NCBI GenBank assembly: GCA_017531225.1
Contig: JAFXLL010000012.1
Span: forward strand, 62,001 to 126,000
Reading direction: 5' to 3'
DNA from: Bacteroidales bacterium
Lineage (GTDB): Bacteria > Bacteroidota > Bacteroidia > Bacteroidales > F082
Length of the DNA stretch: 64,000 nt
Shown: piece by piece, positions 1 through 64,000 of the stretch
Layout of the letters: each line of letters starts with the position of its first letter
Numbering within the stretch: the first letter of the stretch is position 1
The notes under the pieces: model-generated
The model's database searches: none
Told to the model about the DNA's origin: nothing
What the model saw: only the letters and a program-made list of their open reading frames with translations
Made by a program: the position numbers and the translations under genes

Positions 1-1
1 T

Positions 2-2191
2 GTCAGCGGGGCTGTGGCTCCCGGCTTCAAGGCAGAGGTGCCAGGTGTAGAGGAAGCCACACGCATCGTGGACCAGACTGAAAGCAAATCCAACTATACG
101 GATGAGCAAGGCCATATCGTTTTCGAAGGCGCGTGTATTATGGCCGACTCGTGCTTCTTCAAGGTGTTTTCCATCCCCATCATTGCCGGCGGCATCGAAA
201 AGGCTTTGGTCTCAAAGGAACACATCGCCATCTCTCGTTCCTTCGCGGAGAACCTGGGCGGTATTGATGCATGCCTCGGAAAGATCGTCCATGTCGAAGG
301 CGACGATGACGCCTACATAGTAGAAGCCGTGTTTGACGACCTGCCAAACAATGTCACGCTTGCATTCGATGTGGTCTATTCCATCAATTGGATGAGCAAA
401 GGAAGCCTCGAAAAGTGGGTCGGCAACGAGCGTTACACCAGTTTTGTCAAACTGCAGAAAGGTGTTGACCCCCATTCGCTCGACGAGGCCATTCACAAGA
501 TGCAAGCCACACATCAGGACTTGGAGAAGATGAAGACTGAACAAGGCAAGGAGTTGCGCTATTTCCTGGTGCCTTTCGACAAACTCCACACCTCCGACCC
601 CGAGGTGCGCAACACCATCATCATCCTTTCCGTGGTGGCTTTCCTGCTACTTTTCATCAGCATGATGAACTACATCCTCGTGGTGCTTTCCTCGATGGTG
701 AAACGCTCGAAGGAAATCGGCATACGCAAGTGCTATGGTGCGGGCGGTCACGAGATTTACGGGATGCTCTTCAAGGAAGCGGCAGTGCATATCGGGCTGG
801 CCTTGGTGCTGGCCACCTTGCTCATTCTTGCGGGCAACAACCTTGCGCTCAACCTGTTGGGCACTTCGTTCACCACCACGCTCATCGGCCCAAGCATCCG
901 TGTCATCGTGGCGGTCATCGCGTTGATTTTCGTGCTTTCGGTGATTGTGCCCGGGCTGCTCTATACGCGTGCCCCCGTTTGGCAGGCCATCCGCAACTTC
1001 ACCTTGAACATGCGCCGTTGGAAACTCTTCCTGTTGAGCCTGCAAGTGGCGGTGAATGTGTTTATCGTGGCGATGCTGCTCGTCGTAACGGGACAATACG
1101 AACACATGGCAAGCGAGGACACAGGCTACAACTACAAAGATTTGTATTACATTGACACATACGAAAATATGGAAGTGTTGAATCGTATCGTGGACAAACT
1201 GGCCACTATTCCCGAAGTTAAAGGCGTTGAAGGTTGCGCCATCTTGCCTTACTTGGGCGCAGAGGGCAATGTGGTGTTGAGCGAGGATGGAAAGACCACT
1301 TTGGTGTATCTTGCCGACGGCTATATGGTGACCGATGGTTATTTTGACATGCTCGAAATCCCCTTCATCGCCGGGACCCTTCCCTCCGACTCGTCGCAGG
1401 TGGCTATCAGCGAAAGCCTGATTGAGAAGATGATGGCCTACGAGGATTGGAGCGATGGCGCGGTAGGCAAGCAAATCGTCATTTCTGACCACAGTTACAT
1501 TCGTGACAAAGAAGGTAATTGGATAGGGATTGCTCCGTTTACCGTTTCAGGTGTTTACCGCAATGTCCGCATCGGAAGTGCCCTTGACCCGAACATGAAG
1601 CCGAGTTGCTATTTCCACGGTGACTTTTTAAGTCGGGGAAGATTCCACAATATGCGGTATGTGTTGGTGAAAGTGAATCGTGCCAACGGCAAGGTGATGC
1701 AGCAAATCCAGGATGTCGTGAACGAAGTGGCCAAAGGACAGGAAATGATGCCGGAAGTGAAACTGTATTCCGCCGAGGTGCGCGCCCAGTATGCCGACAA
1801 CCGCAAGATGCGCAACACCATCTTGGTCGGGGCCTTGTTTGCCCTGCTCATCTCTCTCATCGGCTTGATAGGCTATGTCAGCGACGAGGCCAACCGCCGC
1901 AGCAAGGAGATCGCCTTGCGCAAGGTGCACGGCGCGGTGTCGGGCGAAATCGTAAGGATGTTTGTCGGTGAGGTGTTGAAGTTGTCGCTCGTGGCGGCTG
2001 TCGTAGGCGCGATGGGTGCCTTCTTTGTCGCCCGCAAGTGGATCGAGCAGTTCGCCTTCCGCATCGACCTCTCGCCTTGGCATTTCATCGGTGCCGCCGC
2101 GATAGTGCTGGCCATCGTCGGCCTGGTCATCGGCATCTGTAGTTGGCGTATAGCGCAGACGAATCCTGTGATAGCCTTAAAGAAAGAATAA
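2..2191 (+). CDS. ABC transporter permease, FtsX/MacB type (5' end outside window)
   Basis: Membrane subunit of an ABC exporter of the MacB/FtsX class, which uses ATP hydrolysis by a partner ATPase to move substrates across, or mechanically signal across, the inner membrane. The reading frame is open to the first base, so the N-terminus lies outside the window and the GTG at 14 is not the true start. About 729 residues are visible: a periplasmic MacB-like domain, three membrane segments near residues 205-320 (the FtsX core, with the motif RSKEIGIRKCYGA), a further segment near 340, a second periplasmic domain, and a second FtsX core at the C-terminus with the matching motif RRSKEIALRKVHGA. 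The two half-repeats are typical of the long Bacteroidota permeases of about 780-800 residues. No ATPase gene is visible here; it may lie upstream. The substrate is unknown. Confidence 0.88.
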   Translation, partial: VSGAVAPGFKAEVPGVEEATRIVDQTESKSNYTDEQGHIVFEGACIMADSCFFKVFSIPIIAGGIEKALVSKEHIAISRSFAENLGGIDACLGKIVHVEGDDDAYIVEAVFDDLPNNVTLAFDVVYSINWMSKGSLEKWVGNERYTSFVKLQKGVDPHSLDEAIHKMQATHQDLEKMKTEQGKELRYFLVPFDKLHTSDPEVRNTIIILSVVAFLLLFISMMNYILVVLSSMVKRSKEIGIRKCYGAGGHEIYGMLFKEAAVHIGLALVLATLLILAGNNLALNLLGTSFTTTLIGPSIRVIVAVIALIFVLSVIVPGLLYTRAPVWQAIRNFTLNMRRWKLFLLSLQVAVNVFIVAMLLVVTGQYEHMASEDTGYNYKDLYYIDTYENMEVLNRIVDKLATIPEVKGVEGCAILPYLGAEGNVVLSEDGKTTLVYLADGYMVTDGYFDMLEIPFIAGTLPSDSSQVAISESLIEKMMAYEDWSDGAVGKQIVISDHSYIRDKEGNWIGIAPFTVSGVYRNVRIGSALDPNMKPSCYFHGDFLSRGRFHNMRYVLVKVNRANGKVMQQIQDVVNEVAKGQEMMPEVKLYSAEVRAQYADNRKMRNTILVGALFALLISLIGLIGYVSDEANRRSKEIALRKVHGAVSGEIVRMFVGEVLKLSLVAAVVGAMGAFFVARKWIEQFAFRIDLSPWHFIGAAAIVLAIVGLVIGICSWRIAQTNPVIALKKE

Positions 2192-2208
2192 GTATTAGGT
2201 TTTTTGCT

Positions 2209-2216
2209 TATTTTTG
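2209..2216 (+). promoter_or_regulatory. Bacteroidota-type -7 box TATTTTTG
   Basis: Matches the TAnnTTTG consensus of the primary Bacteroidota sigma factor, 26 bases before the ATG at 2242. It separates the zinc-ribbon gene from the upstream permease. Confidence 0.55.
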
Positions 2217-2241
2217 CGTTATCAAACCAAAATAAGCAATT

Positions 2242-2973
2242 ATGGAAAACGAAATGAAATTCTGTCAGAGTTGCGGAATGCCGCTGACTGACCAAGTGCT
2301 CGGCACCAACGCCGACGGAAGCAAGAATGAAGAATATTGCATGTATTGCTATCAGGACGGTAAGTTCCTGCAAGACTGCACCATGGACGAGATGATTGAA
2401 CATTGCGCCCAGTTTGTGGACGAGGTCAACAAAGGACTTCCGCAGCCCATCACGAAGGAAGAATACATCGGTCAGATGAAGATGTACTTCCCGCATCTGA
2501 AACGTTGGAGGGAATCCATGAAGGTTACTGATGGCGCAACGCCTGAGAATCCCGCTTTGGCCCCCGTCAAGACGCTGATTGCCGAGATGGCTGACAATTT
2601 GCCGATTACCTATATATCTTCAGTGGATGAAGAGGGCTATCCCTGCACCAAGGCGATGTTGTCGCCTCGCGTCCGTGAGGGTATTAAGGTGTTCTACTTT
2701 ACCACCAACACCTTCTCATTGCGCGTGGCACATTATAAGGCTAATCCCAAGGCCTGCGTCTATTTCAGCGACAACGAGGGCTTCAAGGGTATGATGCTTC
2801 GTGGCACAATGGAAGTACTGACGGACGCCAAGAGCAAGGAGATGATTTGGCGTGAGGGCGATACAGAATATTATCCCGGTGGCGTCACCGACCCCAACTA
2901 TTGCGTGCTGAAGTTCACGGCTACGGATGGCCGTTTCTACAGCGATTTCTATCCCCGCAGTTTCGTGCTGTAA
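2242..2973 (+). CDS. Zinc-ribbon plus pyridoxamine 5'-phosphate oxidase-like protein
   Basis: A 243-residue two-domain protein. Residues 1-80 form a putative zinc ribbon with CxxCGMPL near the start and CxYCYQDGKF about 20 residues later, the pattern of the 'putative zinc ribbon' family common in Bacteroidota and Firmicutes. Residues 100-243 resemble the FMN-binding split barrel of the pyridoxamine-phosphate-oxidase-like superfamily (ITYISSVDEEGYPCTKAML, then FYFTTNTFSLRVAHYKANPK, ending FYSDFYPRSF). Such proteins usually bind FMN, F420 or haem; the actual substrate cannot be told from sequence. It has its own promoter box at 2209 and is followed after 10 bases by a small membrane protein, so the two may be co-transcribed. 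Confidence 0.85.
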   Translation: MENEMKFCQSCGMPLTDQVLGTNADGSKNEEYCMYCYQDGKFLQDCTMDEMIEHCAQFVDEVNKGLPQPITKEEYIGQMKMYFPHLKRWRESMKVTDGATPENPALAPVKTLIAEMADNLPITYISSVDEEGYPCTKAMLSPRVREGIKVFYFTTNTFSLRVAHYKANPKACVYFSDNEGFKGMMLRGTMEVLTDAKSKEMIWREGDTEYYPGGVTDPNYCVLKFTATDGRFYSDFYPRSFVL

Positions 2974-2983
2974 AGGAACTGTC

Positions 2984-3385
2984 ATGAAAGGATTTCTGAA
3001 ATTTATGACCTTGTTCATCGGCATCGGTGCGGTGATCGGTGCCGCGATGATGTGGATTGACCCTTCGGGTGCCAAGTGGGGCATGGAACCCTTGTTGGAG
3101 ATGCTGAGGGCGAAGATGCCTTGGCCAGATATCTTTTTCAAGGACTTCATCCCCTCGGGCTTTGTGCTTTTAGCGGTGAACGGCCTCACACAGTTTGCGG
3201 CAGCCCTTCTGTTGTTCAAAAAGCATCCCTTGGCCTATTGGGCTGTGCTTGCCTGCGGCATCATCCTCATGCTTTGGATTGTCCTCGAGTGGTGGGTGTG
3301 GGGCTTCAATGCCATGAGCAACATCTATTTCGTGTTTGGGTTGGTTGAGGTTGTGGCCGCTGTGGTGGGTTTGAGGAAACAATAA
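2984..3385 (+). CDS. Small integral membrane protein, unknown function
   Basis: A 133-residue hydrophobic protein with about four membrane segments (near residues 5-25, 55-78, 85-105 and 108-130) and a tryptophan-rich stretch (LEWWVWGF). The start chosen is ATG 2984, which has AAAGGA seven bases upstream; a longer frame to 2927 would overlap the preceding gene. I do not recognise the family. The four-helix layout is loosely like DoxX/DUF4345-type proteins, but no diagnostic motif is visible. It lies in a tight run with the preceding flavin-barrel protein and the following phosphatidyltransferase (7-base gap), suggesting one transcript. Confidence 0.7.
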   Translation: MKGFLKFMTLFIGIGAVIGAAMMWIDPSGAKWGMEPLLEMLRAKMPWPDIFFKDFIPSGFVLLAVNGLTQFAAALLLFKKHPLAYWAVLACGIILMLWIVLEWWVWGFNAMSNIYFVFGLVEVVAAVVGLRKQ

Positions 3386-3392
3386 CCCTCTT

Positions 3393-3884
3393 ATGGCCAA
3401 CATCATCACATTCATCCGCGTCCTGTGTAGTATCGCCATCTTGTTTTGCCCTGTGTTTTCGGCAGCTTTCTATTCATTATACATCTCCGCTGGGGTTTCC
3501 GACATGATTGACGGTTGGGTCGCAAGAAAGACAAATACCGCCAGTGAGTTTGGTGCCAAACTGGATACGATGGCAGATATCGTTTTTGTCATCGTCTGTC
3601 TGTTCAAGTTGCTCCCCGTCATGGATATTCCCGTTTGGCTTTATGTGTGGATTGGCGTGATTGCATTCATCAAGGTCATCAATATTGTTTCAGGATATGT
3701 TGTCCGGAAACAATTTGTGTCGGTCCATAGTGTGATGAATAAGGTCACAGGAATACTGTTGTTTGTTTTTCCGCTGACATTATCCATTGTTGATTTGAAA
3801 TATAGCGCGATAGTAGTTTGCGCTGTTGCCACTTTCGCGGCAATTCAGGAAGGACACTGTATCCGAAAAAAAAATTCAAATTGA
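3393..3884 (+). CDS. CDP-alcohol phosphatidyltransferase family protein
   Basis: Integral membrane enzyme predicted to transfer a phosphatidyl group from a CDP-alcohol such as CDP-diacylglycerol to an acceptor alcohol in phospholipid synthesis. The full family signature D-x2-D-G-x2-A-R-x8-G-x3-D-x3-D is present as D37, D40, G41, A44, R45, G54, D58 and D62, so the metal-binding site is intact. Hydrophobic segments surround it. At 163 residues it is a little shorter than a typical PgsA (about 180-200), with a shortened stretch before the signature. The acceptor (glycerol phosphate, serine, inositol phosphate) cannot be assigned. It follows the small membrane protein by 7 bases. Confidence 0.85.
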   Translation: MANIITFIRVLCSIAILFCPVFSAAFYSLYISAGVSDMIDGWVARKTNTASEFGAKLDTMADIVFVIVCLFKLLPVMDIPVWLYVWIGVIAFIKVINIVSGYVVRKQFVSVHSVMNKVTGILLFVFPLTLSIVDLKYSAIVVCAVATFAAIQEGHCIRKKNSN

Positions 3885-3966
3885 TGTCACCTTTTGACCT
3901 CTGGACTTGTTATTGGAGCGAACTGGTTCAGAAAACAGAAGTCTAACAATCTAAAACAAAAAGAAA

Positions 3967-4449
3967 ATGAATAGTAATGTAGTTTGGGTGGAATTTATCA
4001 ACACACTTCCCGTTATTGCATGTGGGTGTATACTTCCCATTGTGTTTATTTGGTTGGAAACGCGTCGTAAGATTAACGAGTCAAGAGACCGTATGCAAAT
4101 TATAACAACGGCAATCGAGAAGCATCCTGACATGGATGTCGAAGAGCTGATGAAAAAGATTTCACCCAAGAAAAAGTCGTTGAAGGAAAAACTGCTTTCG
4201 AAACTGCTTTGGGGCTGCATCACCACCATACTGGGCATCGGCTTGATTGGATTTGGCATCTTCCTTATTAATACAATAAGCAAAGATACGCAGAAGATTC
4301 ACATGGCAGACGATGTTCAAACCGCCATTGCTTTCGGCGTGGTTCTGTTGGGCATCGGCATCGCTTTCCTCATCAATTACGGTATAGGCAAAAAGATGCT
4401 TGCCAAAGAGATTGAGGCCGAGGAAAAAAAACATGACCACACAACCTAA
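3967..4449 (+). CDS. DUF6249-like membrane protein
   Basis: A 160-residue membrane protein: an N-terminal segment at residues 8-28, a charged cytoplasmic stretch (residues 30-75, rich in Lys and Glu), and two more segments near 80-103 and 118-138, ending in a charged tail. It resembles the DUF6249 proteins that Bacteroidota often encode next to an ECF sigma factor. The stop at 4447 is only three bases before the GTG start of the sigma gene, so membrane protein, sigma factor and the following two-helix protein form one operon. An involvement in regulating the sigma factor is inferred only from position. Confidence 0.7.
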   Translation: MNSNVVWVEFINTLPVIACGCILPIVFIWLETRRKINESRDRMQIITTAIEKHPDMDVEELMKKISPKKKSLKEKLLSKLLWGCITTILGIGLIGFGIFLINTISKDTQKIHMADDVQTAIAFGVVLLGIGIAFLINYGIGKKMLAKEIEAEEKKHDHTT

Positions 4450-4452
4450 ACC

Positions 4453-4929
4453 GTGACGCGCGAGACATTCATAGTAAACGTAGAGCGTGAGCAAGAGGCA
4501 CTACGAGGCTTCTTGCTCTACCTTTGTTGCGGCAACGAGGAGGAAGCCAACGACATCGCTCAGGATGCACTGGTCAAGGCTTACCTCTCATCGGCAGGCT
4601 ATCAGGAGAAGGGAAAGTTTCGCTCGTGGCTCTTCAAGATTGCCCACAACACCTTCCTTAACCACAAGGCCAGTTGCCGAACCACGGAAAGTATCGACGA
4701 AGCACGGACGCTCGTCAGTAGTACTGCTGCCGATGCTTCTTTCGAACACCAAGACCTCTATCTGGCACTACGCACCCTGCCACCCAAGGAACGCTCTGCC
4801 ATCACGCTGTTTTATCTCAACGGCTATAATATTAAGGAGATTGCCGCGATTACCGAGGCGTCGGAAGATGCCGTAAAGAAACAACTCTCACGGGGACGTG
4901 ACCAACTGAAAGAAAAACTGAAGCTATGA
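4453..4929 (+). CDS. ECF-type RNA polymerase sigma factor
   Basis: A 158-residue sigma-70 family regulator with only regions 2 and 4. Region 2 (about residues 15-80) contains NDIAQDALVKAY and GKFRSWLFKIAHN, the -10 recognition and core-binding signature. Region 4 (about 105-155) contains LPPKERSAITLFYLNGYNIKEI, a helix-turn-helix that reads the -35 element. The start is GTG at 4453, directly after the upstream stop. The next gene begins at ATG 4926 in an ATGA overlap, the usual arrangement for a sigma factor and its membrane-bound regulator. The target regulon is not visible. Confidence 0.9.
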   Translation: MTRETFIVNVEREQEALRGFLLYLCCGNEEEANDIAQDALVKAYLSSAGYQEKGKFRSWLFKIAHNTFLNHKASCRTTESIDEARTLVSSTAADASFEHQDLYLALRTLPPKERSAITLFYLNGYNIKEIAAITEASEDAVKKQLSRGRDQLKEKLKL

Positions 4930-5348
4930 ATAAAGACCAAGCCCTTGAGGATCTTTTCCTCGCTCAAAAACCTCAATTCGACGACAGCGAAGCCTTTATG
5001 GCCTCGCTCAATAAGCGTTTGGATGCCGTGGAGTACGTCAAACAGCATCAGGAGGCCACAATTCGCCGCTATAAGATGGCCGTGGTGATTGCCTTTATCG
5101 TGGGCATCATCAGCGGCGCCATCACTATCGCATACATTCTTTCCATGCCCACCGAAGTTCATCTTATCAACTTCCAAGTGGAAACAGGCGTCCTATCTTG
5201 GTTTGCTGCGAACTCCCGACTCCTTACCGCCACGGTGCTCTCCCTGCTCATTACCCTTGGACTTTTCAGTATTGTCAGTAATGTTAGGGATATTAGGAGC
5301 ATGCGGACTCGCTCACTTGAACTTGCCGCTGAGAATCCTCGCTCTTAA
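4926..5348 (+). CDS. Putative anti-sigma-type two-helix membrane protein
   Basis: A 140-residue protein with a soluble N-terminal part (residues 1-50) and two membrane segments (about 51-73 and 92-116). It overlaps the sigma gene by four bases (ATGA), so translation is coupled. No zinc-binding anti-sigma motif (HxxxCxxC) is visible; the role as a membrane regulator of the sigma factor is inferred from position and topology. Its final codon overlaps a short minus-strand frame at 5345-5440. Confidence 0.65.
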   Translation: MNKDQALEDLFLAQKPQFDDSEAFMASLNKRLDAVEYVKQHQEATIRRYKMAVVIAFIVGIISGAITIAYILSMPTEVHLINFQVETGVLSWFAANSRLLTATVLSLLITLGLFSIVSNVRDIRSMRTRSLELAAENPRS

Positions 5349-5440
5349 GCAAGATCGCCGCTCTGTTTCACCACCTGGTAAACAGCTTGAGCTTCTACTT
5401 CACCAAAAGAATTTATTAGTATTTCGGGAGTAATCTCCAT
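5345..5440 (-). CDS. Possible 31-residue protein downstream of DUF1905 gene
   Basis: A minus-strand frame starts at ATG 5440, three bases after the stop of the DUF1905 gene, and encodes 31 residues beginning MEITPEILINSFGEVEAQAV. The close spacing suggests translation with the upstream gene, but the frame is too short for family recognition and it overlaps the 3' end of the opposite gene. It could be chance or the remnant of a larger gene. Confidence 0.25.
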   Translation of the reverse strand: MEITPEILINSFGEVEAQAVYQVVKQSGDLA

Positions 5441-5443
5441 GTC

Positions 5444-5704
5444 TTATCGTTCCACAAAAGTTACATGCACTGTATCACCAAAAGTCTTCCCGATTTGCTT
5501 CCGAATATCCTTCCGCAAACCGATAATATAACATGGCGTTCCCATCTGGACGATTTGTCCATCATAAGGGACCCCGTCGAAAGTAGCGTGAACCAACAAC
5601 CTGCCTTTTCCGAACAGCGCCTTGATATCAAATGGCACCTCTACGTATGCGGCATCCATGTCCTCGTTTTGGAGAATGACGGCATCAAATTCCAAGCAAT
5701 CCAT
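5444..5704 (-). CDS. DUF1905 domain protein
   Basis: An 86-residue single-domain protein matching the DUF1905 pattern: an opening strand ([21 protein letters not shown]), the central [24 protein letters not shown], and the closing [22 protein letters not shown]. The family is a small beta-barrel often found alone or fused to YdeI-type domains; its biochemical role is not established. It sits 10 bases downstream of the GNAT gene on the same strand and is probably co-transcribed with it from the promoter near 6240. Confidence 0.8.
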
Positions 5705-5714
5705 ATCACAAAAA

Positions 5715-6233
5715 TCAAGGTCTTTCCAGTTTCATCACCTTTACGGGAGTGTCTTCTCCGTGATAGAGATGGCTGCACCAATTGATTTCTCCTGTGTCGC
5801 GGAAACCACATTTTTCCATCACCCGACCTGAGGCAGGGTTGTTGACAAAGTAGTCACTCCAAAGGTTGTCAAATCCTTTTTCGTTGAAGCAGAAATCAAT
5901 TAAAACCTTTAAAGCCTCGGTGCAAATGCCTTGATTCCAATAAGGTCGCGCTATCCAGTAGCCTGTTTCGGCATCGTTTTCACCGATGTTAATATTGCTT
6001 TCTCCATGAACGAAATAGCCTATGCAGCCAATGGCTTCTCCAGTCTCCTTTAGCTCGATGGCCCACATGTGGTCGCCACTGAAAAGCGTACGGATAATTT
6101 CTAGACTCTCTTCCACACTTTTATGCGGAGGCCATCCGGCACGGGGACCCACCTCGGGATCGGAGGCATATTTGAATAACGTCTCGGCATCGCTCTCACG
6201 CCACGGACGAAGTAGAATTCTTTCTGTTTCCAT
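5715..6233 (-). CDS. GNAT family N-acetyltransferase (RimJ/RimL type)
   Basis: A 172-residue acetyltransferase of the RimJ/RimL-like GNAT subgroup, which moves an acetyl group from acetyl-CoA to a protein N-terminus or small molecule. Visible features are the opening [17 protein letters not shown], the central [23 protein letters not shown] (the acetyl-CoA pyrophosphate-binding turn) and [13 protein letters not shown]. The start is set at ATG 6233 rather than six codons upstream because the -7 box (6238-6245) ends only four bases before it, which would leave almost no leader. The substrate cannot be predicted. It leads a short minus-strand unit with the DUF1905 gene. Confidence 0.88.
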
Positions 6234-6237
6234 GACG

Positions 6238-6245
6238 CAAAGATA
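6238..6245 (-). promoter_or_regulatory. -7 box TATCTTTG for the GNAT gene
   Basis: Minus-strand TAnnTTTG element ending four bases before ATG 6233, so the transcript is probably leaderless or nearly so. It decides the start of the acetyltransferase. Confidence 0.55.
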
Positions 6246-6266
6246 CAACAATACATCTTTTGTCTC

Positions 6267-6880
6267 TCAAATAATCGCTGAAATCAATCCCATCATGTTG
6301 CCCGCCATGTGGACAAGAATGGCGAAAATGTGGTTGTTGTATTTTTCTTGATAGTAGCCTGCGAAGAGTCCTAAGACAAAGGTAAAAACAAGGATGCGAA
6401 CCATGAATAAGACGCCAACACCTGAAACGACTAGTATTAAATGAGCCAGACTAAAGGCCAAAGCACTGATCAGAACTGGAAGACTAATCCGTCTGCGAAG
6501 CAGGGTGAATCCCTTGTCACCCAAAGGTCTTAGGTAGTTTTGCAGGAATCCACGGAACAGGCTCTCTTCGGCCACAGGTGCCAAAATCATATCGAAAACT
6601 AAAAACTGAAGCAGTGAAGCTGTTTGAATTGAGGTACAGCGATACGAAAGTTCACCTGTTTCCTCAAGGCAATGATTAGCCCAAGGGTTTGCCGATACGT
6701 TGGTGAAGCTGTCGGATCTGCTTACTTTCGGGGTCGTCATCCTCGAAGAAGTTCGCGTCCATGGTTAGAGGCACCTTAGGCACCTCTTTCTTTTTCTTGC
6801 GTTCTTGTAGAAGACAGGTGTTTGATGGTGCTTTTTTGTTCCTTTACCAATTTGGCGAAATACGCTTCTTTATCATTCAT
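6267..6880 (-). pseudogene. Broken CPBP-family intramembrane protease gene
   Basis: The C-terminal 157-codon frame (6740-6267) has the CPBP (Abi/Rce1-like) glutamate motif EESLFRGFLQNYLRPLG, two later hydrophobic segments and the conserved HMAGN near the end. Its own first 45 residues are not membrane-like and look out of frame. Immediately upstream, other frames on the same strand read sensibly: ATG 6880 opens KEAYFAKLVKEQKSTIK, and after a shift a second frame reads KKKKEVPKVPLTMDANFF, then DDDPESKQIRQLHQRIGKPLG to a stop at 6676. A third frame there gives LGLIIALRK. The pieces look like one gene with at least two frameshifts and loss of the first membrane helices; family members usually have 200-300 residues. 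The 157-residue frame alone could still be expressed, but it lacks the expected first half. Confidence 0.6.
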
Positions 6881-7003
6881 TTTTTAGTGTTTTGTCCCTT
6901 AGATGCAGGAAGTAGCTTAAAAATTACAAAGAAAGAATATTTTTTTGAAAAAAGTGTAAGATTTTGAGGATTTCGACGATATAATAACAAACGAACGCAG
7001 GTA

Positions 7004-7489
7004 ATGACGACGGAGGAGTTCAAGCGAAACATTCTGAAGATGCAACCCCGATTGCAGCGGATGGCTGAGTACATCGTCGGTGATTCGGACAGCGCGGCGG
7101 ATGCTGTTCAAGAAGCCGTCATCGCCTTGTGGGAACAGCGTTCAACGATAAAAAGTCAAGAAATAGAGAAACTCAGCCTGACGGTGGTGAAGCGGCGCAG
7201 CATCGATCTGCTCAGGAAACAGAAACCCACGGTGGACATTGATGCGGAAAGTCTGATGTTGGCTGAACCTCCGCAAGACAATCAGGAAGAGCGGTACCGT
7301 ATGGCCCGTCAACTTGTAGACCGGTTGCCTGCCCGACAGCGTAACGTCATCCTGATGAAATACGAAGAGGGCCTCAGCATGGAAGAGATTGAAAAAGCGA
7401 CGGGGATGAGCAGCACCCATGTGTATGCGACGCTCTCTCGGGCCTACAAATCATTAAGGGAAACCATAAAACAATATAAGGAGGAATGA
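7004..7489 (+). CDS. ECF-type RNA polymerase sigma factor (second)
   Basis: A 161-residue ECF sigma factor. Region 2 spans about residues 8-70 (YIVGDSDSAADAVQEAVIALW, then VVKRRSIDLLRKQ) and region 4 about 100-155 (RLPARQRNVILMKYEEGLSMEEI with ATGMSSTHVYATLSRAY as the DNA-reading helix). It starts at ATG 7004, after about 120 bases of AT-rich leader containing nothing else I can name. It overlaps the next gene by ATGA (7486-7489). The following transmembrane protein and outer-membrane protein probably belong to the same operon, pointing to envelope-related control. Confidence 0.9.
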   Translation: MTTEEFKRNILKMQPRLQRMAEYIVGDSDSAADAVQEAVIALWEQRSTIKSQEIEKLSLTVVKRRSIDLLRKQKPTVDIDAESLMLAEPPQDNQEERYRMARQLVDRLPARQRNVILMKYEEGLSMEEIEKATGMSSTHVYATLSRAYKSLRETIKQYKEE

Positions 7490-8244
7490 AGATGAAACCA
7501 GAAAATGAAATAACCGAAGAAGTACGGCAGTTGCTGGAGAGCTTGGAGGAGCACGGGAAGAATGCCCGTCGCCAGAAGGATTTGAGCGAGCTGATAGACA
7601 GACTTTCAGAGGAGGTGCTGGGGGCGACCACGTCATTGCGAGGACTGCGAGCGAAGCGTGGCGGGACGCGGCAATCTACCATTTGGTGGCTCTTTGGCGC
7701 AGCCGCGGCAGCCCTTCTGCTTTGGTTGATGATCAAGCCGACAACTAAAGAGACTCCTAATATAAATGAGGAAATCCTTGTGGAAAAAACGATGCCCGTT
7801 GATTCAGTAAAAGAGGAGGTGGAAGAGGTGATCCTCGAGGAGCCAATTATTCCGCAACCCGTCATCCCTCAAAAGCCTAAAACCAAGACTGAAAAGCCCA
7901 AGGAAATCGTTGGGGGAGAAAAGCTTTTAGCGGAAGCCACTCCATCGGAATCTACTGAAAATACTGATACTTCAACTGTTGGATCCAACAAAATACTTGA
8001 TTCAATTGAAGAAAACCTCTTACCTCTCACTTCTCACCTCTCACCTCAAAGTAGCCCCCAGCGTAGAGTCATCCGGAGCTTTAACCTGGTGTGCTATGAA
8101 TGCCAAACGGAAAACGGAGAATGGAGAACGGGAAACCCCTCACTCCTCACTCCTAACTCCTCACTCGAAACAACTCTCTTCGGTCAAGCGAAAGACCCCA
8201 ACATGAAAAACGGAGCCATGACTTTTGAGCTCAAACTTAATTAA
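7486..8244 (+). CDS. Single-helix anti-sigma-type protein carrying dispersed repeats
   Basis: A 252-residue protein coupled to the sigma gene by an ATGA overlap; ATG 7492 is an alternative start. The N-terminal 50 residues are helical and charged (the likely sigma-binding part), followed by one membrane segment near residues 68-82 (IWWLFGAAAAALLLWLMI) and a Pro/Glu/Lys-rich periplasmic stretch (about 88-145), as in many FecR-less Bacteroidota anti-sigma factors. Three stretches of the gene are DNA repeats read in frame: a palindromic element just before the helix (7631-7677), a CTCACYTCTCAC-type tract (8016-8047) and an ACGGAGAATGGAGAAC/CTCACTCCTCAC-type tract (8106-8166), giving low-complexity LTSHLSP and SLLTPNSSL peptides. 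No catalytic motif is present; the role is inferred from position. Confidence 0.7.
   Translation: MKMKPENEITEEVRQLLESLEEHGKNARRQKDLSELIDRLSEEVLGATTSLRGLRAKRGGTRQSTIWWLFGAAAAALLLWLMIKPTTKETPNINEEILVEKTMPVDSVKEEVEEVILEEPIIPQPVIPQKPKTKTEKPKEIVGGEKLLAEATPSESTENTDTSTVGSNKILDSIEENLLPLTSHLSPQSSPQRRVIRSFNLVCYECQTENGEWRTGNPSLLTPNSSLETTLFGQAKDPNMKNGAMTFELKLN
7631..7677 (+). repeat. REP-like palindromic element inside a coding region
   Basis: About 47 bases opening CGTCATTGCGAGGA and closing ACGCGGCAATCT, an imperfect palindrome (ATTGC...GCAAT ends) of the 'TCATTGCGAG...GGCAAT' kind found scattered in many bacterial genomes, usually between genes. Here it is read through in frame as a Gly/Arg-rich peptide (LRGLRAKRGGTRQS) next to the membrane helix. 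Confidence 0.55.
8016..8047 (+). repeat. CTCACYTCTCAC-type tandem tract in coding region
   Basis: A pyrimidine-rich run of short CTCAC/TTCTCAC/CTCTCAC units of the kind scattered between genes in Bacteroidales genomes. It is read in frame as LPLTSHLSP within the anti-sigma-like gene. Confidence 0.5.
8106..8166 (+). repeat. ACGGAGAA / CTCACTCCTCAC tandem tract in coding region
   Basis: Purine-rich units (ACGGAAA, ACGGAGA, TGGAGAACGG) switch to pyrimidine-rich CACTCCTCACTCCTAACTCCTCACTC units. It is the third repeat-type tract in the same gene and is translated in frame in the C-terminal tail. Confidence 0.5.
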
Positions 8245-8255
8245 ACTTTAGCATT

Positions 8256-9569
8256 ATGAAACGCATCACTTTTTTATTAGCTATACTTTTTGCCTTTCAA
8301 ATCGGCTTTGCCCAAGAAGAAGTCGCTATTGAACAGAACATCAACCACCGCATCAACCAGTTGCAGATTAACCCTGGATGGGACGTCCATTTGCTTCACA
8401 ATGAGGCCGACAGCGGCTACCGTGTGGCCATTGTCACCACCGAAGATTATGCCGCCTTCGCTTACAACGTGCAGCTCTGCAACGTCAAGAATGATACCTT
8501 GACGATCCTTGAGAATACTCAGTTGCCGAAAGGCACGGTGGTGGAGATCGAAGGTCCCATGGACTTTGAAAGCATTCATTTGACGAACAGAGCGATGGCG
8601 AAGGCGGATTTTGTTATTGCTTCAGGGATGCAAGGTGGATGTGGAAAGGAAACGACTAACCTATTTCTCGGTGAGGACACGAGGCTTCGCATCCAGCATT
8701 ATCATATCCCCGACTCGGAATACTCGGCCAGTGTGGATGTTTGGGATCGTGCCCAGCTGACCATCGACACCATCTCGGGCGAAGGTGACCTTTGGATCAA
8801 TGTATATCAAGGATCTGCTTTTCAATTTGGCACCAATATCCTGAAAGGAAAAATCAAGTTGCAAGAGTATGAAGAAACTCCTGGTTGGCATTACCAGCAA
8901 AAGGACTGCAGGATTATCAAGAACGAGGAGCAGGATGGCGTTTTGGTCACCACCGACCATCGAAAAGTTTGGACGGATGCTCTTGTCGTCGATGCGTCTT
9001 TTGGCATCCGAAAAGGTGACACACCCAAAGATCCCGACAGTCCCTTCCTGCAATACAATACTTTGTCGATCAATATCGGGCTGAGCACATATTTCAATTT
9101 CAGTAACCATTGGAGCCTGCGTACAGGGCTTCAACTGAACCAAAACCGGAAGTCGTTGTGCCACCAGGTGAAGTACGAAGACGGACAACTGGCGGTGATT
9201 GACGGGCAAGGGGATTTCCAGCGCAATCGTTTGTATAACCTCTATATGGGTGTTCCTGTCGCACTCTACTATTATCTGGGCAAGCGTCAAACCGAGAGTG
9301 TCTCTTTGGATTTCTACGCAGGGCGCCTTATCGGGGAGTGGTTCACTACCAGTGTGGATCCTACTCGGATGATTGGTTTCAAAAACTGGTCCGGTGAAGA
9401 CGTCGACGACATCTTCAATCCCTGGAAGCTGGAGGTTGGCATTGGCTTCAATACCCAACATCTTGGCATCCTTCACGGCATCAGGTTCTTCACCAATTTA
9501 CTGCCCGAGTACAAGCCAGGTGTTGTTGACGGCAAAATCCGTACGGTCGGGCTGGAGCTGAAACTATAA
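8256..9569 (+). CDS. Outer-membrane protein with GIN-like N-terminal domain and beta-barrel
   Basis: A 437-residue secreted protein: signal peptide residues 1-19 (ending GFAQ), a beta-rich N-terminal half (about 25-230) resembling the head GIN/DUF2807 repeat-strand domain (INQLQINPGWDVHLLHN), and a C-terminal half (about 245-437) of alternating amphipathic strands ending in an aromatic/hydrophobic last strand (RTVGLELKL), as in PorT-type outer-membrane barrels (LNQNRKSLCHQVKYEDGQ is a typical extracellular loop). It starts 11 bases after the anti-sigma-like gene, so it is probably the last gene of the second sigma operon and may be its target. The exact function is unknown. Confidence 0.7.
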   Translation: MKRITFLLAILFAFQIGFAQEEVAIEQNINHRINQLQINPGWDVHLLHNEADSGYRVAIVTTEDYAAFAYNVQLCNVKNDTLTILENTQLPKGTVVEIEGPMDFESIHLTNRAMAKADFVIASGMQGGCGKETTNLFLGEDTRLRIQHYHIPDSEYSASVDVWDRAQLTIDTISGEGDLWINVYQGSAFQFGTNILKGKIKLQEYEETPGWHYQQKDCRIIKNEEQDGVLVTTDHRKVWTDALVVDASFGIRKGDTPKDPDSPFLQYNTLSINIGLSTYFNFSNHWSLRTGLQLNQNRKSLCHQVKYEDGQLAVIDGQGDFQRNRLYNLYMGVPVALYYYLGKRQTESVSLDFYAGRLIGEWFTTSVDPTRMIGFKNWSGEDVDDIFNPWKLEVGIGFNTQHLGILHGIRFFTNLLPEYKPGVVDGKIRTVGLELKL

Positions 9570-9704
9570 AGCTAAAGCGCTAACGAGTAATTATAGTGGA
9601 TTTTTATTTTGTAATCTGTTGGTTTTCAAAGTCGATCTTAAAAATAATAGTGGATTTGAAGTAATGGGGACAATCTGAACACACGAAGTTCACAGAAAAA
9701 GGGT

Positions 9705-9712
9705 TAACTTTG
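9705..9712 (+). promoter_or_regulatory. -7 box TAACTTTG
   Basis: TAnnTTTG element 21 bases before ATG 9734 of the lipoprotein protease gene. The rest of the 9570-9733 gap holds only a short direct repeat (ATAGTGGATTT near 9594 and 9646). Confidence 0.5.
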
Positions 9713-9733
9713 TAACCAACAACCACATCCTCT

Positions 9734-10903
9734 ATGAAAAACAATATCAAATTTGTCTTTTTTTTCTTTGGACTTTTACTACTGGCTTCATGCAACGGCC
9801 CCATCGGCTACGCCATCCATCAGGCGAAGACCGACAACCATCAACGCAAGTACAACACCAACGAAGAGTCCGATGACGACACTGTCCGGTTTGTCATCCA
9901 TAAAAACTACCGGCAAATGCTGATGAAGGCCGAGATCAACGGCGTGGAGGACACGGTTTTGTTTGACTCGGGGTCGAGCATCGCGGCAGTTCTGTTCTAT
10001 ACCGACGAGAATAAGCCCAAGGGTATGAGGTTTTACAATGTGCCTTTGATGGCTGCAGACAAGACGACAAAGATTCGGATGACCTATATTCCCGTCACCA
10101 TCAAGCACAACATGTACGTCTGTGAGTTGTTCGGCAACGCCATGTTGTTGGAGCCAAGCCATTATTGCGACAAGGAAGCTGCCATCAGCAGATACAGCAT
10201 CTTGGGTTTCAAGGGAATCGGTATCGGGTGTTATTCCGTCGACTTTACAAAAAACCAGATTTATGCGATGAGTCGTTCCCAAATAGACTCGACACAATAC
10301 CTCCCCGTGAAGTGCAAGTTCGAAAGCGATGTGCTGTTTATTTATCCAACCATCAACGGCGTTGAGTACGAATGCATCTTCGACACGGGCAACGGACAAG
10401 GAATCCTCATCCAGGACGCTCAAAGGGTTGAAAACCATACTGAAAAGGATTTGCTTTACGAAGGTTCTTACGGAAAAGCTGTCGGTGGGGTGACGGAATC
10501 CCAACATTTCATCATCGCCCCCGACACCAAGGTCAGGTTTGCGGAACGAGAGGAGACCGTTCCCGTCATGTTCATGGAAAACGGCCTGGCTTTCAACAAT
10601 GTGGGTTTGCAATATCTCAAACGCTTCGACTGGATTATCGACGACTATTATAACAGGGTTTACGCCAGACCCCATGTCGCAGACACGATGCAGTTGACAG
10701 AAGTCCACTACGGCTTGGTGACTGCCGATGGTACTTTAAAGATTTCCACCCGTCTTCTTGACGGCAACGAGGTTTTCAACATTGGTGATCGAATCATCTC
10801 GGTCAACGGCGAAACAATCAACGAGGACAACATCTGTTATTATTACGATCTTTTGACGACGCAAAAAGACTGGTCGAAATTTGAAATCGTGGTGGGAAAA
10901 TGA
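9734..10903 (+). CDS. Retropepsin-like aspartyl protease lipoprotein
   Basis: A 389-residue lipoprotein. The signal peptide ends in the lipobox LLASC, so Cys20 should be lipidated. Two aspartyl-protease-type motifs are present: LFDSGSS at residues 77-82 (D78) and IFDTGNG at 216-221 (D217), each in a beta-rich repeat with a downstream hydrophobic-hydrophobic-G element (YSILGFKGIG and FNNVGLQYL). Residues about 340-385 look like a PDZ-type peptide-binding domain (NIGDRIISVNGETI). This layout matches Bacteroidota aspartyl proteases with a PDZ tail. The protein should sit at the periplasmic face of the inner or outer membrane; its substrate is unknown. The first motif is DSG instead of DTG, a conservative change seen in active members. 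Confidence 0.85.
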   Translation: MKNNIKFVFFFFGLLLLASCNGPIGYAIHQAKTDNHQRKYNTNEESDDDTVRFVIHKNYRQMLMKAEINGVEDTVLFDSGSSIAAVLFYTDENKPKGMRFYNVPLMAADKTTKIRMTYIPVTIKHNMYVCELFGNAMLLEPSHYCDKEAAISRYSILGFKGIGIGCYSVDFTKNQIYAMSRSQIDSTQYLPVKCKFESDVLFIYPTINGVEYECIFDTGNGQGILIQDAQRVENHTEKDLLYEGSYGKAVGGVTESQHFIIAPDTKVRFAEREETVPVMFMENGLAFNNVGLQYLKRFDWIIDDYYNRVYARPHVADTMQLTEVHYGLVTADGTLKISTRLLDGNEVFNIGDRIISVNGETINEDNICYYYDLLTTQKDWSKFEIVVGK

Positions 10904-10920
10904 CGGATGAGTTATAAGGT

Positions 10921-11511
10921 TTGGTTTCCTTGTTGGAGTACTATTGGAGCCTTGGGCGTGATATTGTTCGGCAAGAGGCCGAGAGCCGGTGGGGGAGCGG
11001 ATTCTTCAATCAGTTGAGTTTGGATATGAAAGCGATGTTTCCAAATGAGACAGGTTTTTCCGTTACCAATCTGAAGTATATGAAACGCTGGTATGTGTTT
11101 TATACAGAGGATGTTACAATTCGTCAACGGGTCGTTGACGAAATTGAGATGCCGTCACAATTTGGTTTGATTCCATGGGGACAACACATTGATATTTTTA
11201 CTCGTTGCGAGTCAAAGAAGCGAGCTCTTTTTTATATCGAAAAAAGCATTGAGAATGGTTGGTCAAGGCCGCAGTTGAATTCCCAAATTGATAATAACCT
11301 TTTCGAGCGTCAAGGCGCAGCTGATAATTTGCTTCGAGGAAAAGACGACAATCCATCGGTTGGGCTTCTAATATGCAAGACGGCTAAGAAAACAATCGTG
11401 GAGTGGTCGCTGAAGGATATCAACAAGCCGTTAGGAATCGCCACATACCAACTACAGGAAGTGGTTGAAAGAACGATCGCAGAAATTGAAGAAGCTAATA
11501 AGAAAAAATAG
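10921..11511 (+). pseudogene. YhcG/DUF1016-type nuclease with deleted catalytic core
   Basis: The frame encodes 196 residues. Residues 1-135 match the DUF1016 N-terminal domain of YhcG-type PDDEXK nucleases (YYWSLGRDIV, WGSGFFNQLS, TNLKYMKRWYVFY, PWGQHI, NSQIDNNLFERQG). Residues 140-190 match the extreme C-terminus (DDNPSVGLLICK, INKPLGIATYQL). Intact members have about 340-380 residues. The roughly 130 residues in between, which include the PDDEXK metal-binding site (normally around DFYIDLLFYH...IELK), are missing with the frame kept. The first 25 or so residues are also absent: the frame begins at a TTG just after an in-frame stop at 10915. It therefore cannot be a working nuclease of this family. 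It directly follows the protease gene (17-base gap). Confidence 0.75.
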
Positions 11512-11548
11512 TTTTATCTTCGCAGAGAAAAACATTCTGTGAAGATCA

Positions 11549-12112
11549 ATGACCCTCGAGCAACATCCTCTGGAACCTTTCCTGCCAAAAAACGCCAAAG
11601 TGCTTTTTCTGGGCAGTTTTCCGCCGCCCAAGCAGCGCTGGTGCATGAATTTCTATTACCCCAACTTCCAGAACGACCACTGGCGTATTGAAGGGGCGGT
11701 GTGGTTTGGTGACAAGGACTATTTCGTCGATAAAGAGCGCAAATCGTTCAACAAAGCGAAGATTGTGGATTTCCTCAATGAAAAAGGTATTGCGCTTTAT
11801 GATACGGCGAAGGTGGTTAGAAGGCTGAAAAACAATGCCTCCGATGCCTTTCTGGAGATTGTGGAGCCCACGGATCTCCGAGCCCTGCTTCGTCAGATAC
11901 CCTTGTGCCATGACATCGCCACCACGGGCGAGAAGGCGACAGGGGAGGTGTGCCGCTACTTCGGTCTGGACAAGATTCCAGCTTTGGGCACAGTCACTGA
12001 ATTGGAGGAAGGCCTAAGTCTATATAGGCTTCCGTCGTCCTCGCGAGCCTATCCACTTGCTTTTGAAAAGGAGGTGGAAGCTTATCGGGAAATGTTCAAG
12101 CAGGTTTTTTAA
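11549..12112 (+). CDS. Uracil-DNA glycosylase superfamily protein (Mug/deoxyinosine type)
   Basis: A 187-residue DNA glycosylase of the uracil-DNA glycosylase superfamily, predicted to excise deaminated bases (uracil or hypoxanthine) in base-excision repair. Seen in the sequence: motif 1 as LFLGSFPPPKQRW near residues 20-32 (the GSxPP water-activating loop) and motif 2 as LYRLPSSSRAYP near residues 156-167 (the DNA-intercalating loop, comparable to LPSTS). The length fits the small family often named DNA-deoxyinosine glycosylase. It has no clear operon partner: a broken YhcG gene lies upstream and a broken transporter downstream. Confidence 0.78.
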   Translation: MTLEQHPLEPFLPKNAKVLFLGSFPPPKQRWCMNFYYPNFQNDHWRIEGAVWFGDKDYFVDKERKSFNKAKIVDFLNEKGIALYDTAKVVRRLKNNASDAFLEIVEPTDLRALLRQIPLCHDIATTGEKATGEVCRYFGLDKIPALGTVTELEEGLSLYRLPSSSRAYPLAFEKEVEAYREMFKQVF

Positions 12113-12125
12113 TCTCGAGATTTTG

Positions 12126-12133
12126 TATCTTTG
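12126..12133 (+). promoter_or_regulatory. -7 box TATCTTTG
   Basis: TAnnTTTG element ending four bases before ATG 12138 of the symporter remnant, the same near-leaderless arrangement as the GNAT gene. Confidence 0.5.
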
Positions 12134-12137
12134 CCCT

Positions 12138-12799
12138 ATGAAAAAGCTTTCCCTTACCGCCCAGATTGGCATCGCTTTGCTGCTTGCCGTGTTGGCAGGT
12201 GTCCTGCTGCGCAACCAAGCCGACTTCGTCAATGCGTACATCAAGCCTATAGGCACCATTTTCCTTAACCTGCTGAAGTTCATCGTGGTACCGCTGGTGC
12301 TGTTCTCCATCATGGCGGGCATCCTTTCGATGAACGACATCAAGAAAGTGGGCAAGCTGGGGCTTCGCACCCTGCTGTATTTCATGGTGACGACCCTCTT
12401 TGCAGTGACGTTGGGGTTGGTGGTTCCCAGCCTGCTGAAAGGCATCCTCCCAACCATTCATATTGACTTGGATCCCGCGGCGGAAAGTGTCGAGGTGCCC
12501 CATCTGTGCTGGGCTCTTATGCGGCTTTAATTGCTTTGGCTTACCTTTGCTTCTTTGTTCATGCGGGCGTGGTCTATTCCTCGGCAGTATGGTTGTTGGG
12601 AGGCTTGTCGCCGCTGAAGTTTTTCAAGGGCATGCAACCGGCCATGCTGTTCGCCTCGGCGGGCATCCCAGTCGAATGTGTGGCTGTTGCCGCGGGCATC
12701 GACCGCATCATCGACATGGGCCGCACGGTGATGTCGGTTACTGGCGACGCCTCGTGCGCCGTTGTCATGCAAAAAAGGATGAGAAGAAGTTTGCCTTAA
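12138..12799 (+). pseudogene. Broken dicarboxylate/amino acid:cation symporter (GltP/DctA family)
   Basis: The first frame (from ATG 12138) encodes a good N-terminus of the DAACS family: MKKLSLTAQIGIALLLAVLA, then AYIKPIGTIFLNLLKFIVVPLVLFSI and a third helix, to about 12505. The sequence then continues in another frame (12506-12799) with later family segments: GSYAALIALAYLCFFVHAG, FFKGMQPAMLFA, then directly GIPVECVAVAAGIDRIIDMGRT and VTGDASCAVV, which is the C-terminal ion/substrate-binding helix region. About 60 residues are missing at the frameshift and about 100 between PAMLFA and GIPVE, including the serine-rich hairpin and the NMDGT motif. Intact members have 400-430 residues, so this gene is dead, probably recently given the good residual similarity. 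Confidence 0.82.
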
Positions 12800-12807
12800 G
12801 GGAATAA

Positions 12808-12843
12808 AAAATCGAAGCAACCCTTTGAGGCTGCTTCGATTTG
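12808..12843 (-). terminator. Rho-independent terminator for the minus-strand lipoprotein unit
   Basis: Stem AAATCGAAGC...GCTTCGATTT with inner CC/GG pairs and a six-base loop, just after the stop at 12850. The T-run is on the minus-strand side, so it terminates the aminotransferase-lipoprotein unit; it may also stop readthrough from the symporter remnant. Confidence 0.75.
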
Positions 12844-12849
12844 GTTTTG

Positions 12850-12996
12850 CTACCTTATGGTATCTTCGGTTGGAGGGCCATACAACACCTCTGGTGGCGG
12901 TCCATAGAGCGTGGAATGTTCACAGCTGTTGAAGCCAAACAACAGCGCCATTCCTGAAAGGATCCAAATCCATATCCGTTTCCCAGCCTTCTTCAT
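12850..12996 (-). CDS. Small lipoprotein with duplicated YGPP motif
   Basis: A 48-residue protein starting at ATG 12996, six bases after the aminotransferase stop, and ended by a terminator. It has a positively charged start (MKKAGKR), a hydrophobic segment (IWIWILSGMALLFGF) and a lipobox-like FNSC, so Cys25 may be lipidated, leaving only 23 mature residues. These hold a near-duplicate, LYGPPPE and LYGPPTED. Short lipoproteins with YG(P/T)P elements recur in Bacteroidota, some beside radical SAM genes, but I cannot tie this one to a named family. The tight spacing and shared terminator argue that it is real. Confidence 0.6.
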   Translation of the reverse strand: MKKAGKRIWIWILSGMALLFGFNSCEHSTLYGPPPEVLYGPPTEDTIR

Positions 12997-13002
12997 ACTC
13001 GT

Positions 13003-14322
13003 TTATTTCACCGGGTGATCCTTGGCAAATGCCTTCAGTCTTTCGGCCAAAACCGGAATCTCATCCCTTTGGATCAGCGAAGTGCAGGCACGGATGCCTT
13101 GCTTCAAGCTGCCGCAAGTGTCGAGTGAGATGCCAGAAACACCGTAATACATCATCTCTTCTACCAAATCAGCGCCGGTGAAGCCAGGATAGCAGAAGGT
13201 GAAATAGAAGCCGTCAGCAATAGGTTCGCCGCAGTCCTCGTCGTAAGTGATGTAGAAGCCGTTCTCAGTGAAGGCCTTCTTCATCAACTCAGCCTTACGG
13301 CCGTATTCCAATACATCGTCGCGGTAGCGATAGGTGCCGTCGTTGACAGCCTTCAGCACTGCTGCCAAAGCGTATTGAGCAGAGTGTGAAGTACCTGAAC
13401 TCAGTGGGTGCAGGGCTCCGAAGAGGATGGCACGCATGAAGATCTCTTGACCGCAGAATGCCTTCAGGTCGGGATAGTGGCGCTGAGCCAGCTTATCGCT
13501 GATGCCGAGGATAGCGCAACGCTCGCCAGCATAGCTGAATGCCTTGGAGCTGGAGATCATCAGGATGTAGTTGTCGGTATATTTACCCACGCTGGGTTGG
13601 AAAGGCTCTTCGCCGGGATGGCTGTAGTCCTTGCGGAAGTCCATGCCGAAGTAGGCGAGGTCTTCCATCACGATGACATCGTATTTGTTAGCCAATTCGC
13701 CGATGATGCGCAACTCCTCGTCGGTGAGGCACACCCAAGTCGGGTTGTTGGGGTTGGAGTAGAGCAAGCTGTGGATGTTACCTTTGCTCAGCACCTCTTC
13801 AAGTTTGGCGCGCAGCTTTTCGCCACGGTATTCATAGATGTCGAAATGCTCCATCGGGATGCCCAACACGCGGTTCTGGAACTTATGCACCGGGAAACCT
13901 GGATCGATGAACAGCATGGTGTTCTTCTTGAGGCTGGTGTGACCAGCGATCATGAAGGATGCGAAAGCACCTTGCATGGAACCCACGGTAGGAACGCAGT
14001 TGGCAGCGTCGACGTCAAGGTCGAGGAAACACTTGATGAAACGGGATGCCTCTTTCTTAAGGATAGGAGCACCGTCGATAGGAGGGTAGTTGGCAGGTAC
14101 GCCGTCTTGCAGGGCTTTGATCTGGGCTTCCACACCGACACGGGCAGCTGGCAGGCCAGGATTGCCAATCTCCATGTGGATGAACTTCTTGCCTGAGGCA
14201 GCCTCGATGTCACGAGCCAGCTTGTTGATTTCACGGATACCAGCCTTGCCAATGCAAGCCAAACCACTTTCTGCAAAGAGTTTCTTCGCTACGTCAACGG
14301 GGACGATATTATTTTGCATCAT
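13003..14322 (-). CDS. PLP-dependent class I/II aminotransferase
   Basis: A 439-residue fold-type I aminotransferase, cytoplasmic, using pyridoxal 5'-phosphate. Seen: the substrate/PLP region LLYSNPNNPTWVCL, the conserved Asp/Tyr segment VIVMEDLAYFGMD, the Schiff-base lysine in SSSKAFSYAGER, and the C-terminal arginine region. It is about 40 residues longer than a typical aspartate aminotransferase, as in a Bacteroidota subgroup annotated simply as PLP-dependent aminotransferase; the amino donor is not evident. The start is at the first of two ATG codons (14322); the second is equally possible. A -7 box lies at 14381-14388. The small lipoprotein gene follows after six bases. Confidence 0.88.
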   Translation of the reverse strand: MMQNNIVPVDVAKKLFAESGLACIGKAGIREINKLARDIEAASGKKFIHMEIGNPGLPAARVGVEAQIKALQDGVPANYPPIDGAPILKKEASRFIKCFLDLDVDAANCVPTVGSMQGAFASFMIAGHTSLKKNTMLFIDPGFPVHKFQNRVLGIPMEHFDIYEYRGEKLRAKLEEVLSKGNIHSLLYSNPNNPTWVCLTDEELRIIGELANKYDVIVMEDLAYFGMDFRKDYSHPGEEPFQPSVGKYTDNYILMISSSKAFSYAGERCAILGISDKLAQRHYPDLKAFCGQEIFMRAILFGALHPLSSGTSHSAQYALAAVLKAVNDGTYRYRDDVLEYGRKAELMKKAFTENGFYITYDEDCGEPIADGFYFTFCYPGFTGADLVEEMMYYGVSGISLDTCGSLKQGIRACTSLIQRDEIPVLAERLKAFAKDHPVK

Positions 14323-14380
14323 GTTGATAATATTTTGATTTATAATAATTTACAATAATAATCCGAGTTTGTCGGGAGTG

Positions 14381-14388
14381 CAAAGTTA
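14381..14388 (-). promoter_or_regulatory. -7 box TAACTTTG for the aminotransferase
   Basis: Minus-strand TAnnTTTG about 58 bases before the start at 14322, giving an AT-rich leader. Confidence 0.5.
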
Positions 14389-14451
14389 GGCATTTTTTTA
14401 ATTTTTTCAAAAAATATTTCTTCGATTTCTTGGAGATAACAAAAAAAGCTG

Positions 14452-14459
14452 TACTTTTG
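14452..14459 (+). promoter_or_regulatory. -7 box TACTTTTG for the tRNA-Val pair
   Basis: TAnnTTTG with a TTGG element 22 bases upstream, 11 bases before the first tRNA base. The same TACTTTTG box precedes the tRNA-Thr cluster at 20618. Confidence 0.6.
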
Positions 14460-14470
14460 CATCCGCAAAT

Positions 14471-14545
14471 GGGACGGTAGCTCAGTTGGTTTAGAGCGCA
14501 TGCTTGACAGGCATGAGGTCACAAGTTCGATCCTTGTTCGCCCCA
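14471..14545 (+). tRNA. tRNA-Val(GAC)
   Basis: A complete cloverleaf: D arm GCTC/GAGC, anticodon stem CATGC/GCATG with loop TTGACAG (anticodon GAC), T arm ACAAG/CTTGT with TTCGATC. The acceptor stem GGGACGG / TCGCCCC has one A-C mismatch at pair 4:69. CCA is not encoded. Confidence 0.9.
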
Positions 14546-14550
14546 CACTC

Positions 14551-14573
14551 AGAGACGCAGCGAATGCGTCTCT
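14551..14573 (+). terminator. Hairpin between the two tRNA-Val genes
   Basis: A perfect 9-bp stem (AGAGACGCA / TGCGTCTCT) with a five-base loop and a weak T-rich tail. It is either a weak terminator or a processing signal in the tRNA precursor. Confidence 0.5.
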
Positions 14574-14586
14574 TTCAATCAAACGA

Positions 14587-14661
14587 GGGACGTTAGCCCA
14601 GTTGGTTTAGAGCGCTGCCTTCACACGGCAGAGGTCACTGGTTCGAGTCCAGTACGTCCCA
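14587..14661 (+). tRNA. tRNA-Val(CAC)
   Basis: Acceptor stem GGGACGT/ACGTCCC pairs perfectly. Anticodon stem CTGCC/GGCAG with loop TTCACAC gives anticodon CAC (valine, GUG codons). The D stem GCCC/GAGC has one C-A mismatch. It lies in tandem with tRNA-Val(GAC) and resembles it in the 5' half, suggesting an old duplication. Confidence 0.88.
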
Positions 14662-14665
14662 CTGG

Positions 14666-14724
14666 AAAACACCCATGGGACGGTCCAAACGAAAGAGAGG
14701 TACTGTGAAACTTGGGTGTTTTTT
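14666..14724 (+). terminator. Terminator after the tRNA-Val pair
   Basis: A 10-bp stem (AAAACACCCA / TGGGTGTTTT) with a long loop and a T-run. It lies between convergent units, and the T-rich ends on both strands suggest it works in both directions. Confidence 0.65.
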
Positions 14725-14725
14725 G

Positions 14726-15196
14726 TTACCCTATTTCAATTTTGTTGACACTATACTGAATGTGTTTTTGTGATGCTGTCACACCTATTGTCAGCTTAAC
14801 TGTGAAGTTCAAGTACGACCACTCATTATTTTTAAAGGTATAGTATAGGATTGCCATATTTTTATATCCGTTTTTCTTTTGAACACCCCTTTTTACAGGA
14901 ACGAAAAGTGGTCGATCTTCTAAAGGTCTCGCTTCCTCCACAACCTTTCTGAGATGTTTTACCGCATAAGTGGATTTCCAGTTATACAATGCCTGTCGAA
15001 CTGTTTTCTTGTCGCTTTCGTTTTTCACGATATATACATTGGCATCCAGGAATCTGTTGTGAATGTAATTGCTCTTAACTTCGCGTTGGAGTTCTTTCCA
15101 TAACTTGTCATAATACGTTTGAATCAGTCTAAATCTTTCTTCCAGTTGTTTCCTACTTGTTGGTATTCCTTCAATTTTTTCGGGTAATTTTTCCAT
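14726..15196 (-). CDS. Hypothetical protein
   Basis: A 156-residue soluble protein with no signal peptide or membrane segment. The N-terminal half is helical and charged (SRKQLEERFRLIQTYYDKLW); the C-terminal half is beta-rich (NNEWSYLNFTVKLTIGV). I do not recognise the family. It has its own -7 box (15224-15231) directly abutting an inverted repeat (15232-15249) that could be an operator. The region is more AT-rich than its neighbours, which is compatible with acquisition by transfer but not proof of it. Confidence 0.65.
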   Translation of the reverse strand: MEKLPEKIEGIPTSRKQLEERFRLIQTYYDKLWKELQREVKSNYIHNRFLDANVYIVKNESDKKTVRQALYNWKSTYAVKHLRKVVEEARPLEDRPLFVPVKRGVQKKNGYKNMAILYYTFKNNEWSYLNFTVKLTIGVTASQKHIQYSVNKIEIG

Positions 15197-15223
15197 GATT
15201 AGTTATTTTTGATAATTCGTCGA

Positions 15224-15231
15224 CAAAGTTA
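15224..15231 (-). promoter_or_regulatory. -7 box TAACTTTG for the hypothetical gene
   Basis: Minus-strand TAnnTTTG 27 bases before ATG 15196. Confidence 0.5.
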
Positions 15232-15286
15232 AGTATAATTTCTTATACTACTGGTAAATTATATACTTATTAATTTAAGTAGTATA
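15232..15286. promoter_or_regulatory. Inverted repeats in divergent intergenic region
   Basis: AGTATAA-TTTC-TTATACT (15232-15249) forms a perfect 7-bp palindrome. TATACTACT (15244-15252) is repeated inverted as AGTAGTATA (15278-15286). They lie just upstream of the minus-strand -7 box, where a repressor operator would be expected. No binding protein is known. Confidence 0.4.
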
Positions 15287-15362
15287 AATATTAAAGACCT
15301 AAAAATTTCTCTGAAATCTTTAGTGTTTTAAAAATGTTGTTGGTAATTTAAGTGATTGTCCT

Positions 15363-15370
15363 TACCTTTG
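15363..15370 (+). promoter_or_regulatory. -7 box TACCTTTG for the S9 peptidase
   Basis: TAnnTTTG with TTGG 23 bases upstream, 24 bases before ATG 15395. Confidence 0.6.
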
Positions 15371-15394
15371 TCCCATCATTAAATCTTTTTGAAA

Positions 15395-17614
15395 ATGAAA
15401 TCAAGAACTCTCTTCATTACCCTGTTCCTTCTGATGGGAACCTTCCTCGCCACCGCGCAGGAAAAGAAAAACTTCACTCTTGAGGACCTCTATGAACGCC
15501 CAACCTTCTCCACGAAAAGCGTCCGTGGCATGAACTCCATGAAAGACGGCGCCACATACGGCAGCTTCGAGAAAGGCGCTCTCAATATCTATAACTACAA
15601 AACCGGTAAGCTGGTGAAGACCCTCTTCTCCATGAAAGACCTGGTGCTGGAAGGGGAGGAGAAACCCGTCCCGATGCAGAACTACGAACTGAGCGACGAT
15701 GAGTCCAAGATCCTTGTCCTGACCGACATGGAAGCCATCTATCGCCATTCCTACACGGCTTACTATTACGTTTATGATATCAAGGCCAAAACACTGCAAC
15801 CCCTGTCTGATAATGGCAAGCAACGTCTGGCAACCTTCTCACCTGATGCCTCCAAGGTGTGCTTCATGCGCGATAATAATCTGTTCATCAAGGATCTGAC
15901 CTCAGGTGAAGAAAAGCAGTTTACCTACGACGGCCTCTATAACCATATTATTAATGGCGCTCCCGACTGGGTCTACGAGGAAGAGTTCAGCTTCTCGCAA
16001 GGCTACTGCTGGTCGCCCGACGGCAAGAAGATCGCCTATATGAAGTTCAACGAGTCGAATGTGAAGGAGTTCCAAATGGAAGAGTTCGAAGGACTTTATC
16101 CCGATTGGTACAGCTTCAAATACCCCAAGGCTGGTGAGGATAACAGCATCGTGGAGATCTATGTGTATGACCTCGCTACTGGCAAGACCGTGAAGATGGA
16201 CACTGGCACTGAGACTGACATCTATTTGCCTCGCATAAAGTGGACCCAAGATCCTAATATCTTGGCCATCCAACGTTTGAACCGCCATCAGAACCATCTC
16301 GAAATTCTGGCTGCCAACGCCACCACAGGTTCCAGCCGCGTGTTCTACGATGAGCTCAATGCTTATTACATCGACATTACCGACGATTGGACCTTCCTTG
16401 AAGACGGCAATAGCTTCCTGATGACTTCTGAACGCAGTGGCTACAACCACATCTACCTCTATCTCATCGACGGCACTCTGGTGAAACAACTCACTGTGGG
16501 TGACTGGGATGTGACGCAAGTATATGGCTTCGACGGTAAGGAAGTTTACTTCCAGGCAGCAAAGAATTCACCAGTGGATCGCCGAATCTACGCTGTCAAC
16601 CTGAAAGGCATGATGCGTGAGGTGATTGGCCGTCCCGGTACCAACCAGGCTCGTTTCAGCAACGATTTCAGCTATCTGATCAATATCAACTCATCCATTA
16701 CCCAACCTCGTCAGTTCGAGCTTTACACCAACAAAGGCAAGTTGGTGCGTGTGCTGGAGGATAATAACGAGTTTGTTGAGAAGATGAAGACCTTCAATCT
16801 TGGCGAGAAGAAGTTGATGAAAATCAGCGACCCCGCTTTCACCTTGCCCGATGGCACTCAGGTGGATGTGGACGCTTGGCAAATCACGCCTCCCGACTTT
16901 GATCCAAACAAGAAATACCCTGTGCTGATCTACGTTTACGGCGGTCCTGGACATCAAACGGTGAATAACTCATGGGCCGACAGCGACTATTGGTGGCTGC
17001 AACTGCTTGCCCAACACGGCATCATCAGCGTGTCCATTAATAATAGAGGTAGCGGCGCTCAAGGCGAAGTCTTTAAGAAGATGACTTACCTGCAGCTGGG
17101 TAAATACGAGACTGAGGATATGATTACTCTGGCCAAATACATGGCCAAGCAGCCTTATGTCGACGCAAGTAGAATCGGTATCTATGGCTGGAGCTACGGT
17201 GGCTTCATGGCAGCCAACGGCATCACCAAGGGCGCCGATGTCATCAGCACGGCCGTTTCAGTGGCTCCTGTGACCAACTGGCGTTACTACGACAATATCT
17301 ACACCGAACGTTACATGCGTACGCCACAGGAGAATCCCGAGGGTTACGATGACAACTCGCCGGTCAGCAATACTGCAATGATCAAGGGCAACTACCTGCT
17401 CTGCCACGGCAGCGGCGACGACAACGTCCACTATCAGAACGCCATGGAACTCATTAAGGCCATGATCTCCAACGGCAAGCAGTTCGACCTCATGATCTAT
17501 CCCAACAAGAACCACGGCATCTACGGTGGCTATGAGTATGGCGATGGCGAATGTCGCATGCATCTGTTTAACAAGATCGACAACTTCCTGTTCAAGCATT
17601 TACTGGGAGAATAA
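15395..17614 (+). CDS. Dipeptidyl peptidase IV family S9 serine peptidase
   Basis: A secreted or periplasmic prolyl oligopeptidase-family enzyme of 739 residues, close in length to DPP IV, predicted to release X-Pro dipeptides from peptide N-termini. A signal peptide (residues 1-20, ending ATAQ) is followed by the DPP-IV beta-propeller, including the substrate N-terminus-binding pair Glu195-Glu196 in DWVYEEEFS, and the alpha/beta-hydrolase domain from about residue 480. The catalytic triad is visible: Ser600 in GWSYGGF, Asp675 in HGSGDDNVH and His707 in NKNHGIYGG. ATG 15395 is chosen over the TTG at 15389 because the signal peptide begins there. It probably helps an amino-acid-fermenting lifestyle; the following radical SAM gene is 5 bases away. 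Confidence 0.93.
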   Translation: MKSRTLFITLFLLMGTFLATAQEKKNFTLEDLYERPTFSTKSVRGMNSMKDGATYGSFEKGALNIYNYKTGKLVKTLFSMKDLVLEGEEKPVPMQNYELSDDESKILVLTDMEAIYRHSYTAYYYVYDIKAKTLQPLSDNGKQRLATFSPDASKVCFMRDNNLFIKDLTSGEEKQFTYDGLYNHIINGAPDWVYEEEFSFSQGYCWSPDGKKIAYMKFNESNVKEFQMEEFEGLYPDWYSFKYPKAGEDNSIVEIYVYDLATGKTVKMDTGTETDIYLPRIKWTQDPNILAIQRLNRHQNHLEILAANATTGSSRVFYDELNAYYIDITDDWTFLEDGNSFLMTSERSGYNHIYLYLIDGTLVKQLTVGDWDVTQVYGFDGKEVYFQAAKNSPVDRRIYAVNLKGMMREVIGRPGTNQARFSNDFSYLININSSITQPRQFELYTNKGKLVRVLEDNNEFVEKMKTFNLGEKKLMKISDPAFTLPDGTQVDVDAWQITPPDFDPNKKYPVLIYVYGGPGHQTVNNSWADSDYWWLQLLAQHGIISVSINNRGSGAQGEVFKKMTYLQLGKYETEDMITLAKYMAKQPYVDASRIGIYGWSYGGFMAANGITKGADVISTAVSVAPVTNWRYYDNIYTERYMRTPQENPEGYDDNSPVSNTAMIKGNYLLCHGSGDDNVHYQNAMELIKAMISNGKQFDLMIYPNKNHGIYGGYEYGDGECRMHLFNKIDNFLFKHLLGE

Positions 17615-17619
17615 TAGTC

Positions 17620-18375
17620 ATGATTCGTGAGGAAACCGTTTTTGGTCCTATCTTTAGCCGGCGACTGGGTAGCTCGTTAGGCATCAATCTGCTGCCGGTG
17701 AACGGTAAAATCTGTACGTTCGACTGCATTTATTGTGAATGTGGTTGGAACAAGGACGGACGTGACGACACGCGTCTGCCAAAGGCTGCCGAGGTGAGAG
17801 CGTTGCTCGAAGCCAAATTGAAGCAGCTGGTCAACGACGGGGTACCTGTGGATTCCATCACCTTCTCGGGCGATGGCGAATCCACCATCAATCCTGATTT
17901 TCCGCAAATCATTGATGACACCTTGGCGTTGCGTGACCAATATTATCCATCGGCCAAGGTTTCGGTGCTCTCCAATGCCACTCAGGTACATCGTCCGGAG
18001 ATTTTCGCGGCGTTGCGCAAAGTCGACAATCCCATCATGAAGATCGATGCCCCTACGAATGAGTTGGTCGAGAAGATCAATAAGCCTGCACCAGGATACG
18101 ATGTGAATAGGGTAGTGGAGGCCTTGAAACAGTTCAACGGCGACTTCATCTTGCAGACCATGTTTCTAAAAAGCAAGGATTTTGACTCCTCTTCGCCTGA
18201 GGTTCTTAATGGCTGGATGGATATTGTGAGGCTACTGAAACCCCGTGAGGTGATGGCTTATACCATTAACAGGCCTACCCCTGAAGAGGGTTTGCAGAAG
18301 TTCACCTATGAAGAAATGAAAACCTTCCTGGATCTGTTGATCCAGGAAGGTTTCTGTGTCCAAATCAAAGGTTGA
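17620..18375 (+). CDS. Radical SAM protein
   Basis: A 251-residue radical S-adenosylmethionine enzyme. The 4Fe-4S ligands are C32, C36 and C39 in ICTFDCIYCEC (CxxxCxxC), followed by the SAM-binding region ITFSGDGESTINPDF near residue 86-100. It resembles the compact Fe-S oxidoreductases of COG0731, whose reaction is mostly unassigned. There is no C-terminal SPASM or other accessory domain. It begins 5 bases after the peptidase stop and is probably co-transcribed with it, but no functional link is obvious. Confidence 0.87.
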   Translation: MIREETVFGPIFSRRLGSSLGINLLPVNGKICTFDCIYCECGWNKDGRDDTRLPKAAEVRALLEAKLKQLVNDGVPVDSITFSGDGESTINPDFPQIIDDTLALRDQYYPSAKVSVLSNATQVHRPEIFAALRKVDNPIMKIDAPTNELVEKINKPAPGYDVNRVVEALKQFNGDFILQTMFLKSKDFDSSSPEVLNGWMDIVRLLKPREVMAYTINRPTPEEGLQKFTYEEMKTFLDLLIQEGFCVQIKG

Positions 18376-18383
18376 GTTGACCT

Positions 18384-18830
18384 TTAGAGCATGTAGCGGA
18401 GACCTAAGCAGGCACCCCAGCCAAAACCGGAGTAAGTCCCGAGGAAATTCCACATGGGGCGGGCATCGAGCGAAATTTGCAACGGAATGTTGAATTCGTA
18501 GTCGATACCGATTTGTCCTCCCACTCCTATATTAAAATAGGTGCTTTTATCAGGCGTGGAAACAATACTCACTTGTGCGCCAGGACCCACATACCAGCCA
18601 AATTTGTCGACAATGTACCAATGCCATTGGTAAACGCCAGTCAGGCTCAGGTAACGGAATTCATAATGGAAACCGCCGATACCAAGGTCAAGTTCAAGAC
18701 GGTTGTTGGTGCCAAGTCTCTGTTGATAGGAAACCTCGCCGTCAGTACCCAGACGGACACCGAGGTTTTGAGCATTGGCTGCAAATGCGAAGCCAATGAT
18801 TGCCACGAGAATTAAAAATGCTTTTTTCAT
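18384..18830 (-). CDS. Small outer-membrane beta-barrel protein
   Basis: A 148-residue protein with a clear signal peptide (residues 1-21, ending ANAQ). The rest consists of alternating amphipathic strands (FRYLSLTGVYQWHWYI, FGWYVGPGAQVSIV, YFNIGVGGQIGIDYEF) and ends LGLRYML, a typical last barrel strand. It is likely an eight-stranded outer-membrane barrel of the OmpA/PorT-like small type. Its role is unknown. It is convergent with the radical SAM gene, eight bases apart. The promoter box is at 18876-18883. Confidence 0.75.
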   Translation of the reverse strand: MKKAFLILVAIIGFAFAANAQNLGVRLGTDGEVSYQQRLGTNNRLELDLGIGGFHYEFRYLSLTGVYQWHWYIVDKFGWYVGPGAQVSIVSTPDKSTYFNIGVGGQIGIDYEFNIPLQISLDARPMWNFLGTYSGFGWGACLGLRYML

Positions 18831-18875
18831 TTTTTTTGAATGTTGTTATTGATTGATTTTACTTCGTTTTCACGG

Positions 18876-18883
18876 CAAAAATA
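18876..18883 (-). promoter_or_regulatory. -7 box TATTTTTG for the barrel protein
   Basis: Minus-strand TAnnTTTG about 45 bases before ATG 18830. Confidence 0.55.
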
Positions 18884-18925
18884 CTATTTTTTTTCATCAA
18901 TCGTGATTTGGAACCAAAAATGTTG

Positions 18926-18933
18926 TACCTTTG
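18926..18933 (+). promoter_or_regulatory. -7 box TACCTTTG with TTTG -33 for rpsU
   Basis: TTTG at 18907-18910 and TACCTTTG at 18926-18933: one of the best full matches to the Bacteroidota promoter consensus in the window, upstream of ribosomal protein S21. Confidence 0.65.
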
Positions 18934-18989
18934 CGCCCTCAAAAAACGTTTTTTAGTATTAACCATTTAAAAGAAGGAAGTGTTTTAAA

Positions 18990-19187
18990 ATGATTATTAT
19001 TCCTGTAAAAGAAGGCGAAAGCATCGACAGAGCTTTGAAGCGCTACAAGAGAAAGTATGAGAAGACCGGCGTCGTGAAGGAACTCCGTGAACGCCAAAAG
19101 TTCACCAAGCCCTCCGTCATCAAACGCGCACAGCGTCTGAAGGCCATCTACGTACAGAAACTCCGTCAGGCTGAAGAGAATATGTAA
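18990..19187 (+). CDS. rpsU: 30S ribosomal protein S21
   Basis: A 65-residue basic protein that joins the small ribosomal subunit near the 3' end of 16S rRNA. The family pattern is clear: MIIIPVKEGESIDRALKRYK at the start and a Lys/Arg-rich helical tail (KRAQRLKAIYVQKLRQ). The length fits Bacteroidota S21. In this phylum S21 has been linked to occlusion of the anti-Shine-Dalgarno sequence, which agrees with the general scarcity of Shine-Dalgarno sites here. A terminator with a 24-base loop (19225-19272) separates it from xerC. Confidence 0.95.
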   Translation: MIIIPVKEGESIDRALKRYKRKYEKTGVVKELRERQKFTKPSVIKRAQRLKAIYVQKLRQAEENM

Positions 19188-19224
19188 TTCGCCCCTAAGG
19201 AAAAATAATTTTTTTGAAAAAAAG

Positions 19225-19272
19225 CTTCGTTGTTTGAGCATTTTTGCTTACTTTTACAACGAAGTTTTTTTT
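19225..19272 (+). terminator. Terminator whose loop contains a promoter-like sequence
   Basis: Stem CTTCGTTG (19225-19232) / CAACGAAG (19257-19264) followed by eight T residues. The 24-base loop includes TTTG (19233) and TACTTTTA (19249), a near-consensus promoter directed at xerC. Either it ends rpsU transcripts while xerC starts within it, or it works as an attenuator. Confidence 0.7.
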
Positions 19273-19285
19273 ATTGCCCTTTGCG

Positions 19286-20167
19286 ATGTCAATCATCGAT
19301 CAGTTCATATCGTACATCCAAGCCGAGCGACGCTATTCACCGTTAACGGTAAGCGCCTATCGCCGTGACCTTGAGCGGTATGCAGGATATTTGTGGTCCA
19401 CCTATGCCATGGATAATCTATGCAAGGTTTCGACCCCGATGATCAAGTCGTTTTTGGTATCGCTGAAGGACGAAGGCCTTTCCAACCGTAGCATCAACAG
19501 GATGATTTCCACGCTGAAGACCTTCTACAAGTTCTGCATGAGGGAAGGAAAGGTGGCCAACACGCCTATGCTTGGAGTGAAAAACCTGAAGCAACCGAAA
19601 AATCTGGTGAAATTTGTCCCTGAGAATGATATTAATAAGGTGTCGTTCGAAAACTTGGACGATTACACAATAAAAAGGGATGAATTGTTGTTTGAAATAT
19701 TGTACCAGACGGGCATTCGAAAGGCAGAACTGATTGGGTTGCGCGACGCGGATGTGGATAAGATAGAACGTAGGATTAAGGTGTTGGGCAAGAGGAATAA
19801 GGAACGCTTCATTCCCGTGAGTGCCGATCTGTTGCGTATGGTGGAGCATTATCAGGCTTTGCGCGACGCTGAGTTTGAGACGCATGCCGACAGGCTTTTA
19901 CTGAATGACAAAGGGGAGGAGATGACGCCTTACTTCGTATATAATAAGGTGCATCTGTTGTTGGAGGGCGTGACAAGTCTGAAACAAAAGAGCCCGCATG
20001 TGCTGCGGCACACCTTTGCGACGCATCTGTTGGACGAGGGCGCAAGTCTGGTGGCGATACAGAAACTGTTGGGTCACACTGACCTGGCCACCACCCAGAT
20101 CTATGCGCACAACACGATCGAGCAATTGAAGGAGATACACAAACAAGCCCATCCCAAGGGTGGGTAA
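19286..20167 (+). CDS. xerC: Site-specific tyrosine recombinase XerC/XerD
   Basis: A 293-residue tyrosine recombinase, the expected length for the chromosome-dimer-resolving Xer enzymes that act at dif with FtsK. The N-terminal SAM-like DNA-binding domain (about 1-90: FISYIQAERRYSPLTVSAYRRDLERY) is followed by the catalytic domain with TGIRKAELIGL (Arg), KVLGKRNKER (Lys), HVLRHTFATHL (His and Arg), LGHTDLATTQIY (His and nucleophilic Tyr). ATG 19286 is chosen over the earlier in-frame codon at 19244, which lies inside the terminator hairpin. The position between rpsU and hpf is standard for Bacteroidales and argues for a housekeeping role rather than a mobile element. Confidence 0.93.
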   Translation: MSIIDQFISYIQAERRYSPLTVSAYRRDLERYAGYLWSTYAMDNLCKVSTPMIKSFLVSLKDEGLSNRSINRMISTLKTFYKFCMREGKVANTPMLGVKNLKQPKNLVKFVPENDINKVSFENLDDYTIKRDELLFEILYQTGIRKAELIGLRDADVDKIERRIKVLGKRNKERFIPVSADLLRMVEHYQALRDAEFETHADRLLLNDKGEEMTPYFVYNKVHLLLEGVTSLKQKSPHVLRHTFATHLLDEGASLVAIQKLLGHTDLATTQIYAHNTIEQLKEIHKQAHPKGG

Positions 20168-20229
20168 GACCTAATAAAAGGAATAATAAGAAACACTTTC
20201 CCGAAAGGGAGCAAAAGAAAGGAGAAATT

Positions 20230-20526
20230 ATGAAAGTAATGATCAATTCAGTGCATTTCAAGGCCAGCAGCGACCTTGAAGAGTTCATCACCCAAAAGGT
20301 GGAAAAAGTCTGTAACAAGTACAGCGAGGTCATTGGGGCCGAGGTGAATTTGAAATTGGACAACACCGATGCTCCTGAGAACAAGATTGCGGACATCCGT
20401 TTGATGTTGAAAGGCGATGATTTGTATGCCAGCAAGCAGTGCAAGACTTTTGAGGAGGCCACGGATCAGGCTGTGGATGCCTTGAAGAAGCAGTTGGAGA
20501 AATTCAAGGGAAAAATCACTAAATAA
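20230..20526 (+). CDS. hpf: Ribosome hibernation promoting factor, short form
   Basis: A 98-residue protein of the HPF/RaiA (YfiA) family, which binds the 30S subunit near the decoding centre and helps inactivate ribosomes in stationary phase. Seen: the opening VMINSVHFKASSDLEEFITQKVEKV, a conserved NTDAPENKIADIRLMLKGDDL strand pair, and the helix FEEATDQAVDALKKQLEK. It lacks the C-terminal dimerisation domain of long HPF. An AAAGGAG site lies just upstream of the ATG, one of the few Shine-Dalgarno-like sites here. Confidence 0.92.
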   Translation: MKVMINSVHFKASSDLEEFITQKVEKVCNKYSEVIGAEVNLKLDNTDAPENKIADIRLMLKGDDLYASKQCKTFEEATDQAVDALKKQLEKFKGKITK

Positions 20527-20617
20527 ATAATTTATTGATTTACAATAAGATACGATTTTTTGTTGATTTTTTTTGAAAAAAAGACAAAAAAAGTATTGTA
20601 GGTTTCAAAAAAACATG

Positions 20618-20625
20618 TACTTTTG
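20618..20625 (+). promoter_or_regulatory. -7 box TACTTTTG for the tRNA-tuf operon
   Basis: TAnnTTTG with TTG 22 bases upstream; about 60 bases before the first tRNA. It probably drives the four tRNAs and tuf. Confidence 0.6.
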
Positions 20626-20686
20626 CACACCCTTTCGAAAGAGAGGGTGTGCTTCTGAAAGGAAGCGAAGAGTTCTTAGAAAGAAT

Positions 20687-20759
20687 GCCGGTATAACTCA
20701 GTTGGTAGAGTAGCTGATTTGTAATCAGCCTGTCGGCGGTTCGAGTCCGTCTACCGGCT
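20687..20759 (+). tRNA. tRNA-Thr(TGT)
   Basis: Acceptor stem GCCGGTA/TACCGGC, anticodon stem GCTGA/TCAGC with loop TTTGTAA (anticodon TGT). First of four tRNAs leading into tuf. Confidence 0.95.
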
Positions 20760-20776
20760 CTGGGTTGTACAAACTC

Positions 20777-20858
20777 GGGGGAGTCGCATAGTGGCAATTG
20801 CAACAGACTGTAAATCTGTCCTCGGATGAGTTCGGTGGTTCGAGTCCACCCTCCCCCA
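20777..20858 (+). tRNA. tRNA-Tyr(GTA)
   Basis: Acceptor stem GGGGGAG/CTCCCCC, anticodon loop CTGTAAA (anticodon GTA), and the long variable arm expected of a class II tRNA. Confidence 0.95.
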
Positions 20859-20865
20859 CAGTCAC

Positions 20866-20938
20866 GCGGAAGTAGCTCATTTGGCAGAGCGAAAGCCTTC
20901 CAAGCTTTAGGTGGCGGGTTCGAGCCCCGTCTTCCGCT
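20866..20938 (+). tRNA. tRNA-Gly(TCC)
   Basis: Acceptor stem GCGGAAG/CTTCCGC, anticodon stem AAAGC/GCTTT with loop CTTCCAA (anticodon TCC). Confidence 0.95.
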
Positions 20939-20952
20939 CTGAAAAGGTAAAA

Positions 20953-21024
20953 GCCGATGTAGCTCAGCGGTAGAGCACTTCCTTGGTAAGGAAGGGGTCG
21001 GGAGTTCAATTCTCCCCATCGGCT
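20953..21024 (+). tRNA. tRNA-Thr(GGT)
   Basis: Acceptor stem GCCGATG/CATCGGC, anticodon stem CTTCC/GGAAG with loop TTGGTAA (anticodon GGT). It lies 49 bases before tuf. Confidence 0.95.
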
Positions 21025-21073
21025 CAATTTTAGTGTTTATAGGAATCAGTAACCTTAAATAATTTGAAATAAA

Positions 21074-22264
21074 ATGGCAAAAGAGAAATTCGAAAGAACT
21101 AAACCGCACGTCAACATTGGTACTATCGGCCACGTTGACCACGGCAAGACCACTCTGACCGCTGCTATCACCCTGCACCTTGCAAAGAAGGGTTTGTCAG
21201 AGATTAAGACCTTCGACTCCATCGACTCCGCTCCGGAAGAAAAGGAAAGAGGTATTACCATTAACACCGCTCACGTTGAGTATCAGACTGAAAATCGTCA
21301 CTATGCTCACGTCGACTGCCCCGGTCACGCTGACTATGTGAAGAACATGGTTACCGGTGCTGCTCAGATGGACGGTGCTATCATCGTGGTTGCCGCTACC
21401 GACGGTCCTATGCCTCAGACTCGTGAGCACATCCTGCTCGCCCGTCAGGTTGGTGTGCCTCGTCTGGTTGTGTATCTGAACAAGTGCGACCTCGTTGATG
21501 ATGAAGAGTTGCTCGAATTGGTTGAAATGGAAATCCGTGACCTCCTTGGCAAGTACGAGTTCGATGCTGACAATACTCCTATCATCCGCGGTTCAGCCCT
21601 CGGCGCTTTGAACGATGATCCAAAATGGACTCCTTCAATCGATGCACTGATGGAAGCTTGCGACACCTGGATTCCTGAACCTCAGCGTGCCGTTGATAAA
21701 CCGTTCTTGATGCCTATCGAAGACGTGTTCTCCATCACAGGTCGTGGTACCGTTGCTACCGGCCGTATCGAGACTGGTGTCATCCACGTTGGTGATCCCG
21801 TTGAAATCCTCGGTATGGGTGCTGAAAAGCTGAAGTCAACCGTTACCGGTGTTGAGATGTTCCGTAAGATCTTGGACGAAGGCGAAGCTGGCGATAACGC
21901 TGGTCTGTTGCTCCGTGGTATCGATAAGGACGAAATCCGCCGTGGTATGGTTATCGCCAAGCCCGGTTCAGTGAAGCCTTATCACCACTTCAAGGGTCAG
22001 GTTTACGTCCTTTCAAAAGAAGAAGGCGGCCGTCACACCCCATTCCGTAACAAGTATCGTCCTCAGTTCTACTTCAGAACCACCGACGTTACCGGTGAGA
22101 TCACTCTCCCTGAAGGAATGGAAATGGTCATGCCTGGTGACCACGTCACCATCGACGTTAAGTTGATCGCCGACATCGCTATGGACAAGGGTCTTCGTTT
22201 CGCTATCCGTGAAGGTGGCCGTACCGTTGGCTCAGGTCAGGTGATCGAAATCATCGACGATTGA
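21074..22264 (+). CDS. tuf: Translation elongation factor Tu
   Basis: A 396-residue GTPase that brings aminoacyl-tRNA to the ribosomal A site. All GTP-binding motifs are present: GHVDHGKT (P-loop), DCPGHADYV (switch II), NKCD (guanine specificity), and the switch I region [11 protein letters not shown]. Domains 2 and 3 are complete, ending [13 protein letters not shown]. The codon use is strongly biased, as in highly expressed genes. It follows four tRNAs and precedes tRNA-Trp and secE, with a terminator (22285-22311) after its TGA stop. Confidence 0.98.
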
Positions 22265-22284
22265 TTCAACCTTAATTAAAAACA

Positions 22285-22311
22285 AAGGGAGGTCTGGACA
22301 AGGCCTCCCTT
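22285..22311 (+). terminator. Terminator after tuf
   Basis: Stem AAGGGAGG / CCTCCCTT with an 11-base loop; the T-rich tail is short, so it may be partly read through into tRNA-Trp and secE. Confidence 0.65.
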
Positions 22312-22315
22312 ATCT

Positions 22316-22388
22316 ACGGGCGTAGCTCAGTTGGTAGAGCATCGGTCTCCAAAACCGAGTGTCGAGAGTTCGAGCCTTTCCGCCCGTG
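22316..22388 (+). tRNA. tRNA-Trp(CCA)
   Basis: Acceptor stem ACGGGCG/CGCCCGT, anticodon stem TCGGT/ACCGA with loop CTCCAAA (anticodon CCA). It lies 24 bases before secE, as in other Bacteroidales. Confidence 0.95.
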
Positions 22389-22412
22389 CTTTGTGTAAAA
22401 GATTCAAGAAAG

Positions 22413-22607
22413 ATGAAAATAGTTGACTACGTTAAAGAAAGCTATACCGAGTTGAAAGAGAAAGTTTCTTGGCCAACTTGGAAAGAGTTGCGCTCTAGCG
22501 TTATTGTTGTATCCATTGCTTCCCTAATTATCGCTCTTGCGGTATTCTTGATGGATATCTCTTTTAAAAACCTTTTGGAACTGTTCTATCAACACGTACA
22601 TTTCTAA
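22413..22607 (+). CDS. secE: Preprotein translocase subunit SecE
   Basis: A 64-residue single-span SecE, the essential clamp of the SecYEG channel. It has the amphipathic helix (YVKESYTELKEKVSWPTWKE, the conserved cytoplasmic element) followed by one membrane segment (about residues 32-55). The start is ATG 22413; the longer frame from 22359 would begin within tRNA-Trp. The order secE-nusG-rplK is conserved in bacteria. Confidence 0.95.
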   Translation: MKIVDYVKESYTELKEKVSWPTWKELRSSVIVVSIASLIIALAVFLMDISFKNLLELFYQHVHF

Positions 22608-22662
22608 TTGAGTTTATTGAATCTAAGCATTTTTGGGTTAACATTTCAATTTTGCTGGAAAG

Positions 22663-23208
22663 ATGAGCGAGACTAACGAAAAGAGATGGTATGTAATTAA
22701 GGCTATCAGTGGCAAGGAGAAAAAGGTAAAGGAATACCTCGAATCCGAGATCAAGCGCCTTAACTACCAAGACCGTATTCTTCAAGTGCTGATCCCTACC
22801 GAAAAGTACTTCGAGGTCAGAAACGGAAAGAAAGTTTCCAAAGAAAGAAACTACCTTCCCGGTTATGTCCTCGTTGAAGCTATTTTGGAAGGTGAAGTCG
22901 TTCATGTGATCCGTAACGTCCCGAACGTGCTCGGTTTCCTGGGCACCAAAGGCGAACCCGATCCACTCCGTCCCGCTGAAGTGAATCGCATCTTAGGTAA
23001 GATGGACGAGCTTCAGGAAATGGGAGAGGGAAGCGACATCTCGTTCATGGTTGGCCAATCGGTCATCGTCAACGAAGGTCCGTTCAAGAGTTTCAGCGGC
23101 ATCATCGAAGAGGTTAACGATGAGAAGAAAAAGCTCAAAGTTAGCGTTAAGATCTTCGGCCGCAAGACCCCTCTGGAGCTGAGTTATTTCCAGGTGAAGT
23201 TGGAGTGA
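22663..23208 (+). CDS. nusG: Transcription termination/antitermination factor NusG
   Basis: A 181-residue NusG with the N-terminal NGN domain ([42 protein letters not shown]) that binds the RNA polymerase clamp, and a C-terminal KOW domain ([21 protein letters not shown]) that contacts Rho or ribosomal protein S10. Full length, with no insertions. It ends in TGA. Confidence 0.97.
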
Positions 23209-23262
23209 TAGCCTGATTGTGAATTGACAGTTTCCTTATCATTTTAATGAAGGATTAAGAAA

Positions 23263-23709
23263 ATGGCAAAAGAAGTAAGCGGATTGATTAAACTGCAAAT
23301 TAAAGGAGGAGCCGCGAACCCCGCTCCGCCCGTTGGTCCCGCATTGGGCTCCAAGGGTGTGAATATTATGGAGTTCTGCAAGCAATTCAATGCCCGTACA
23401 CAGGATCAGGCTGGTAAGGTTTTGCCAGTCATTATTACTGTTTACAAGGACAAGTCTTTCGATTTCATCGTTAAGGCTTCCCCAGTGGCAGTCTCCATCA
23501 TCGAAGCCGCCAAGATCAAGGGCGGTTCCAAAGAGCCTAACCGTTCGAAAGTCGGTTCACTCACTTGGGACCAAGTCCGTGAGATTGCGAACAACAAGAT
23601 GAAGGATATGAATTGCTTCACCATCGAATCAGCCATGTCAATGGTGGCTGGTACGGCCCGTAGTATGGGAGTGAAGGTAACAGGCGAATCACCTTTAAAA
23701 AAAGACTAA
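23263..23709 (+). CDS. rplK: 50S ribosomal protein L11
   Basis: A 148-residue L11, a component of the GTPase-associated centre on 23S rRNA. Diagnostic stretches: [20 protein letters not shown] with the proline-rich linker, [13 protein letters not shown], and the C-terminal RNA-binding domain ending [11 protein letters not shown]. First gene of the rplKAJL-rpoBC cluster. Confidence 0.97.
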
Positions 23710-23750
23710 GTCTTTAATGCATTTGTAGAACAACAAAAAACTAAAGTTAA

Positions 23751-24446
23751 ATGTCAAAAGTTACTAAACAGAGGAAAGAAGCTTTGGCTAAGTTCGACAA
23801 AAGCAAGAGTTACTCCTTGATTGAAGCGGTTAATATCGTAAAACAAATCACTTACACCAAGTTTGATGCTTCCGTAGACCTTAACATCCGTCTGGGTGTT
23901 GACCCACGTAAGGCCAACCAAATGGTCCGTGGTTCCGTCACCCTGCCTCACGGAACAGGTAAGGTTGTCCGCGTCCTGGTTCTTTGCAACCCAGATAAGG
24001 CGCAAGAAGCTTTGGATGCTGGTGCCGACTATGTCGGACTGGATGAATACATCCAGAAGATTAAGGATGGTTGGACTGATATTGACGTTGTCATCACCAC
24101 ACCTAACATCATGCCTAAAGTTGGTGCTCTCGGCCGTATCCTCGGTCCCCGTGGATTGATGCCGAACCCCAAGACAGGTACGGTGACTATGGAGGTGGGC
24201 AAGGCTGTTCAAGAAGTAAAAGCCGGTAAGATCGACTTCAAGGTCGACAAATACGGCATCATCAATGCTGCAGTCGCAAAAGTCAGTTTCACTCCAGAGA
24301 AGATTTTTGATAATGCAAAAGAGTTGATCTCGACCGTTATCAAATTGAAACCAGCAGCTGCTAAAGGTACTTATATGAAGAGTGTTTACATCTCCAGTAC
24401 CATGAGCCCGGGTGTGCAGATCGATATTAAATCAGTAGCAATCTAA
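23751..24446 (+). CDS. rplA: 50S ribosomal protein L1
   Basis: A 231-residue L1, which forms the mobile stalk at the ribosomal E site and in many bacteria represses its own operon by binding leader mRNA. Recognisable segments: [39 protein letters not shown] and the C-terminal [18 protein letters not shown]. Confidence 0.97.
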
Positions 24447-24466
24447 ATTGGAAAGGAACTATTGAA

Positions 24467-24991
24467 ATGAGAAAAGAAGATAAACAAGTTATTATCGACT
24501 CCATACTCGCTGAACTGCAGGCTTGTCCTAATTTCTATCTGACCGATGTCTCCGACCTCAACGCCGAGAAGACCAGCCAGCTTAGAAGACAGTGCTTCAA
24601 TAGTGGCATCAAGATGCTCGTTGTTAAAAACGCCCTGCTGCATAAAGCTATGATGCAGATGGAAGGCAAAGAGTTCAATGAACTCTTCGACGTCCTCAAA
24701 GGCTCAACCGCATTGATGCTCTGCGAGACGGGTAATGCCCCCGCCAAACTGATCAAGAGTTTCCGTCAGAAGAATGACCGTCCTATCCTGAAGGGCGCCT
24801 ACATCGAAGAATGCTGCTACATTGGCGACAATATGGTCGACGCTCTGTGCAACATCAAGTCGAAGAACGACCTCATCGCTGATATCATCGCTCTGCTGCA
24901 GTCACCTGCTAAGAACGTCATCAGCGGCCTCCAGTCAGGCGGACATAAACTCTCGGGTATCATTGAGACGTTGTCAGAAAAGGCAGAATAA
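24467..24991 (+). CDS. rplJ: 50S ribosomal protein L10
   Basis: A 174-residue L10, the base of the L7/L12 stalk. N-terminal rRNA-binding part (residues 1-130) and the C-terminal helix that binds L7/L12 dimers (about 140-174: DIIALLQSPAKNVISGLQS). Followed by rplL after about 70 AT-rich bases. Confidence 0.95.
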   Translation: MRKEDKQVIIDSILAELQACPNFYLTDVSDLNAEKTSQLRRQCFNSGIKMLVVKNALLHKAMMQMEGKEFNELFDVLKGSTALMLCETGNAPAKLIKSFRQKNDRPILKGAYIEECCYIGDNMVDALCNIKSKNDLIADIIALLQSPAKNVISGLQSGGHKLSGIIETLSEKAE

Positions 24992-25060
24992 AAAATTGAA
25001 TGTAAACATTCGCAAGAAAAAAAAGTATTTAATTGTAAAACTCTAAAAAATAAATTAAAA

Positions 25061-25438
25061 ATGGCAGATCTTAAAGCTTTTGCTGAACAATTAGTGAATC
25101 TTACTGTTAAGGAAGTAAATGAACTCGCTACCATTTTGAAAGAAGAATACGGTATTGAACCTGCTGCTGCTGCTGTTGCAGTTGCTGCTCCTGCTGCTGG
25201 TGGTGCTGCTGCCGCTGCTGAGGAAAAGACTTCTTTCGATGTTATCCTGAAGTCAGCCGGCGCCCAGAAGCTTGGCGTTGTGAAACTGGTGAAGGAACTC
25301 ACCAGCCTCGGTCTGAAGGAAGCTAAGGAACTCGTTGACGCAGCTCCCAAGACCATCAAGGAAGGTGTGAGCAAAGACGAAGCTAATGCACTTAAGGCTC
25401 AACTCGAAGAAGCAGGTGCAGAGGTCGAAATCAAATAA
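25061..25438 (+). CDS. rplL: 50S ribosomal protein L7/L12
   Basis: A 125-residue stalk protein that recruits translation GTPases. N-terminal dimerisation helix, an alanine-rich hinge (about residues 33-55, [16 protein letters not shown]), and the C-terminal domain ([36 protein letters not shown]). A large hairpin follows before rpoB, probably to set the high L7/L12-to-polymerase ratio. Confidence 0.97.
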
Positions 25439-25454
25439 GAAGGATTTATTTCCC

Positions 25455-25524
25455 GCAAAAAACGTGGCATTCAACCTCAGTCCCAAGCCAATATTAGGGA
25501 CTGAGGTTTGTGCCGTTTTTTCGC
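25455..25524 (+). terminator. Extended attenuator-type hairpin between rplL and rpoB
   Basis: A 12-bp inner stem AACCTCAGTCCC / GGGACTGAGGTT (25473-25484 and 25497-25508) is enclosed by an outer near-complement GCAAAAAACG(T)GGCA / TGCCGTTTTTTCGC ending in a T-run. It is placed where E. coli has the rplL-rpoB attenuator, so partial termination is expected. Confidence 0.75.
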
Positions 25525-25596
25525 ACTAAGGATTTTCGCTCCTTATTTTTCGTTCGTTCTTTATTTTCTCTTCACACACCTTAAAACCTAAATACC

Positions 25597-28500
25597 TTGG
25601 CAACAACTACAGAAAGAATCAACTTCGCGTCCATTAAGAAACCTTTCGAATATCCTGATTTCCTGGATATTCAGCTTCAGTCGTTCAAAGACTTCTTCCA
25701 GTTGGAAACCAATCCCGACAACAGGAAGAACGAAGGTTTGTACAAGGTTTTCGCAGAAAACTTCCCTATTACTGACGCGAGAAACAATTTCATCCTTGAA
25801 TTTCTCGACTACTACATCGACGCTCCACGCTATAGCATTGAGGAGTGCATCGAACGTGGTCTGACCTTCAGCGTGCCGCTCAAGGCCAAACTGAGACTTT
25901 CTTGCACGGATGAGGATAATGAAGATTTTAAGACCGTTGATCAGGATGTCTATCTGGGTATGATCCCTTATATGACACCCCGTGGCACTTTTGTGATCAA
26001 CGGCGCTGAACGTGTTGTGGTCTCCCAACTGCACCGTTCACCTGGCGTGTTCTTCGGCCAAAGCCAACACGCTAACGGTAAGACATTGTACTCGGCCCGT
26101 ATCATCCCCTTCAAAGGTTCGTGGATGGAGTTCTCAACCGACATCAATGATGTGATGTATGCCTACATCGACCGTAAAAAGAAATTGCCGATCACCACGC
26201 TGCTCCGCGCCATCGGCTACGAAACCGACAAGGAAATCCTTGAGATCTTCAACCTTACCGAAGAAGTGAAGGTGAACAAGGCCAGCCTCAAGCGCGTCCT
26301 CGGACGTAAGCTCGCTGCCCGTGTGCTCCATTCCTATTTTGAGGATTTCGTCAACGAAGATACCGGTGAATGTGTGTCCATCGAGCGTAACGACGTCATC
26401 ATCGAACGTGAGACCGTGCTCGAAGAGGAACACATCCAGAAAATCATCGACTCAGGTGCCAAGACCATTTTCCTGCACCGCGAGGAAGACGTGGATGAGG
26501 AAGGCCGTGCCTCCGACTTCTCCGTGATTTTCAACACCATCAACAAAGATACATGTAACTCCGAGAAGGAAGCTGTGGAATACATCTACCGCTTGCTCCG
26601 CAGCGCAGATCCGCCCGATGAGGAAACCGCACGCGGCATCATCGAGAAGCTGTTCTTCTCCGACAAGCGTTACGATCTCGGCCTCGTCGGTCGTTATCGT
26701 ATCAACCGTAAGCTCAACCTCGATATCGATCCTGAGATTCGCGTCCTGACCAAGGAAGACATTATCGCCATCATCAAGTACTTGGTGGAGATGCTGAGTG
26801 GCAAGGCCGAAGTCGATGATATCGACCACTTGAGCAACCGCCGTATCCGCACTGTGGGCGAACAGCTGTACGCTCAGTTCGGCGTCGGCCTCAACCGTAT
26901 GGCTCGCACCATCCGCGAACGTATGAACGTGCGCGACAACGAGGTGTTCACCCCGATGGATCTGATCAACGCCAAGACCCTGTCTTCAGTGATCAACTCC
27001 TTCTTCGGAACCAACCAGCTGTCCCAGTTCATGGACCAAACCAACCCGCTGTCAGAGGTGACGCACAAGCGCCGTATCTCCGCTCTGGGTCCTGGCGGTC
27101 TGTCGCGTGAGCGTGCAGGCTTCGAAGTCCGTGACGTACACTACACCCACTACGGTCGTCTGTGTACCATCGAGACTCCTGAAGGTCCTAACATCGGTCT
27201 GATTTCATCTCTCTGCGTGTTCGCAAAGATCAACAGCCTTGGTTTCATCGAGACGCCTTACCGCGAGGTGAAGAACGGCGCCGTCGACTTCAGCCAACCG
27301 CCTGTCTATCTCACTGCAGAGGAAGAAGAAAATAAGATTATCGCCCAGGCTATCACGCCTATGGACGACAACGGTCACTTCACCGAAGAGGCTATCAAAG
27401 CCCGTTACGTGGCCGATTATCCTATCGTTTCACCTGAAGAGATTCAGCTGATCGACGTCGGTCCCAACCAGATCGCTTCCATCGCCGCTTCCTTGATTCC
27501 GTTCTTGGAGCACGACGATGCTAACCGTGCCTTGATGGGATCTAACATGATGCGTCAGGCTGTGCCTCTGATGAACCCTGAAGCCCCAATCGTCGGAACA
27601 GGTATTGAACGCTATGTTGCCAAGGATTCCCGCGTTCTTATCACCGCTGAGGGTGAGGGTGAGGTTGTGTTCGTCGATTCTACCAAGATCACGATCAAGT
27701 ACGAACGCACCGATGAGGAACGCCTGGTGAGCATGGATGACGATTACAAGACCTATTACCTGACCAAGTACGCCCGTACCAACCAGAACACCAGCATCAA
27801 CATCAAGCCTACGGTTCGCCGCGGCCAGAAGGTGCATAAAGGTGATGTCATCACCCAAGGTTATGGTACTCAGAACGGTGACCTCGCCCTCGGTCGTAAC
27901 CTCAAGGTTGCATTCATGCCTTGGAAGGGTTACAACTATGAGGACGCCATCGTGATTTCAGAGCGTATCGTTAAGGAAGACTTGTTCACTTCCATCCACG
28001 TTGAGGAGTTCACCCTTGAGGTGCGCGACACCAAGCGCGGTCTTGAGGAACTGACCAACGATATCCCGAACGTCAGCGCTGAAGCCACCAAGGATCTTGA
28101 CGATCACGGCTTGATTCGCGTGGGTGCTGAGGTCAACGAAGGCGATATCCTGATCGGTAAGATCACTCCTAAGGGCGAAAGCGATCCTACTCCTGAAGAG
28201 AAACTGCTGCGTGCCATCTTCGGCGACAAGGCTGGCGATGTGAAGAACGCCTCCTTGAAGGCCGGTCCGTCCATGAAGGGCGTGGTCATTGGCAAGCGTC
28301 TGTTCTCCAGACTGCAGAAGGACCGCAAGTCACGTGCTAAGGATAAGGAAGATATGGCTCGTATCGATGCAGCTGCCAAGGCTGAACTCGATGAACTGAA
28401 GAAGAAACTCGTCGAAAAGCTGATGATCATCCTCAACGGAACCACCTCAGCCGGCGTTTACAACAACTTCAAGGAGCAACTCATTCCTAAGCGTGTCAAG

Positions 28501-29439
28501 TTCGCTCAGAAGACCCTGATGGAACTCGACTACACCGTCGTCAATCCTCACAAGTGGACCATCGACGACAAGAAGAACGAGATGGTTGCCACTTTGATTG
28601 ACAACTACTCAATCAAGTTCAAAGAAGTTCAAGGTAAGTACAACCGTGAGAAGTATGTTGCCAGCGTTGGTGACGAACTCCCGAACGGTATCATCCAAAT
28701 GGCTAAGGTTTATGTCGCCAAGAAGCGTAAGCTGATGATTGGTGATAAGATGGCTGGTCGTCACGGTAACAAGGGTATCGTTTCCCGTATCGTCCGTGCT
28801 GAGGACATGCCGTTCCTCGCTGATGGTACTCCGGTCGATATCGTGTTGAACCCTCTGGGCGTGCCTTCACGTATGAACTTGGGTCAGATTTATGAAACCG
28901 TTCTCGGTTGGGCTGGTCACGAACTCGGATTGAAGTTCGCTACCCCGATCTTCGACGGTGCTTCACTCGAGCAGATCAACGATCTGATGGAGAAAGCAGG
29001 TCTTCCGAAGAACGGCCGTGTGCAGCTCTACGACGGCGAGACTGGCGAACCATTCGACCAGCCGGCTACCGTAGGTTACATCTACATGCTGAAGCTGCAC
29101 CACATGGTCGACGACAAGATGCATGCCCGTTCCATCGGACCATACTCACTGATCACTCAGCAGCCTCTCGGCGGTAAAGCCCAGTTCGGTGGTCAGCGTT
29201 TCGGTGAAATGGAGGTCTGGGCTCTTGAAGCCTTCGGCGCAAGCAACGTGCTTCAGGAGATCCTCACCGTCAAGTCCGACGATGTGGTGGGTCGTGCCAA
29301 GGCTTACGAAGCCATTGTCAAGGGCGACAATATGCCTACACCAGGCACACCTGAGTCATTCAACGTGTTGATCCACGAATTGCGTGGCTTGGGTCTCGAA
29401 GTGACCTTTAAGGATAAAGATGGTAATGTCTTGAATTAA
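25597..29439 (+). CDS. rpoB: DNA-directed RNA polymerase subunit beta
   Basis: A 1280-residue beta subunit of RNA polymerase. Conserved landmarks include the rifampicin-binding cluster ([33 protein letters not shown], around residues 470-500), the catalytic-site loop (GHNYEDAI-like segment seen as [13 protein letters not shown]), and the C-terminal [24 protein letters not shown]. The frame opens only at 25585 and has no ATG until about residue 123, so translation must begin at the TTG at 25597, which gives the normal N-terminus [20 protein letters not shown]. No Shine-Dalgarno site is visible there. It is 18 bases before rpoC. Confidence 0.97.
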
Positions 29440-29457
29440 ATATATAGGAGATAGTAT

Positions 29458-32400
29458 ATGGTCAACAACACAATCAATAGCAACTTTGCCAGCATTACGG
29501 TAAGTCTTGCCTCACCGGAATCCATCCTTGCACGTTCACACGGCGAGGTGCTGAAACCGGAAACCATCAACTACCGTACCTATAAGCCGGAGCGCGACGG
29601 TCTGTTCTGCGAGCGTATCTTCGGTCCCGTGAAGGACTGGGAATGCCACTGCGGTAAGTACAAGCGCATCCGTTACAGAGGAACCATCTGCGACCACTGC
29701 GGTGTCGAGGTGACTGAGAAGAAGGTCCGCCGCGAGCGCATGGGTCACATCCAACTGGTGGTGCCAGTGGCTCACATCTGGTACTTCCGTTCACTTCCTA
29801 ACAAGATCGGCGCTCTGTTGGGCATCCCCTCCAAGAAACTGGATTCAATCATCTACTACGAACGTTATGTGGTGATTCAAGCCGGTGCCCTCGAAGGCGT
29901 CGAAATCCCGAACGATTCCGAACACCGCAAGGTGCAAAAGATGGAATTCCTCTCCGAAGAGGAATACCTCGACTTGCTGGAATCGCTGCCAATCGAAAAC
30001 CAATACCTGCCTGACGATGACCCGAACAAGTTCATCGCCAAGATGGGTGCCGAAGCTATCTACGACCTCCTCTCAAGACTCGATCTCGACAAGGAATCGT
30101 TCGAGCTTCGCGACAGAGCCAACAAGGAGACCGCACAGCAACGCAAGCAGGATGCCCTGAAGCGTTTGCAGGTATTCGAGTCGTTCCGTGAGGCTAACAA
30201 GCACATGGAGAACCGTCCTGAGTGGATGATCGTGAAGATCGTCCCCGTGATTCCTCCGGAGCTGAGACCTCTCGTCCCGTTGGATGGCGGCCGTTTCGCC
30301 ACCTCCGACCTCAACGACCTTTACCGTCGTGTCATCATCCGTAACAACCGTCTGAAACGACTCATCGAGATCAACGCTCCTGACGTCATCATGCGTAACG
30401 AAAAACGTATGTTACAGGAAGCTGTGGATTCCCTGTTCGACAACTCACGTAAGTCGAGTGCCGTCAAGACCGATTCAAACCGTCCGCTGAAGTCATTGAG
30501 CGACAGCTTGAAAGGTAAGCAAGGCCGCTTCCGTCAGAACCTGTTGGGTAAGCGTGTCGACTACTCAGGCCGTTCCGTTATCGTGGTTGGTCCGGATTTG
30601 AACATGAACGAATGTGGTCTGCCTAAGGATATGGCTGCTGAGCTCTTCAAGCCATTCGTCATCCGTAAGATGATTGAACGCGGCATCGTTAAGACCGTCA
30701 AGTCCGCCAAGAAGATCGTGGATCGCAAGGAACCCGTCGTGTGGGATATCCTGGAGAACATCCTGAAGGGTCACCCGATCCTCCTGAACCGTGCTCCTAC
30801 ACTGCACCGTCTGGGTATCCAGGCCTTCCAACCCAAGTTGGTCGAAGGTAAGGCCATCCGTCTGCACCCGTTGGTATGTACGGCATTCAACGCCGACTTC
30901 GACGGTGACCAGATGGCTGTCCACGTACCGCTGGGTAACGCCGCCATTCTGGAGGCTCAGATCCTGATGCTGGCGTCGCACAACATCCTGAATCCTTCCA
31001 ACGGTGCGCCTATCACCCTGCCTTCACAGGACATGGTTCTTGGTCTGTACTACATCACCAAGCCTCGTAAGAGCACTCCCGATCATATCGTGAAAGGTGA
31101 AGGCATGTCCTTCTACTCTCCCGAAGAGGTCATCATTGCTCACAACGAGAAACGCGTTGACATGCATGCCATCATCTACTGCCGTGTCAAGGTTCGCGAA
31201 AACGGCGAGATCGTCACCAAGAAGATCGAGACCACCGTTGGTCGTGTCATCTTCAATCAGGTGGTTCCTGAAGGCTATGGCTACATCAACCAATTGCTGA
31301 CCAAGAAATCGTTCCGCAGCATCGTCGGTGAAATGGTGCGTTTACTCGGCACTGCCGTTACTACCAAGTTCCTCGACGATATCAAGAACATGGGTTACTA
31401 TATGGCTTACAAAGGCGGTTTGTCATTCAACCTCGGCAACGTCCTTGTTCCTGCCGCTAAGGAAACACTCATCAGCGAGGCCAACGCCAAGGCTGCTGAG
31501 ATTCGCGAATACGAAAAGATGGGCTTCATGGGTCCTAACGAGCGTTACAACCAGATCGTTGACCTTTGGACCGATGTCAATACCAAGCTGACCAAGGAGG
31601 TGATGGATATTCTGTCATCAGACGACCAGGGCTTCAACCCGGTTTACATGATGCTGCACTCTGGCGCCCGTGGTTCTGAGGCTCAGGTCTCACAGCTCTG
31701 CGGTATGAGAGGTCTGATGGCTAAGCCTATGAAAGCTGGTTCAGGCGGCGCAGAAATCATCGAAAACCCGATTCTTTCGAACTTCCAAGAGGGTCTGTCA
31801 GTGTTGGAGTACTTCATCTCCACTCACGGTGCCCGTAAGGGTTTGGCAGATACCGCTCTGAAGACCGCTGACGCTGGTTACTTGACCCGTCGTCTGGTTG
31901 ACGTCGCTCACGATGTCATCATCACTACCAAGGACTGCGGTACCCTGCGTGGTTTGACCGTGTCACGTGGTGAAGAGCTCAAGGAAAAAGGCAAGCACTC
32001 ACTGCTGTACGATCGCATCCTCGGTCGTGTGGCTTTGCACGATATCTTCAGCCCCGTCACTGGCGAGTTGATCGTTGCTGGCGGTGAGGAAATCAACGAA
32101 GAACTGGCAGAGGCCATCGATGAATCACCTATCGAGAGCGTCGAAATCCGTTCCGTGTTGACCTGCGAGGCCAAACATGGCGTGTGCGCTAACTGCTATG
32201 GTCGTAACCTGGCATCCGGCAAATTGGTTCAGAAAGGTGAGGCTGTGGGCGTCATCGCCGCTCAGTCCATCGGTGAGCCTGGTACCCAGCTGACTCTGCG
32301 TACCTTCCACCAAGGTGGTAAGGCATCGAAGGGTGTGGTGGTTAACAGCACCGAAGCCAAGTACGACGGTGTCCTTGAAATCGACGAGCTCCGCGCAGTT

Positions 32401-33768
32401 GACGCTGAACGCGATGGCCAGAAGTGCCAGATCGTGATCGGCCGTTCTGCTGAAATGAAACTTCACGACAAGAATACCAACGTTGTTCTGATGACCGTCA
32501 ATATTCCTTACGGTGCCAAGCTGTATTACGGCAATGGTGCTGAGGTGAAGAAAGGCGACAAGATCTTCGAATGGGACCCCTACAACGCCACTATCGTTTC
32601 AGAATGTGCGGGTAAGGTTCGCTTCGTCAACGTTGTGGAAGGTGTTACCTACCACAGCGAGACCATCGCTGAGACCGGATTTAGCGAGCGCGTGATTATT
32701 GAAGGTAAGCGTGGTACCAAGAATCCTCAGATCGAGATCGTTAACAGCAACGACGAGGTTCTGGCTGTCTACGACCTTCCTGTGGATGCTCACGTGGTTG
32801 TTGAGGAGAAGGATGACATCAAGGCTGGTGACCAACTGGTTCGTATCCCGCGTAACGTCTCTGGCGGCGGCGATATCACCGGCGGTCTGCCGCGTGTCAC
32901 CGAGCTGTTCGAAGCCCGTAATCCTTCCGATCCGGCTGTGGTGTCAGAAATCGACGGTACCGTTCACCTTGAGAAGAAGCTCAAGCGTGGTAACCGTGAG
33001 ATTGTCATCACTTCAAAGACTGGTGATCAGAAACGCTATCTCGTGCCTACCTCCAAGCAGATTCTGGCTCAGGAGAACGACTATGTGAAGGCTGGTCAGC
33101 CGTTGTCTGACGGTGCCATCACTCCTGCCAGCATCCTTGCCATCATGGGCCCGATGAAAGTTCAGGAATACATCGTCAACGAGGTCCAGAGCGTGTACCG
33201 TTCACAAGGTGTGACCATCAACGACAAGCACTTTGAAGTCATCGTACGTCAAATGATGCGTAAGGTTGAGATCATGGAACCCGGTGACACCCGCTTCCTC
33301 GAAGGCGAGTTGGTGAGCAAGTTGGCCTTCCAAGAAGAGAATGACGAGATCTATGGCAAGATGGTTGTCACCGATCCAGGTGACTCCGAGACCCTCTCCG
33401 CAGGTCAGATCATCTCAGCCATGAAGCTCCGCGACGAGAACTCACTGCTGAAGCGTAAAGACCTCAAGCTGGTTGAGACCCGTCCCGCCGAGCCTGCTAC
33501 GGCAAGCCAGATCCTGCAAGGTATCACCCGTGCCGCTCTGCAGACCGACAGCTTCATGTCAGCCGCATCATTCCAGGAAACCACTAAGGTTCTGACGAAT
33601 GCCGCTATCAGTGCCAAGACTGACTATCTGCTTGGCATGAAGGAGAACGTCATCGTCGGCCATAAGATTCCTGCCGGTACCGGTCTTCGTGAGTATGACG
33701 ACCTGATCGTCGCCTCACGTGAGGAATACGATGCACTGAAGGAAAAAGGCGCAGTCCTGGCCGATTAA
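29458..33768 (+). CDS. rpoC: DNA-directed RNA polymerase subunit beta'
   Basis: A 1436-residue beta' subunit. The catalytic magnesium-binding motif [10 protein letters not shown] is intact, with D480, D482 and D484. The N-terminal zinc finger ([20 protein letters not shown]) and the second zinc site ([13 protein letters not shown]) are complete, as are the bridge-helix region ([19 protein letters not shown]-like) and trigger loop. Starts at ATG 29458 with TAGGAG upstream. The operon ends at a strong palindromic terminator (33787-33820). Confidence 0.98.
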
Positions 33769-33786
33769 ACCTATTATCAATGATTT

Positions 33787-33820
33787 GTAGAGACGTGCCA
33801 TGGCGCGTCTCTACTTTTTT
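33787..33820 (+). terminator. Terminator of the rpl-rpo operon built on a GTAGAGACG palindrome
   Basis: Stem GTAGAGACG (33787-33795) / CGTCTCTAC (33806-33814) with CCATGG in the loop and six T residues. GTAGAGACG...CGTCTCTAC palindromes occur as dispersed elements in Bacteroidota and cyanobacteria; here one serves as terminator between rpoC and the DUF3467 gene. Confidence 0.75.
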
Positions 33821-33834
33821 AAAAAAACAATATC

Positions 33835-34143
33835 ATGGAAGAAAAACCAAAAAATCAGATTAACATCGAATTGACCGACGAAGTGGCCGGTGGCATCTAT
33901 TCCAATCTTGCCATCATCACTCACTCTCCAACTGAGTTTGTGCTCGATTTTGTGAGCATGATGCCTGGCACACCAAAGGCCAAGGTGAAGTCAAGAATCG
34001 TGATGACACCTCAACATGCCAAACGCCTCTACAAAGCATTGGCAGAGAATCTGAGTAAGTACGAATCAAATTTCGGTCCCATCAAAGAAGTGACAGGAGA
34101 GGTGATGCCTCCCTTCACCATGAGTCCGAAAGCGCAAGCTTAA
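33835..34143 (+). CDS. DUF3467 family protein
   Basis: A 102-residue protein of the DUF3467 family, normally encoded right after rpoC in Bacteroidota. Conserved pattern: INIELTDEVAGGIYSNLAII, HSPTEFVLDFVSMMPG, KVKSRIVMTPQHAKRLYKAL. No function is established; the conserved location suggests a link to transcription or ribosome physiology. It lies 14 bases after the rpoC terminator's T-run, so it may be transcribed by readthrough. Confidence 0.88.
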   Translation: MEEKPKNQINIELTDEVAGGIYSNLAIITHSPTEFVLDFVSMMPGTPKAKVKSRIVMTPQHAKRLYKALAENLSKYESNFGPIKEVTGEVMPPFTMSPKAQA

Positions 34144-34147
34144 AAAA

Positions 34148-34173
34148 AAGAACCCCGCTTAAGCGGGGTTCTT
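34148..34173. terminator. Bidirectional terminator between DUF3467 and pyrI
   Basis: A perfect 13-bp palindrome AAGAACCCCGCTT/AAGCGGGGTTCTT with an A-run before and T-rich sequence after it. It lies between convergent genes. Confidence 0.85.
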
Positions 34174-34176
34174 CGT

Positions 34177-34641
34177 TTAGATAAACTCAATGTTTTCTTC
34201 CGATGTGTATTTCTCACAATAGTGACACACTAGTCGGAGTTTGCCGTCAACGTATTTCACACGGAACTTGGTAGGAATATCGTGTTCCTTGTTGGTGACG
34301 CAGTTGGGGTTGAAGCATTTCACGATATGCTCGATTCTTTCAGGAATCTGCACCGTTTGCTTGCGAATCACCTCATATTCCTTGATTTCGATAATGGAGG
34401 CGGTAGGGGCTACCAAAGCGATCTTGTTCAGTTCTTCTGGCTCGAAGTATTTGTCGGAGATCTTCACGAAGCCCTTGGTCCCGTATTTCTTACTCTCCAC
34501 GTTGGTGCCGAAATACACTGGGTTGTTCACTTTGTCCAAACCCAAGATCTTGACTACCTGGAACACTTTGTCGGCGGGGATATGGTCGATGACCGTGCCA
34601 TTCTCAATGGCGGATACGATCAGTTCTTTTCTTTTTTCCAT
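34177..34641 (-). CDS. pyrI: Aspartate carbamoyltransferase regulatory subunit
   Basis: A 154-residue regulatory chain that binds CTP/ATP in its N-terminal allosteric domain and joins the catalytic trimers through a C-terminal zinc domain. The four zinc cysteines are seen in CFNPNC (near residues 109-114) and CHYCEKY (near 138-144). The N-terminus reads KELIVSAIENGTVIDHIPADK, the standard start. It follows pyrB by 31 bases. Confidence 0.95.
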   Translation of the reverse strand: MEKRKELIVSAIENGTVIDHIPADKVFQVVKILGLDKVNNPVYFGTNVESKKYGTKGFVKISDKYFEPEELNKIALVAPTASIIEIKEYEVIRKQTVQIPERIEHIVKCFNPNCVTNKEHDIPTKFRVKYVDGKLRLVCHYCEKYTSEENIEFI

Positions 34642-34672
34642 AACTTTTATCTTTTATCTCTTATCTTTTATC

Positions 34673-35593
34673 TTACTTTAATCCCAAAATCGCCGCAATC
34701 AATGCCTGGCGTGCGTAGACGCCGTTTTGGGCTTGCTGGAAGTAGTAAGCTTTCGGGTTGGCGTCCACATCCACGTGAATCTCGTTGACGCGTGGCAGTG
34801 GGTGCAACACGCGGCAGTTGGGCTTGGCGTTGGCCAGCATGGCGTTGCGGAGCACATAGGAGTTCTTCACCTTCTCGTATTCCAACGGGTCGGGGAAGCG
34901 TTCGCGCTGTACGCGGGTCATGTAGATGATATCGGAGTGGGGGATGACTTCCTCCAGTTCGGTGAACTGTTCGTATTCCAAATGAGCGTCCTTGATGTGC
35001 TGTTTCACTGTTCTTGGCAGCTTCAGTTCTACGGGCGACACCAAGTTGAACTTAGCGTTGAAGTGGCTCATGGCTTCCACAAGGCTGTGGACGGTGCGGC
35101 CGTATTTCAGGTCGCCGACCAGCGTGATCTCAAGATTTTCAAGTGTACCTTGGGTTTTGCGAATGCTGTATAAGTCGAGCATGCACTGGGTAGGGTGCTG
35201 GTTTGAACCGTCCCCGGCGTTGATGATTGGCACTTTTGACACTTCAGAGGCAAGGCGTGCGGAACCGTCGATGGGGTTACGCATCACGATGAGGTCGGCA
35301 TAACTGGCTACCATGGTGATGGTGTCGGCCAACGACTCACCTTTCTGGACACTGGTGCCCGAAGTGCTGCTGAAGCCGATGACGTTACCGCCCAAAAGCT
35401 GGATGGCAGTCTCGAAACTCAGACGCGTACGGGTTGAAGGCTCGAAAAACAATGAGGCGATGATACGCCCGTTGAGCAAGTTCTGGTGAGGATTCTTCTC
35501 GAAGTCCTCCGCGATGTCAAGCACATGACAGATCTCCTCGGGAGTGTAATCGCTGATGGAGATCAAGCTGCGGTTTTTCAGTGAGATGGACAT
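34673..35593 (-). CDS. pyrB: Aspartate carbamoyltransferase catalytic subunit
   Basis: A 306-residue enzyme that condenses carbamoyl phosphate with aspartate, the first committed step of pyrimidine synthesis. The carbamoyl-phosphate loop [14 protein letters not shown] (with STRT) and the aspartate-binding region ([14 protein letters not shown]) are intact, as is the 80s loop region ([13 protein letters not shown]). It is followed by pyrI, so the allosterically controlled dodecamer is expected. Promoter box at 35621-35628. Confidence 0.97.
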
Positions 35594-35620
35594 GGATGAA
35601 CGTGTTTAGATTGTCACTTG

Positions 35621-35628
35621 CAAAGATA
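35621..35628 (-). promoter_or_regulatory. -7 box TATCTTTG for pyrBI
   Basis: Minus-strand TAnnTTTG 27 bases before ATG 35593. It sits just after the patatin gene's stop codon. Confidence 0.55.
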
Positions 35629-35632
35629 TACT

Positions 35633-37936
35633 TTAAAAATAATATCCAAACGAAAAATATGCACTAAAAATATTTTTGTCAAGATTGGTCCATTGGCCCG
35701 TTATGGAGATGGGGCCTAAGATACTCTTATAGGAATACTTTAGCCCGGCTCCATGGGTGAAATATAGTTTTTTCTTATCATAGTTCTCACCAAGGTTCCC
35801 ACCATAGGTGTTTAATTCCATCAGGGTATTGTACATCGCGGTGAGATAGTGCTTGCCATAGATGTTGATACGAACATCACAGCGAGCGATAGCGCTATGA
35901 TCGAAAATAGATCTCACTTGTGTGTGGCCGATGAATGGCAGCTGTGTATCGAAATGCCGTCCATCAATCTCACCTCCGGCATGACTCCATATATTGAAGC
36001 TCATAGTGGAACCAAATAGGCTTCTTCCGTAAAGCTGAGGGATAATGGTGATTCTGCTATCGCGTGGTGTGAGATAAGCTTTGAAACTATAGTTGATGTC
36101 AACCGGCAGTTGACGAGGGTTGTCTTTTTCGAAATAAATATGACTTGAAAGGGTGGCATGGATACCATGAGTGGCGAAATAGGCGTCGTTGAGGTTGTCA
36201 TACTTAAGATTGATGAATGGCATAATTTGTCTGTTAGCCATGAAAAATATAGAGTCGATGCCGTCTCCTTCCATGGATGTCTTGTCGTATCCTGTGCTCA
36301 CGAGAGAGGCGCCGATAGTAGTGTTGAAATTGAGCAGGTGGAATTCTGAGATATATCCGCTGATCTTATGTTGAAAGGCGTGAAGGTTGGTTTTGTTGTT
36401 GTCATTCATGAGGAACTGGAAATACTCGTCCCTATAGTCATAAGCTAAACTAAAATTAGCCAATGAAGCACGTGAATAAGTATAGGTCAAATTGAATCTC
36501 GAGTTATAGCTGAGCTTGATGCTGGTGGAGAGTTTTGAGCCGCCGAAACGTTTTTCATTCAATCCGAAGTGGAACAAGATGGCTGCACCCTCGTCAGTGT
36601 CGTAACGCAGTCCTAAGCCGACAAGATGAGGATGGGGGGGGGTCATGTTGATGCTTAACGCATATTCGTCCGCAAGTTTTTCGTCGCTATGTAGGGAATC
36701 AAGCTCTGTAACATTGTAGGTGATTTCATCGAAACATCCAGTGCCACGAAAGAGGTTCAAGGCATTTTCGATGTCATCCTTTGAATAAGACGTTCCAGGT
36801 GTCAAACCGCTCTTGCGGATGAGCCAACTGTTTTGTTGTTCAGTCACTCCGTTGATGTCGACACGGCTAATCATCACTGAATTTTCCATCAGGTTAAGTG
36901 ATTTTGGTGCTTGGAGTTTCTTTTGAACGGGACCGCCGGCAGCCTTTTCAAGCCTTTGTTTGATGGCTTCCAGCTGATCGTGGTATTCAGCGGCTTTTTC
37001 ATATCCTCTACCTACGAGTGTTTCGATGGCGTCGGGAGTGAAACTGAGCATTCCGAAACCGCTGACATCAGGCACAATCCGAATATCGCACATCTCACGG
37101 TTTTCCTTGCGCTTGCCGTTGGTGCTGTTGGTCACCAATTGGCCAAGTAACTGAGGCAATGATTGGATGTCTTTACGGGTGAGTTTTTTGTCTTTGGTGA
37201 TTTCGATACCAATGATGATGTCGGCTCCCATATCACGGAGTACATCGGCCGGAAAATTGTTTACCAAACCGCCGTCAACAAGCACCATGTCACCAATTTC
37301 CACGGGGGAAAACACCCCTGGGATGGCCATACTGGCGCGCATAGCGGTTGGTACGCTGCCGCTTCGGAGCACCACTTCCTCGCCAGTGACGACGTTGGTA
37401 GCTACACAAGCAAAAGGAATGGGCATGTCGTTGAAGTCCATATCCTCTTGATATCCCACACACAAATCGTTGAACAGGTTGACCAATGAACTGTTGTTGA
37501 CGTATGCACTTGGCAGTTGGCTGATAAAGGAGGATTTGGAATCTTTACTGACAAGGTTTTCAAGGCTAAACGGCACATTGACCAAAAGGGTGCTGTTTCG
37601 CTGCCTTACATCTTCCGACATCATAGGACGGTTGATGCTGTTGCCAATGTATACTGACCAATCCAATTGTGAGATAAGTTTTGTAAGCTCATCAGGTGAG
37701 TAGCCCATGGCATAAAGGCCGCCAATGATGGATCCCATGCTGGTTCCTGCCACATAGTCTACTGGGATGCCCATCTCTTCAATGTATTTCAATGCTCCGA
37801 TGTGCGATGCACCCTTGGCACCGCCACCACCTAAAACTATACCGACTTTAGGCCGGTGAACTTGTTCGTTTTTTTTCTGGGCTGGCATTGCGATAGTCGC
37901 CAGAAGTAAAAGGGCTATCAGTACAATTCTTTTCAT
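35633..37936 (-). CDS. Patatin-like phospholipase fused to an outer-membrane barrel
   Basis: A 767-residue outer-membrane protein. Signal peptide residues 1-19 (ending MPAQ); patatin domain about 30-300 with the oxyanion loop GGGGAKG (37-42), nucleophile Ser66 in GTSMG and Asp221 in VDGGLVNN, which completes the catalytic dyad. A POTRA-like segment follows (about 345-420), then a long C-terminal beta-barrel (about 430-767) ending SAYFSFGYYF, with a final aromatic residue as BAM substrates have. This order (patatin-POTRA-barrel) matches the type Vd autotransporter PlpD group, common in Bacteroidota with the lipase facing the surface or periplasm. It is divergent from argS. Confidence 0.92.
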   Translation of the reverse strand: MKRIVLIALLLLATIAMPAQKKNEQVHRPKVGIVLGGGGAKGASHIGALKYIEEMGIPVDYVAGTSMGSIIGGLYAMGYSPDELTKLISQLDWSVYIGNSINRPMMSEDVRQRNSTLLVNVPFSLENLVSKDSKSSFISQLPSAYVNNSSLVNLFNDLCVGYQEDMDFNDMPIPFACVATNVVTGEEVVLRSGSVPTAMRASMAIPGVFSPVEIGDMVLVDGGLVNNFPADVLRDMGADIIIGIEITKDKKLTRKDIQSLPQLLGQLVTNSTNGKRKENREMCDIRIVPDVSGFGMLSFTPDAIETLVGRGYEKAAEYHDQLEAIKQRLEKAAGGPVQKKLQAPKSLNLMENSVMISRVDINGVTEQQNSWLIRKSGLTPGTSYSKDDIENALNLFRGTGCFDEITYNVTELDSLHSDEKLADEYALSINMTPPHPHLVGLGLRYDTDEGAAILFHFGLNEKRFGGSKLSTSIKLSYNSRFNLTYTYSRASLANFSLAYDYRDEYFQFLMNDNNKTNLHAFQHKISGYISEFHLLNFNTTIGASLVSTGYDKTSMEGDGIDSIFFMANRQIMPFINLKYDNLNDAYFATHGIHATLSSHIYFEKDNPRQLPVDINYSFKAYLTPRDSRITIIPQLYGRSLFGSTMSFNIWSHAGGEIDGRHFDTQLPFIGHTQVRSIFDHSAIARCDVRINIYGKHYLTAMYNTLMELNTYGGNLGENYDKKKLYFTHGAGLKYSYKSILGPISITGQWTNLDKNIFSAYFSFGYYF

Positions 37937-37961
37937 AGTTGATGCTATTATTTATTTGTTA

Positions 37962-37969
37962 CAAAAGTA
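37962..37969 (-). promoter_or_regulatory. -7 box TACTTTTG for the patatin gene
   Basis: Minus-strand TAnnTTTG 25 bases before ATG 37936; 41 bases from the divergent argS box. Confidence 0.55.
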
Positions 37970-38010
37970 TGAATAAAAACCCTAAATTGACAACTAATCC
38001 GCTTTTTTCT

Positions 38011-38018
38011 TATTTTTG
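38011..38018 (+). promoter_or_regulatory. -7 box TATTTTTG for argS
   Basis: TAnnTTTG with TTGA 24 bases upstream. It places transcription initiation near 38023-38026, which favours the argS start at ATG 38044 over the much earlier in-frame codon at 37939. Confidence 0.6.
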
Positions 38019-38043
38019 TGGCATGATTAAAAAAGAAGAGAAT

Positions 38044-39855
38044 ATGTTAGAAGAAATCCTTAAACAGCTATTTATCAAATCGTTTCAAACCCTTTATGGA
38101 CAAGAACCTCCTGCGCAACAAGTAAATTTCCAGAAGACAAGGCCTGAATTTGAAGGTGACCTTACCGTAGTGGTGTTCCCCTTCGGGAAATTGGCAGGAC
38201 GTAACCCCGAACAATTGGCCAATGAGATGGGCGCAGAAATGATGAAGGAATCTTCGATGATTGCCAAGTTCAACGTCGTGAAAGGATTTCTGAATATCTT
38301 GATTTCCGATAGCTTCTGGATAGACTTCTTCCGTGAGAACCATCTGAAAGAAAACTATGGCCGCAAGGAAGTCTCAGGCAAACCCGTTGTGGTGGAGTAT
38401 TCCTCACCGAATACCAATAAGCCTTTGCATTTGGGCCATATCCGCAATAATCTCCTTGGATGGAGCGTCTCCGAAATCCTGAAAGCCAATGGCAAGAACG
38501 TGGTGCGCGTCAATCTGGTCAACGACCGTGGCATCCACATCTGTAAGAGCATGCTGGCTTGGAAGAAATGGGGTAATGGTTGCACACCTGAATCCACTGG
38601 CAAGAAAGGTGATCACTTGATTGGTGACTTCTACGTGCTATTTGATAAGAAGTTTAAGGAAGAACTGAAGACCTTGCTGCCTGCTGATTACGACACTTTG
38701 GATGAAAAGGCCCAAGAAGAAGCTAAAGCTAAGGCCGAAGCCCAATCCACCTTGATGCAGGAAGCCCGTGAGATGCTGCGCAAGTGGGAAGCCAACGACC
38801 CTGAAGTGCGCCAACTTTGGGAGATGATGAACCAATGGGTGTATGATGGCTTCGATGTCACTTACAAACGTCTGGGTGTATCCTTTGAAAAGATCTATTA
38901 TGAATCACAGACCTATTTGCTGGGTAAGGCATTGGTGCAAGAAGGACTCGAAAAAGGCGTGCTCTATCGCCGTGACGACAACTCAGTTTGGTGTGACCTC
39001 CGTGATGAGGGTTTGGATGAGAAACTGCTGCTCCGTCGCGATGGCACCTCTGTTTATATGACTCAGGATCTGGGCACCGCCCAACTTCGTGTGGAGGAAT
39101 ACGATCCCGAAAAACTCATCTACGTAGTGGGTAATGAACAAATCTATCACTTCGACGTGTTGAAGCGTGTGTTGGTACGTTTGGGTCGCGAATGGGGCAA
39201 GGATATCGAGCATCTTTCCTACGGTATGGTGGAACTGCCCAATGGCAAGATGAAGTCTCGTGAAGGCACAGTGGTGGATGCTGACGATCTCATGGATGAG
39301 ATGGTTGCTACGGCTAAAGGCGTTTCGGAAGAACTCGGCAAGGCAAAGGATCTTTCTCCAGAGGATGCCAATAAGCTTTATCACACCATCGGTTTGGGTG
39401 CCTTGAAGTACTTTATCTTAAAGGTGGATCCCAAGAAGACCATGCTCTTCAATCCTGCTGAATCCATTGATTTCAACGGCAACACTGGACCGTTTGTGCA
39501 ATACACCCACGCCCGTATCTGCTCGGTGCTCCGCAAGGCTGCCGAACAGGGAATTAAACTTGAGGATGAGGTGAAGATCACAGACCTCCAACCCAAGGAA
39601 AAGGAAATCATTGTAATGATGTATGGCTGGCCGATGATGCTCAACCAAGCTGCCGAAGGCCGTAGCCCTGCGATGATCGCCAACTTTATCTTTGATCTCG
39701 CCAAGGAGTTCAACCAATTCTATCAGGAGTGCAGCATCTTGAAGGAGGAAGATGCCAACCGCCGTATGTTCCGCCTGCAGATCTGCGCCATGGTGGCAGC
39801 GCTGTTGCGTAATGCCTCGGAACTCCTCGGCATCGGCATGCCGGAACGGATGTGA
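38044..39855 (+). CDS. argS: Arginyl-tRNA synthetase
   Basis: A class I aminoacyl-tRNA synthetase of about 603 residues charging tRNA-Arg. Start: ATG 38044 (MLEEILKQLFIK) begins the Add-1 domain in the normal place, and the promoter box at 38011 rules out the upstream 35 codons; ATG 38023 is a possible alternative. HIGH-type motif as SSPNTNKPLHLGHIRNNLLG, the KMSKS-equivalent as GKMKSREGT, and the C-terminal anticodon-binding DALR helix bundle (RLQICAMVAALLRNASELLGI) are all present. Confidence 0.95.
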   Translation: MLEEILKQLFIKSFQTLYGQEPPAQQVNFQKTRPEFEGDLTVVVFPFGKLAGRNPEQLANEMGAEMMKESSMIAKFNVVKGFLNILISDSFWIDFFRENHLKENYGRKEVSGKPVVVEYSSPNTNKPLHLGHIRNNLLGWSVSEILKANGKNVVRVNLVNDRGIHICKSMLAWKKWGNGCTPESTGKKGDHLIGDFYVLFDKKFKEELKTLLPADYDTLDEKAQEEAKAKAEAQSTLMQEAREMLRKWEANDPEVRQLWEMMNQWVYDGFDVTYKRLGVSFEKIYYESQTYLLGKALVQEGLEKGVLYRRDDNSVWCDLRDEGLDEKLLLRRDGTSVYMTQDLGTAQLRVEEYDPEKLIYVVGNEQIYHFDVLKRVLVRLGREWGKDIEHLSYGMVELPNGKMKSREGTVVDADDLMDEMVATAKGVSEELGKAKDLSPEDANKLYHTIGLGALKYFILKVDPKKTMLFNPAESIDFNGNTGPFVQYTHARICSVLRKAAEQGIKLEDEVKITDLQPKEKEIIVMMYGWPMMLNQAAEGRSPAMIANFIFDLAKEFNQFYQECSILKEEDANRRMFRLQICAMVAALLRNASELLGIGMPERM

Positions 39856-39867
39856 TTGAACGAAAAT

Positions 39868-39884
39868 CAGGTATTTATACCTAA
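39868..39884 (+). promoter_or_regulatory. Putative operator CAGGTATTTATACCTAA (kinase gene)
   Basis: Perfect 6-bp arms AGGTAT / ATACCT around a TT centre, in the 7-2-7 geometry known for NarL-family regulators. It ends 23 bases before the TATTTTTG box at 39906. The same element with the same spacing precedes the giant gene (42588-42604). Confidence 0.65.
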
Positions 39885-39905
39885 TATTATTCATATTGCT
39901 TTTCC

Positions 39906-39913
39906 TATTTTTG
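39906..39913 (+). promoter_or_regulatory. -7 box TATTTTTG for the kinase-regulator operon
   Basis: TAnnTTTG 26 bases before ATG 39940. No good -33 box is seen at the normal distance; the palindrome lies there instead, as at an activator-dependent promoter. Confidence 0.6.
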
Positions 39914-39939
39914 TTCCGTTTTTTTAAAGCGTGACTGAT

Positions 39940-41931
39940 ATGAAACGTTTGGTTCCATTGCTAATGGCCCTTGTCTTTCTCCCCTTGTTGTCAATGGGTG
40001 ATCCTGTGGGCTCGGATGACTTTTTCGATACGCAGTACACGATCTTTGAGCGTGAACAGGGCCAGAGGGCCTTTGTAGCCGCCCAAACCATCATGGACTC
40101 CATTGGCGCTCCAGTGGATTTCGATGCGGATACGGACAAAGAGGTCGTCAAAACCCAGCTGTTGAAGATGATGATTCAGTATTTTTTCGGGATAGACGAG
40201 TATGAGCAGCAGGTGCATTACATGCAGATTGCCGAGCCGTTTTTTCGCGAGACGGACAATCTGATGGATCTGGCCGGGTGCTACAATATCATGGGTATCT
40301 CGTGCCAGCGCATGGGGCAGTTCAACGAGGCCATCCATTATTATAACAAGTGCAGCGATCTGTTGGATGAGATAGGAAGTCCGGTAGCCTTGACCAACAA
40401 GCGCTATGAGATCAACAACGTGGCCAACATCTATACGATGATGGAGGAATGCGACATGGCGGAGGAAATGTATCTCAAGTGTATCGAGATGTTAGGGGAG
40501 GTGGGGACCGATCCGAGGAACAATCTCGATTTGGCCGCCTATTATATGAACTTGGCTGAAGTGTATATGATCCGGATTTCCAAGATGGCCGAAGACGACC
40601 CAGAGAGGGCCTCGTTGGTGAGGACTGCGGTGGACTATGCGGAACAGAGTCTCGACCTGTCGCGCCTTTATGGTGATCGGCCCGAGAAGATGGCCAACAG
40701 GTTCATCACGGTCTCTAAAACCCATTTCGAGGAGGGAAGAGTCCGGGAAGCCATGGCGGAGTTGGATTCGGCCATGGTCATCATTGAAGATCAGGATTTG
40801 GTTTTCCTGAAGACAGGGGCCTCTATTCTTCAAGGCGACTTTGCCTATCGGACGGGGCGCCTTGACGATGCTGAAAGATACTACGTCCAAGCTGCGGAGA
40901 TGGCTGAGGAGTTCGAACTCGACGAGTTTTGCGTGGAGAGCCTGAATGGAGCCTACTTGGCTTCCAAGAAAAACCATCCCGAAAGGTCCGTCGAGTATCT
41001 TGAGCGATGCAACGCTTGGAGGGATACCATCTACAACCAAGAACAACAGGCGCTGATTCGTGATTATCAGGTGAAGTACCAAACGGCTGAGAAGGAGCGT
41101 GAGATTGCGGAACAACAGGCCCAAAACGAGAAGAGTCGGCACCGGATGGTCTTGCTTGTCGTGGTGGTGGTGTTTCTTGTCATCTTGGCCGCCCTGCTGC
41201 TTCACTTGGCGTTCAAGCGCAGAAAGCAGAACGAATTGTTGAAACGTCGGCACCAGATCAAGGACCACTTGTTCTCTGTGGTTTCGCATGACATTAAGGC
41301 ACCGGTGGAAACGCAGGCCCAGCTATTGGAATTGATGTGCGGGCATGTGGACACCTTGCCTCCTGCCGAGCTTAAGGAAGGATTGGAGGGGATGAAAAAA
41401 TCGGCCATCGATTTGAAAGAGAAGCTGTTGAACCTGATTTATTGGGTGAAAGGCGAGTTAGGCGACAATGAGAGCCATCCCACGGCATTCAATTTAAATG
41501 CCTTGACGCAAAGTGTTATTGACGAAATGTCGTCACAGGCCGCGTTGAAGTCCCTCTCGGTGGTCAACGAGATGCCTTTGGCATGGGAAGCCTTCGATGA
41601 CGCCAATATCGTTCGGATGGTGTTGCAGAACCTGCTTTCGAATGCCGTGAAGTTCTCCAAGACGGGAGGAACGATCCGTATGGGCGCCAAAGAGGAGGGT
41701 GGACGTTATCGCCTCTTTGTAGCGGATCAAGGCAACGGCATCAGCAAGGAAAAACTGGCAATGCTTCTTCAGGAGATGACGGTGCCAGGATCTGGCACAA
41801 GCGGTGAGAAAGGTACGGGAATCGGTCTCTTCGTGAGCCGTCAGCTGATGGATAGGATAGGAGGGGAGATTGACATAGAAAGCGAGGAAAACCAAGGAAC
41901 TACAGTTAGTATTACGGTGAATAAGGCATAG
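39940..41931 (+). CDS. TPR-containing sensor histidine kinase
   Basis: A 663-residue two-component sensor. Signal-like N-terminus (MKRLVPLLMALVFLPLLSMG), a periplasmic array of about six tetratricopeptide repeats (residues about 65-390, e.g. LAGCYNIMGISCQRMGQFNEAIHYY), one membrane segment near 402-425 (VLLVVVVVFLVILAALLLHLAF), and a cytoplasmic kinase: His450 in SVVSHDIKAPV (phosphoacceptor), the N box LLSNAVKFSK, G1 box VADQGNGIS and G2 box GTGIGLFVSRQLM. ATG 39940 is preferred to the GTG at 39931 because the signal sequence starts there. It is three bases from the response regulator gene and shares an operator-like palindrome with the giant protein gene. The signal sensed is unknown; TPRs usually bind peptides or proteins. 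Confidence 0.92.
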   Translation: MKRLVPLLMALVFLPLLSMGDPVGSDDFFDTQYTIFEREQGQRAFVAAQTIMDSIGAPVDFDADTDKEVVKTQLLKMMIQYFFGIDEYEQQVHYMQIAEPFFRETDNLMDLAGCYNIMGISCQRMGQFNEAIHYYNKCSDLLDEIGSPVALTNKRYEINNVANIYTMMEECDMAEEMYLKCIEMLGEVGTDPRNNLDLAAYYMNLAEVYMIRISKMAEDDPERASLVRTAVDYAEQSLDLSRLYGDRPEKMANRFITVSKTHFEEGRVREAMAELDSAMVIIEDQDLVFLKTGASILQGDFAYRTGRLDDAERYYVQAAEMAEEFELDEFCVESLNGAYLASKKNHPERSVEYLERCNAWRDTIYNQEQQALIRDYQVKYQTAEKEREIAEQQAQNEKSRHRMVLLVVVVVFLVILAALLLHLAFKRRKQNELLKRRHQIKDHLFSVVSHDIKAPVETQAQLLELMCGHVDTLPPAELKEGLEGMKKSAIDLKEKLLNLIYWVKGELGDNESHPTAFNLNALTQSVIDEMSSQAALKSLSVVNEMPLAWEAFDDANIVRMVLQNLLSNAVKFSKTGGTIRMGAKEEGGRYRLFVADQGNGISKEKLAMLLQEMTVPGSGTSGEKGTGIGLFVSRQLMDRIGGEIDIESEENQGTTVSITVNKA

Positions 41932-41934
41932 GTT

Positions 41935-42546
41935 ATGGAAAGCAGTCAAAAGATTAGAGTATTAATCGTTGAGGACCATCCAATGTACCGAGTTGGCCTA
42001 CGGATGGGGTTGCGCTATTCCGATTCCAATTGCGAGGTGGCGGCCGAAGTGGAGGACGTGCATCAGGCGGTGACCTACCTGCAGGACCATGGAAAGGACG
42101 TTGACTTGATCCTGTTGGACTATTATCTGCCCGACGGATCGGCATTGGACGTGATCAGCGTGGCCAAGTCTGTCTCGCCGGAGGTCAAGGTGTTGCTGAT
42201 CACGGGCTATGTGCTGGATAACGCCGTGATGAGCCAGATGGAGATGGTCATTGACGGGTATATCAGCAAGACGGTGAAACCCGAGGAGTTGAGAGTGTGC
42301 ATCGATTCGCTTTTCAAGAACCGTGACTTCAGAAAAAACGAAGGGAATACCGTGAGCCTTACGCCTCGCGAGATCGAAATCATCCGTTTGTGCGCCGAAG
42401 GAAAGTCAGCCCAGGAGATCGCCGAGGCGCTCAACCTCAGCAAACGCACCATTGAAGGCCACAAGGTAAGGATTTTCAGCAAGCTGAGTTGCAAGTCCAC
42501 CTTGGATTTGGTGAATTACGCCTATCGCAACGGTTTGGTCGTTTGA
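41935..42546 (+). CDS. NarL/FixJ-family response regulator
   Basis: A 203-residue DNA-binding regulator. The receiver domain (about 5-125) has the acidic pair ED at residues 13-14 (VLIVEDHPMYR), phosphoacceptor Asp62 in LILLDYYLPDG, the Thr in LLITGY and the switch Lys in SKTVKPEE. The C-terminal LuxR-type helix-turn-helix (about 140-200) reads LTPREIEIIRLCAEGKSAQEI, LNLSKRTIEGHKVRIFSKL. It directly follows its cognate kinase (three-base gap). The palindromes at 39868 and 42588 have the 7-2-7 inverted layout bound by NarL-type dimers, so they are the best candidates for its binding sites (inference). Confidence 0.94.
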   Translation: MESSQKIRVLIVEDHPMYRVGLRMGLRYSDSNCEVAAEVEDVHQAVTYLQDHGKDVDLILLDYYLPDGSALDVISVAKSVSPEVKVLLITGYVLDNAVMSQMEMVIDGYISKTVKPEELRVCIDSLFKNRDFRKNEGNTVSLTPREIEIIRLCAEGKSAQEIAEALNLSKRTIEGHKVRIFSKLSCKSTLDLVNYAYRNGLVV

Positions 42547-42587
42547 TCCTCATTTGTTTATTGCTGTTTCATAAGTTTCATTTTTTT

Positions 42588-42604
42588 CAGGTGTAAACAC
42601 CTAA
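42588..42604 (+). promoter_or_regulatory. Putative operator CAGGTGTAAACACCTAA (giant gene)
   Basis: Perfect arms AGGTGT / ACACCT around an AA centre; differs from the kinase-gene element only at positions that keep the palindrome, plus the centre. It ends 23 bases before the TATTTTTG box at 42626, exactly as at 39868. Confidence 0.65.
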
Positions 42605-42625
42605 AACCCTTTCATTGCCCTATAT

Positions 42626-42633
42626 TATTTTTG
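42626..42633 (+). promoter_or_regulatory. -7 box TATTTTTG for the giant gene
   Basis: Identical octamer to the kinase promoter, 17 bases before ATG 42651. No -33 consensus at the normal distance. Confidence 0.6.
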
Positions 42634-42650
42634 TTTTTGATAATATAGAC

Positions 42651-45600
42651 ATGAAAGATATGAAGCGTTTCTACCAACCTCTGATAGTCTTGTTGTTTGT
42701 GTTTGGCGTGATGGCAAACGCTGTCGGACAGACACCCGATGTATGGGGATCGCCCCGTGTGGTCAATAGCTTTCCTTATTCGGAATCGTTCACGGCGAGT
42801 TCCAACCTGCATAACGACTATCAACTTCCCGGCAATGCCCCCGATGGCAACGACGCCGTCTTCAAGCTGACGTTCAGCAACGATGTGGAGTTCTCCGCAT
42901 CCATCGTCGGTGAGAATGAAAAAATGGGTGTCTATCGCGAAGACTTCGGCGGGTTGGGAGGGCCTACTCCTAACAATTCGATTACTCCTGCCTTGAGAGC
43001 GTACGCTTGTGATTTCGAGAATGGTGATTTGGGAGCGCTCGAATGGGTAAACGATGCCACCTATCCATGGATTATCACCAATGAGGATGCTTTCGAGGGC
43101 ACCTACTCCATGAAGTCGGGCAATACCGACCAACACGGCAAGACAAGCACCATTCAGTTCACTTTTGATCTTCCTGAAGATGGCAAAATCCATTTCAGGA
43201 TGAAAATCTCTTCGGAAGGTTGTTGTGACAAGGGTTGGTTCTATATTGATGATGTTGAGCAACTGGGCGGTTTCGCTGGAGTAAGTGACTGGGATGAACG
43301 CACCTACGACCTGACCCAGGGTACACATACTTTCAAATGGAGTTATTCTAAGGACGGCTCGGTAAGCTCTGGCACCGACTGCTTCTATGTGGATGACATC
43401 AGTTTCCTGAAAACGAATGGCACGCCTATGGGTGGTTCGGGGGCCCAACTTGATAGGGTGATGCTGCAACAAGGCACCTATTACGTGGTGGCTTCCTCCA
43501 CAAGCGAGGAGTTCACCGTGAATCTCGACGCCAATAGCGTTCCGGCACCAGAAACAGTGTCCGGCCTCGGTCCCGACAACGGCCATGTGCTTTATGTCCC
43601 TCAGACCACTCAGGAACTGACTTGGACGTTGGGCCGCTATACAACGGAGTACCAACTGCTGGTGGGTGAGACCAATCCTCCCACCGATGTGGCTGTGGCA
43701 TGGACTATCGACTTGGCCGAGAGTTACACGCTGACGCTTCAAAACCATAAAACCTATTATTGGCAAGTCAACGAACGGAACTCCAGCGGTACTACGGCAG
43801 GCCCTGTCAGCGCTTTGACCACCAGCATGCTGTTCCCCAATGCAGACAACGTATTCTTTGTCACTCCCACCGGCAGCGGCACCAAGGAAGGAAACTCGTG
43901 GGCGAACGCCTCCGACAATCTTCAACAGGTGCTCTATGTGGCCAACCTCCTGACGGTGAAGCCGACCGTGTGGGTGGCTGAGGGTACCTATGTGGGCGAC
44001 AGCATTGCAGAACACGATGCCTTCACCATGATGGCCGGTGTGAATGTGTATGGTGGTTTCGCCGGGACGGAGACGACACTGTCGCAACGTGATCCCGCCA
44101 ATCACCCCACCATCCTCGACGGACAGCAGGTGCAACGCGTGTTGGGACAGACTGAGGCCTTCGCCGATGCCTTGGCGGCGGTGTGGGACGGCTTCATCCT
44201 TGAGAAGGGTTGTTTGTCCACAGGCCCCTTTGGTGCTGGCGCCGCGCTTCTCGGCAACGGAACCCTTCGCAACGGCATCGTTCGCAACAACCATGTCCTC
44301 TACGGCAATCGGGAGGTTGGCGGCGGTGGCATTTATTTGAATGGAGGTACTGCTGACCATTGCGAGATATGCCAGAACGACGCCAACAATACCTACTCAA
44401 GCAACTATAATCACGAGTACCAAGCCCAGGGCGGCGGTGTCTATATGACATTGGGAAGCTTGTTGGATTGCCATATCCATAACAATACCGTGATCTCGGT
44501 TGTGGAGAACCATGGCGGCGGACTCCGTGTCGATGGCAGTGACTTTTGCATTATCAATAACTGTGTTGTGGAAAACAACAGTGCCTTCGGGGCTGGTGGT
44601 GTCTATTCCCGGCGGGCGCGCTTCACCAACTGCATTATCGCCAACAATACCTCCACCAAGGATTATACTGTCAGTGGTGTCAATATGAATGTGGGCGGTT
44701 TTTATGACCAATATGATACCTATCTCACCAACTGCGCCATCGTGAACAACACCACGGTCTGTGGCGTGGGCGGTCTCTATAGTGGTATACTCCAAAACTG
44801 TGTGGTGTGGGGGAACCGTTGTGGCTCGGCCATCAGCAACATCGACGGCTATTACTATCTTTCTGTGCAATATAGTGCTGTTGAAGGCGGCTATACGGGT
44901 ACAGGCAATGTTTCCATTGCTTCCGAAAACACCGGTGATCTGACTTCGCCTTGCTTCACCAATCCTTCCTCGGGCGACTGGACCTTGCAGGAGTGCTCCT
45001 TTTTGATTGGCCGTGGTAATAATGATGCCAATGATTTGCCGGCCCTTGACATGGCAGGCAACACCCGCGTCCAACAGGGAACGGTTGACATCGGTCCTTA
45101 CGAGACCCCCTACAACGTCACTTTCAATGTCCAACCCGATGCGAACCATATCGTTTATGTGGCCATGGAATCCTCGGGAACGGGCGATGGCTCCTCATGG
45201 GAAAACGCCTGCGACAACCTAAGTCTGGTGTTGGAATTGGTGCCGACCACGGATCCTCCCATTTCGATTTGGGTGCAGGAAGGTGTGTATGTCGGCAACG
45301 GCATTGTCAACACAACAGCGTTCAAAATGGCCGAAGGAGTGAACGTTTACGGTGGTTTCGCCGGTACGGAAACTTCCCTTGACCAGCGTCCCGAGGGACA
45401 TTACTCCACCCTTGACGGCCAAAATGTCCAGCGGGTGTTGGGCCAACAGAAAAACTTCACGGCTTCCACCTCGTCCACTTGGGACGGGTTCATCATCGAA
45501 AAAGGAAGGCTGACGACCGACAATGGCGCCGGTGCTTATCTGCGGGAAAACGGAACGCTGAGGAATTGCATCATCCGCCATGATACGGTCATGGCCGTCA

Positions 45601-48600
45601 GCTCCATCAATCAAATCAAGGGCGGTGGCGTCTATATGACGGGTGGACGGCTGGAAAACTGCGAGATTCATGGTAATATGATTTCGGGCCACGGGTGGGT
45701 TTACGGTGGCGGCGTATGTGTGGATGCTTGGGAACCCGGAGCCAATATCGTCAATTGCCATATCCATGATAATATAGCGGAGAACCCCTCATCACCCAAT
45801 TCAAGCATGGTTCATGGAGGCGGTCTTCACGCTTATCGAGCAGTGGTGACCGGTAGCGTCATCAGCAACAACAAAGCAGTGGAAGGCGGTGGCGTCTATG
45901 CCTACGGCTACTTGCGGATGACCAATAGTATCATCGCCAACAACACCTCGGTCAGCCATGGTGCCGGTTTGTATCATGGAAACAACTGCACGGCCATCCT
46001 CAACTGCGATATCGTCAACAACCAGATCGTTCCCGCCGAGGAGAATCGGCAAGGGGCAGGCATTTATTTGGGCACGAGTAACTTCACGATGACCAATAGC
46101 ATCGTTTGGGGTAACATGGTGGGTGACAGTACTTACAACCAATGCCGTTTCGGGGACTATTCCCCAGGGGTTACCTTCTGTGCCATCCAGGATGGTTATG
46201 ACGGTACGGGCAACATCGTCCTCGATGCCGAGAACAATGGCTCGTTGAGTCCCTTCTTCACCAACCCCACCCAGGGAGCGGGAATGGCTTACCACGGCGG
46301 CGACTGGACGCTCATGGAAGAGTCGTTCTGTATCAACCAAGGCACCTCTGCCGGACTCGTGACGGGTGACTGGTGCTCCGACTTGGACATGCCCGAGATC
46401 GATATGGCAGGAAACGACCGTGTGCGGATGGGGGCTGTCGATATCGGCGCATACGAGTCGCCTTACAACGCCGTCATCATCACTCCCGATGAGCATGGCA
46501 TCGTCTATGTGACCCCTGCGGGTGCGGGTGCCAAAGACGGCTCCTCATGGGCCAACGCCTCCGACAATTTGCAGCTAGCCGTGAACCGCGCCGGTGCTGC
46601 TGGAGCCGGCACCAAGGTCTGGGTGGCCCAAGGCACCTATCAGAACCATACCCCGGACAGTCAAAACACCTTCACCATGCCGCAGGGTATTCATGTGTAT
46701 GGCGGCTTCGTCGGCAATGAGGCCTACGACTACGACCTTGGCCAGCGCGATCTGGTGAACCATGCCTCCATTCTCGACGGACAGGGCACGCAACGGGTGC
46801 TCTTCCAACGCGTCAACTACACCGAGACGACTGCCGCTGTCTGGGACGGCTTCAGCTTGACCAACGGCGGAGGTGGCACCATGGGTGTCGCTGCCTACTT
46901 GCGTTCCTTCGGCGAATTGCGCAACTGCCGTGTCCATGGGAATACCGCTACGGGCAACGGGAATACTGTGGTGTATGCTGAGGGCGATTATTATGGAAAT
47001 GCCAAACTGACCAATTGCCTTCTTTACGACAACCAAGGCCAATACATTGTTTATGCCAAAGGCAAGACCGTTTTCCTCCACTGCGGCATCTATGGCAACA
47101 CCGCCTTGAATGATGGATCGGTGGTGTATATTCGGGCGAATTACAGCGGTGTTATTTACAACAACGTATTGCAAAACTCCGTGTTATGGGGAAATAACGG
47201 TAACAGATTCAATAGCTATGATGAAATAGATATCACTTATTGCGCTGTTGAAGGTGGCGTTCCCGGCATAGGAAACATCAACCTCTCCACCTTGAACACG
47301 GGTGATCCGATGTCGCCCAACTTTGTCAATCCAGCGGCTGGCGACTGGACCCTTCAATCCAACTCGATCCTAATAAATAAAGGTGTCCTCCTGGAAAACC
47401 ATCCTACCATGGACCTGGCAGGCAACACACGTGTCCAGCAGGGACAACCCGATCTGGGTCCCTTCGAGTCGGCCCATGCCACTTTCTACGACGTTGTTCC
47501 CAACAACGGCATCGTTTATGTCAGTGTGGACGGTACGGGCAACGGTTCCTCATGGGCTGAACCTTGCGGCGACCTGCAGTTTGCCATCAATAGGGCGGCG
47601 GGCATGAACCCCCAACCTGAAGTATGGGTCAAGGAAGGGGTTTATCACACTTTGTTGCTCAATCCCTCCAGTGCCTTCTTCATCGTTCCCGGTGTGAACG
47701 TCTATGGCGGTTTCGCGGGTACCGAGACCAACTTTGCGGATCGCCAACTTGGGGCGCACCAGACCATTCTCGATGGTGACAACGGCCATCGGGTGCTCGG
47801 CCAAAACAACGAATTCACCGACGCCCAAGCGGTGGTGTGGGACGGCTTCGTGCTGCGCAACGGCAATGCGGAAAGAGGCGCTGGCGCCTACATCATGCAC
47901 AATGGCACGTTGCGCAACTGCGTTGTTAAGAACAACAGCATCCAAACCGGAGGATATGGCGCCGTTTATGCGGACCACTCTCTTGTCATCAACTGTGAGG
48001 TCTCCAATAACCAAGGCGGTTATCTCGCTGGCGTCCATGGCTATTATTCCGACGTCATCAATACCACCATCGTCAATAACACCAGTTCTGAATATGGTGG
48101 TCTCTGGCTGCAAGGCGGCACCTTTGCCAACCTGATTGTCTGGGGCAATGGCACCCGACAATACATCAGCCAAGGCGCATCCTTCACCCACAGCGCCATC
48201 CAGGCGGAGAGCGTTACCGGCGACAACATCGCATTGAATGCCGAGAACGACGGTACCGGTGAGGGCAACTATGTGCGTTTCCTCGCTCCCGAACTGGGAA
48301 TCTATCAGCTGAAAGACAACTCATCGGTGATCGGAATGGGTGATGCCAACGTGGAAGGCCTTCCCGACAAGGACCTGGCGGGTCGCGACCGTATCATGGA
48401 CGGCACCCTTGAGCCGGGCGCCTACGAACAATACTGCACCGAATATGAATACATCACCGTCAATGCCGGCAGCAGCTACGACTTCTTCGGCACGCAGCTC
48501 ACCGAACCTGGGACCTACCTGCATCAATACAGTTTCAGTCCGACTTGCGACAGCCTGATCGTCGCCGAAGTGGTCATGACCTCCAACCGTTGGTACGTCA

Positions 48601-51600
48601 CCACCACCGGCGCAGGCAACAAGAGCGGCAGCTCCTGGGCCAACGCTTCCGACGACCTGAACGCCATCTTGGCCATGGCGGGACAGACCCTTGGTTTTGA
48701 GGACCGTCAAGTGTGGGTGGCGGAAGGCACCTACACGGGTTTCACGGATTACTGGTCGCCGAACAGCTTCTATACCATCAGCGGCGTGAAGGTCTATGGC
48801 GGCTTTGCCGGAAACGAGACGGAACTCTCCGAACGCAACCTTGAAGCCCATCCCACCATCTTGATGGGTGAGAGCAGGAAGATGCTGTTGGCGCCTTCCA
48901 CGGATTTCCCGTGTAGCACCCAGCATCCCGGCCTTTTCGACGGCTTTATCCTCCAAGGCGGCTATGAGATCTCGGTGGAGGCCCACATGACGCTTCAGCA
49001 TTGTCATACGGCGATTCCCACAACAGCCAACGGCACGCTGAAACAATGTGAATTCACCGGCTTCAGCAACGAGGGTAGCACGATCATGATCCGCCTCAAC
49101 GACGGTGCGGTCATGGATTCCTGCACCGTCCACCATAACGTCTGCCGCTATGCCTTGGTGCGTGCCGAAAACGCCGTTCTCAGCAACTCGATTATCTACA
49201 ACAACACCTGTAGCCGCAACGATGTGGGAGGAGAGGACGATAGGTTGTACGGTGCCATCCTCAACGCCATCGACAACGTGACCATCGATCACTGCGACTT
49301 CCTGAACAACCGTCTGGAATACACGAGCTACATCTCGTATTCGATGTACGTCAACATGGAAGACGAGGCTGACCAAACAATCCGCCAGCCCAAGCATACC
49401 ATCATCGCCATGCGCCACTCCTCGATGTCGAACAGCATCGTATGGGGTAACGAGCAGGGACTCTACCATCGGCATTTCATTGCCAAGGATGCCGCCTCCA
49501 CCATCGACTACTGTGCCATCGAGAACGGCCTCTACAATGGCGTCGGCAACATCCGCGTGAGTTCCGATAACGAAGGGAACCTGTTCTCCTTGGCCTTCAA
49601 TGCGCCGATCCTTGGCGTGGGCCATCTGTCCAACCGCGACGATGTGGACTGGAGTCTGAAGAGCACTTCCATCGGTCTGAAGCAGGGTTCCAACGGCTCC
49701 GACATCGGTGCCATCGGCTCCGCCGCTCCCGCAACCTGCAGCCTTGTGCCTTCGGCGGATAACGTCATCTTTGTGGACGCCCAAGGTACGGGCAACGGCT
49801 CTTCATGGAGCAATGCCACACCTTATTTGCAATATGCCGTGGCCCGAGCCAACACCTTCACTCCAGCGGCCCAGGTCTGGGTGAAAGAGGGCGTTTATTC
49901 CATCATGATGGATACCACCTCCGTCATGAGTGCCTTCAACTTGGTGGAGAACGTCAGCGTCTATGGCGGCTTCGCCGGAACGGAAACCGCCCTTTCCGAT
50001 CGTGACTGGGAGAACCACCCGACTTATCTGGATGGTCGGAACACGAGGCGCGTACTGTACCAGAACGAACCCATTGATGCGGCTACCCCAGCCGTTTGGG
50101 ACGGCTTCGTCATTCGTAACGGCTACCTCGATGAGAGTGGTTTCTACGATTACGACCTGGCCCTCATGGTGCATCCTTATGGCTATTATACCCGGGATCA
50201 CCAACTCCAGTTGCACGGCGCGGGTGCCGTCCTGATGCAGAACGGCATGCTGCGAAACACCAGGTTGGAGCACAACCGTATCCAATTCTCTTCCAATGGC
50301 GGAGAGTTTGCCGAAATGGTGAAGGGCATGATGCTGAGCATGTCGGGCGGACAGTTGAATCATGTTGTCATCTCAAATGACACTACGGTTTATTATAACT
50401 CTTATAACGGCATGGTGAACACCTACCTCTTTGCGGTGGGTGCACAGATCGACAGCTCCGAGTTCAGTCACAATATCGGCAAAATCGCCCTGCACAGCTG
50501 CAACGTCAACGCCACGCGATTTGAAAACAACCAGGTGCAGCTCACCGTACCTGAGGTGGATCCATTGGAGGAGGCACAGCTCTATGTGGATGCCTCCACC
50601 TTGCGTCATTGCTTCTTCCGCTTCAACAATGCAGTGTCCGTCAACCGTTATTTCACCAACACACAGAACGCCAATACCTTCGCCAACTGCCAGTTTGACC
50701 ACAACAACGCATCGGTCGTGGTGAGGCATAGCAAAGACTACAACGACACTTTCATCAACTGCAATATCTGCAACAACAGGTCGTCCAATCCCGACGCCTA
50801 TCCCATCAGTGGGGGTATCTTCCACAATACGGTGGTTTGGGGCAACCGCAACCATCTGAATATTCCCATCCATTTCGCCAATGCCGACCAGAGCACTTTC
50901 AACCACACCGCTGTCGAGTTGGGCGTGAATGGTTGTGACGATGTCATCCGGTTGGCCTCGAACAACGAGGGTACCAGCCAAGCCTATGTGTATCCTCGTT
51001 TCATGGCGCCTGATGCGGGCGACTACGAACTGATCGGCACATCGGGGCTGGTCGATGCCGGTGACGGGAGCGTGATCGACTATCCCCTTGACATCATTGG
51101 CAATCCCCGTGTCAACGACGGAACGGTGGACATCGGCGTGTATGAGTACAAGTGCATCCGTTACCGTGAGTACAATGTCTTTGCCACTACCAACACCTAT
51201 CCGTTCTATGGGGAGTGGCTCACCGAGTCGGGACAATACGTCCATCGTTGGCATCTCGACAACCTTGATTGCGACAGCGTGGTGGTCATGAACCTCACCT
51301 TCAAGCACATCGTCTATGTCAAGGAAAACGGTGGCGGTCAACGCAACGGCACTTCTTGGGAGAATGCCTACGGCGACCTGAGCCTTGCCTTGCAGGCAGC
51401 GGGACAAAACCCCATGGACAAGACCCAAATCTGGGTGGCCGAGGGCGTCTATCGCGGCGACGGCACCTCGGTGAACGCCTTCGAGTTGTATCCCAATGTG
51501 GAATTGTACGGCGGCCTGACGGGGACGGAGTTGGCCGACTACGACCTGAGCCAGCGCGATATCGAACATCATGTCACCATCCTCGACGGTGACTATATCC

Positions 51601-54600
51601 AACGGGTCTTGTATATGGTGGACGACGCCACCGAGGAAACCGCCTGCGTCATCGACGGCTTTACCATCAAGAACGGCTATTCGCGCCAGGATGTGAATTC
51701 GGGTACGGCCTTGTATCTGAAGCGCTATTGCCACGTGCGCAATTGTATCATCACCGAGAACTATACCTGGAATGGGGCGTCGGCCGTCGAGATGCATACC
51801 GACGACATCGTGGCCTGCGACCAGAAGGTGATCTTCAACACCTTTGAGAACTGCCAGATCACCAACAACCAAGGTGACTATGCGGTGTTCTCCGATCACA
51901 CCTCCTTCACCCATTGCCAGATTTCCAACAATCAGGGCAGAGGCTTCTATGTGGTGACCTATACGCAACTCAACCACTGCGATATCGAGACCAACGAAGG
52001 CCGTGGTATCGCATTGAGAGGAGCCTTTTATAAATACATGGATCCCATCTTGGGCATCGAGAAGCGCTCGCACGACTATCTCGACATGGACGGATGTCTG
52101 CTCAAGAAGAACAAGAAGGGCGGTATCCTCTTCATTAATGAGGACTGCGAGGAAGGTCACAGCGAGACGAATATTGTGAACTGTGTTTTCGATAGCAACA
52201 CTACCGCCAAAAGCGGGAACGACACCCGTGGCGGTGCCATCTGCGGCGACAACCACGACATCTTCATCATCAACTCCACGTTCTTGAAAAACACCGCCAA
52301 AGACGACGGCGGTGCCCTGTACGGCGTGAGCTACCATATTGTCAACTCCATCCTTTCGGGCAACAAGGCAGGCGGACAGCCGAATCAACTCTCCAGCCAT
52401 TACTATCAGAACGTATTCTGCATCCTTGGTGAAATTGAACATGTTCACATGGAGACCTGCGACATCACCTATTCCGCCATCGAAGGGGGCTATCCCGGCG
52501 AGGGGAATATCGCGGTCAACAATACCGATCTCCTGTTGGGCCTGAACAACGGCTACCTTCCCCATGCGGGGTCGGTGTGCATCAATAACGGCACCACAGA
52601 GGGCTTCGTTGTGCCCGAGTACGATAGGGCAGGGGTCTCCCGTGTACGCCAAGGCCGCATCGACATCGGTGCCTATGAGAGTAACTTGACCGGTACCACC
52701 TTGATCCAGCCAAGTGCCAACCATGTCATCTATGTGAGCAAGGACGGCACAGGCAATGGCTCCTCTTGGGAGCAGGCCACTTCGCACTTCCAGATGGCCA
52801 TGAACTTCGCGCTTTGCTACGACCCGATCCCTCAGGTTTGGGTGAAAGGCGGGGTGTACGACCAGCTTGAGGAGGAGAACGTGCAGTTCTGGAGCGAATT
52901 GGCCATGATGCCCGGTGTGAACGTCTATGGCGGCTTCAACGGGACCGAACAGAGCCTCCAGGAACGCACCTTGGGTTCGACACCCACCGTTCTCGACGGC
53001 AATTACCATCGTCGTGTCGTCGAACAGCTGCGCACCTTCGAGAGTGACGAAAAGGCGGTTTGGGACGGCTTCGTCATCCGGAACGGCTACGGTCACCAGG
53101 GCTATCTGGACAATATCAGGTACATGTCGGAGAGTTTGATCCTCAAACACTTCAAGGATCAGATGCATGGCGGTGGCGTGCTGTTGCGTGGCGGTGCCAG
53201 TGTGGACAACTGCGAGATCCGCGACAATGTGGCCTACCGCGGTGGCGGCATCTATCGTGAGAGTGCCACCAACGAGGCAGACTTCCTGCGCAACGACAGG
53301 ATCATCCACAATTACGCATTGGAAGAGGGCGGCGGTATGTACCTGAACGGTCGCGTCGCCGATTGGGAAAACGGCTTCAACGCCATCGACACCATCGCCA
53401 ACTGCGAGATCAGCGACAACAAGGCCGACCGTCATGGCGGTATGATCGCTTGCCGAACCAACCTCTTCGGCTGTTCCTTCGTCCACAACACCACGGAGCT
53501 TTATGCGTTCGATACCATCAGTTCGGGCAATACCTACAACCATTACGTCAACTGCCTGATGTGGGGCAACGACAGCCGCAACTATGCTTTCCAGACCGAA
53601 GGCAACAACAATACTTACGAATATTGCGCCATCCAGGGCGGACACGAAGGCACGGGCAACATCGATTTGGAGGCCGAGAACAGCGGTAGCGGAACCGGTC
53701 TTCATTATGCCAACCTTCTCGCTCCCGAAGAGGAGGTGTATCGTCCGACTGACATCTCCGCTTTCGCCAACCTGGGCGACAATTCAAGGGCCTATGGCGA
53801 CCATGACCTGGCCAACAAACCCCGTGTGAAAGACGGAGTGGTGGAGATGGGCGCCTACGAGACGGCTTGCGTCAACTACGAGCATCGTCATGTGATCTCC
53901 AGTGAACAATTTGAATTCTACGGCCAGATCCTGACCGCCTCGGGCCATTACCAGCATCAATGGACCCTCCAAGGAAGCGATTGCGACAGCCTCGTCAGTC
54001 TCGACCTGGAGATACGTCATATCCTCTATGTGCGTGAAGGGGGCACGGGCGACGGCTCCACGTGGAGCAACGCCCTGGGCGACCTCAACGAGGCCATGCG
54101 TCAGGCTGCGGAGTACTCCGGCGAAGGCAACAAGCAGGTTTGGGTGGCTGCAGGTACCTATACCAGTGCCACGGGCACGGGCAACCAGGCCTTTACCCTT
54201 TGGCCTGGTGTGGAAGTCTATGGCGGCTTCCCGAGCAACCTGGCCGACGATTCCGCCTTCGACATCGGTGACCGTGACACGCAGAGCACCCCCTCCATCC
54301 TTCTCGGCAACCACGTCCAGCGTGTGGTTGGCAACATCGGCAAGGAATCGGGTTTCGGTCCCGTCAGCAAGGGCTGCCTCGACGGCTTTGCCATCCAAAA
54401 CGGTTATACTACCGGTAATGGCGGCGGCGTGTATGTGCAGAACTACGTCACTATCAGGAACTGTGTCGTCAGCTACAACCAAGGCGGCAACGGTGCAGGC
54501 GTGTATGTGTCCAACCACTGCGAGGTGATCGACTGCGACATTTATGGCAACACCGCCCTCAATGACGGTGGCGGCGCCTACGTGGCCTCTTCTACGCTGA

Positions 54601-57600
54601 CCTATTGCCATCTGCACAACAACTTGTGCGACAATACCGGTTCAGGGATGCGTCGTGGCGGCGGTATCTTTGGTGTCAACGCCACCATCAACAACTGCCT
54701 GATCGACAACAACAGCGTCCTGACCGACCAGGGTTACGGTGGCGGCATGTTCATCGGCAACTCGGAGGTGCCGAGCCAACTGCTCAACTGCACGATGGTC
54801 AACAACTATTCGTACTACCTGGCAGGCGGTATTTACAGCGAAAACAGCACTTCCAACAACGAGTTCATCAACTGTGTGCTGTGGGGCAACCGCACCGACC
54901 TCAATACCCAACAGATCGCCGTCAGTGCATCAAATGTGCCGATCTACCTGCGCTATTGTGCGGTTCAAGGCGGTGCCGCCGGCATCGGTACCATCCACTT
55001 GTCGGCCTCGAACACAGGGGACCTCTTCTCGCCCTGTTTCGTCGCTCCTTCGGAGAACGTGGGCGCCAACTTCGGTGGCGGCGACTGGCATTTCGCCAAC
55101 GGATCCATCCTGGCCAACCACGGCGAGCGCATGGAATACACCCTCACCCACGACCTCGACGGCGATAACAGCGCCCGTGTGAAGAACGGAAGGGTCGATA
55201 TCGGTGCCTTCGAGAGCGTCTTCACGAACGACTATGCTCCCGTGGCCACCAACAACGTGCTCTATGTCAACTGCAACAACATGGGAAGCAACTACGTCGG
55301 CGACAGCTGGGCCAACGCCATCCCTGACCTGCAGATGGCCATCAACTTTGCTGGCGACGATGACAACCGTCCCGCCATCTGGATTGCCGGAGGCACCTAT
55401 TACGGCAACGGCTGGCCCTACGTGGATGCTTTCGTGGCCATGAACGGCATCAATCTCTATGGTGGCTTCGCTGGTACGGAAACCTCGCTCGACCAGCGTG
55501 TCTATGGGGCGCATCCCACCATCCTCGACGGACAGAACATCCAACGCACCTTGCAGCAAGCCCAGGAAGACTACTTCAAATACAAACGCTTGGAGGAACT
55601 GCAATATGCCGAGTATGACGGCCTTACCATTCGAAATGGATTCGTCTATCTGAATAGTGGCGGTGGTGTGCGGATGTACAAAGGCGAGCTGAGCAACAGC
55701 ATCGTCGAGAACTGCCACGCCCTCAATGGCAATGGCGGTGGCATCCTCGTCCCGGGTGGCTTCCATGTGACCGCCACCAACACCTCGTTCATCAACAACA
55801 AGGCGGAGTACGGCAATGGTGGCGCCGCCTGCTATGAGGTCAGCTACTATTCTGGAGAACTCACCACGCGCAACTGTCTCTTCGCCAACAACTCCGCTTT
55901 GTACGGCAAAGGTGGCGCCATATACGATGGCGTACACTACAACGCCACCATCGTGAACAACTACGCCAGTGAGGATGCCGGCGGCGCATGTCATGCCGCG
56001 GTTTACAATAGCATCCTTTGGGGTAACAAGGTGGGTGACAACGAGCCTTGCAGTTTGGAGACCTCCGATCTGCTGAACGGCGGTTTTGGCGGAGGCGAGG
56101 TGCGTTATTCCGCCATCGAAGGCGGCTTCCTTGGCGAGGGCAACCTGACCTTGAACGCCGAAAACTCGGGCAGTGGCAATGTCAACTATCCGAGATTCGA
56201 GAACCCGACGATCGCCGCGGGTGCCGGCTTTGCGTCGGTCACCGCCAACAACGAGGCTCCATCATGGCGGTTGCTCCAAGGCTCGCTGGCCATCAACCGA
56301 GGCAACAACGCCTATGTGGAGTCGGGCGACCTCGACCTTGACCATCAGGTGCGTGTTGAGAACCAAACGGTGGATTTGGGATGCTACGAGTCGTCGTATC
56401 CCTCCAATATCGAAATCGTTCCGGATGCCAACGGCATCATCTATGTGACTTCGGCGGGCTCAGGCAGCATGAACGGCTCCTCATGGGCCAATGCGACGCC
56501 ATACCTGCAACTGGCCATGGAACGTGCCGCCCTCCTCAACCCGAAACCTGTAATCTGGATAGCCCACGGCACCTATGTGGGTAACGGCGTGCCTTATTAT
56601 CCCGCCTTCCTGTTGCCCGACGGGGTCAGCATCTATGGCGGATTCGCAGGCAATGAACCGGCCAACTACGACCTCACGCAACGCGACTTCGACATGCATC
56701 CCGCCATCTTCGATGGACAGGATCTGCAGCAGATCCTCCGCAACGACGGGGCGGATCAGAACCTTGACGTCATCAGCGGCATCACCTTCCAGAACGGTCG
56801 TTCCGGCCGCGACGGCGGTGCGGCCTTCCTTTCCAATTGCCAGATCGAGGACTGCCGGTTCTTCAACAACACCATGGTACAGACGGGTATCTTCGGCGGC
56901 GGCGCCCTCTGTGCCTCCGGTTCACGCATCTATCGCAGCGAATTCATGGGCAACTATGCGGTGGGTAACGGCGGCGCCATCTATGGCTGCGACCTCATCG
57001 ACCGGTGCAAGATCCATCACAACAACGCCGGTGGTAACGGAGGCGGCATCGCCGAAGTCCGCATGGTAACCAACTCCGAAATCAGCTTCAACCACGCCGA
57101 GGGCAAAGGCGGTGGCGTCTATTCCATGCCGGAGATGCATAACTGCGACGTGGTGAAGAACACCGTCAACCCCAGCGGGGCGAATGGCGACTCGTCGAAT
57201 GGCGGCGGTATCTATTGCAATGGGACTCTGGTGGATCCATACGGCGGCAACTTGTCGAACTATGCCACCAACAACATCGTTTGGGGCAACCGCGCCGGTG
57301 CCTTGGTGAGCAATATCCGTGGTGGAGTGCAACGCAACAATACCTTCACTTACAATGCCTTCGAGAATGACGAAAACAACCCCGAAGGCACAGGTAACAT
57401 CGTGTTGCAGTCGGCCAACGACGGCACCTATACCTCGTTGCACTATGTCCGTTTCACCGATCCCGACGGCGGAGACTTTTCCTTGATGGACACGCCGAGA
57501 CAGTCGATGTGCATCGATGCTGGCAACAATGCCACCGCTTCTGGAGATTACGATCTGGCGGGCAACGAGCGTGTCGTCAACAGTATCGTCGATATGGGCT

Positions 57601-58412
57601 GCTATGAGCATGCTCCGGTGAACTGCCATGTGCCGGCCAACCTGGCGGTGCCCGTGAATCTGATTACCTATACCACGGCCGAAGTCACATGGACGCCTGG
57701 CGACGATGAGACGGAATGGATCCTGTATTATCAGGAGCTGAGCACCGGTACGGCAAATGCACTTGCGGTCCAGACCAACCATTTCTTCTTGGAAAACCTT
57801 CATCCCAATCAGGAGTACATGGTCAAAGTGCGTTCGAAGTGCAGTGAGGAGGAGATGAGCAGCTATACGCCTGCTGTCTATTTCACCACTGCTTGCGACC
57901 CGGAAAGCATCATCTGGGTCAACCAACTCGAAGAAGCCGGCCTGTTGCCGCTGCGCGACGAATCCCTTCCGTCGAATTCCAACGTGCTGTTCAGTTGGGA
58001 TTATATCGATGGTGCCGACTACTACGACCTGTACCTCTGGCGTACCGACTATGGCAATGGCCTGCCCGTTCCTGCTTTCCCCGTCCGAAGCAACCTGCGG
58101 GTCAATTATACCAACGTGGACTTGGACCAGTCGTGGTACGATGGTTATGGCTACTACGACCATTGTTACAATTGCATGACCGCGCCTCCGTTGTACTTGC
58201 ACCAGTATGACACTACTGAGGTTGCCTATTATGCCTGGTATGTGGAGGCGCATAAGGATTGTGGCGTCATCCGCAGCGACACGATGACCTTCAACACCGG
58301 TCTGCCCGACCTGCACGTCACGGCCCTCGACCACTCCTACGCCCAGTCGGGGCAGGTGATGACCGTGGAATGGTCCGTGCGCAACGACGGCTACGCGCCA
58401 ACGCCCACCTGA
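42651..58412 (+). CDS. Giant secreted beta-helix repeat protein, N-terminal part up to an in-frame TGA
   Basis: 5253 residues to the TGA at 58410; without it the frame continues to 62891 (about 6,746 codons). A signal peptide follows the start (MKRFYQPLIVLLFVFGVMANAVGQ); ATG 42660 is an alternative start. Residues about 110-260 resemble a MAM or choice-of-anchor J lectin-like domain (WFYIDDVEQLGG, CFYVDDISFL), then an Fn3-like domain. Eleven modules of about 300-470 residues follow (43846-57611). Each opens with a strand like IVYVTPAGAGAKDGSSWANA, continues with WVAEGTY and VYGGFAGTET, ILDG and WDGF elements, has Asn/Cys/Gly-rich beta-helix coils (GGGVYM, NCIIANNTS), and ends near RVQQGTVDIGPYE. 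This matches the right-handed parallel beta-helix (Pmp-like/choice-of-anchor Q) type. Two Fn3-like domains and the first half of a CARDB domain precede the stop. Probable surface adhesin or glycan-binding protein; the function is inferred. No enzyme motif is recognised. Confidence 0.85.
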   Translation: MKDMKRFYQPLIVLLFVFGVMANAVGQTPDVWGSPRVVNSFPYSESFTASSNLHNDYQLPGNAPDGNDAVFKLTFSNDVEFSASIVGENEKMGVYREDFGGLGGPTPNNSITPALRAYACDFENGDLGALEWVNDATYPWIITNEDAFEGTYSMKSGNTDQHGKTSTIQFTFDLPEDGKIHFRMKISSEGCCDKGWFYIDDVEQLGGFAGVSDWDERTYDLTQGTHTFKWSYSKDGSVSSGTDCFYVDDISFLKTNGTPMGGSGAQLDRVMLQQGTYYVVASSTSEEFTVNLDANSVPAPETVSGLGPDNGHVLYVPQTTQELTWTLGRYTTEYQLLVGETNPPTDVAVAWTIDLAESYTLTLQNHKTYYWQVNERNSSGTTAGPVSALTTSMLFPNADNVFFVTPTGSGTKEGNSWANASDNLQQVLYVANLLTVKPTVWVAEGTYVGDSIAEHDAFTMMAGVNVYGGFAGTETTLSQRDPANHPTILDGQQVQRVLGQTEAFADALAAVWDGFILEKGCLSTGPFGAGAALLGNGTLRNGIVRNNHVLYGNREVGGGGIYLNGGTADHCEICQNDANNTYSSNYNHEYQAQGGGVYMTLGSLLDCHIHNNTVISVVENHGGGLRVDGSDFCIINNCVVENNSAFGAGGVYSRRARFTNCIIANNTSTKDYTVSGVNMNVGGFYDQYDTYLTNCAIVNNTTVCGVGGLYSGILQNCVVWGNRCGSAISNIDGYYYLSVQYSAVEGGYTGTGNVSIASENTGDLTSPCFTNPSSGDWTLQECSFLIGRGNNDANDLPALDMAGNTRVQQGTVDIGPYETPYNVTFNVQPDANHIVYVAMESSGTGDGSSWENACDNLSLVLELVPTTDPPISIWVQEGVYVGNGIVNTTAFKMAEGVNVYGGFAGTETSLDQRPEGHYSTLDGQNVQRVLGQQKNFTASTSSTWDGFIIEKGRLTTDNGAGAYLRENGTLRNCIIRHDTVMAVSSINQIKGGGVYMTGGRLENCEIHGNMISGHGWVYGGGVCVDAWEPGANIVNCHIHDNIAENPSSPNSSMVHGGGLHAYRAVVTGSVISNNKAVEGGGVYAYGYLRMTNSIIANNTSVSHGAGLYHGNNCTAILNCDIVNNQIVPAEENRQGAGIYLGTSNFTMTNSIVWGNMVGDSTYNQCRFGDYSPGVTFCAIQDGYDGTGNIVLDAENNGSLSPFFTNPTQGAGMAYHGGDWTLMEESFCINQGTSAGLVTGDWCSDLDMPEIDMAGNDRVRMGAVDIGAYESPYNAVIITPDEHGIVYVTPAGAGAKDGSSWANASDNLQLAVNRAGAAGAGTKVWVAQGTYQNHTPDSQNTFTMPQGIHVYGGFVGNEAYDYDLGQRDLVNHASILDGQGTQRVLFQRVNYTETTAAVWDGFSLTNGGGGTMGVAAYLRSFGELRNCRVHGNTATGNGNTVVYAEGDYYGNAKLTNCLLYDNQGQYIVYAKGKTVFLHCGIYGNTALNDGSVVYIRANYSGVIYNNVLQNSVLWGNNGNRFNSYDEIDITYCAVEGGVPGIGNINLSTLNTGDPMSPNFVNPAAGDWTLQSNSILINKGVLLENHPTMDLAGNTRVQQGQPDLGPFESAHATFYDVVPNNGIVYVSVDGTGNGSSWAEPCGDLQFAINRAAGMNPQPEVWVKEGVYHTLLLNPSSAFFIVPGVNVYGGFAGTETNFADRQLGAHQTILDGDNGHRVLGQNNEFTDAQAVVWDGFVLRNGNAERGAGAYIMHNGTLRNCVVKNNSIQTGGYGAVYADHSLVINCEVSNNQGGYLAGVHGYYSDVINTTIVNNTSSEYGGLWLQGGTFANLIVWGNGTRQYISQGASFTHSAIQAESVTGDNIALNAENDGTGEGNYVRFLAPELGIYQLKDNSSVIGMGDANVEGLPDKDLAGRDRIMDGTLEPGAYEQYCTEYEYITVNAGSSYDFFGTQLTEPGTYLHQYSFSPTCDSLIVAEVVMTSNRWYVTTTGAGNKSGSSWANASDDLNAILAMAGQTLGFEDRQVWVAEGTYTGFTDYWSPNSFYTISGVKVYGGFAGNETELSERNLEAHPTILMGESRKMLLAPSTDFPCSTQHPGLFDGFILQGGYEISVEAHMTLQHCHTAIPTTANGTLKQCEFTGFSNEGSTIMIRLNDGAVMDSCTVHHNVCRYALVRAENAVLSNSIIYNNTCSRNDVGGEDDRLYGAILNAIDNVTIDHCDFLNNRLEYTSYISYSMYVNMEDEADQTIRQPKHTIIAMRHSSMSNSIVWGNEQGLYHRHFIAKDAASTIDYCAIENGLYNGVGNIRVSSDNEGNLFSLAFNAPILGVGHLSNRDDVDWSLKSTSIGLKQGSNGSDIGAIGSAAPATCSLVPSADNVIFVDAQGTGNGSSWSNATPYLQYAVARANTFTPAAQVWVKEGVYSIMMDTTSVMSAFNLVENVSVYGGFAGTETALSDRDWENHPTYLDGRNTRRVLYQNEPIDAATPAVWDGFVIRNGYLDESGFYDYDLALMVHPYGYYTRDHQLQLHGAGAVLMQNGMLRNTRLEHNRIQFSSNGGEFAEMVKGMMLSMSGGQLNHVVISNDTTVYYNSYNGMVNTYLFAVGAQIDSSEFSHNIGKIALHSCNVNATRFENNQVQLTVPEVDPLEEAQLYVDASTLRHCFFRFNNAVSVNRYFTNTQNANTFANCQFDHNNASVVVRHSKDYNDTFINCNICNNRSSNPDAYPISGGIFHNTVVWGNRNHLNIPIHFANADQSTFNHTAVELGVNGCDDVIRLASNNEGTSQAYVYPRFMAPDAGDYELIGTSGLVDAGDGSVIDYPLDIIGNPRVNDGTVDIGVYEYKCIRYREYNVFATTNTYPFYGEWLTESGQYVHRWHLDNLDCDSVVVMNLTFKHIVYVKENGGGQRNGTSWENAYGDLSLALQAAGQNPMDKTQIWVAEGVYRGDGTSVNAFELYPNVELYGGLTGTELADYDLSQRDIEHHVTILDGDYIQRVLYMVDDATEETACVIDGFTIKNGYSRQDVNSGTALYLKRYCHVRNCIITENYTWNGASAVEMHTDDIVACDQKVIFNTFENCQITNNQGDYAVFSDHTSFTHCQISNNQGRGFYVVTYTQLNHCDIETNEGRGIALRGAFYKYMDPILGIEKRSHDYLDMDGCLLKKNKKGGILFINEDCEEGHSETNIVNCVFDSNTTAKSGNDTRGGAICGDNHDIFIINSTFLKNTAKDDGGALYGVSYHIVNSILSGNKAGGQPNQLSSHYYQNVFCILGEIEHVHMETCDITYSAIEGGYPGEGNIAVNNTDLLLGLNNGYLPHAGSVCINNGTTEGFVVPEYDRAGVSRVRQGRIDIGAYESNLTGTTLIQPSANHVIYVSKDGTGNGSSWEQATSHFQMAMNFALCYDPIPQVWVKGGVYDQLEEENVQFWSELAMMPGVNVYGGFNGTEQSLQERTLGSTPTVLDGNYHRRVVEQLRTFESDEKAVWDGFVIRNGYGHQGYLDNIRYMSESLILKHFKDQMHGGGVLLRGGASVDNCEIRDNVAYRGGGIYRESATNEADFLRNDRIIHNYALEEGGGMYLNGRVADWENGFNAIDTIANCEISDNKADRHGGMIACRTNLFGCSFVHNTTELYAFDTISSGNTYNHYVNCLMWGNDSRNYAFQTEGNNNTYEYCAIQGGHEGTGNIDLEAENSGSGTGLHYANLLAPEEEVYRPTDISAFANLGDNSRAYGDHDLANKPRVKDGVVEMGAYETACVNYEHRHVISSEQFEFYGQILTASGHYQHQWTLQGSDCDSLVSLDLEIRHILYVREGGTGDGSTWSNALGDLNEAMRQAAEYSGEGNKQVWVAAGTYTSATGTGNQAFTLWPGVEVYGGFPSNLADDSAFDIGDRDTQSTPSILLGNHVQRVVGNIGKESGFGPVSKGCLDGFAIQNGYTTGNGGGVYVQNYVTIRNCVVSYNQGGNGAGVYVSNHCEVIDCDIYGNTALNDGGGAYVASSTLTYCHLHNNLCDNTGSGMRRGGGIFGVNATINNCLIDNNSVLTDQGYGGGMFIGNSEVPSQLLNCTMVNNYSYYLAGGIYSENSTSNNEFINCVLWGNRTDLNTQQIAVSASNVPIYLRYCAVQGGAAGIGTIHLSASNTGDLFSPCFVAPSENVGANFGGGDWHFANGSILANHGERMEYTLTHDLDGDNSARVKNGRVDIGAFESVFTNDYAPVATNNVLYVNCNNMGSNYVGDSWANAIPDLQMAINFAGDDDNRPAIWIAGGTYYGNGWPYVDAFVAMNGINLYGGFAGTETSLDQRVYGAHPTILDGQNIQRTLQQAQEDYFKYKRLEELQYAEYDGLTIRNGFVYLNSGGGVRMYKGELSNSIVENCHALNGNGGGILVPGGFHVTATNTSFINNKAEYGNGGAACYEVSYYSGELTTRNCLFANNSALYGKGGAIYDGVHYNATIVNNYASEDAGGACHAAVYNSILWGNKVGDNEPCSLETSDLLNGGFGGGEVRYSAIEGGFLGEGNLTLNAENSGSGNVNYPRFENPTIAAGAGFASVTANNEAPSWRLLQGSLAINRGNNAYVESGDLDLDHQVRVENQTVDLGCYESSYPSNIEIVPDANGIIYVTSAGSGSMNGSSWANATPYLQLAMERAALLNPKPVIWIAHGTYVGNGVPYYPAFLLPDGVSIYGGFAGNEPANYDLTQRDFDMHPAIFDGQDLQQILRNDGADQNLDVISGITFQNGRSGRDGGAAFLSNCQIEDCRFFNNTMVQTGIFGGGALCASGSRIYRSEFMGNYAVGNGGAIYGCDLIDRCKIHHNNAGGNGGGIAEVRMVTNSEISFNHAEGKGGGVYSMPEMHNCDVVKNTVNPSGANGDSSNGGGIYCNGTLVDPYGGNLSNYATNNIVWGNRAGALVSNIRGGVQRNNTFTYNAFENDENNPEGTGNIVLQSANDGTYTSLHYVRFTDPDGGDFSLMDTPRQSMCIDAGNNATASGDYDLAGNERVVNSIVDMGCYEHAPVNCHVPANLAVPVNLITYTTAEVTWTPGDDETEWILYYQELSTGTANALAVQTNHFFLENLHPNQEYMVKVRSKCSEEEMSSYTPAVYFTTACDPESIIWVNQLEEAGLLPLRDESLPSNSNVLFSWDYIDGADYYDLYLWRTDYGNGLPVPAFPVRSNLRVNYTNVDLDQSWYDGYGYYDHCYNCMTAPPLYLHQYDTTEVAYYAWYVEAHKDCGVIRSDTMTFNTGLPDLHVTALDHSYAQSGQVMTVEWSVRNDGYAPTPT
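48435..48588 (+). repeat. CDSL-type linker, copy 1 (between modules 4 and 5)
   Basis: About 51 residues containing YDFFGTQLTEPGTYLHQY and a TCDSLIVAEV ending, a strand-rich insert found at three module boundaries. Confidence 0.7.
51153..51309 (+). repeat. CDSL-type linker, copy 2 (between modules 6 and 7)
   Basis: Same pattern as copy 1: YPFYGEWLTESGQYVHRW followed by LDCDSVVVMNL. Confidence 0.7.
53868..54020 (+). repeat. CDSL-type linker, copy 3 (between modules 8 and 9)
   Basis: Same pattern: FEFYGQILTASGHYQHQW followed by SDCDSLVSLDL. Confidence 0.7.
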
Positions 58413-61400
58413 GCCACTTGGAACGACTACATCGTGCTGTCGTATCCTTTCAACTGGGCTCCCGAGAGCTTCACCAACGCCCGCCCCGAGGCCTTCATCC
58501 TTGAAGAGGTGCCCAACCTCCTGGCCTTGGATCCGGGTGAGCAATATACCAACACCGTCAATGTCACCGTCCCCGATACGGTACGCGGCAGCGTGTTCCT
58601 CTTCGTGGTCTCCAACTGGATCCCGATGAGCGCCATGAACCCCGATGTTTCCTCGGTCGGAGGCGTGTTTCCCAACCCCTATACTCCCGATATTTCAGGT
58701 CATCCTTATTATTACCTGTCGGGTTCCTGTGCCGCCGCTTCGTTCCATGAGGTCAACGAATGCGACAACTTCTTCTACGACACCCTGAATGTCCAAATCG
58801 CACCCTATCCCGACCTGATGGCCAGCGAAATCGTCGTGTCGCCCTCCGATCCCCGTGCAGGCGACACCATCACCGTGTCGTGGACTTTGGGCAACTATGG
58901 CGGTGTGGGCTTCCAGGACAAGGTGGTCAAGGACGTGGTCTTCATGAGTACGGACAATACTTTCAACGGAACGGCGTTTGAGATCGGATCCTATGTTGAC
59001 ACCTTGTCGCTGGCCAAGGGCGCAACGGTTACACGCACCGCCCGCTTCGCTACCAAAGAGGACGAGATCGGCTTCTATTACTTCTTTGTGCAGACCGATG
59101 TCACCAACCAGGTATATGAGTCGTTGTATGAGTACAACAATGTCTCGGAACCCACCGACGAGCCCAAGGAGTTCATCGAGCCCGATGTGCCCGACCTCCA
59201 GATGAGGGCGCTCTACCACTCGGCCGATACGCTCTCGCTCAAGGAGCATTTCATCTTGGGTTACGAGGTGTTCAACGACGGGTTGCTGGCCGCCAAGGTT
59301 GACGGTCCCGGCGTGACCGACACCTGCGGCACGCTTCCGCCCTTCAGAGGCGTGCAGTGGAGCGACCAGGTCTTCATTACCCCGGTGGATACCTTCTCGA
59401 TTTATGAGAACGAACGTCTGCTGAGTGTGGTGAACGACACCATCCTGTATAGGGAAGTCGAAGTGGCCAGCATCCACGCGATGCTATACGATTTCGCCGA
59501 ATGCCGCTTCCCCGACCCATTGCCGTTGGGTCCTTCAGCTACCACTCAGGACAGTGCGGCCTATTTCCAGGAATTGCAGATCCAGCAGAACAACCGTAGC
59601 CAGTTCATCTACGATGAGAAGAAGAAATACAAGAACAGCTATGCCGTCCGCAGGGAGGTGGTTGTTCCCGAAGATTACGAGGAAGGCTGGCATTATCTAT
59701 TCGGTTTCGCAGACAGGAATACGAACATCTTTGAGCATGTCTATGAGAACAACAACATGGTCAAGGACTCGGTGTACATCGTGCGTCCCGACCTGACGGT
59801 GGTCGATCTCGCCTTGAACGAGACCCGCGACACGGTCCATTACAAGATGGTCAACACAGGCTTGGGCAAGTTGATTGACGGCTACGTGACCGAGAGGATC
59901 GATTTCAACAACACCGCCATCCACGAGCGGACCCGTCAACATGTCGAGATGCTTCCGGGCGACACCTTGTCGTTCTCCGTGCCCATTACCCTGACCTGCA
60001 ACTTCTATGTCAACAACACCTTGCGGGTCTATGTGGCGACCGACTACGAGAAGACGCTTACCAACAACACCAGGACCATCGACCTGCAGCTGCCCAATCC
60101 CGACTTTGAGGCCATCGACCTGGTCTGCCCGCAGGAACTCAACTCGGGCCAGACCTTCACCCTGACCTATGGCATGCGCAATAGGGGCAGTTCAGCCTTT
60201 ACAGGCGAGGTGATGAATGTCGTCTATCTCGGCTACTCGCCTGAATTGAACTTCATCACCGCCATTCCATTGGATACCCTTTGGGTAACCTGTAACAACC
60301 TGACGGTGAATTCCGAGCAGCCGGTCACCCAACAGGTCACCCTGCCTATCGATGTGGAAGGCAATTATTATGTTTATGTCTCGGTCAATGATGACGAAGG
60401 CGTTTGCGAGGGCGACGACGTGCATTCCAATTACCTCGTTTCTGATCCCATTTACATCACCCTTTCGGATTATCCAGACCTGCGGGTGACTACCGCCATC
60501 GCTCCCGAAGCCGCCGGTGCGGGCGACCCCACCAGCATCTCCTATGATGTGATCAACCAAGGCATTCGCAACATCGAAACGAGCGAGACCTGGGTTGACA
60601 AGGTGTATGTCTCCAACTCCCCGCAATTCGACGAGAACACGGCGGTGCTGGTCGCTACGGTGAACAAGTCCGGACCGCTGAACATCGGGGCCACCTATCA
60701 TAACGGCAACGTCGAGTTTGTGATGCCTTCCAATGTCAGTAGCGACAACTACTTTGTCTATGTGGTCACCGACGCCAACGACGATTTCTATGAGTATGTG
60801 GGCGAATACAACAACGTCTATCAAACCGCTTCCTTCCCGGTGACGGCCTACCAACTCGACATCGCGGTGACCGCATTCAGCCCGAAGGCCATCCTGGAGT
60901 GGAACGAAACCTATAACTGCACCTTTACGGTGAAGAACCTCGGGACGAGGACGAGCTATTCCAGTTGGACGGACAAGGTGTTCCTCTCCCTGGACGGCAA
61001 CTGGAACACCGACGACATCGAGTTGGGCTATGCCTCCAACCTCAAGCCGCTCGATGGCAATGGCGATGAATACAGCCAGACCATCAGCATCACCATCCCC
61101 TATGGATACACGGGATCGTATTACCTGTTGGCGGTGGCCGATGCCGGTTCCGTGAATCCCGACTTGAACAATGACAACAATGTCATGGCACGGCCGGTGA
61201 CGCTCAACAGCATCCCCGTACCCGACTTGCAGGTGAGCGACTTCACTTGCCTCACCGAGTATCCCTCCAACGGACAGCCCATCACCTTGGTTTACAAGGT
61301 GACCAATGTGGGCGACGGCCCGACCCCAGATTCCTACACCAACCGTGTCGTGTATTCGCGCAACACTTACGGGAACGGTTATTTTGTGGCCAACAAGGTT

Positions 61401-61940
61401 CATACGGAGGTGTTGGAACAGAACGAGTACTATTACGACACAGTCGAGATGGTCATCCCCGTGCCGGAGAGCGGCAACTTTGCCATCTATGCCAAGGCCA
61501 ACTACAACAATGCGATCTTCGAGATGAACACCGACAACAACCAGGCCATGATCCCGTTGACGCTCACCTTGAACCCGCCGGCCGACCTTGTCGTGACCAG
61601 TGTCAGCCGTCCCAACATCGTCAATGCGGGCGACGAGGTCACCATCTCATGGACGGTGAAGAATCTGGGCCCCAACGACCTTCAGGGAGTCGACTGCAGC
61701 GATGTGGTGTATCTCTCCACCGACGAGGTGTTCGATGTGGACGACAAGTTGCTGGGCTCGGTCACCTACGACGTGAACCTTCCCAAATACACGTCGACGA
61801 CCAATCAGTTGGAGACGGTGATCAGCGGTGTGCCCGAAGGCGAGTACTACATCATCATCATCGTCGATGGACGCAACACCTTCTATGAGACCGACGAGGA
61901 CAACAACACCTACTGTACGCCCAACCCCTTGGTGCTCCAG
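58305..61940 (+). repeat. Array of about nine CARDB-type domains
   Basis: Repeated Ig-like units of about 110-200 residues starting PDLxVxx and containing VxNxG near residue 30 (e.g. WTVKNLGPND, YDVINQGIRN, YKVTNVGDGP) and NxYYxYVxxDxxNxxxExxExNN near the end. Starts lie near 58305, 58812, 59190, 59789, 60099, 60475, 60849, 61219 and 61580. The first copy contains the in-frame TGA. Confidence 0.75.
58410..58412 (+). other. In-frame TGA interrupting the giant gene
   Basis: The reading frame before and after this codon is the same, and the interrupted CARDB domain reads correctly across it (DGYAPTPT, stop, ATWNDYIVLS). A one-base change would restore a sense codon (GGA, TCA, CGA or TGG). Confidence 0.85.
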
Positions 61941-62891
61941 TTGCCCGTGCTTTACTTCGACCATCCAGTCAGCTTCACGCTCGAGCAGTTGAAGTACAAG
62001 GACTTCAAGTTGGAGGTGGGCTATTCCATCAGCGAGACCGCCTTGGTCACCATCACGACCTCGGCTGCCGATGCGGATGCCGGTGCGGTCAACAACATCT
62101 ATGTGTTGCACAACGGCGTGGGCAGCAACTTGAATTACGATTATTCCACCGACGGCCAGATGGCAGCCAACAGCGAATTGTACATCCCGCGCACGAAGAG
62201 CGGCTTCTATGGGGTGAGCTTCTTCGGCCAAAGCCCGGCGAACGAATCGCAGCAGGTCACGGTGGAGGCGCGCATCCTGCCCTTCGAGGTGCGAAGCATC
62301 TCGCCCAACCAGGGCGGCAACACCGGCAAGGTGACCGTGAAGCTTCTCGGCTCCAAGTTCCGTTACGACATGCCTGTGAAGCTGATTCAAACGATCGACA
62401 CCAGCACATACACCATTGTGGGCGAAGACCTCCAATATGTGAACTTCAATCAGGTGTTTGTCACCTTCGACTTGACCAATGCCCCATTGGGTACCTATTC
62501 GCTGGTGGCCGAGAACTACTGCGCCGGAAGCGACACCCTGCACAACTGTTTCGAGGTGGTGGAAGGCGTGCCCGGTCAGCTCGTCACCAACCTGATGATC
62601 CCCGAAGGCCTGCGGCAGAACCGTTACACCATCCTCACCCTCGAGTTCGGCAACATCGGCAACGTGGACATCCCGGCGGCATCGGTGCATATCGAAAGCA
62701 TCGATGATTCATGGATTGGTTTACGTCGTGGTGAATTGAACATCCACAGGACTGAGCTCTATATCCCGCTGAAGATTGAGGGAGAGCCCGATGGCGTGCT
62801 GCGACCTGGTGTGCGAGGCACCGTATCGATCTATTGTTATACCAATGGCGGATTGAAATTCCGTGTCGAAGAGATCATGGATGAAGAATAA
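58434..62891 (+). CDS. Giant repeat protein, C-terminal part after the in-frame TGA
   Basis: In frame with the upstream part; sense coding resumes immediately at 58413 and the first possible restart is GTG 58434. 1485 residues: the rest of CARDB 1 and about eight further CARDB domains (to about 61940), a beta-sandwich region (FTLEQLKYKDFKLEVGYSIS), a TIG/IPT-like domain (about 62288-62570, VRSISPNQGGNTGKVTVKLLG) and a final domain (NRYTILTLEFGNIGNVDIPA). There is no signal peptide, so this part could not be exported on its own: it works only if the TGA is an error, a variant or is read through. No type IX C-terminal sorting domain is recognisable at the end (RVEEIMDEE), so secretion and anchoring are unexplained. 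Confidence 0.8.
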   Translation: MLSYPFNWAPESFTNARPEAFILEEVPNLLALDPGEQYTNTVNVTVPDTVRGSVFLFVVSNWIPMSAMNPDVSSVGGVFPNPYTPDISGHPYYYLSGSCAAASFHEVNECDNFFYDTLNVQIAPYPDLMASEIVVSPSDPRAGDTITVSWTLGNYGGVGFQDKVVKDVVFMSTDNTFNGTAFEIGSYVDTLSLAKGATVTRTARFATKEDEIGFYYFFVQTDVTNQVYESLYEYNNVSEPTDEPKEFIEPDVPDLQMRALYHSADTLSLKEHFILGYEVFNDGLLAAKVDGPGVTDTCGTLPPFRGVQWSDQVFITPVDTFSIYENERLLSVVNDTILYREVEVASIHAMLYDFAECRFPDPLPLGPSATTQDSAAYFQELQIQQNNRSQFIYDEKKKYKNSYAVRREVVVPEDYEEGWHYLFGFADRNTNIFEHVYENNNMVKDSVYIVRPDLTVVDLALNETRDTVHYKMVNTGLGKLIDGYVTERIDFNNTAIHERTRQHVEMLPGDTLSFSVPITLTCNFYVNNTLRVYVATDYEKTLTNNTRTIDLQLPNPDFEAIDLVCPQELNSGQTFTLTYGMRNRGSSAFTGEVMNVVYLGYSPELNFITAIPLDTLWVTCNNLTVNSEQPVTQQVTLPIDVEGNYYVYVSVNDDEGVCEGDDVHSNYLVSDPIYITLSDYPDLRVTTAIAPEAAGAGDPTSISYDVINQGIRNIETSETWVDKVYVSNSPQFDENTAVLVATVNKSGPLNIGATYHNGNVEFVMPSNVSSDNYFVYVVTDANDDFYEYVGEYNNVYQTASFPVTAYQLDIAVTAFSPKAILEWNETYNCTFTVKNLGTRTSYSSWTDKVFLSLDGNWNTDDIELGYASNLKPLDGNGDEYSQTISITIPYGYTGSYYLLAVADAGSVNPDLNNDNNVMARPVTLNSIPVPDLQVSDFTCLTEYPSNGQPITLVYKVTNVGDGPTPDSYTNRVVYSRNTYGNGYFVANKVHTEVLEQNEYYYDTVEMVIPVPESGNFAIYAKANYNNAIFEMNTDNNQAMIPLTLTLNPPADLVVTSVSRPNIVNAGDEVTISWTVKNLGPNDLQGVDCSDVVYLSTDEVFDVDDKLLGSVTYDVNLPKYTSTTNQLETVISGVPEGEYYIIIIVDGRNTFYETDEDNNTYCTPNPLVLQLPVLYFDHPVSFTLEQLKYKDFKLEVGYSISETALVTITTSAADADAGAVNNIYVLHNGVGSNLNYDYSTDGQMAANSELYIPRTKSGFYGVSFFGQSPANESQQVTVEARILPFEVRSISPNQGGNTGKVTVKLLGSKFRYDMPVKLIQTIDTSTYTIVGEDLQYVNFNQVFVTFDLTNAPLGTYSLVAENYCAGSDTLHNCFEVVEGVPGQLVTNLMIPEGLRQNRYTILTLEFGNIGNVDIPAASVHIESIDDSWIGLRRGELNIHRTELYIPLKIEGEPDGVLRPGVRGTVSIYCYTNGGLKFRVEEIMDEE

Positions 62892-62918
62892 TGAATGAGA
62901 ATTAAAAACCGAGTTTAT

Positions 62919-64000
62919 ATGAATAGCGTGTTTAAAGTCAGAATGTTTTGGGTGTTCGCCTTTTTGTTGGTGGCGCCCTGGGCGATGGCACAGAAGGATA
63001 TTCCAGTGTATGGTTTTGCGGGGGAGGATTTTTCCATACTGAATGCAAGTCAGGATTTAGCTGTGATCTATTTGGGACTGGATGAGGTGTATGACAATGA
63101 TGACTCGTATTATGAATGGCATTTGTATTCTGCGCCTGAAAACTATACAGAACCGCCTTATGGAACGATAGCTCCTGAAACAAATGGCGGAAATGTCCAT
63201 AAGCATAGGGTGAATGCTACCGTTACCCTTGAAGGGGAATACATTTTCGAACTGGTTCGGATCTCTAAATATGGTTACCAGAAGGATTATGTCGTGGTGA
63301 CAGTTAGGACTTTTCCTGTCATTACCAATATTGAAGCAAAATACGATAGAGATTGTTATACGGATGGGGATGTTATTGACATCAATGACTTTCTAATAGA
63401 AACAGATCCTCCTGGGATGTCGGGGCAAGTGTCTTTGGCTGATGACAGTAAAGTGGCATCGGCTCCGCCAATGCTTCCGTACAGTTCGCAGACTCTTCAT
63501 TTTTTGGTTCGATCGATTACGAGTGAATCCACTGTATTGTCGGATAAAACATATTCTATTGACGTTTATAGCAATGATGTGAAATTTGCATTAGGTTTAG
63601 ATCCCACTTTCGAAAAATTGCAGAAAAAGATAACTTCATTAAACAGTCTGTCAAATGCACTTGGGAATAAAATAATGAATTGTATTCCAGGACCTATCAA
63701 AAATAAACTGCCTTTACAACCAGTTGCGAATATTTACGTTAATCCTTCATTCTACGTGGATTGTTGCAATGGAAGAAGTACTAACCATTTGGTTGTCGAA
63801 ATAGTAGGGAAGGCAGGAGTAAAAATCGATGTGAATATACCTATCGTACCTGCTGTATATGCTGGAATTGTTGGCGAGATCACTGTGAGTCCTAATTTCA
63901 CTTTGGACTTTGTTAGTGAGGAAGCCTTTGCACGAGGTTGTGAAGCCGATGCTACTATTTCCCTTACTGTTCATGGAGAAATTGGGGGTCAGGTTGGAGT
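62919..64000 (+). CDS. Secreted protein, 3' end outside window
   Basis: The frame starts at ATG 62919, 27 bases after the giant gene's stop, and stays open to the last base (about 360 codons seen). N-terminal signal peptide (FWVFAFLLVAPWAMA followed by QKD). The rest is beta-rich with Ig-like rhythm (VNATVTLEGEYIFELVRIS, VVVTVRTFPVITNI) and contains CYTDGDVIDINDF and a Cys-Cys pair (YVDCCNG). I do not recognise the family. Codon and base use are more AT-rich than the giant gene's, suggesting a different history. The position suggests co-transcription with the giant gene and possibly a partner role in secretion, anchoring or the same surface structure (inference). Confidence 0.75.
   Translation, partial: MNSVFKVRMFWVFAFLLVAPWAMAQKDIPVYGFAGEDFSILNASQDLAVIYLGLDEVYDNDDSYYEWHLYSAPENYTEPPYGTIAPETNGGNVHKHRVNATVTLEGEYIFELVRISKYGYQKDYVVVTVRTFPVITNIEAKYDRDCYTDGDVIDINDFLIETDPPGMSGQVSLADDSKVASAPPMLPYSSQTLHFLVRSITSESTVLSDKTYSIDVYSNDVKFALGLDPTFEKLQKKITSLNSLSNALGNKIMNCIPGPIKNKLPLQPVANIYVNPSFYVDCCNGRSTNHLVVEIVGKAGVKIDVNIPIVPAVYAGIVGEITVSPNFTLDFVSEEAFARGCEADATISLTVHGEIGGQVG

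Follow-up and report, generated by a model that had tools for sequence, protein, structure and literature searches.

Genes and Features at the Locus

Within the window, i.e., the whole stretch of 64,000 nucleotides of Bacteroidales DNA that was analyzed, argS (37939–39855; forward strand, as are all genes described below), encoding arginyl-tRNA synthetase (Pfam PF00750 and PF05746), is the upstream neighbor of the genes considered here and marks the left edge of a variable cassette slot. The next ORF (39940–41931) encodes a FimS-like TPR sensor histidine kinase (Pfam HATPase_c and TPR), the best NCBIfam match of which is NF053520 (FimS), with a score of 223.7 bits that missed the cut-off of 600. 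Read by eye, the kinase presents a signal-like start and a hydrophobic stretch ahead of the kinase domain. The adjoining ORF (41935–42546) encodes a NarL/LuxR-type response regulator (P0001), in which Response_reg (PF00072) and GerE (PF00196) were both matched above the gathering score and the solved homologues of which include VraR, NarL, and DevR. With its receiver and GerE domains, the product of the gene lying between the two sites addressed below is indeed a NarL-type regulator, as the initial annotation had claimed. The codons of its recognition helix (residues 168–183, LSKRTIEGHKVRIFSK) lie at 42436–42483. Residue 175, a glycine encoded at 42457–42459 that we take to be the equivalent of NarL V189, varies with operator base −6.

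The presumed target (42651–58412) is a giant beta-helix protein of 5253 amino acids with a signal-like start, with Beta_helix (PF13229) being matched in both scanned halves and an fn3 match falling under the gathering score. Past the stop codon at 58410–58412, the same frame continues (58413–62891, containing an ORF of 1485 amino acids from a GTG at 58434), corresponding to either a second gene or the interrupted end of the giant gene. An NCBIfam scan of 42651–46000 and 58434–62888, i.e., of only parts of the giant ORFs, gave no match to TIGR04183, the type IX C-terminal sorting domain; among four targets in relatives, this domain scored above the cut-off in two, below it in one, and was absent from one.

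Two Palindromes Lie at the Same Distance from Identical Promoter Boxes

Upstream of the kinase gene lies a putative operator in the form of a 6-2-6 palindrome (operator 1; AGGTATTTATACCT, 39869–39882), while a second putative operator (operator 2; AGGTGTAAACACCT, 42589–42602) lies 5′ of the giant gene, neither being assigned to a strand. A −7 type promoter box, TATTTTTG, is found on the forward strand past each, at 39906–39913 and 42626–42633, respectively. Inspection of the sequence confirmed the repeats originally described, namely, TCAGGTATTTATACCTAA at 39867–39884 and TCAGGTGTAAACACCTAA at 42587–42604, as well as their spacing, with both 14-bp cores ending 23 bp 5′ of the identical box. 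The further claim that differences between the copies are compensated across the palindrome held for one of two differences, namely, a change from A·T to G·C at the third position from the center, and failed for the central TT/AA; since these central bases are non-complementary in both copies, 6-2-6 is the correct layout.

In sigma-ABfr promoters, TAnnTTTG is placed at −7 and TTTG near −33 (PMC7366714). Both window promoters resemble these in containing a perfect TAnnTTTG, yet differ in lacking the −33 TTTG, with the operator abutting that place at a fixed distance. In line with the claimed lack of the usual −33 element, no TTG ends 18–20 bp 5′ of either box. This absence carries little weight, such a TTG having been seen in 3 of 46 operator promoters as compared to 20 of 116 control promoters.

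In the window, an 18-mer pattern allowing up to three mismatches matched only these two places (four strand hits, with 0.23 expected), a count biased by the pattern having been built from the sites themselves. An unbiased scan of the window, taking in both strands, revealed 33 perfect TANNTTTG boxes, with nine box-palindrome pairs across 61 spacings (mean of 0.15 per spacing); the only two pairs at a spacing of 23 were operators 1 and 2, with spacing 36 likewise yielding two. When the 14-mer followed by N23 and TANNTTTG was sought across the entire source genome (2.58 Mb), the two exact matches were again operators 1 and 2, and four further matches appeared at three mismatches, as compared to one for a reversed-pattern control. 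AGGTNTNNANACCT occurs at nine places in this genome. With only two exact sites being found, the motif is thus not one spread before many unrelated genes. By themselves, the two window sites are suggestive; comparison with relatives was decisive.

The 23-bp Spacing Is Maintained across Homologous Loci

Of the 83 homologous regulator matches listed, 75 loci were analyzed, with two partial matches (G124 and G066:C121), two halves of a broken copy (L155), and four distant matches being left out. In 42 of these 75 loci, which share ancestry such that counts and correlations drawn from them are not independent, a palindrome, imperfect in some cases, is followed after 23 bp by a TANNTTTG-like box, before the kinase gene and/or before a neighboring, mostly secreted-looking gene. 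When six of seven pairs and a perfect box were demanded, matches at spacing 23 were seen in 10 kinase-upstream regions (mean of 0.25 at other spacings) and 11 regulator-downstream regions (mean of 0.07 elsewhere). The same limits yielded three matches at 23 among 361 control promoters (mean elsewhere, 0.73), all three of which were afterwards recognized as promoters of such systems. At the loosest limit (five of seven pairs with a perfect box), these controls were no longer clean, giving 10 matches at 23, where other spacings averaged 4.7 and reached up to 13. For the operator class with AAGTAA half-sites, all 17 matches were at a gap of 23 when any gap of 8–38 was permitted. As such, the position of the motif is constrained, with the spacing histogram peaking exactly at 23, and the distance from palindrome center to box is 30 bp in all sites curated at this spacing. 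Conservation in relatives likewise takes the form of persisting geometry and linkage to the regulator, with the letters themselves varying.

These observations bear on the possibility that the palindromes are structural or accidental, reflecting a weak terminator hairpin, a repeat element, or a chance palindrome next to an A/T-rich promoter. Operator 1 lies 13 bp past the argS stop codon and both sites are A/T-rich, as such an origin would have it, yet a hairpin would offer a loop of only 2 bases and no T run behind it, and the 23-bp spacing is constant over differing sequences, with controls near zero at strict limits. Already contradicted by the spacing and by the covariation described below, this explanation is considered to be of negligible probability.

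No local site at spacing 23 was found in 33 of the 75 systems, 12 of these belonging to a distant clade (L143–L154). Among the other 21, the regulator is not immediately followed by a large secreted-looking gene in 19. In L127 and L129, which fall outside the 42, such a gene is present and the palindrome is at a spacing of 24. In L082 (G135), the regulator belongs to the same clade as that of the window and the operator is absent, while among 25 family-level homologues (~30% identity), no palindrome-box pair at 23 was detected downstream of any regulator. A site before the kinase gene was seen in 12 of 38 curated systems, all of the AGGTRT or AAGTAA/AGGTAA type, and none was found in the kinase promoters of the CCGTAT, AGGAG, and AGGAAA classes, such that self-control is optional. 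Imperfect curated sites, with four of seven pairs, include both sites in G096, the target site in G129, and that in L132. Read by eye, the targets in L092 and L095 look Clp-like and that in L103 looks to be a small HTH-like protein.

The nearest independent relative, G096, contains sites before both the kinase and target genes and offers independent evidence, with the kinase-side counterpart of operator 1 (AAGTATTTTTACCT) being independent but imperfect and the counterpart of operator 2 reading GGGTATAAACACCT. In G129, the counterpart of operator 2 is GGGTGTAAATACCT and the box of the target promoter is TTTCTTTG. The G129 kinase-promoter site is identical to that of the window, with 99–100% identity extending over only about 39851–41200; reflecting recent exchange of that segment, this site is not independent evidence. 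The G129 operator precedes a different gene, predicted to encode a small, secreted-looking protein, which argues that the operator follows the regulator and not the target.

Operator Letters Vary with the Recognition Helix of the Linked Regulator

At constant spacing, the palindrome varies by regulator subfamily, with half-sites of AGGTRT, AAGTAA, CCGTAT, AGGAG, AGGAAA/GGGTAA, AGGTAA, and GGGTGT being distinguished. CCGTAT sites occur exactly once in each of five carrier genomes, whereas none were found in the source genome or the control. With up to two mismatches, 29 AAGTAA sites were detected in nine carrier genomes, as opposed to none in the source genome or control, while for the AGGAG class, 9 of 11 genomes contained a total of 11 sites, with none in the source genome and one in the control. 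The AGGTRT search of four genomes, in which known sites were matched only with one mismatch and controls gave 1–2 matches per genome, relied on a pattern slightly out of register and is not counted as evidence. In G144, AAGTAA, CCGTAT, and AGGAG sites lie beside three different regulators, with a fourth regulator being without a site. L092, L095, and L102 present mixed sites comprising one AGGT arm and one AAGT arm, which look like intermediates.

Distance between operators correlated with distance between recognition helices (r = 0.75), and did so given the receiver domain (partial r = 0.54), with 0 of 2000 permutations being as high. The pairing of residue 175 with half-site base −6 ranked first among 441 residue-base pairs (1.19 of 1.33 bits), with other regulator columns, namely, 167 and 203, reaching 1.05–1.08 bits. 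A glycine at position 175 led to the expectation of AGGTAA half-sites. A search for these, which went beyond the curated table yet was not conducted blind, as the letters had been noticed beforehand, found such arms next to three kinases for which no site had been known (in G028, G120, and G127), where the sites face a divergent secreted-looking gene. The palindromes beside these kinases (L084–L086) are imperfect (four or five of seven pairs), with the other arm reading GCGTAA or ACGTAA. In this search, in which 14 of 21 places were inspected, 13 of 14 genomes were matched, among them genomes chosen as controls, such that the AGGTAA half-site is not exclusive.

A palindrome does not by itself identify its protein, and some AGGTAA-type sites precede lipoprotein-like genes located at a distance from all regulators detected, so that one could assign the palindromes to another, global transcription factor, with their presence beside this regulator being a coincidence. 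Against this stand the restriction of exact sites in the source genome to the two of the window, the single CCGTAT site per genome, and the manner in which operator class tracks the helix of the linked regulator, both across the genus and among paralogues, as in G144. Involvement of a global factor is accordingly deemed highly improbable.

Comparison with Known Systems and Proposed Mechanism

The closest known system is FimS/FimR of Porphyromonas gingivalis, described as comprising a kinase with a periplasmic TPR sensor and a response regulator, the direct binding of which to promoters activates genes for surface structures (PMC1974823, PMC11053733, PMC5706477). As there, the window contains a TPR sensor kinase adjoining a regulator gene; the systems differ in that the window kinase lies under the FimS equivalog cut-off and the neighboring target is a giant beta-helix protein and no fimbrillin. 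The passages available from the same three sources offer no FimR operator or autoregulation, and 'palindrom', 'inverted repeat', and 'footprint' are absent from the main text of PMC1974823.

The window regulator resembles NarL, VraR, and DevR in combining a receiver with GerE, and its recognition helix aligns with that of NarL. The NarL dimer site is palindromic, and the 6-2-6 palindrome, together with the helix covariation, agrees with a putative NarL-type dimer on an inverted repeat. The half-site letters here differ from those of NarL and vary between subfamilies. PorXY-SigP regulation of type IX secretion likewise places secretion genes in Bacteroidales under two-component control. PorXY-SigP acts via an ECF sigma factor, with no NarL-type pair beside the target.

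In the preferred reading, held at a probability of roughly 0.8, a dimer of the linked regulator would bind both palindromes, activating its own operon and the giant gene. This reading draws on the sites, their spacing and linkage, their rarity in the genome, the operator-helix association, and the one search for an expected half-site. The TPRs of the kinase, like those of FimS, are predicted to be situated beyond the inner membrane, and stimulation of the kinase would be accompanied by phosphorylation of the regulator. The regulator dimer would then bind with its center 30 bp 5′ of the first base of TANNTTTG, adjoining the place of the −33 element, or near −41 should the box lie at −7. In class II-type activation, the bound dimer would recruit RNA polymerase to both promoters, yielding positive feedback at its own operon and expression of the giant protein, a presumed surface protein with a possible adhesive role. 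The genus would hold many such dedicated circuits of constant geometry, in which half-site letters and recognition helix changed together, thereby allowing paralogous circuits in one cell to stay insulated. The sequence thus supports the initial annotation's view of one dedicated regulatory unit. Of its proposal that the TPR kinase and regulator pair controls both itself and the giant protein, the domains, sites, and linkage stood, while self-control proved not to be general.

The sign of regulation is not fixed by anything in the sequence, and the regulator might instead repress from these operators, or activate one promoter and repress its own, with the optional nature of self-control leaving room for such arrangements. 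We consider this rather unlikely, as the constant placement of the center 30 bp 5′ of the −7 box at both promoters is that usual for an activator, and as geometry shared by kinase and target promoters disfavors opposite signs. Moreover, FimR is described as an activator (PMC1974823).

Beyond activation by the linked regulator, the genus may contain an expanded set of insulated circuits, each comprising sensor, regulator, and surface protein, that have one rigid promoter layout in common yet read different operators through a short code in the NarL-type helix, a proposal for which we see the odds as even. In such a code, G, N, or R at residue 175 would specify GG as outer bases, V would specify AA, T would specify CC, and A or S would accompany mixed GG/AA sites, with residues 176 and 179 specifying inner bases. 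Exchange would affect the sensor segment as well as target genes occupying the argS-rsmE slot, while regulator and operator would be kept matched, such that the circuit would act as a plug-in socket for surface proteins.

It has long been asked how paralogous response regulators gain new DNA specificities while avoiding cross-talk. Here, at least seven operator classes at constant promoter geometry are found in a single genus and, together with the half-changed, intermediate-like sites, these render a residue-to-base code directly testable. A literature search found no description of this operator system, although this is weak evidence of novelty, given that subscription papers mostly lay outside the scope of the search. 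The operator rule (palindrome, 23 bp, TANNTTTG) offers a means of finding surface proteins under regulation in uncultured Bacteroidales, and is a candidate rule for the FimS/FimR family, for which the literature passages available contained no defined operator. The source bacteria are related to ones from ruminant stomachs.

Paired putative operators in the window

The initial annotation had described similar palindromes at one distance from identical boxes before the kinase operon and the giant gene. Inspection of the putative 6-2-6 operators at 39869-39882 and 42589-42602 bore this out: each palindrome ends 23 bp before TATTTTTG, and a difference between the two copies is compensated across the palindrome. 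Across the entire genome (G000; 2.58 Mb, 98.4% complete; the window being G000:C9:62001-126000), the palindrome-23-bp-TATTTTTG arrangement occurs exactly twice. An unbiased scan of the window returned these two alone as palindrome-box pairs at spacing 23; spacing 36 likewise gave two pairs.

The cassette is bounded on the left by argS (37939-39855) and, outside the window, by an rsmE-like gene, the latter assigned by reading of locus L195. It includes the TPR sensor kinase (39940-41931) and the NarL-type regulator (41935-42546), followed by the giant ORF (42651-58412), which contains beta-helix repeats. A TGA stop codon at 58410-58412 ends this ORF, and the next, in the same frame, runs to 62891; the break may be a true gene boundary, a recent interruption or an assembly error. 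L195 (G000:C9:120000-139000) also holds more large secreted-looking ORFs, of at most 1752 aa, between the giant and rsmE-like genes. rpoB (25597-29439; NCBIfam TIGR02013) is an ordinary housekeeping neighbor.

Fixed spacing across related systems

Of 100 genomes in the genus, 49 have a match to the regulator (E up to 1e-15). Among 60 family genomes (E up to 1e-20), identity above 40% was confined to members of this genus. Its three closest relatives in the contig collection (genome_contigs) lie on MAG contigs whose titles read Bacteroidales or Bacteroidia; two of these carry the labels yak reticulum and red deer. From 83 listed matches, the 74 with fetched surroundings, together with the window, gave the 75 systems analyzed. 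One homologue (L155; G111:C44:126395-126958) is divided into two frames and is apparently a broken copy.

When distances of 0 to 60 between a palindrome (6 of 7 pairs) and a perfect box were tallied without bias, peaks appeared at 23 both upstream of kinases (10 regions; elsewhere mean 0.25, maximum 3) and downstream of regulators (11 regions; elsewhere mean 0.07, maximum 1). As a control, other genes at these loci supplied 361 promoters, which gave three matches at 23 (elsewhere mean 0.73, maximum 4), all three recognized as promoters of such systems, namely that of a kinase with a broken frame (L088) and those of a secreted-looking gene immediately before the kinase (L138 and L139). When only 5 of 7 pairs were required, the tested regions continued to stand out, with 10 kinase-upstream and 21 regulator-downstream regions at 23 and no more than 6 and 5, respectively, at any other spacing. 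At this limit, the controls no longer separate, 10 of them falling at 23 and an average of 4.7 (maximum 13) at the other spacings. Under looser limits combined with inspection, 38 of the 75 systems carry a site at 23, upstream of the kinase in 12 and of a neighboring target in 37; adding L084, L085, L086 and L108 from the half-site search described below raises this to 42. Finally, a search of nine genomes for AAGTAAWTTTACTT followed by TANNTTTG, open to gaps of 8-38 bp, gave 17 matches, every one with a gap of 23 (reversed control, 0); many of them are sites already counted in the loci above.

Judged by eye, 34 of the 37 targets are secreted-looking: 28 are ORFs of at least 853 aa with signal-like starts, two (L100, L116) have such a start before the contig end cuts the gene, two (L081, L123) are small proteins and two (L138, L139) are a 611-aa protein. 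The others appear Clp-like (L092, L095) or encode a small HTH-like protein (L103). Among four targets scanned for a T9SS sorting domain, two scored above the cut-off, one below, and one had none.

Both window promoters are most likely class II-type activated promoters, at which a regulator dimer centered 30 bp upstream of the box would activate its own operon and the surface gene. Activation as the sign is suggested by the site position and by analogy with Porphyromonas gingivalis FimR (PMC1974823). The window system would work like FimS/FimR, whose kinase TPRs were proposed by the authors to bind a polypeptide (PMC11053733). However, the window pair is not classed as FimS/FimR, because its kinase does not reach the FimS equivalog cut-off and its neighboring target is different.

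Operator classes and the recognition helix

Operators of other half-site classes were found in related genomes. The CCGTAT operator occurs exactly once in each of five regulator-carrying genomes and is absent from G000. Across nine carrier genomes, the AAGTAA class was located at 29 places, and G000 had none (reversed control, 0); part of these are of the AGGTAA type, given the two mismatches tolerated. Twelve of the 29 lie outside adjacent kinase or target promoters, 11 of these preceding secreted- or lipoprotein-looking genes (exception, L194). Of 11 genomes searched for the AGGAG class, 9 had it, at 11 places in all, three of which are away from the regulator; G000 had none, and the reversed control gave 1. 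Genome G144 holds four systems: three have operators that differ from one another, and the other lacks a site.

Across 38 systems, the correlation of operator distance was highest with recognition-helix distance (r 0.75), as compared to 0.66 for the receiver and 0.63 for the remaining DNA-binding domain; the partial r given the receiver was 0.54, reached by 0 of 2000 label permutations. Among 63 domain columns and 7 half-site positions in 34 distinct domains, the top pair was residue 175 and base -6 (1.19 of 1.33 bits). Residues 167 (1.08 bits) and 203 (1.05 bits) followed, showing the extent of shared ancestry in this signal. Residue 175 aligns opposite NarL V189, a DNA-contacting residue of that protein. 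L133 and L140, with G175 and GG as in the window's clade, lie on a separate, supported branch. The relation holds loosely rather than strictly, the kinase site in G096 having one AAGT arm despite a G175 regulator.

To look for sites of G175 regulators that lack one nearby, 14 genomes were screened with AGGTAANWTTACCT-N23-TANNTTTG (up to two mismatches), in a search that was not blind. Matches in G028, G120 and G127 (2, 2 and 1 mismatches) adjoin the kinase and face a divergent secreted-looking gene, with AGGTAA on one arm and GCGTAA or ACGTAA on the other. The reversed control gave 0 in all 14 genomes; the search was not exclusive, 13 of 14 having a match. Those in G000 and G129 include their own AGGTAT sites, and a lipoprotein-like gene in G129 is preceded by an exact AGGTAA site. 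In G076, a site about 0.9 kb past the regulator (L108) precedes a surface-type gene, while the gene behind a weak site in G097 is not secreted-looking. AGGTAA-type sites also stand 23 bp before lipoprotein-like or secreted-looking genes in L192, L193, L218, L219, L222, L224, L225, L229, L230 and L231, some of these genomes being without an evident matching regulator.

Probable sensor exchange between species

In the argS-rsmE slot of G135 (L082), the TPR sensor part of the kinase, the operators and the surface protein are jointly missing, and rsmE directly follows the regulator. Between the window and G129 (L081), identity is 76-85% in argS and 61-78% in the kinase domain and regulator, as opposed to 99-100% over approximately 39851-41200, a 1.3-kb segment containing operator 1 and the TPR sensor. 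The near identity of this segment amid diverged surroundings therefore suggests that the sensor module recently moved between species. In G129, the operator stands before a 100-aa secreted-looking protein in place of the giant gene. In L081 and L123, the first genes after the regulator encode 100 and 124 aa, respectively, and are followed by lipoprotein-like genes; the end of each small protein combines PxGSG with a hydrophobic stretch and RKKEE-like residues, resembling a sorting tag.
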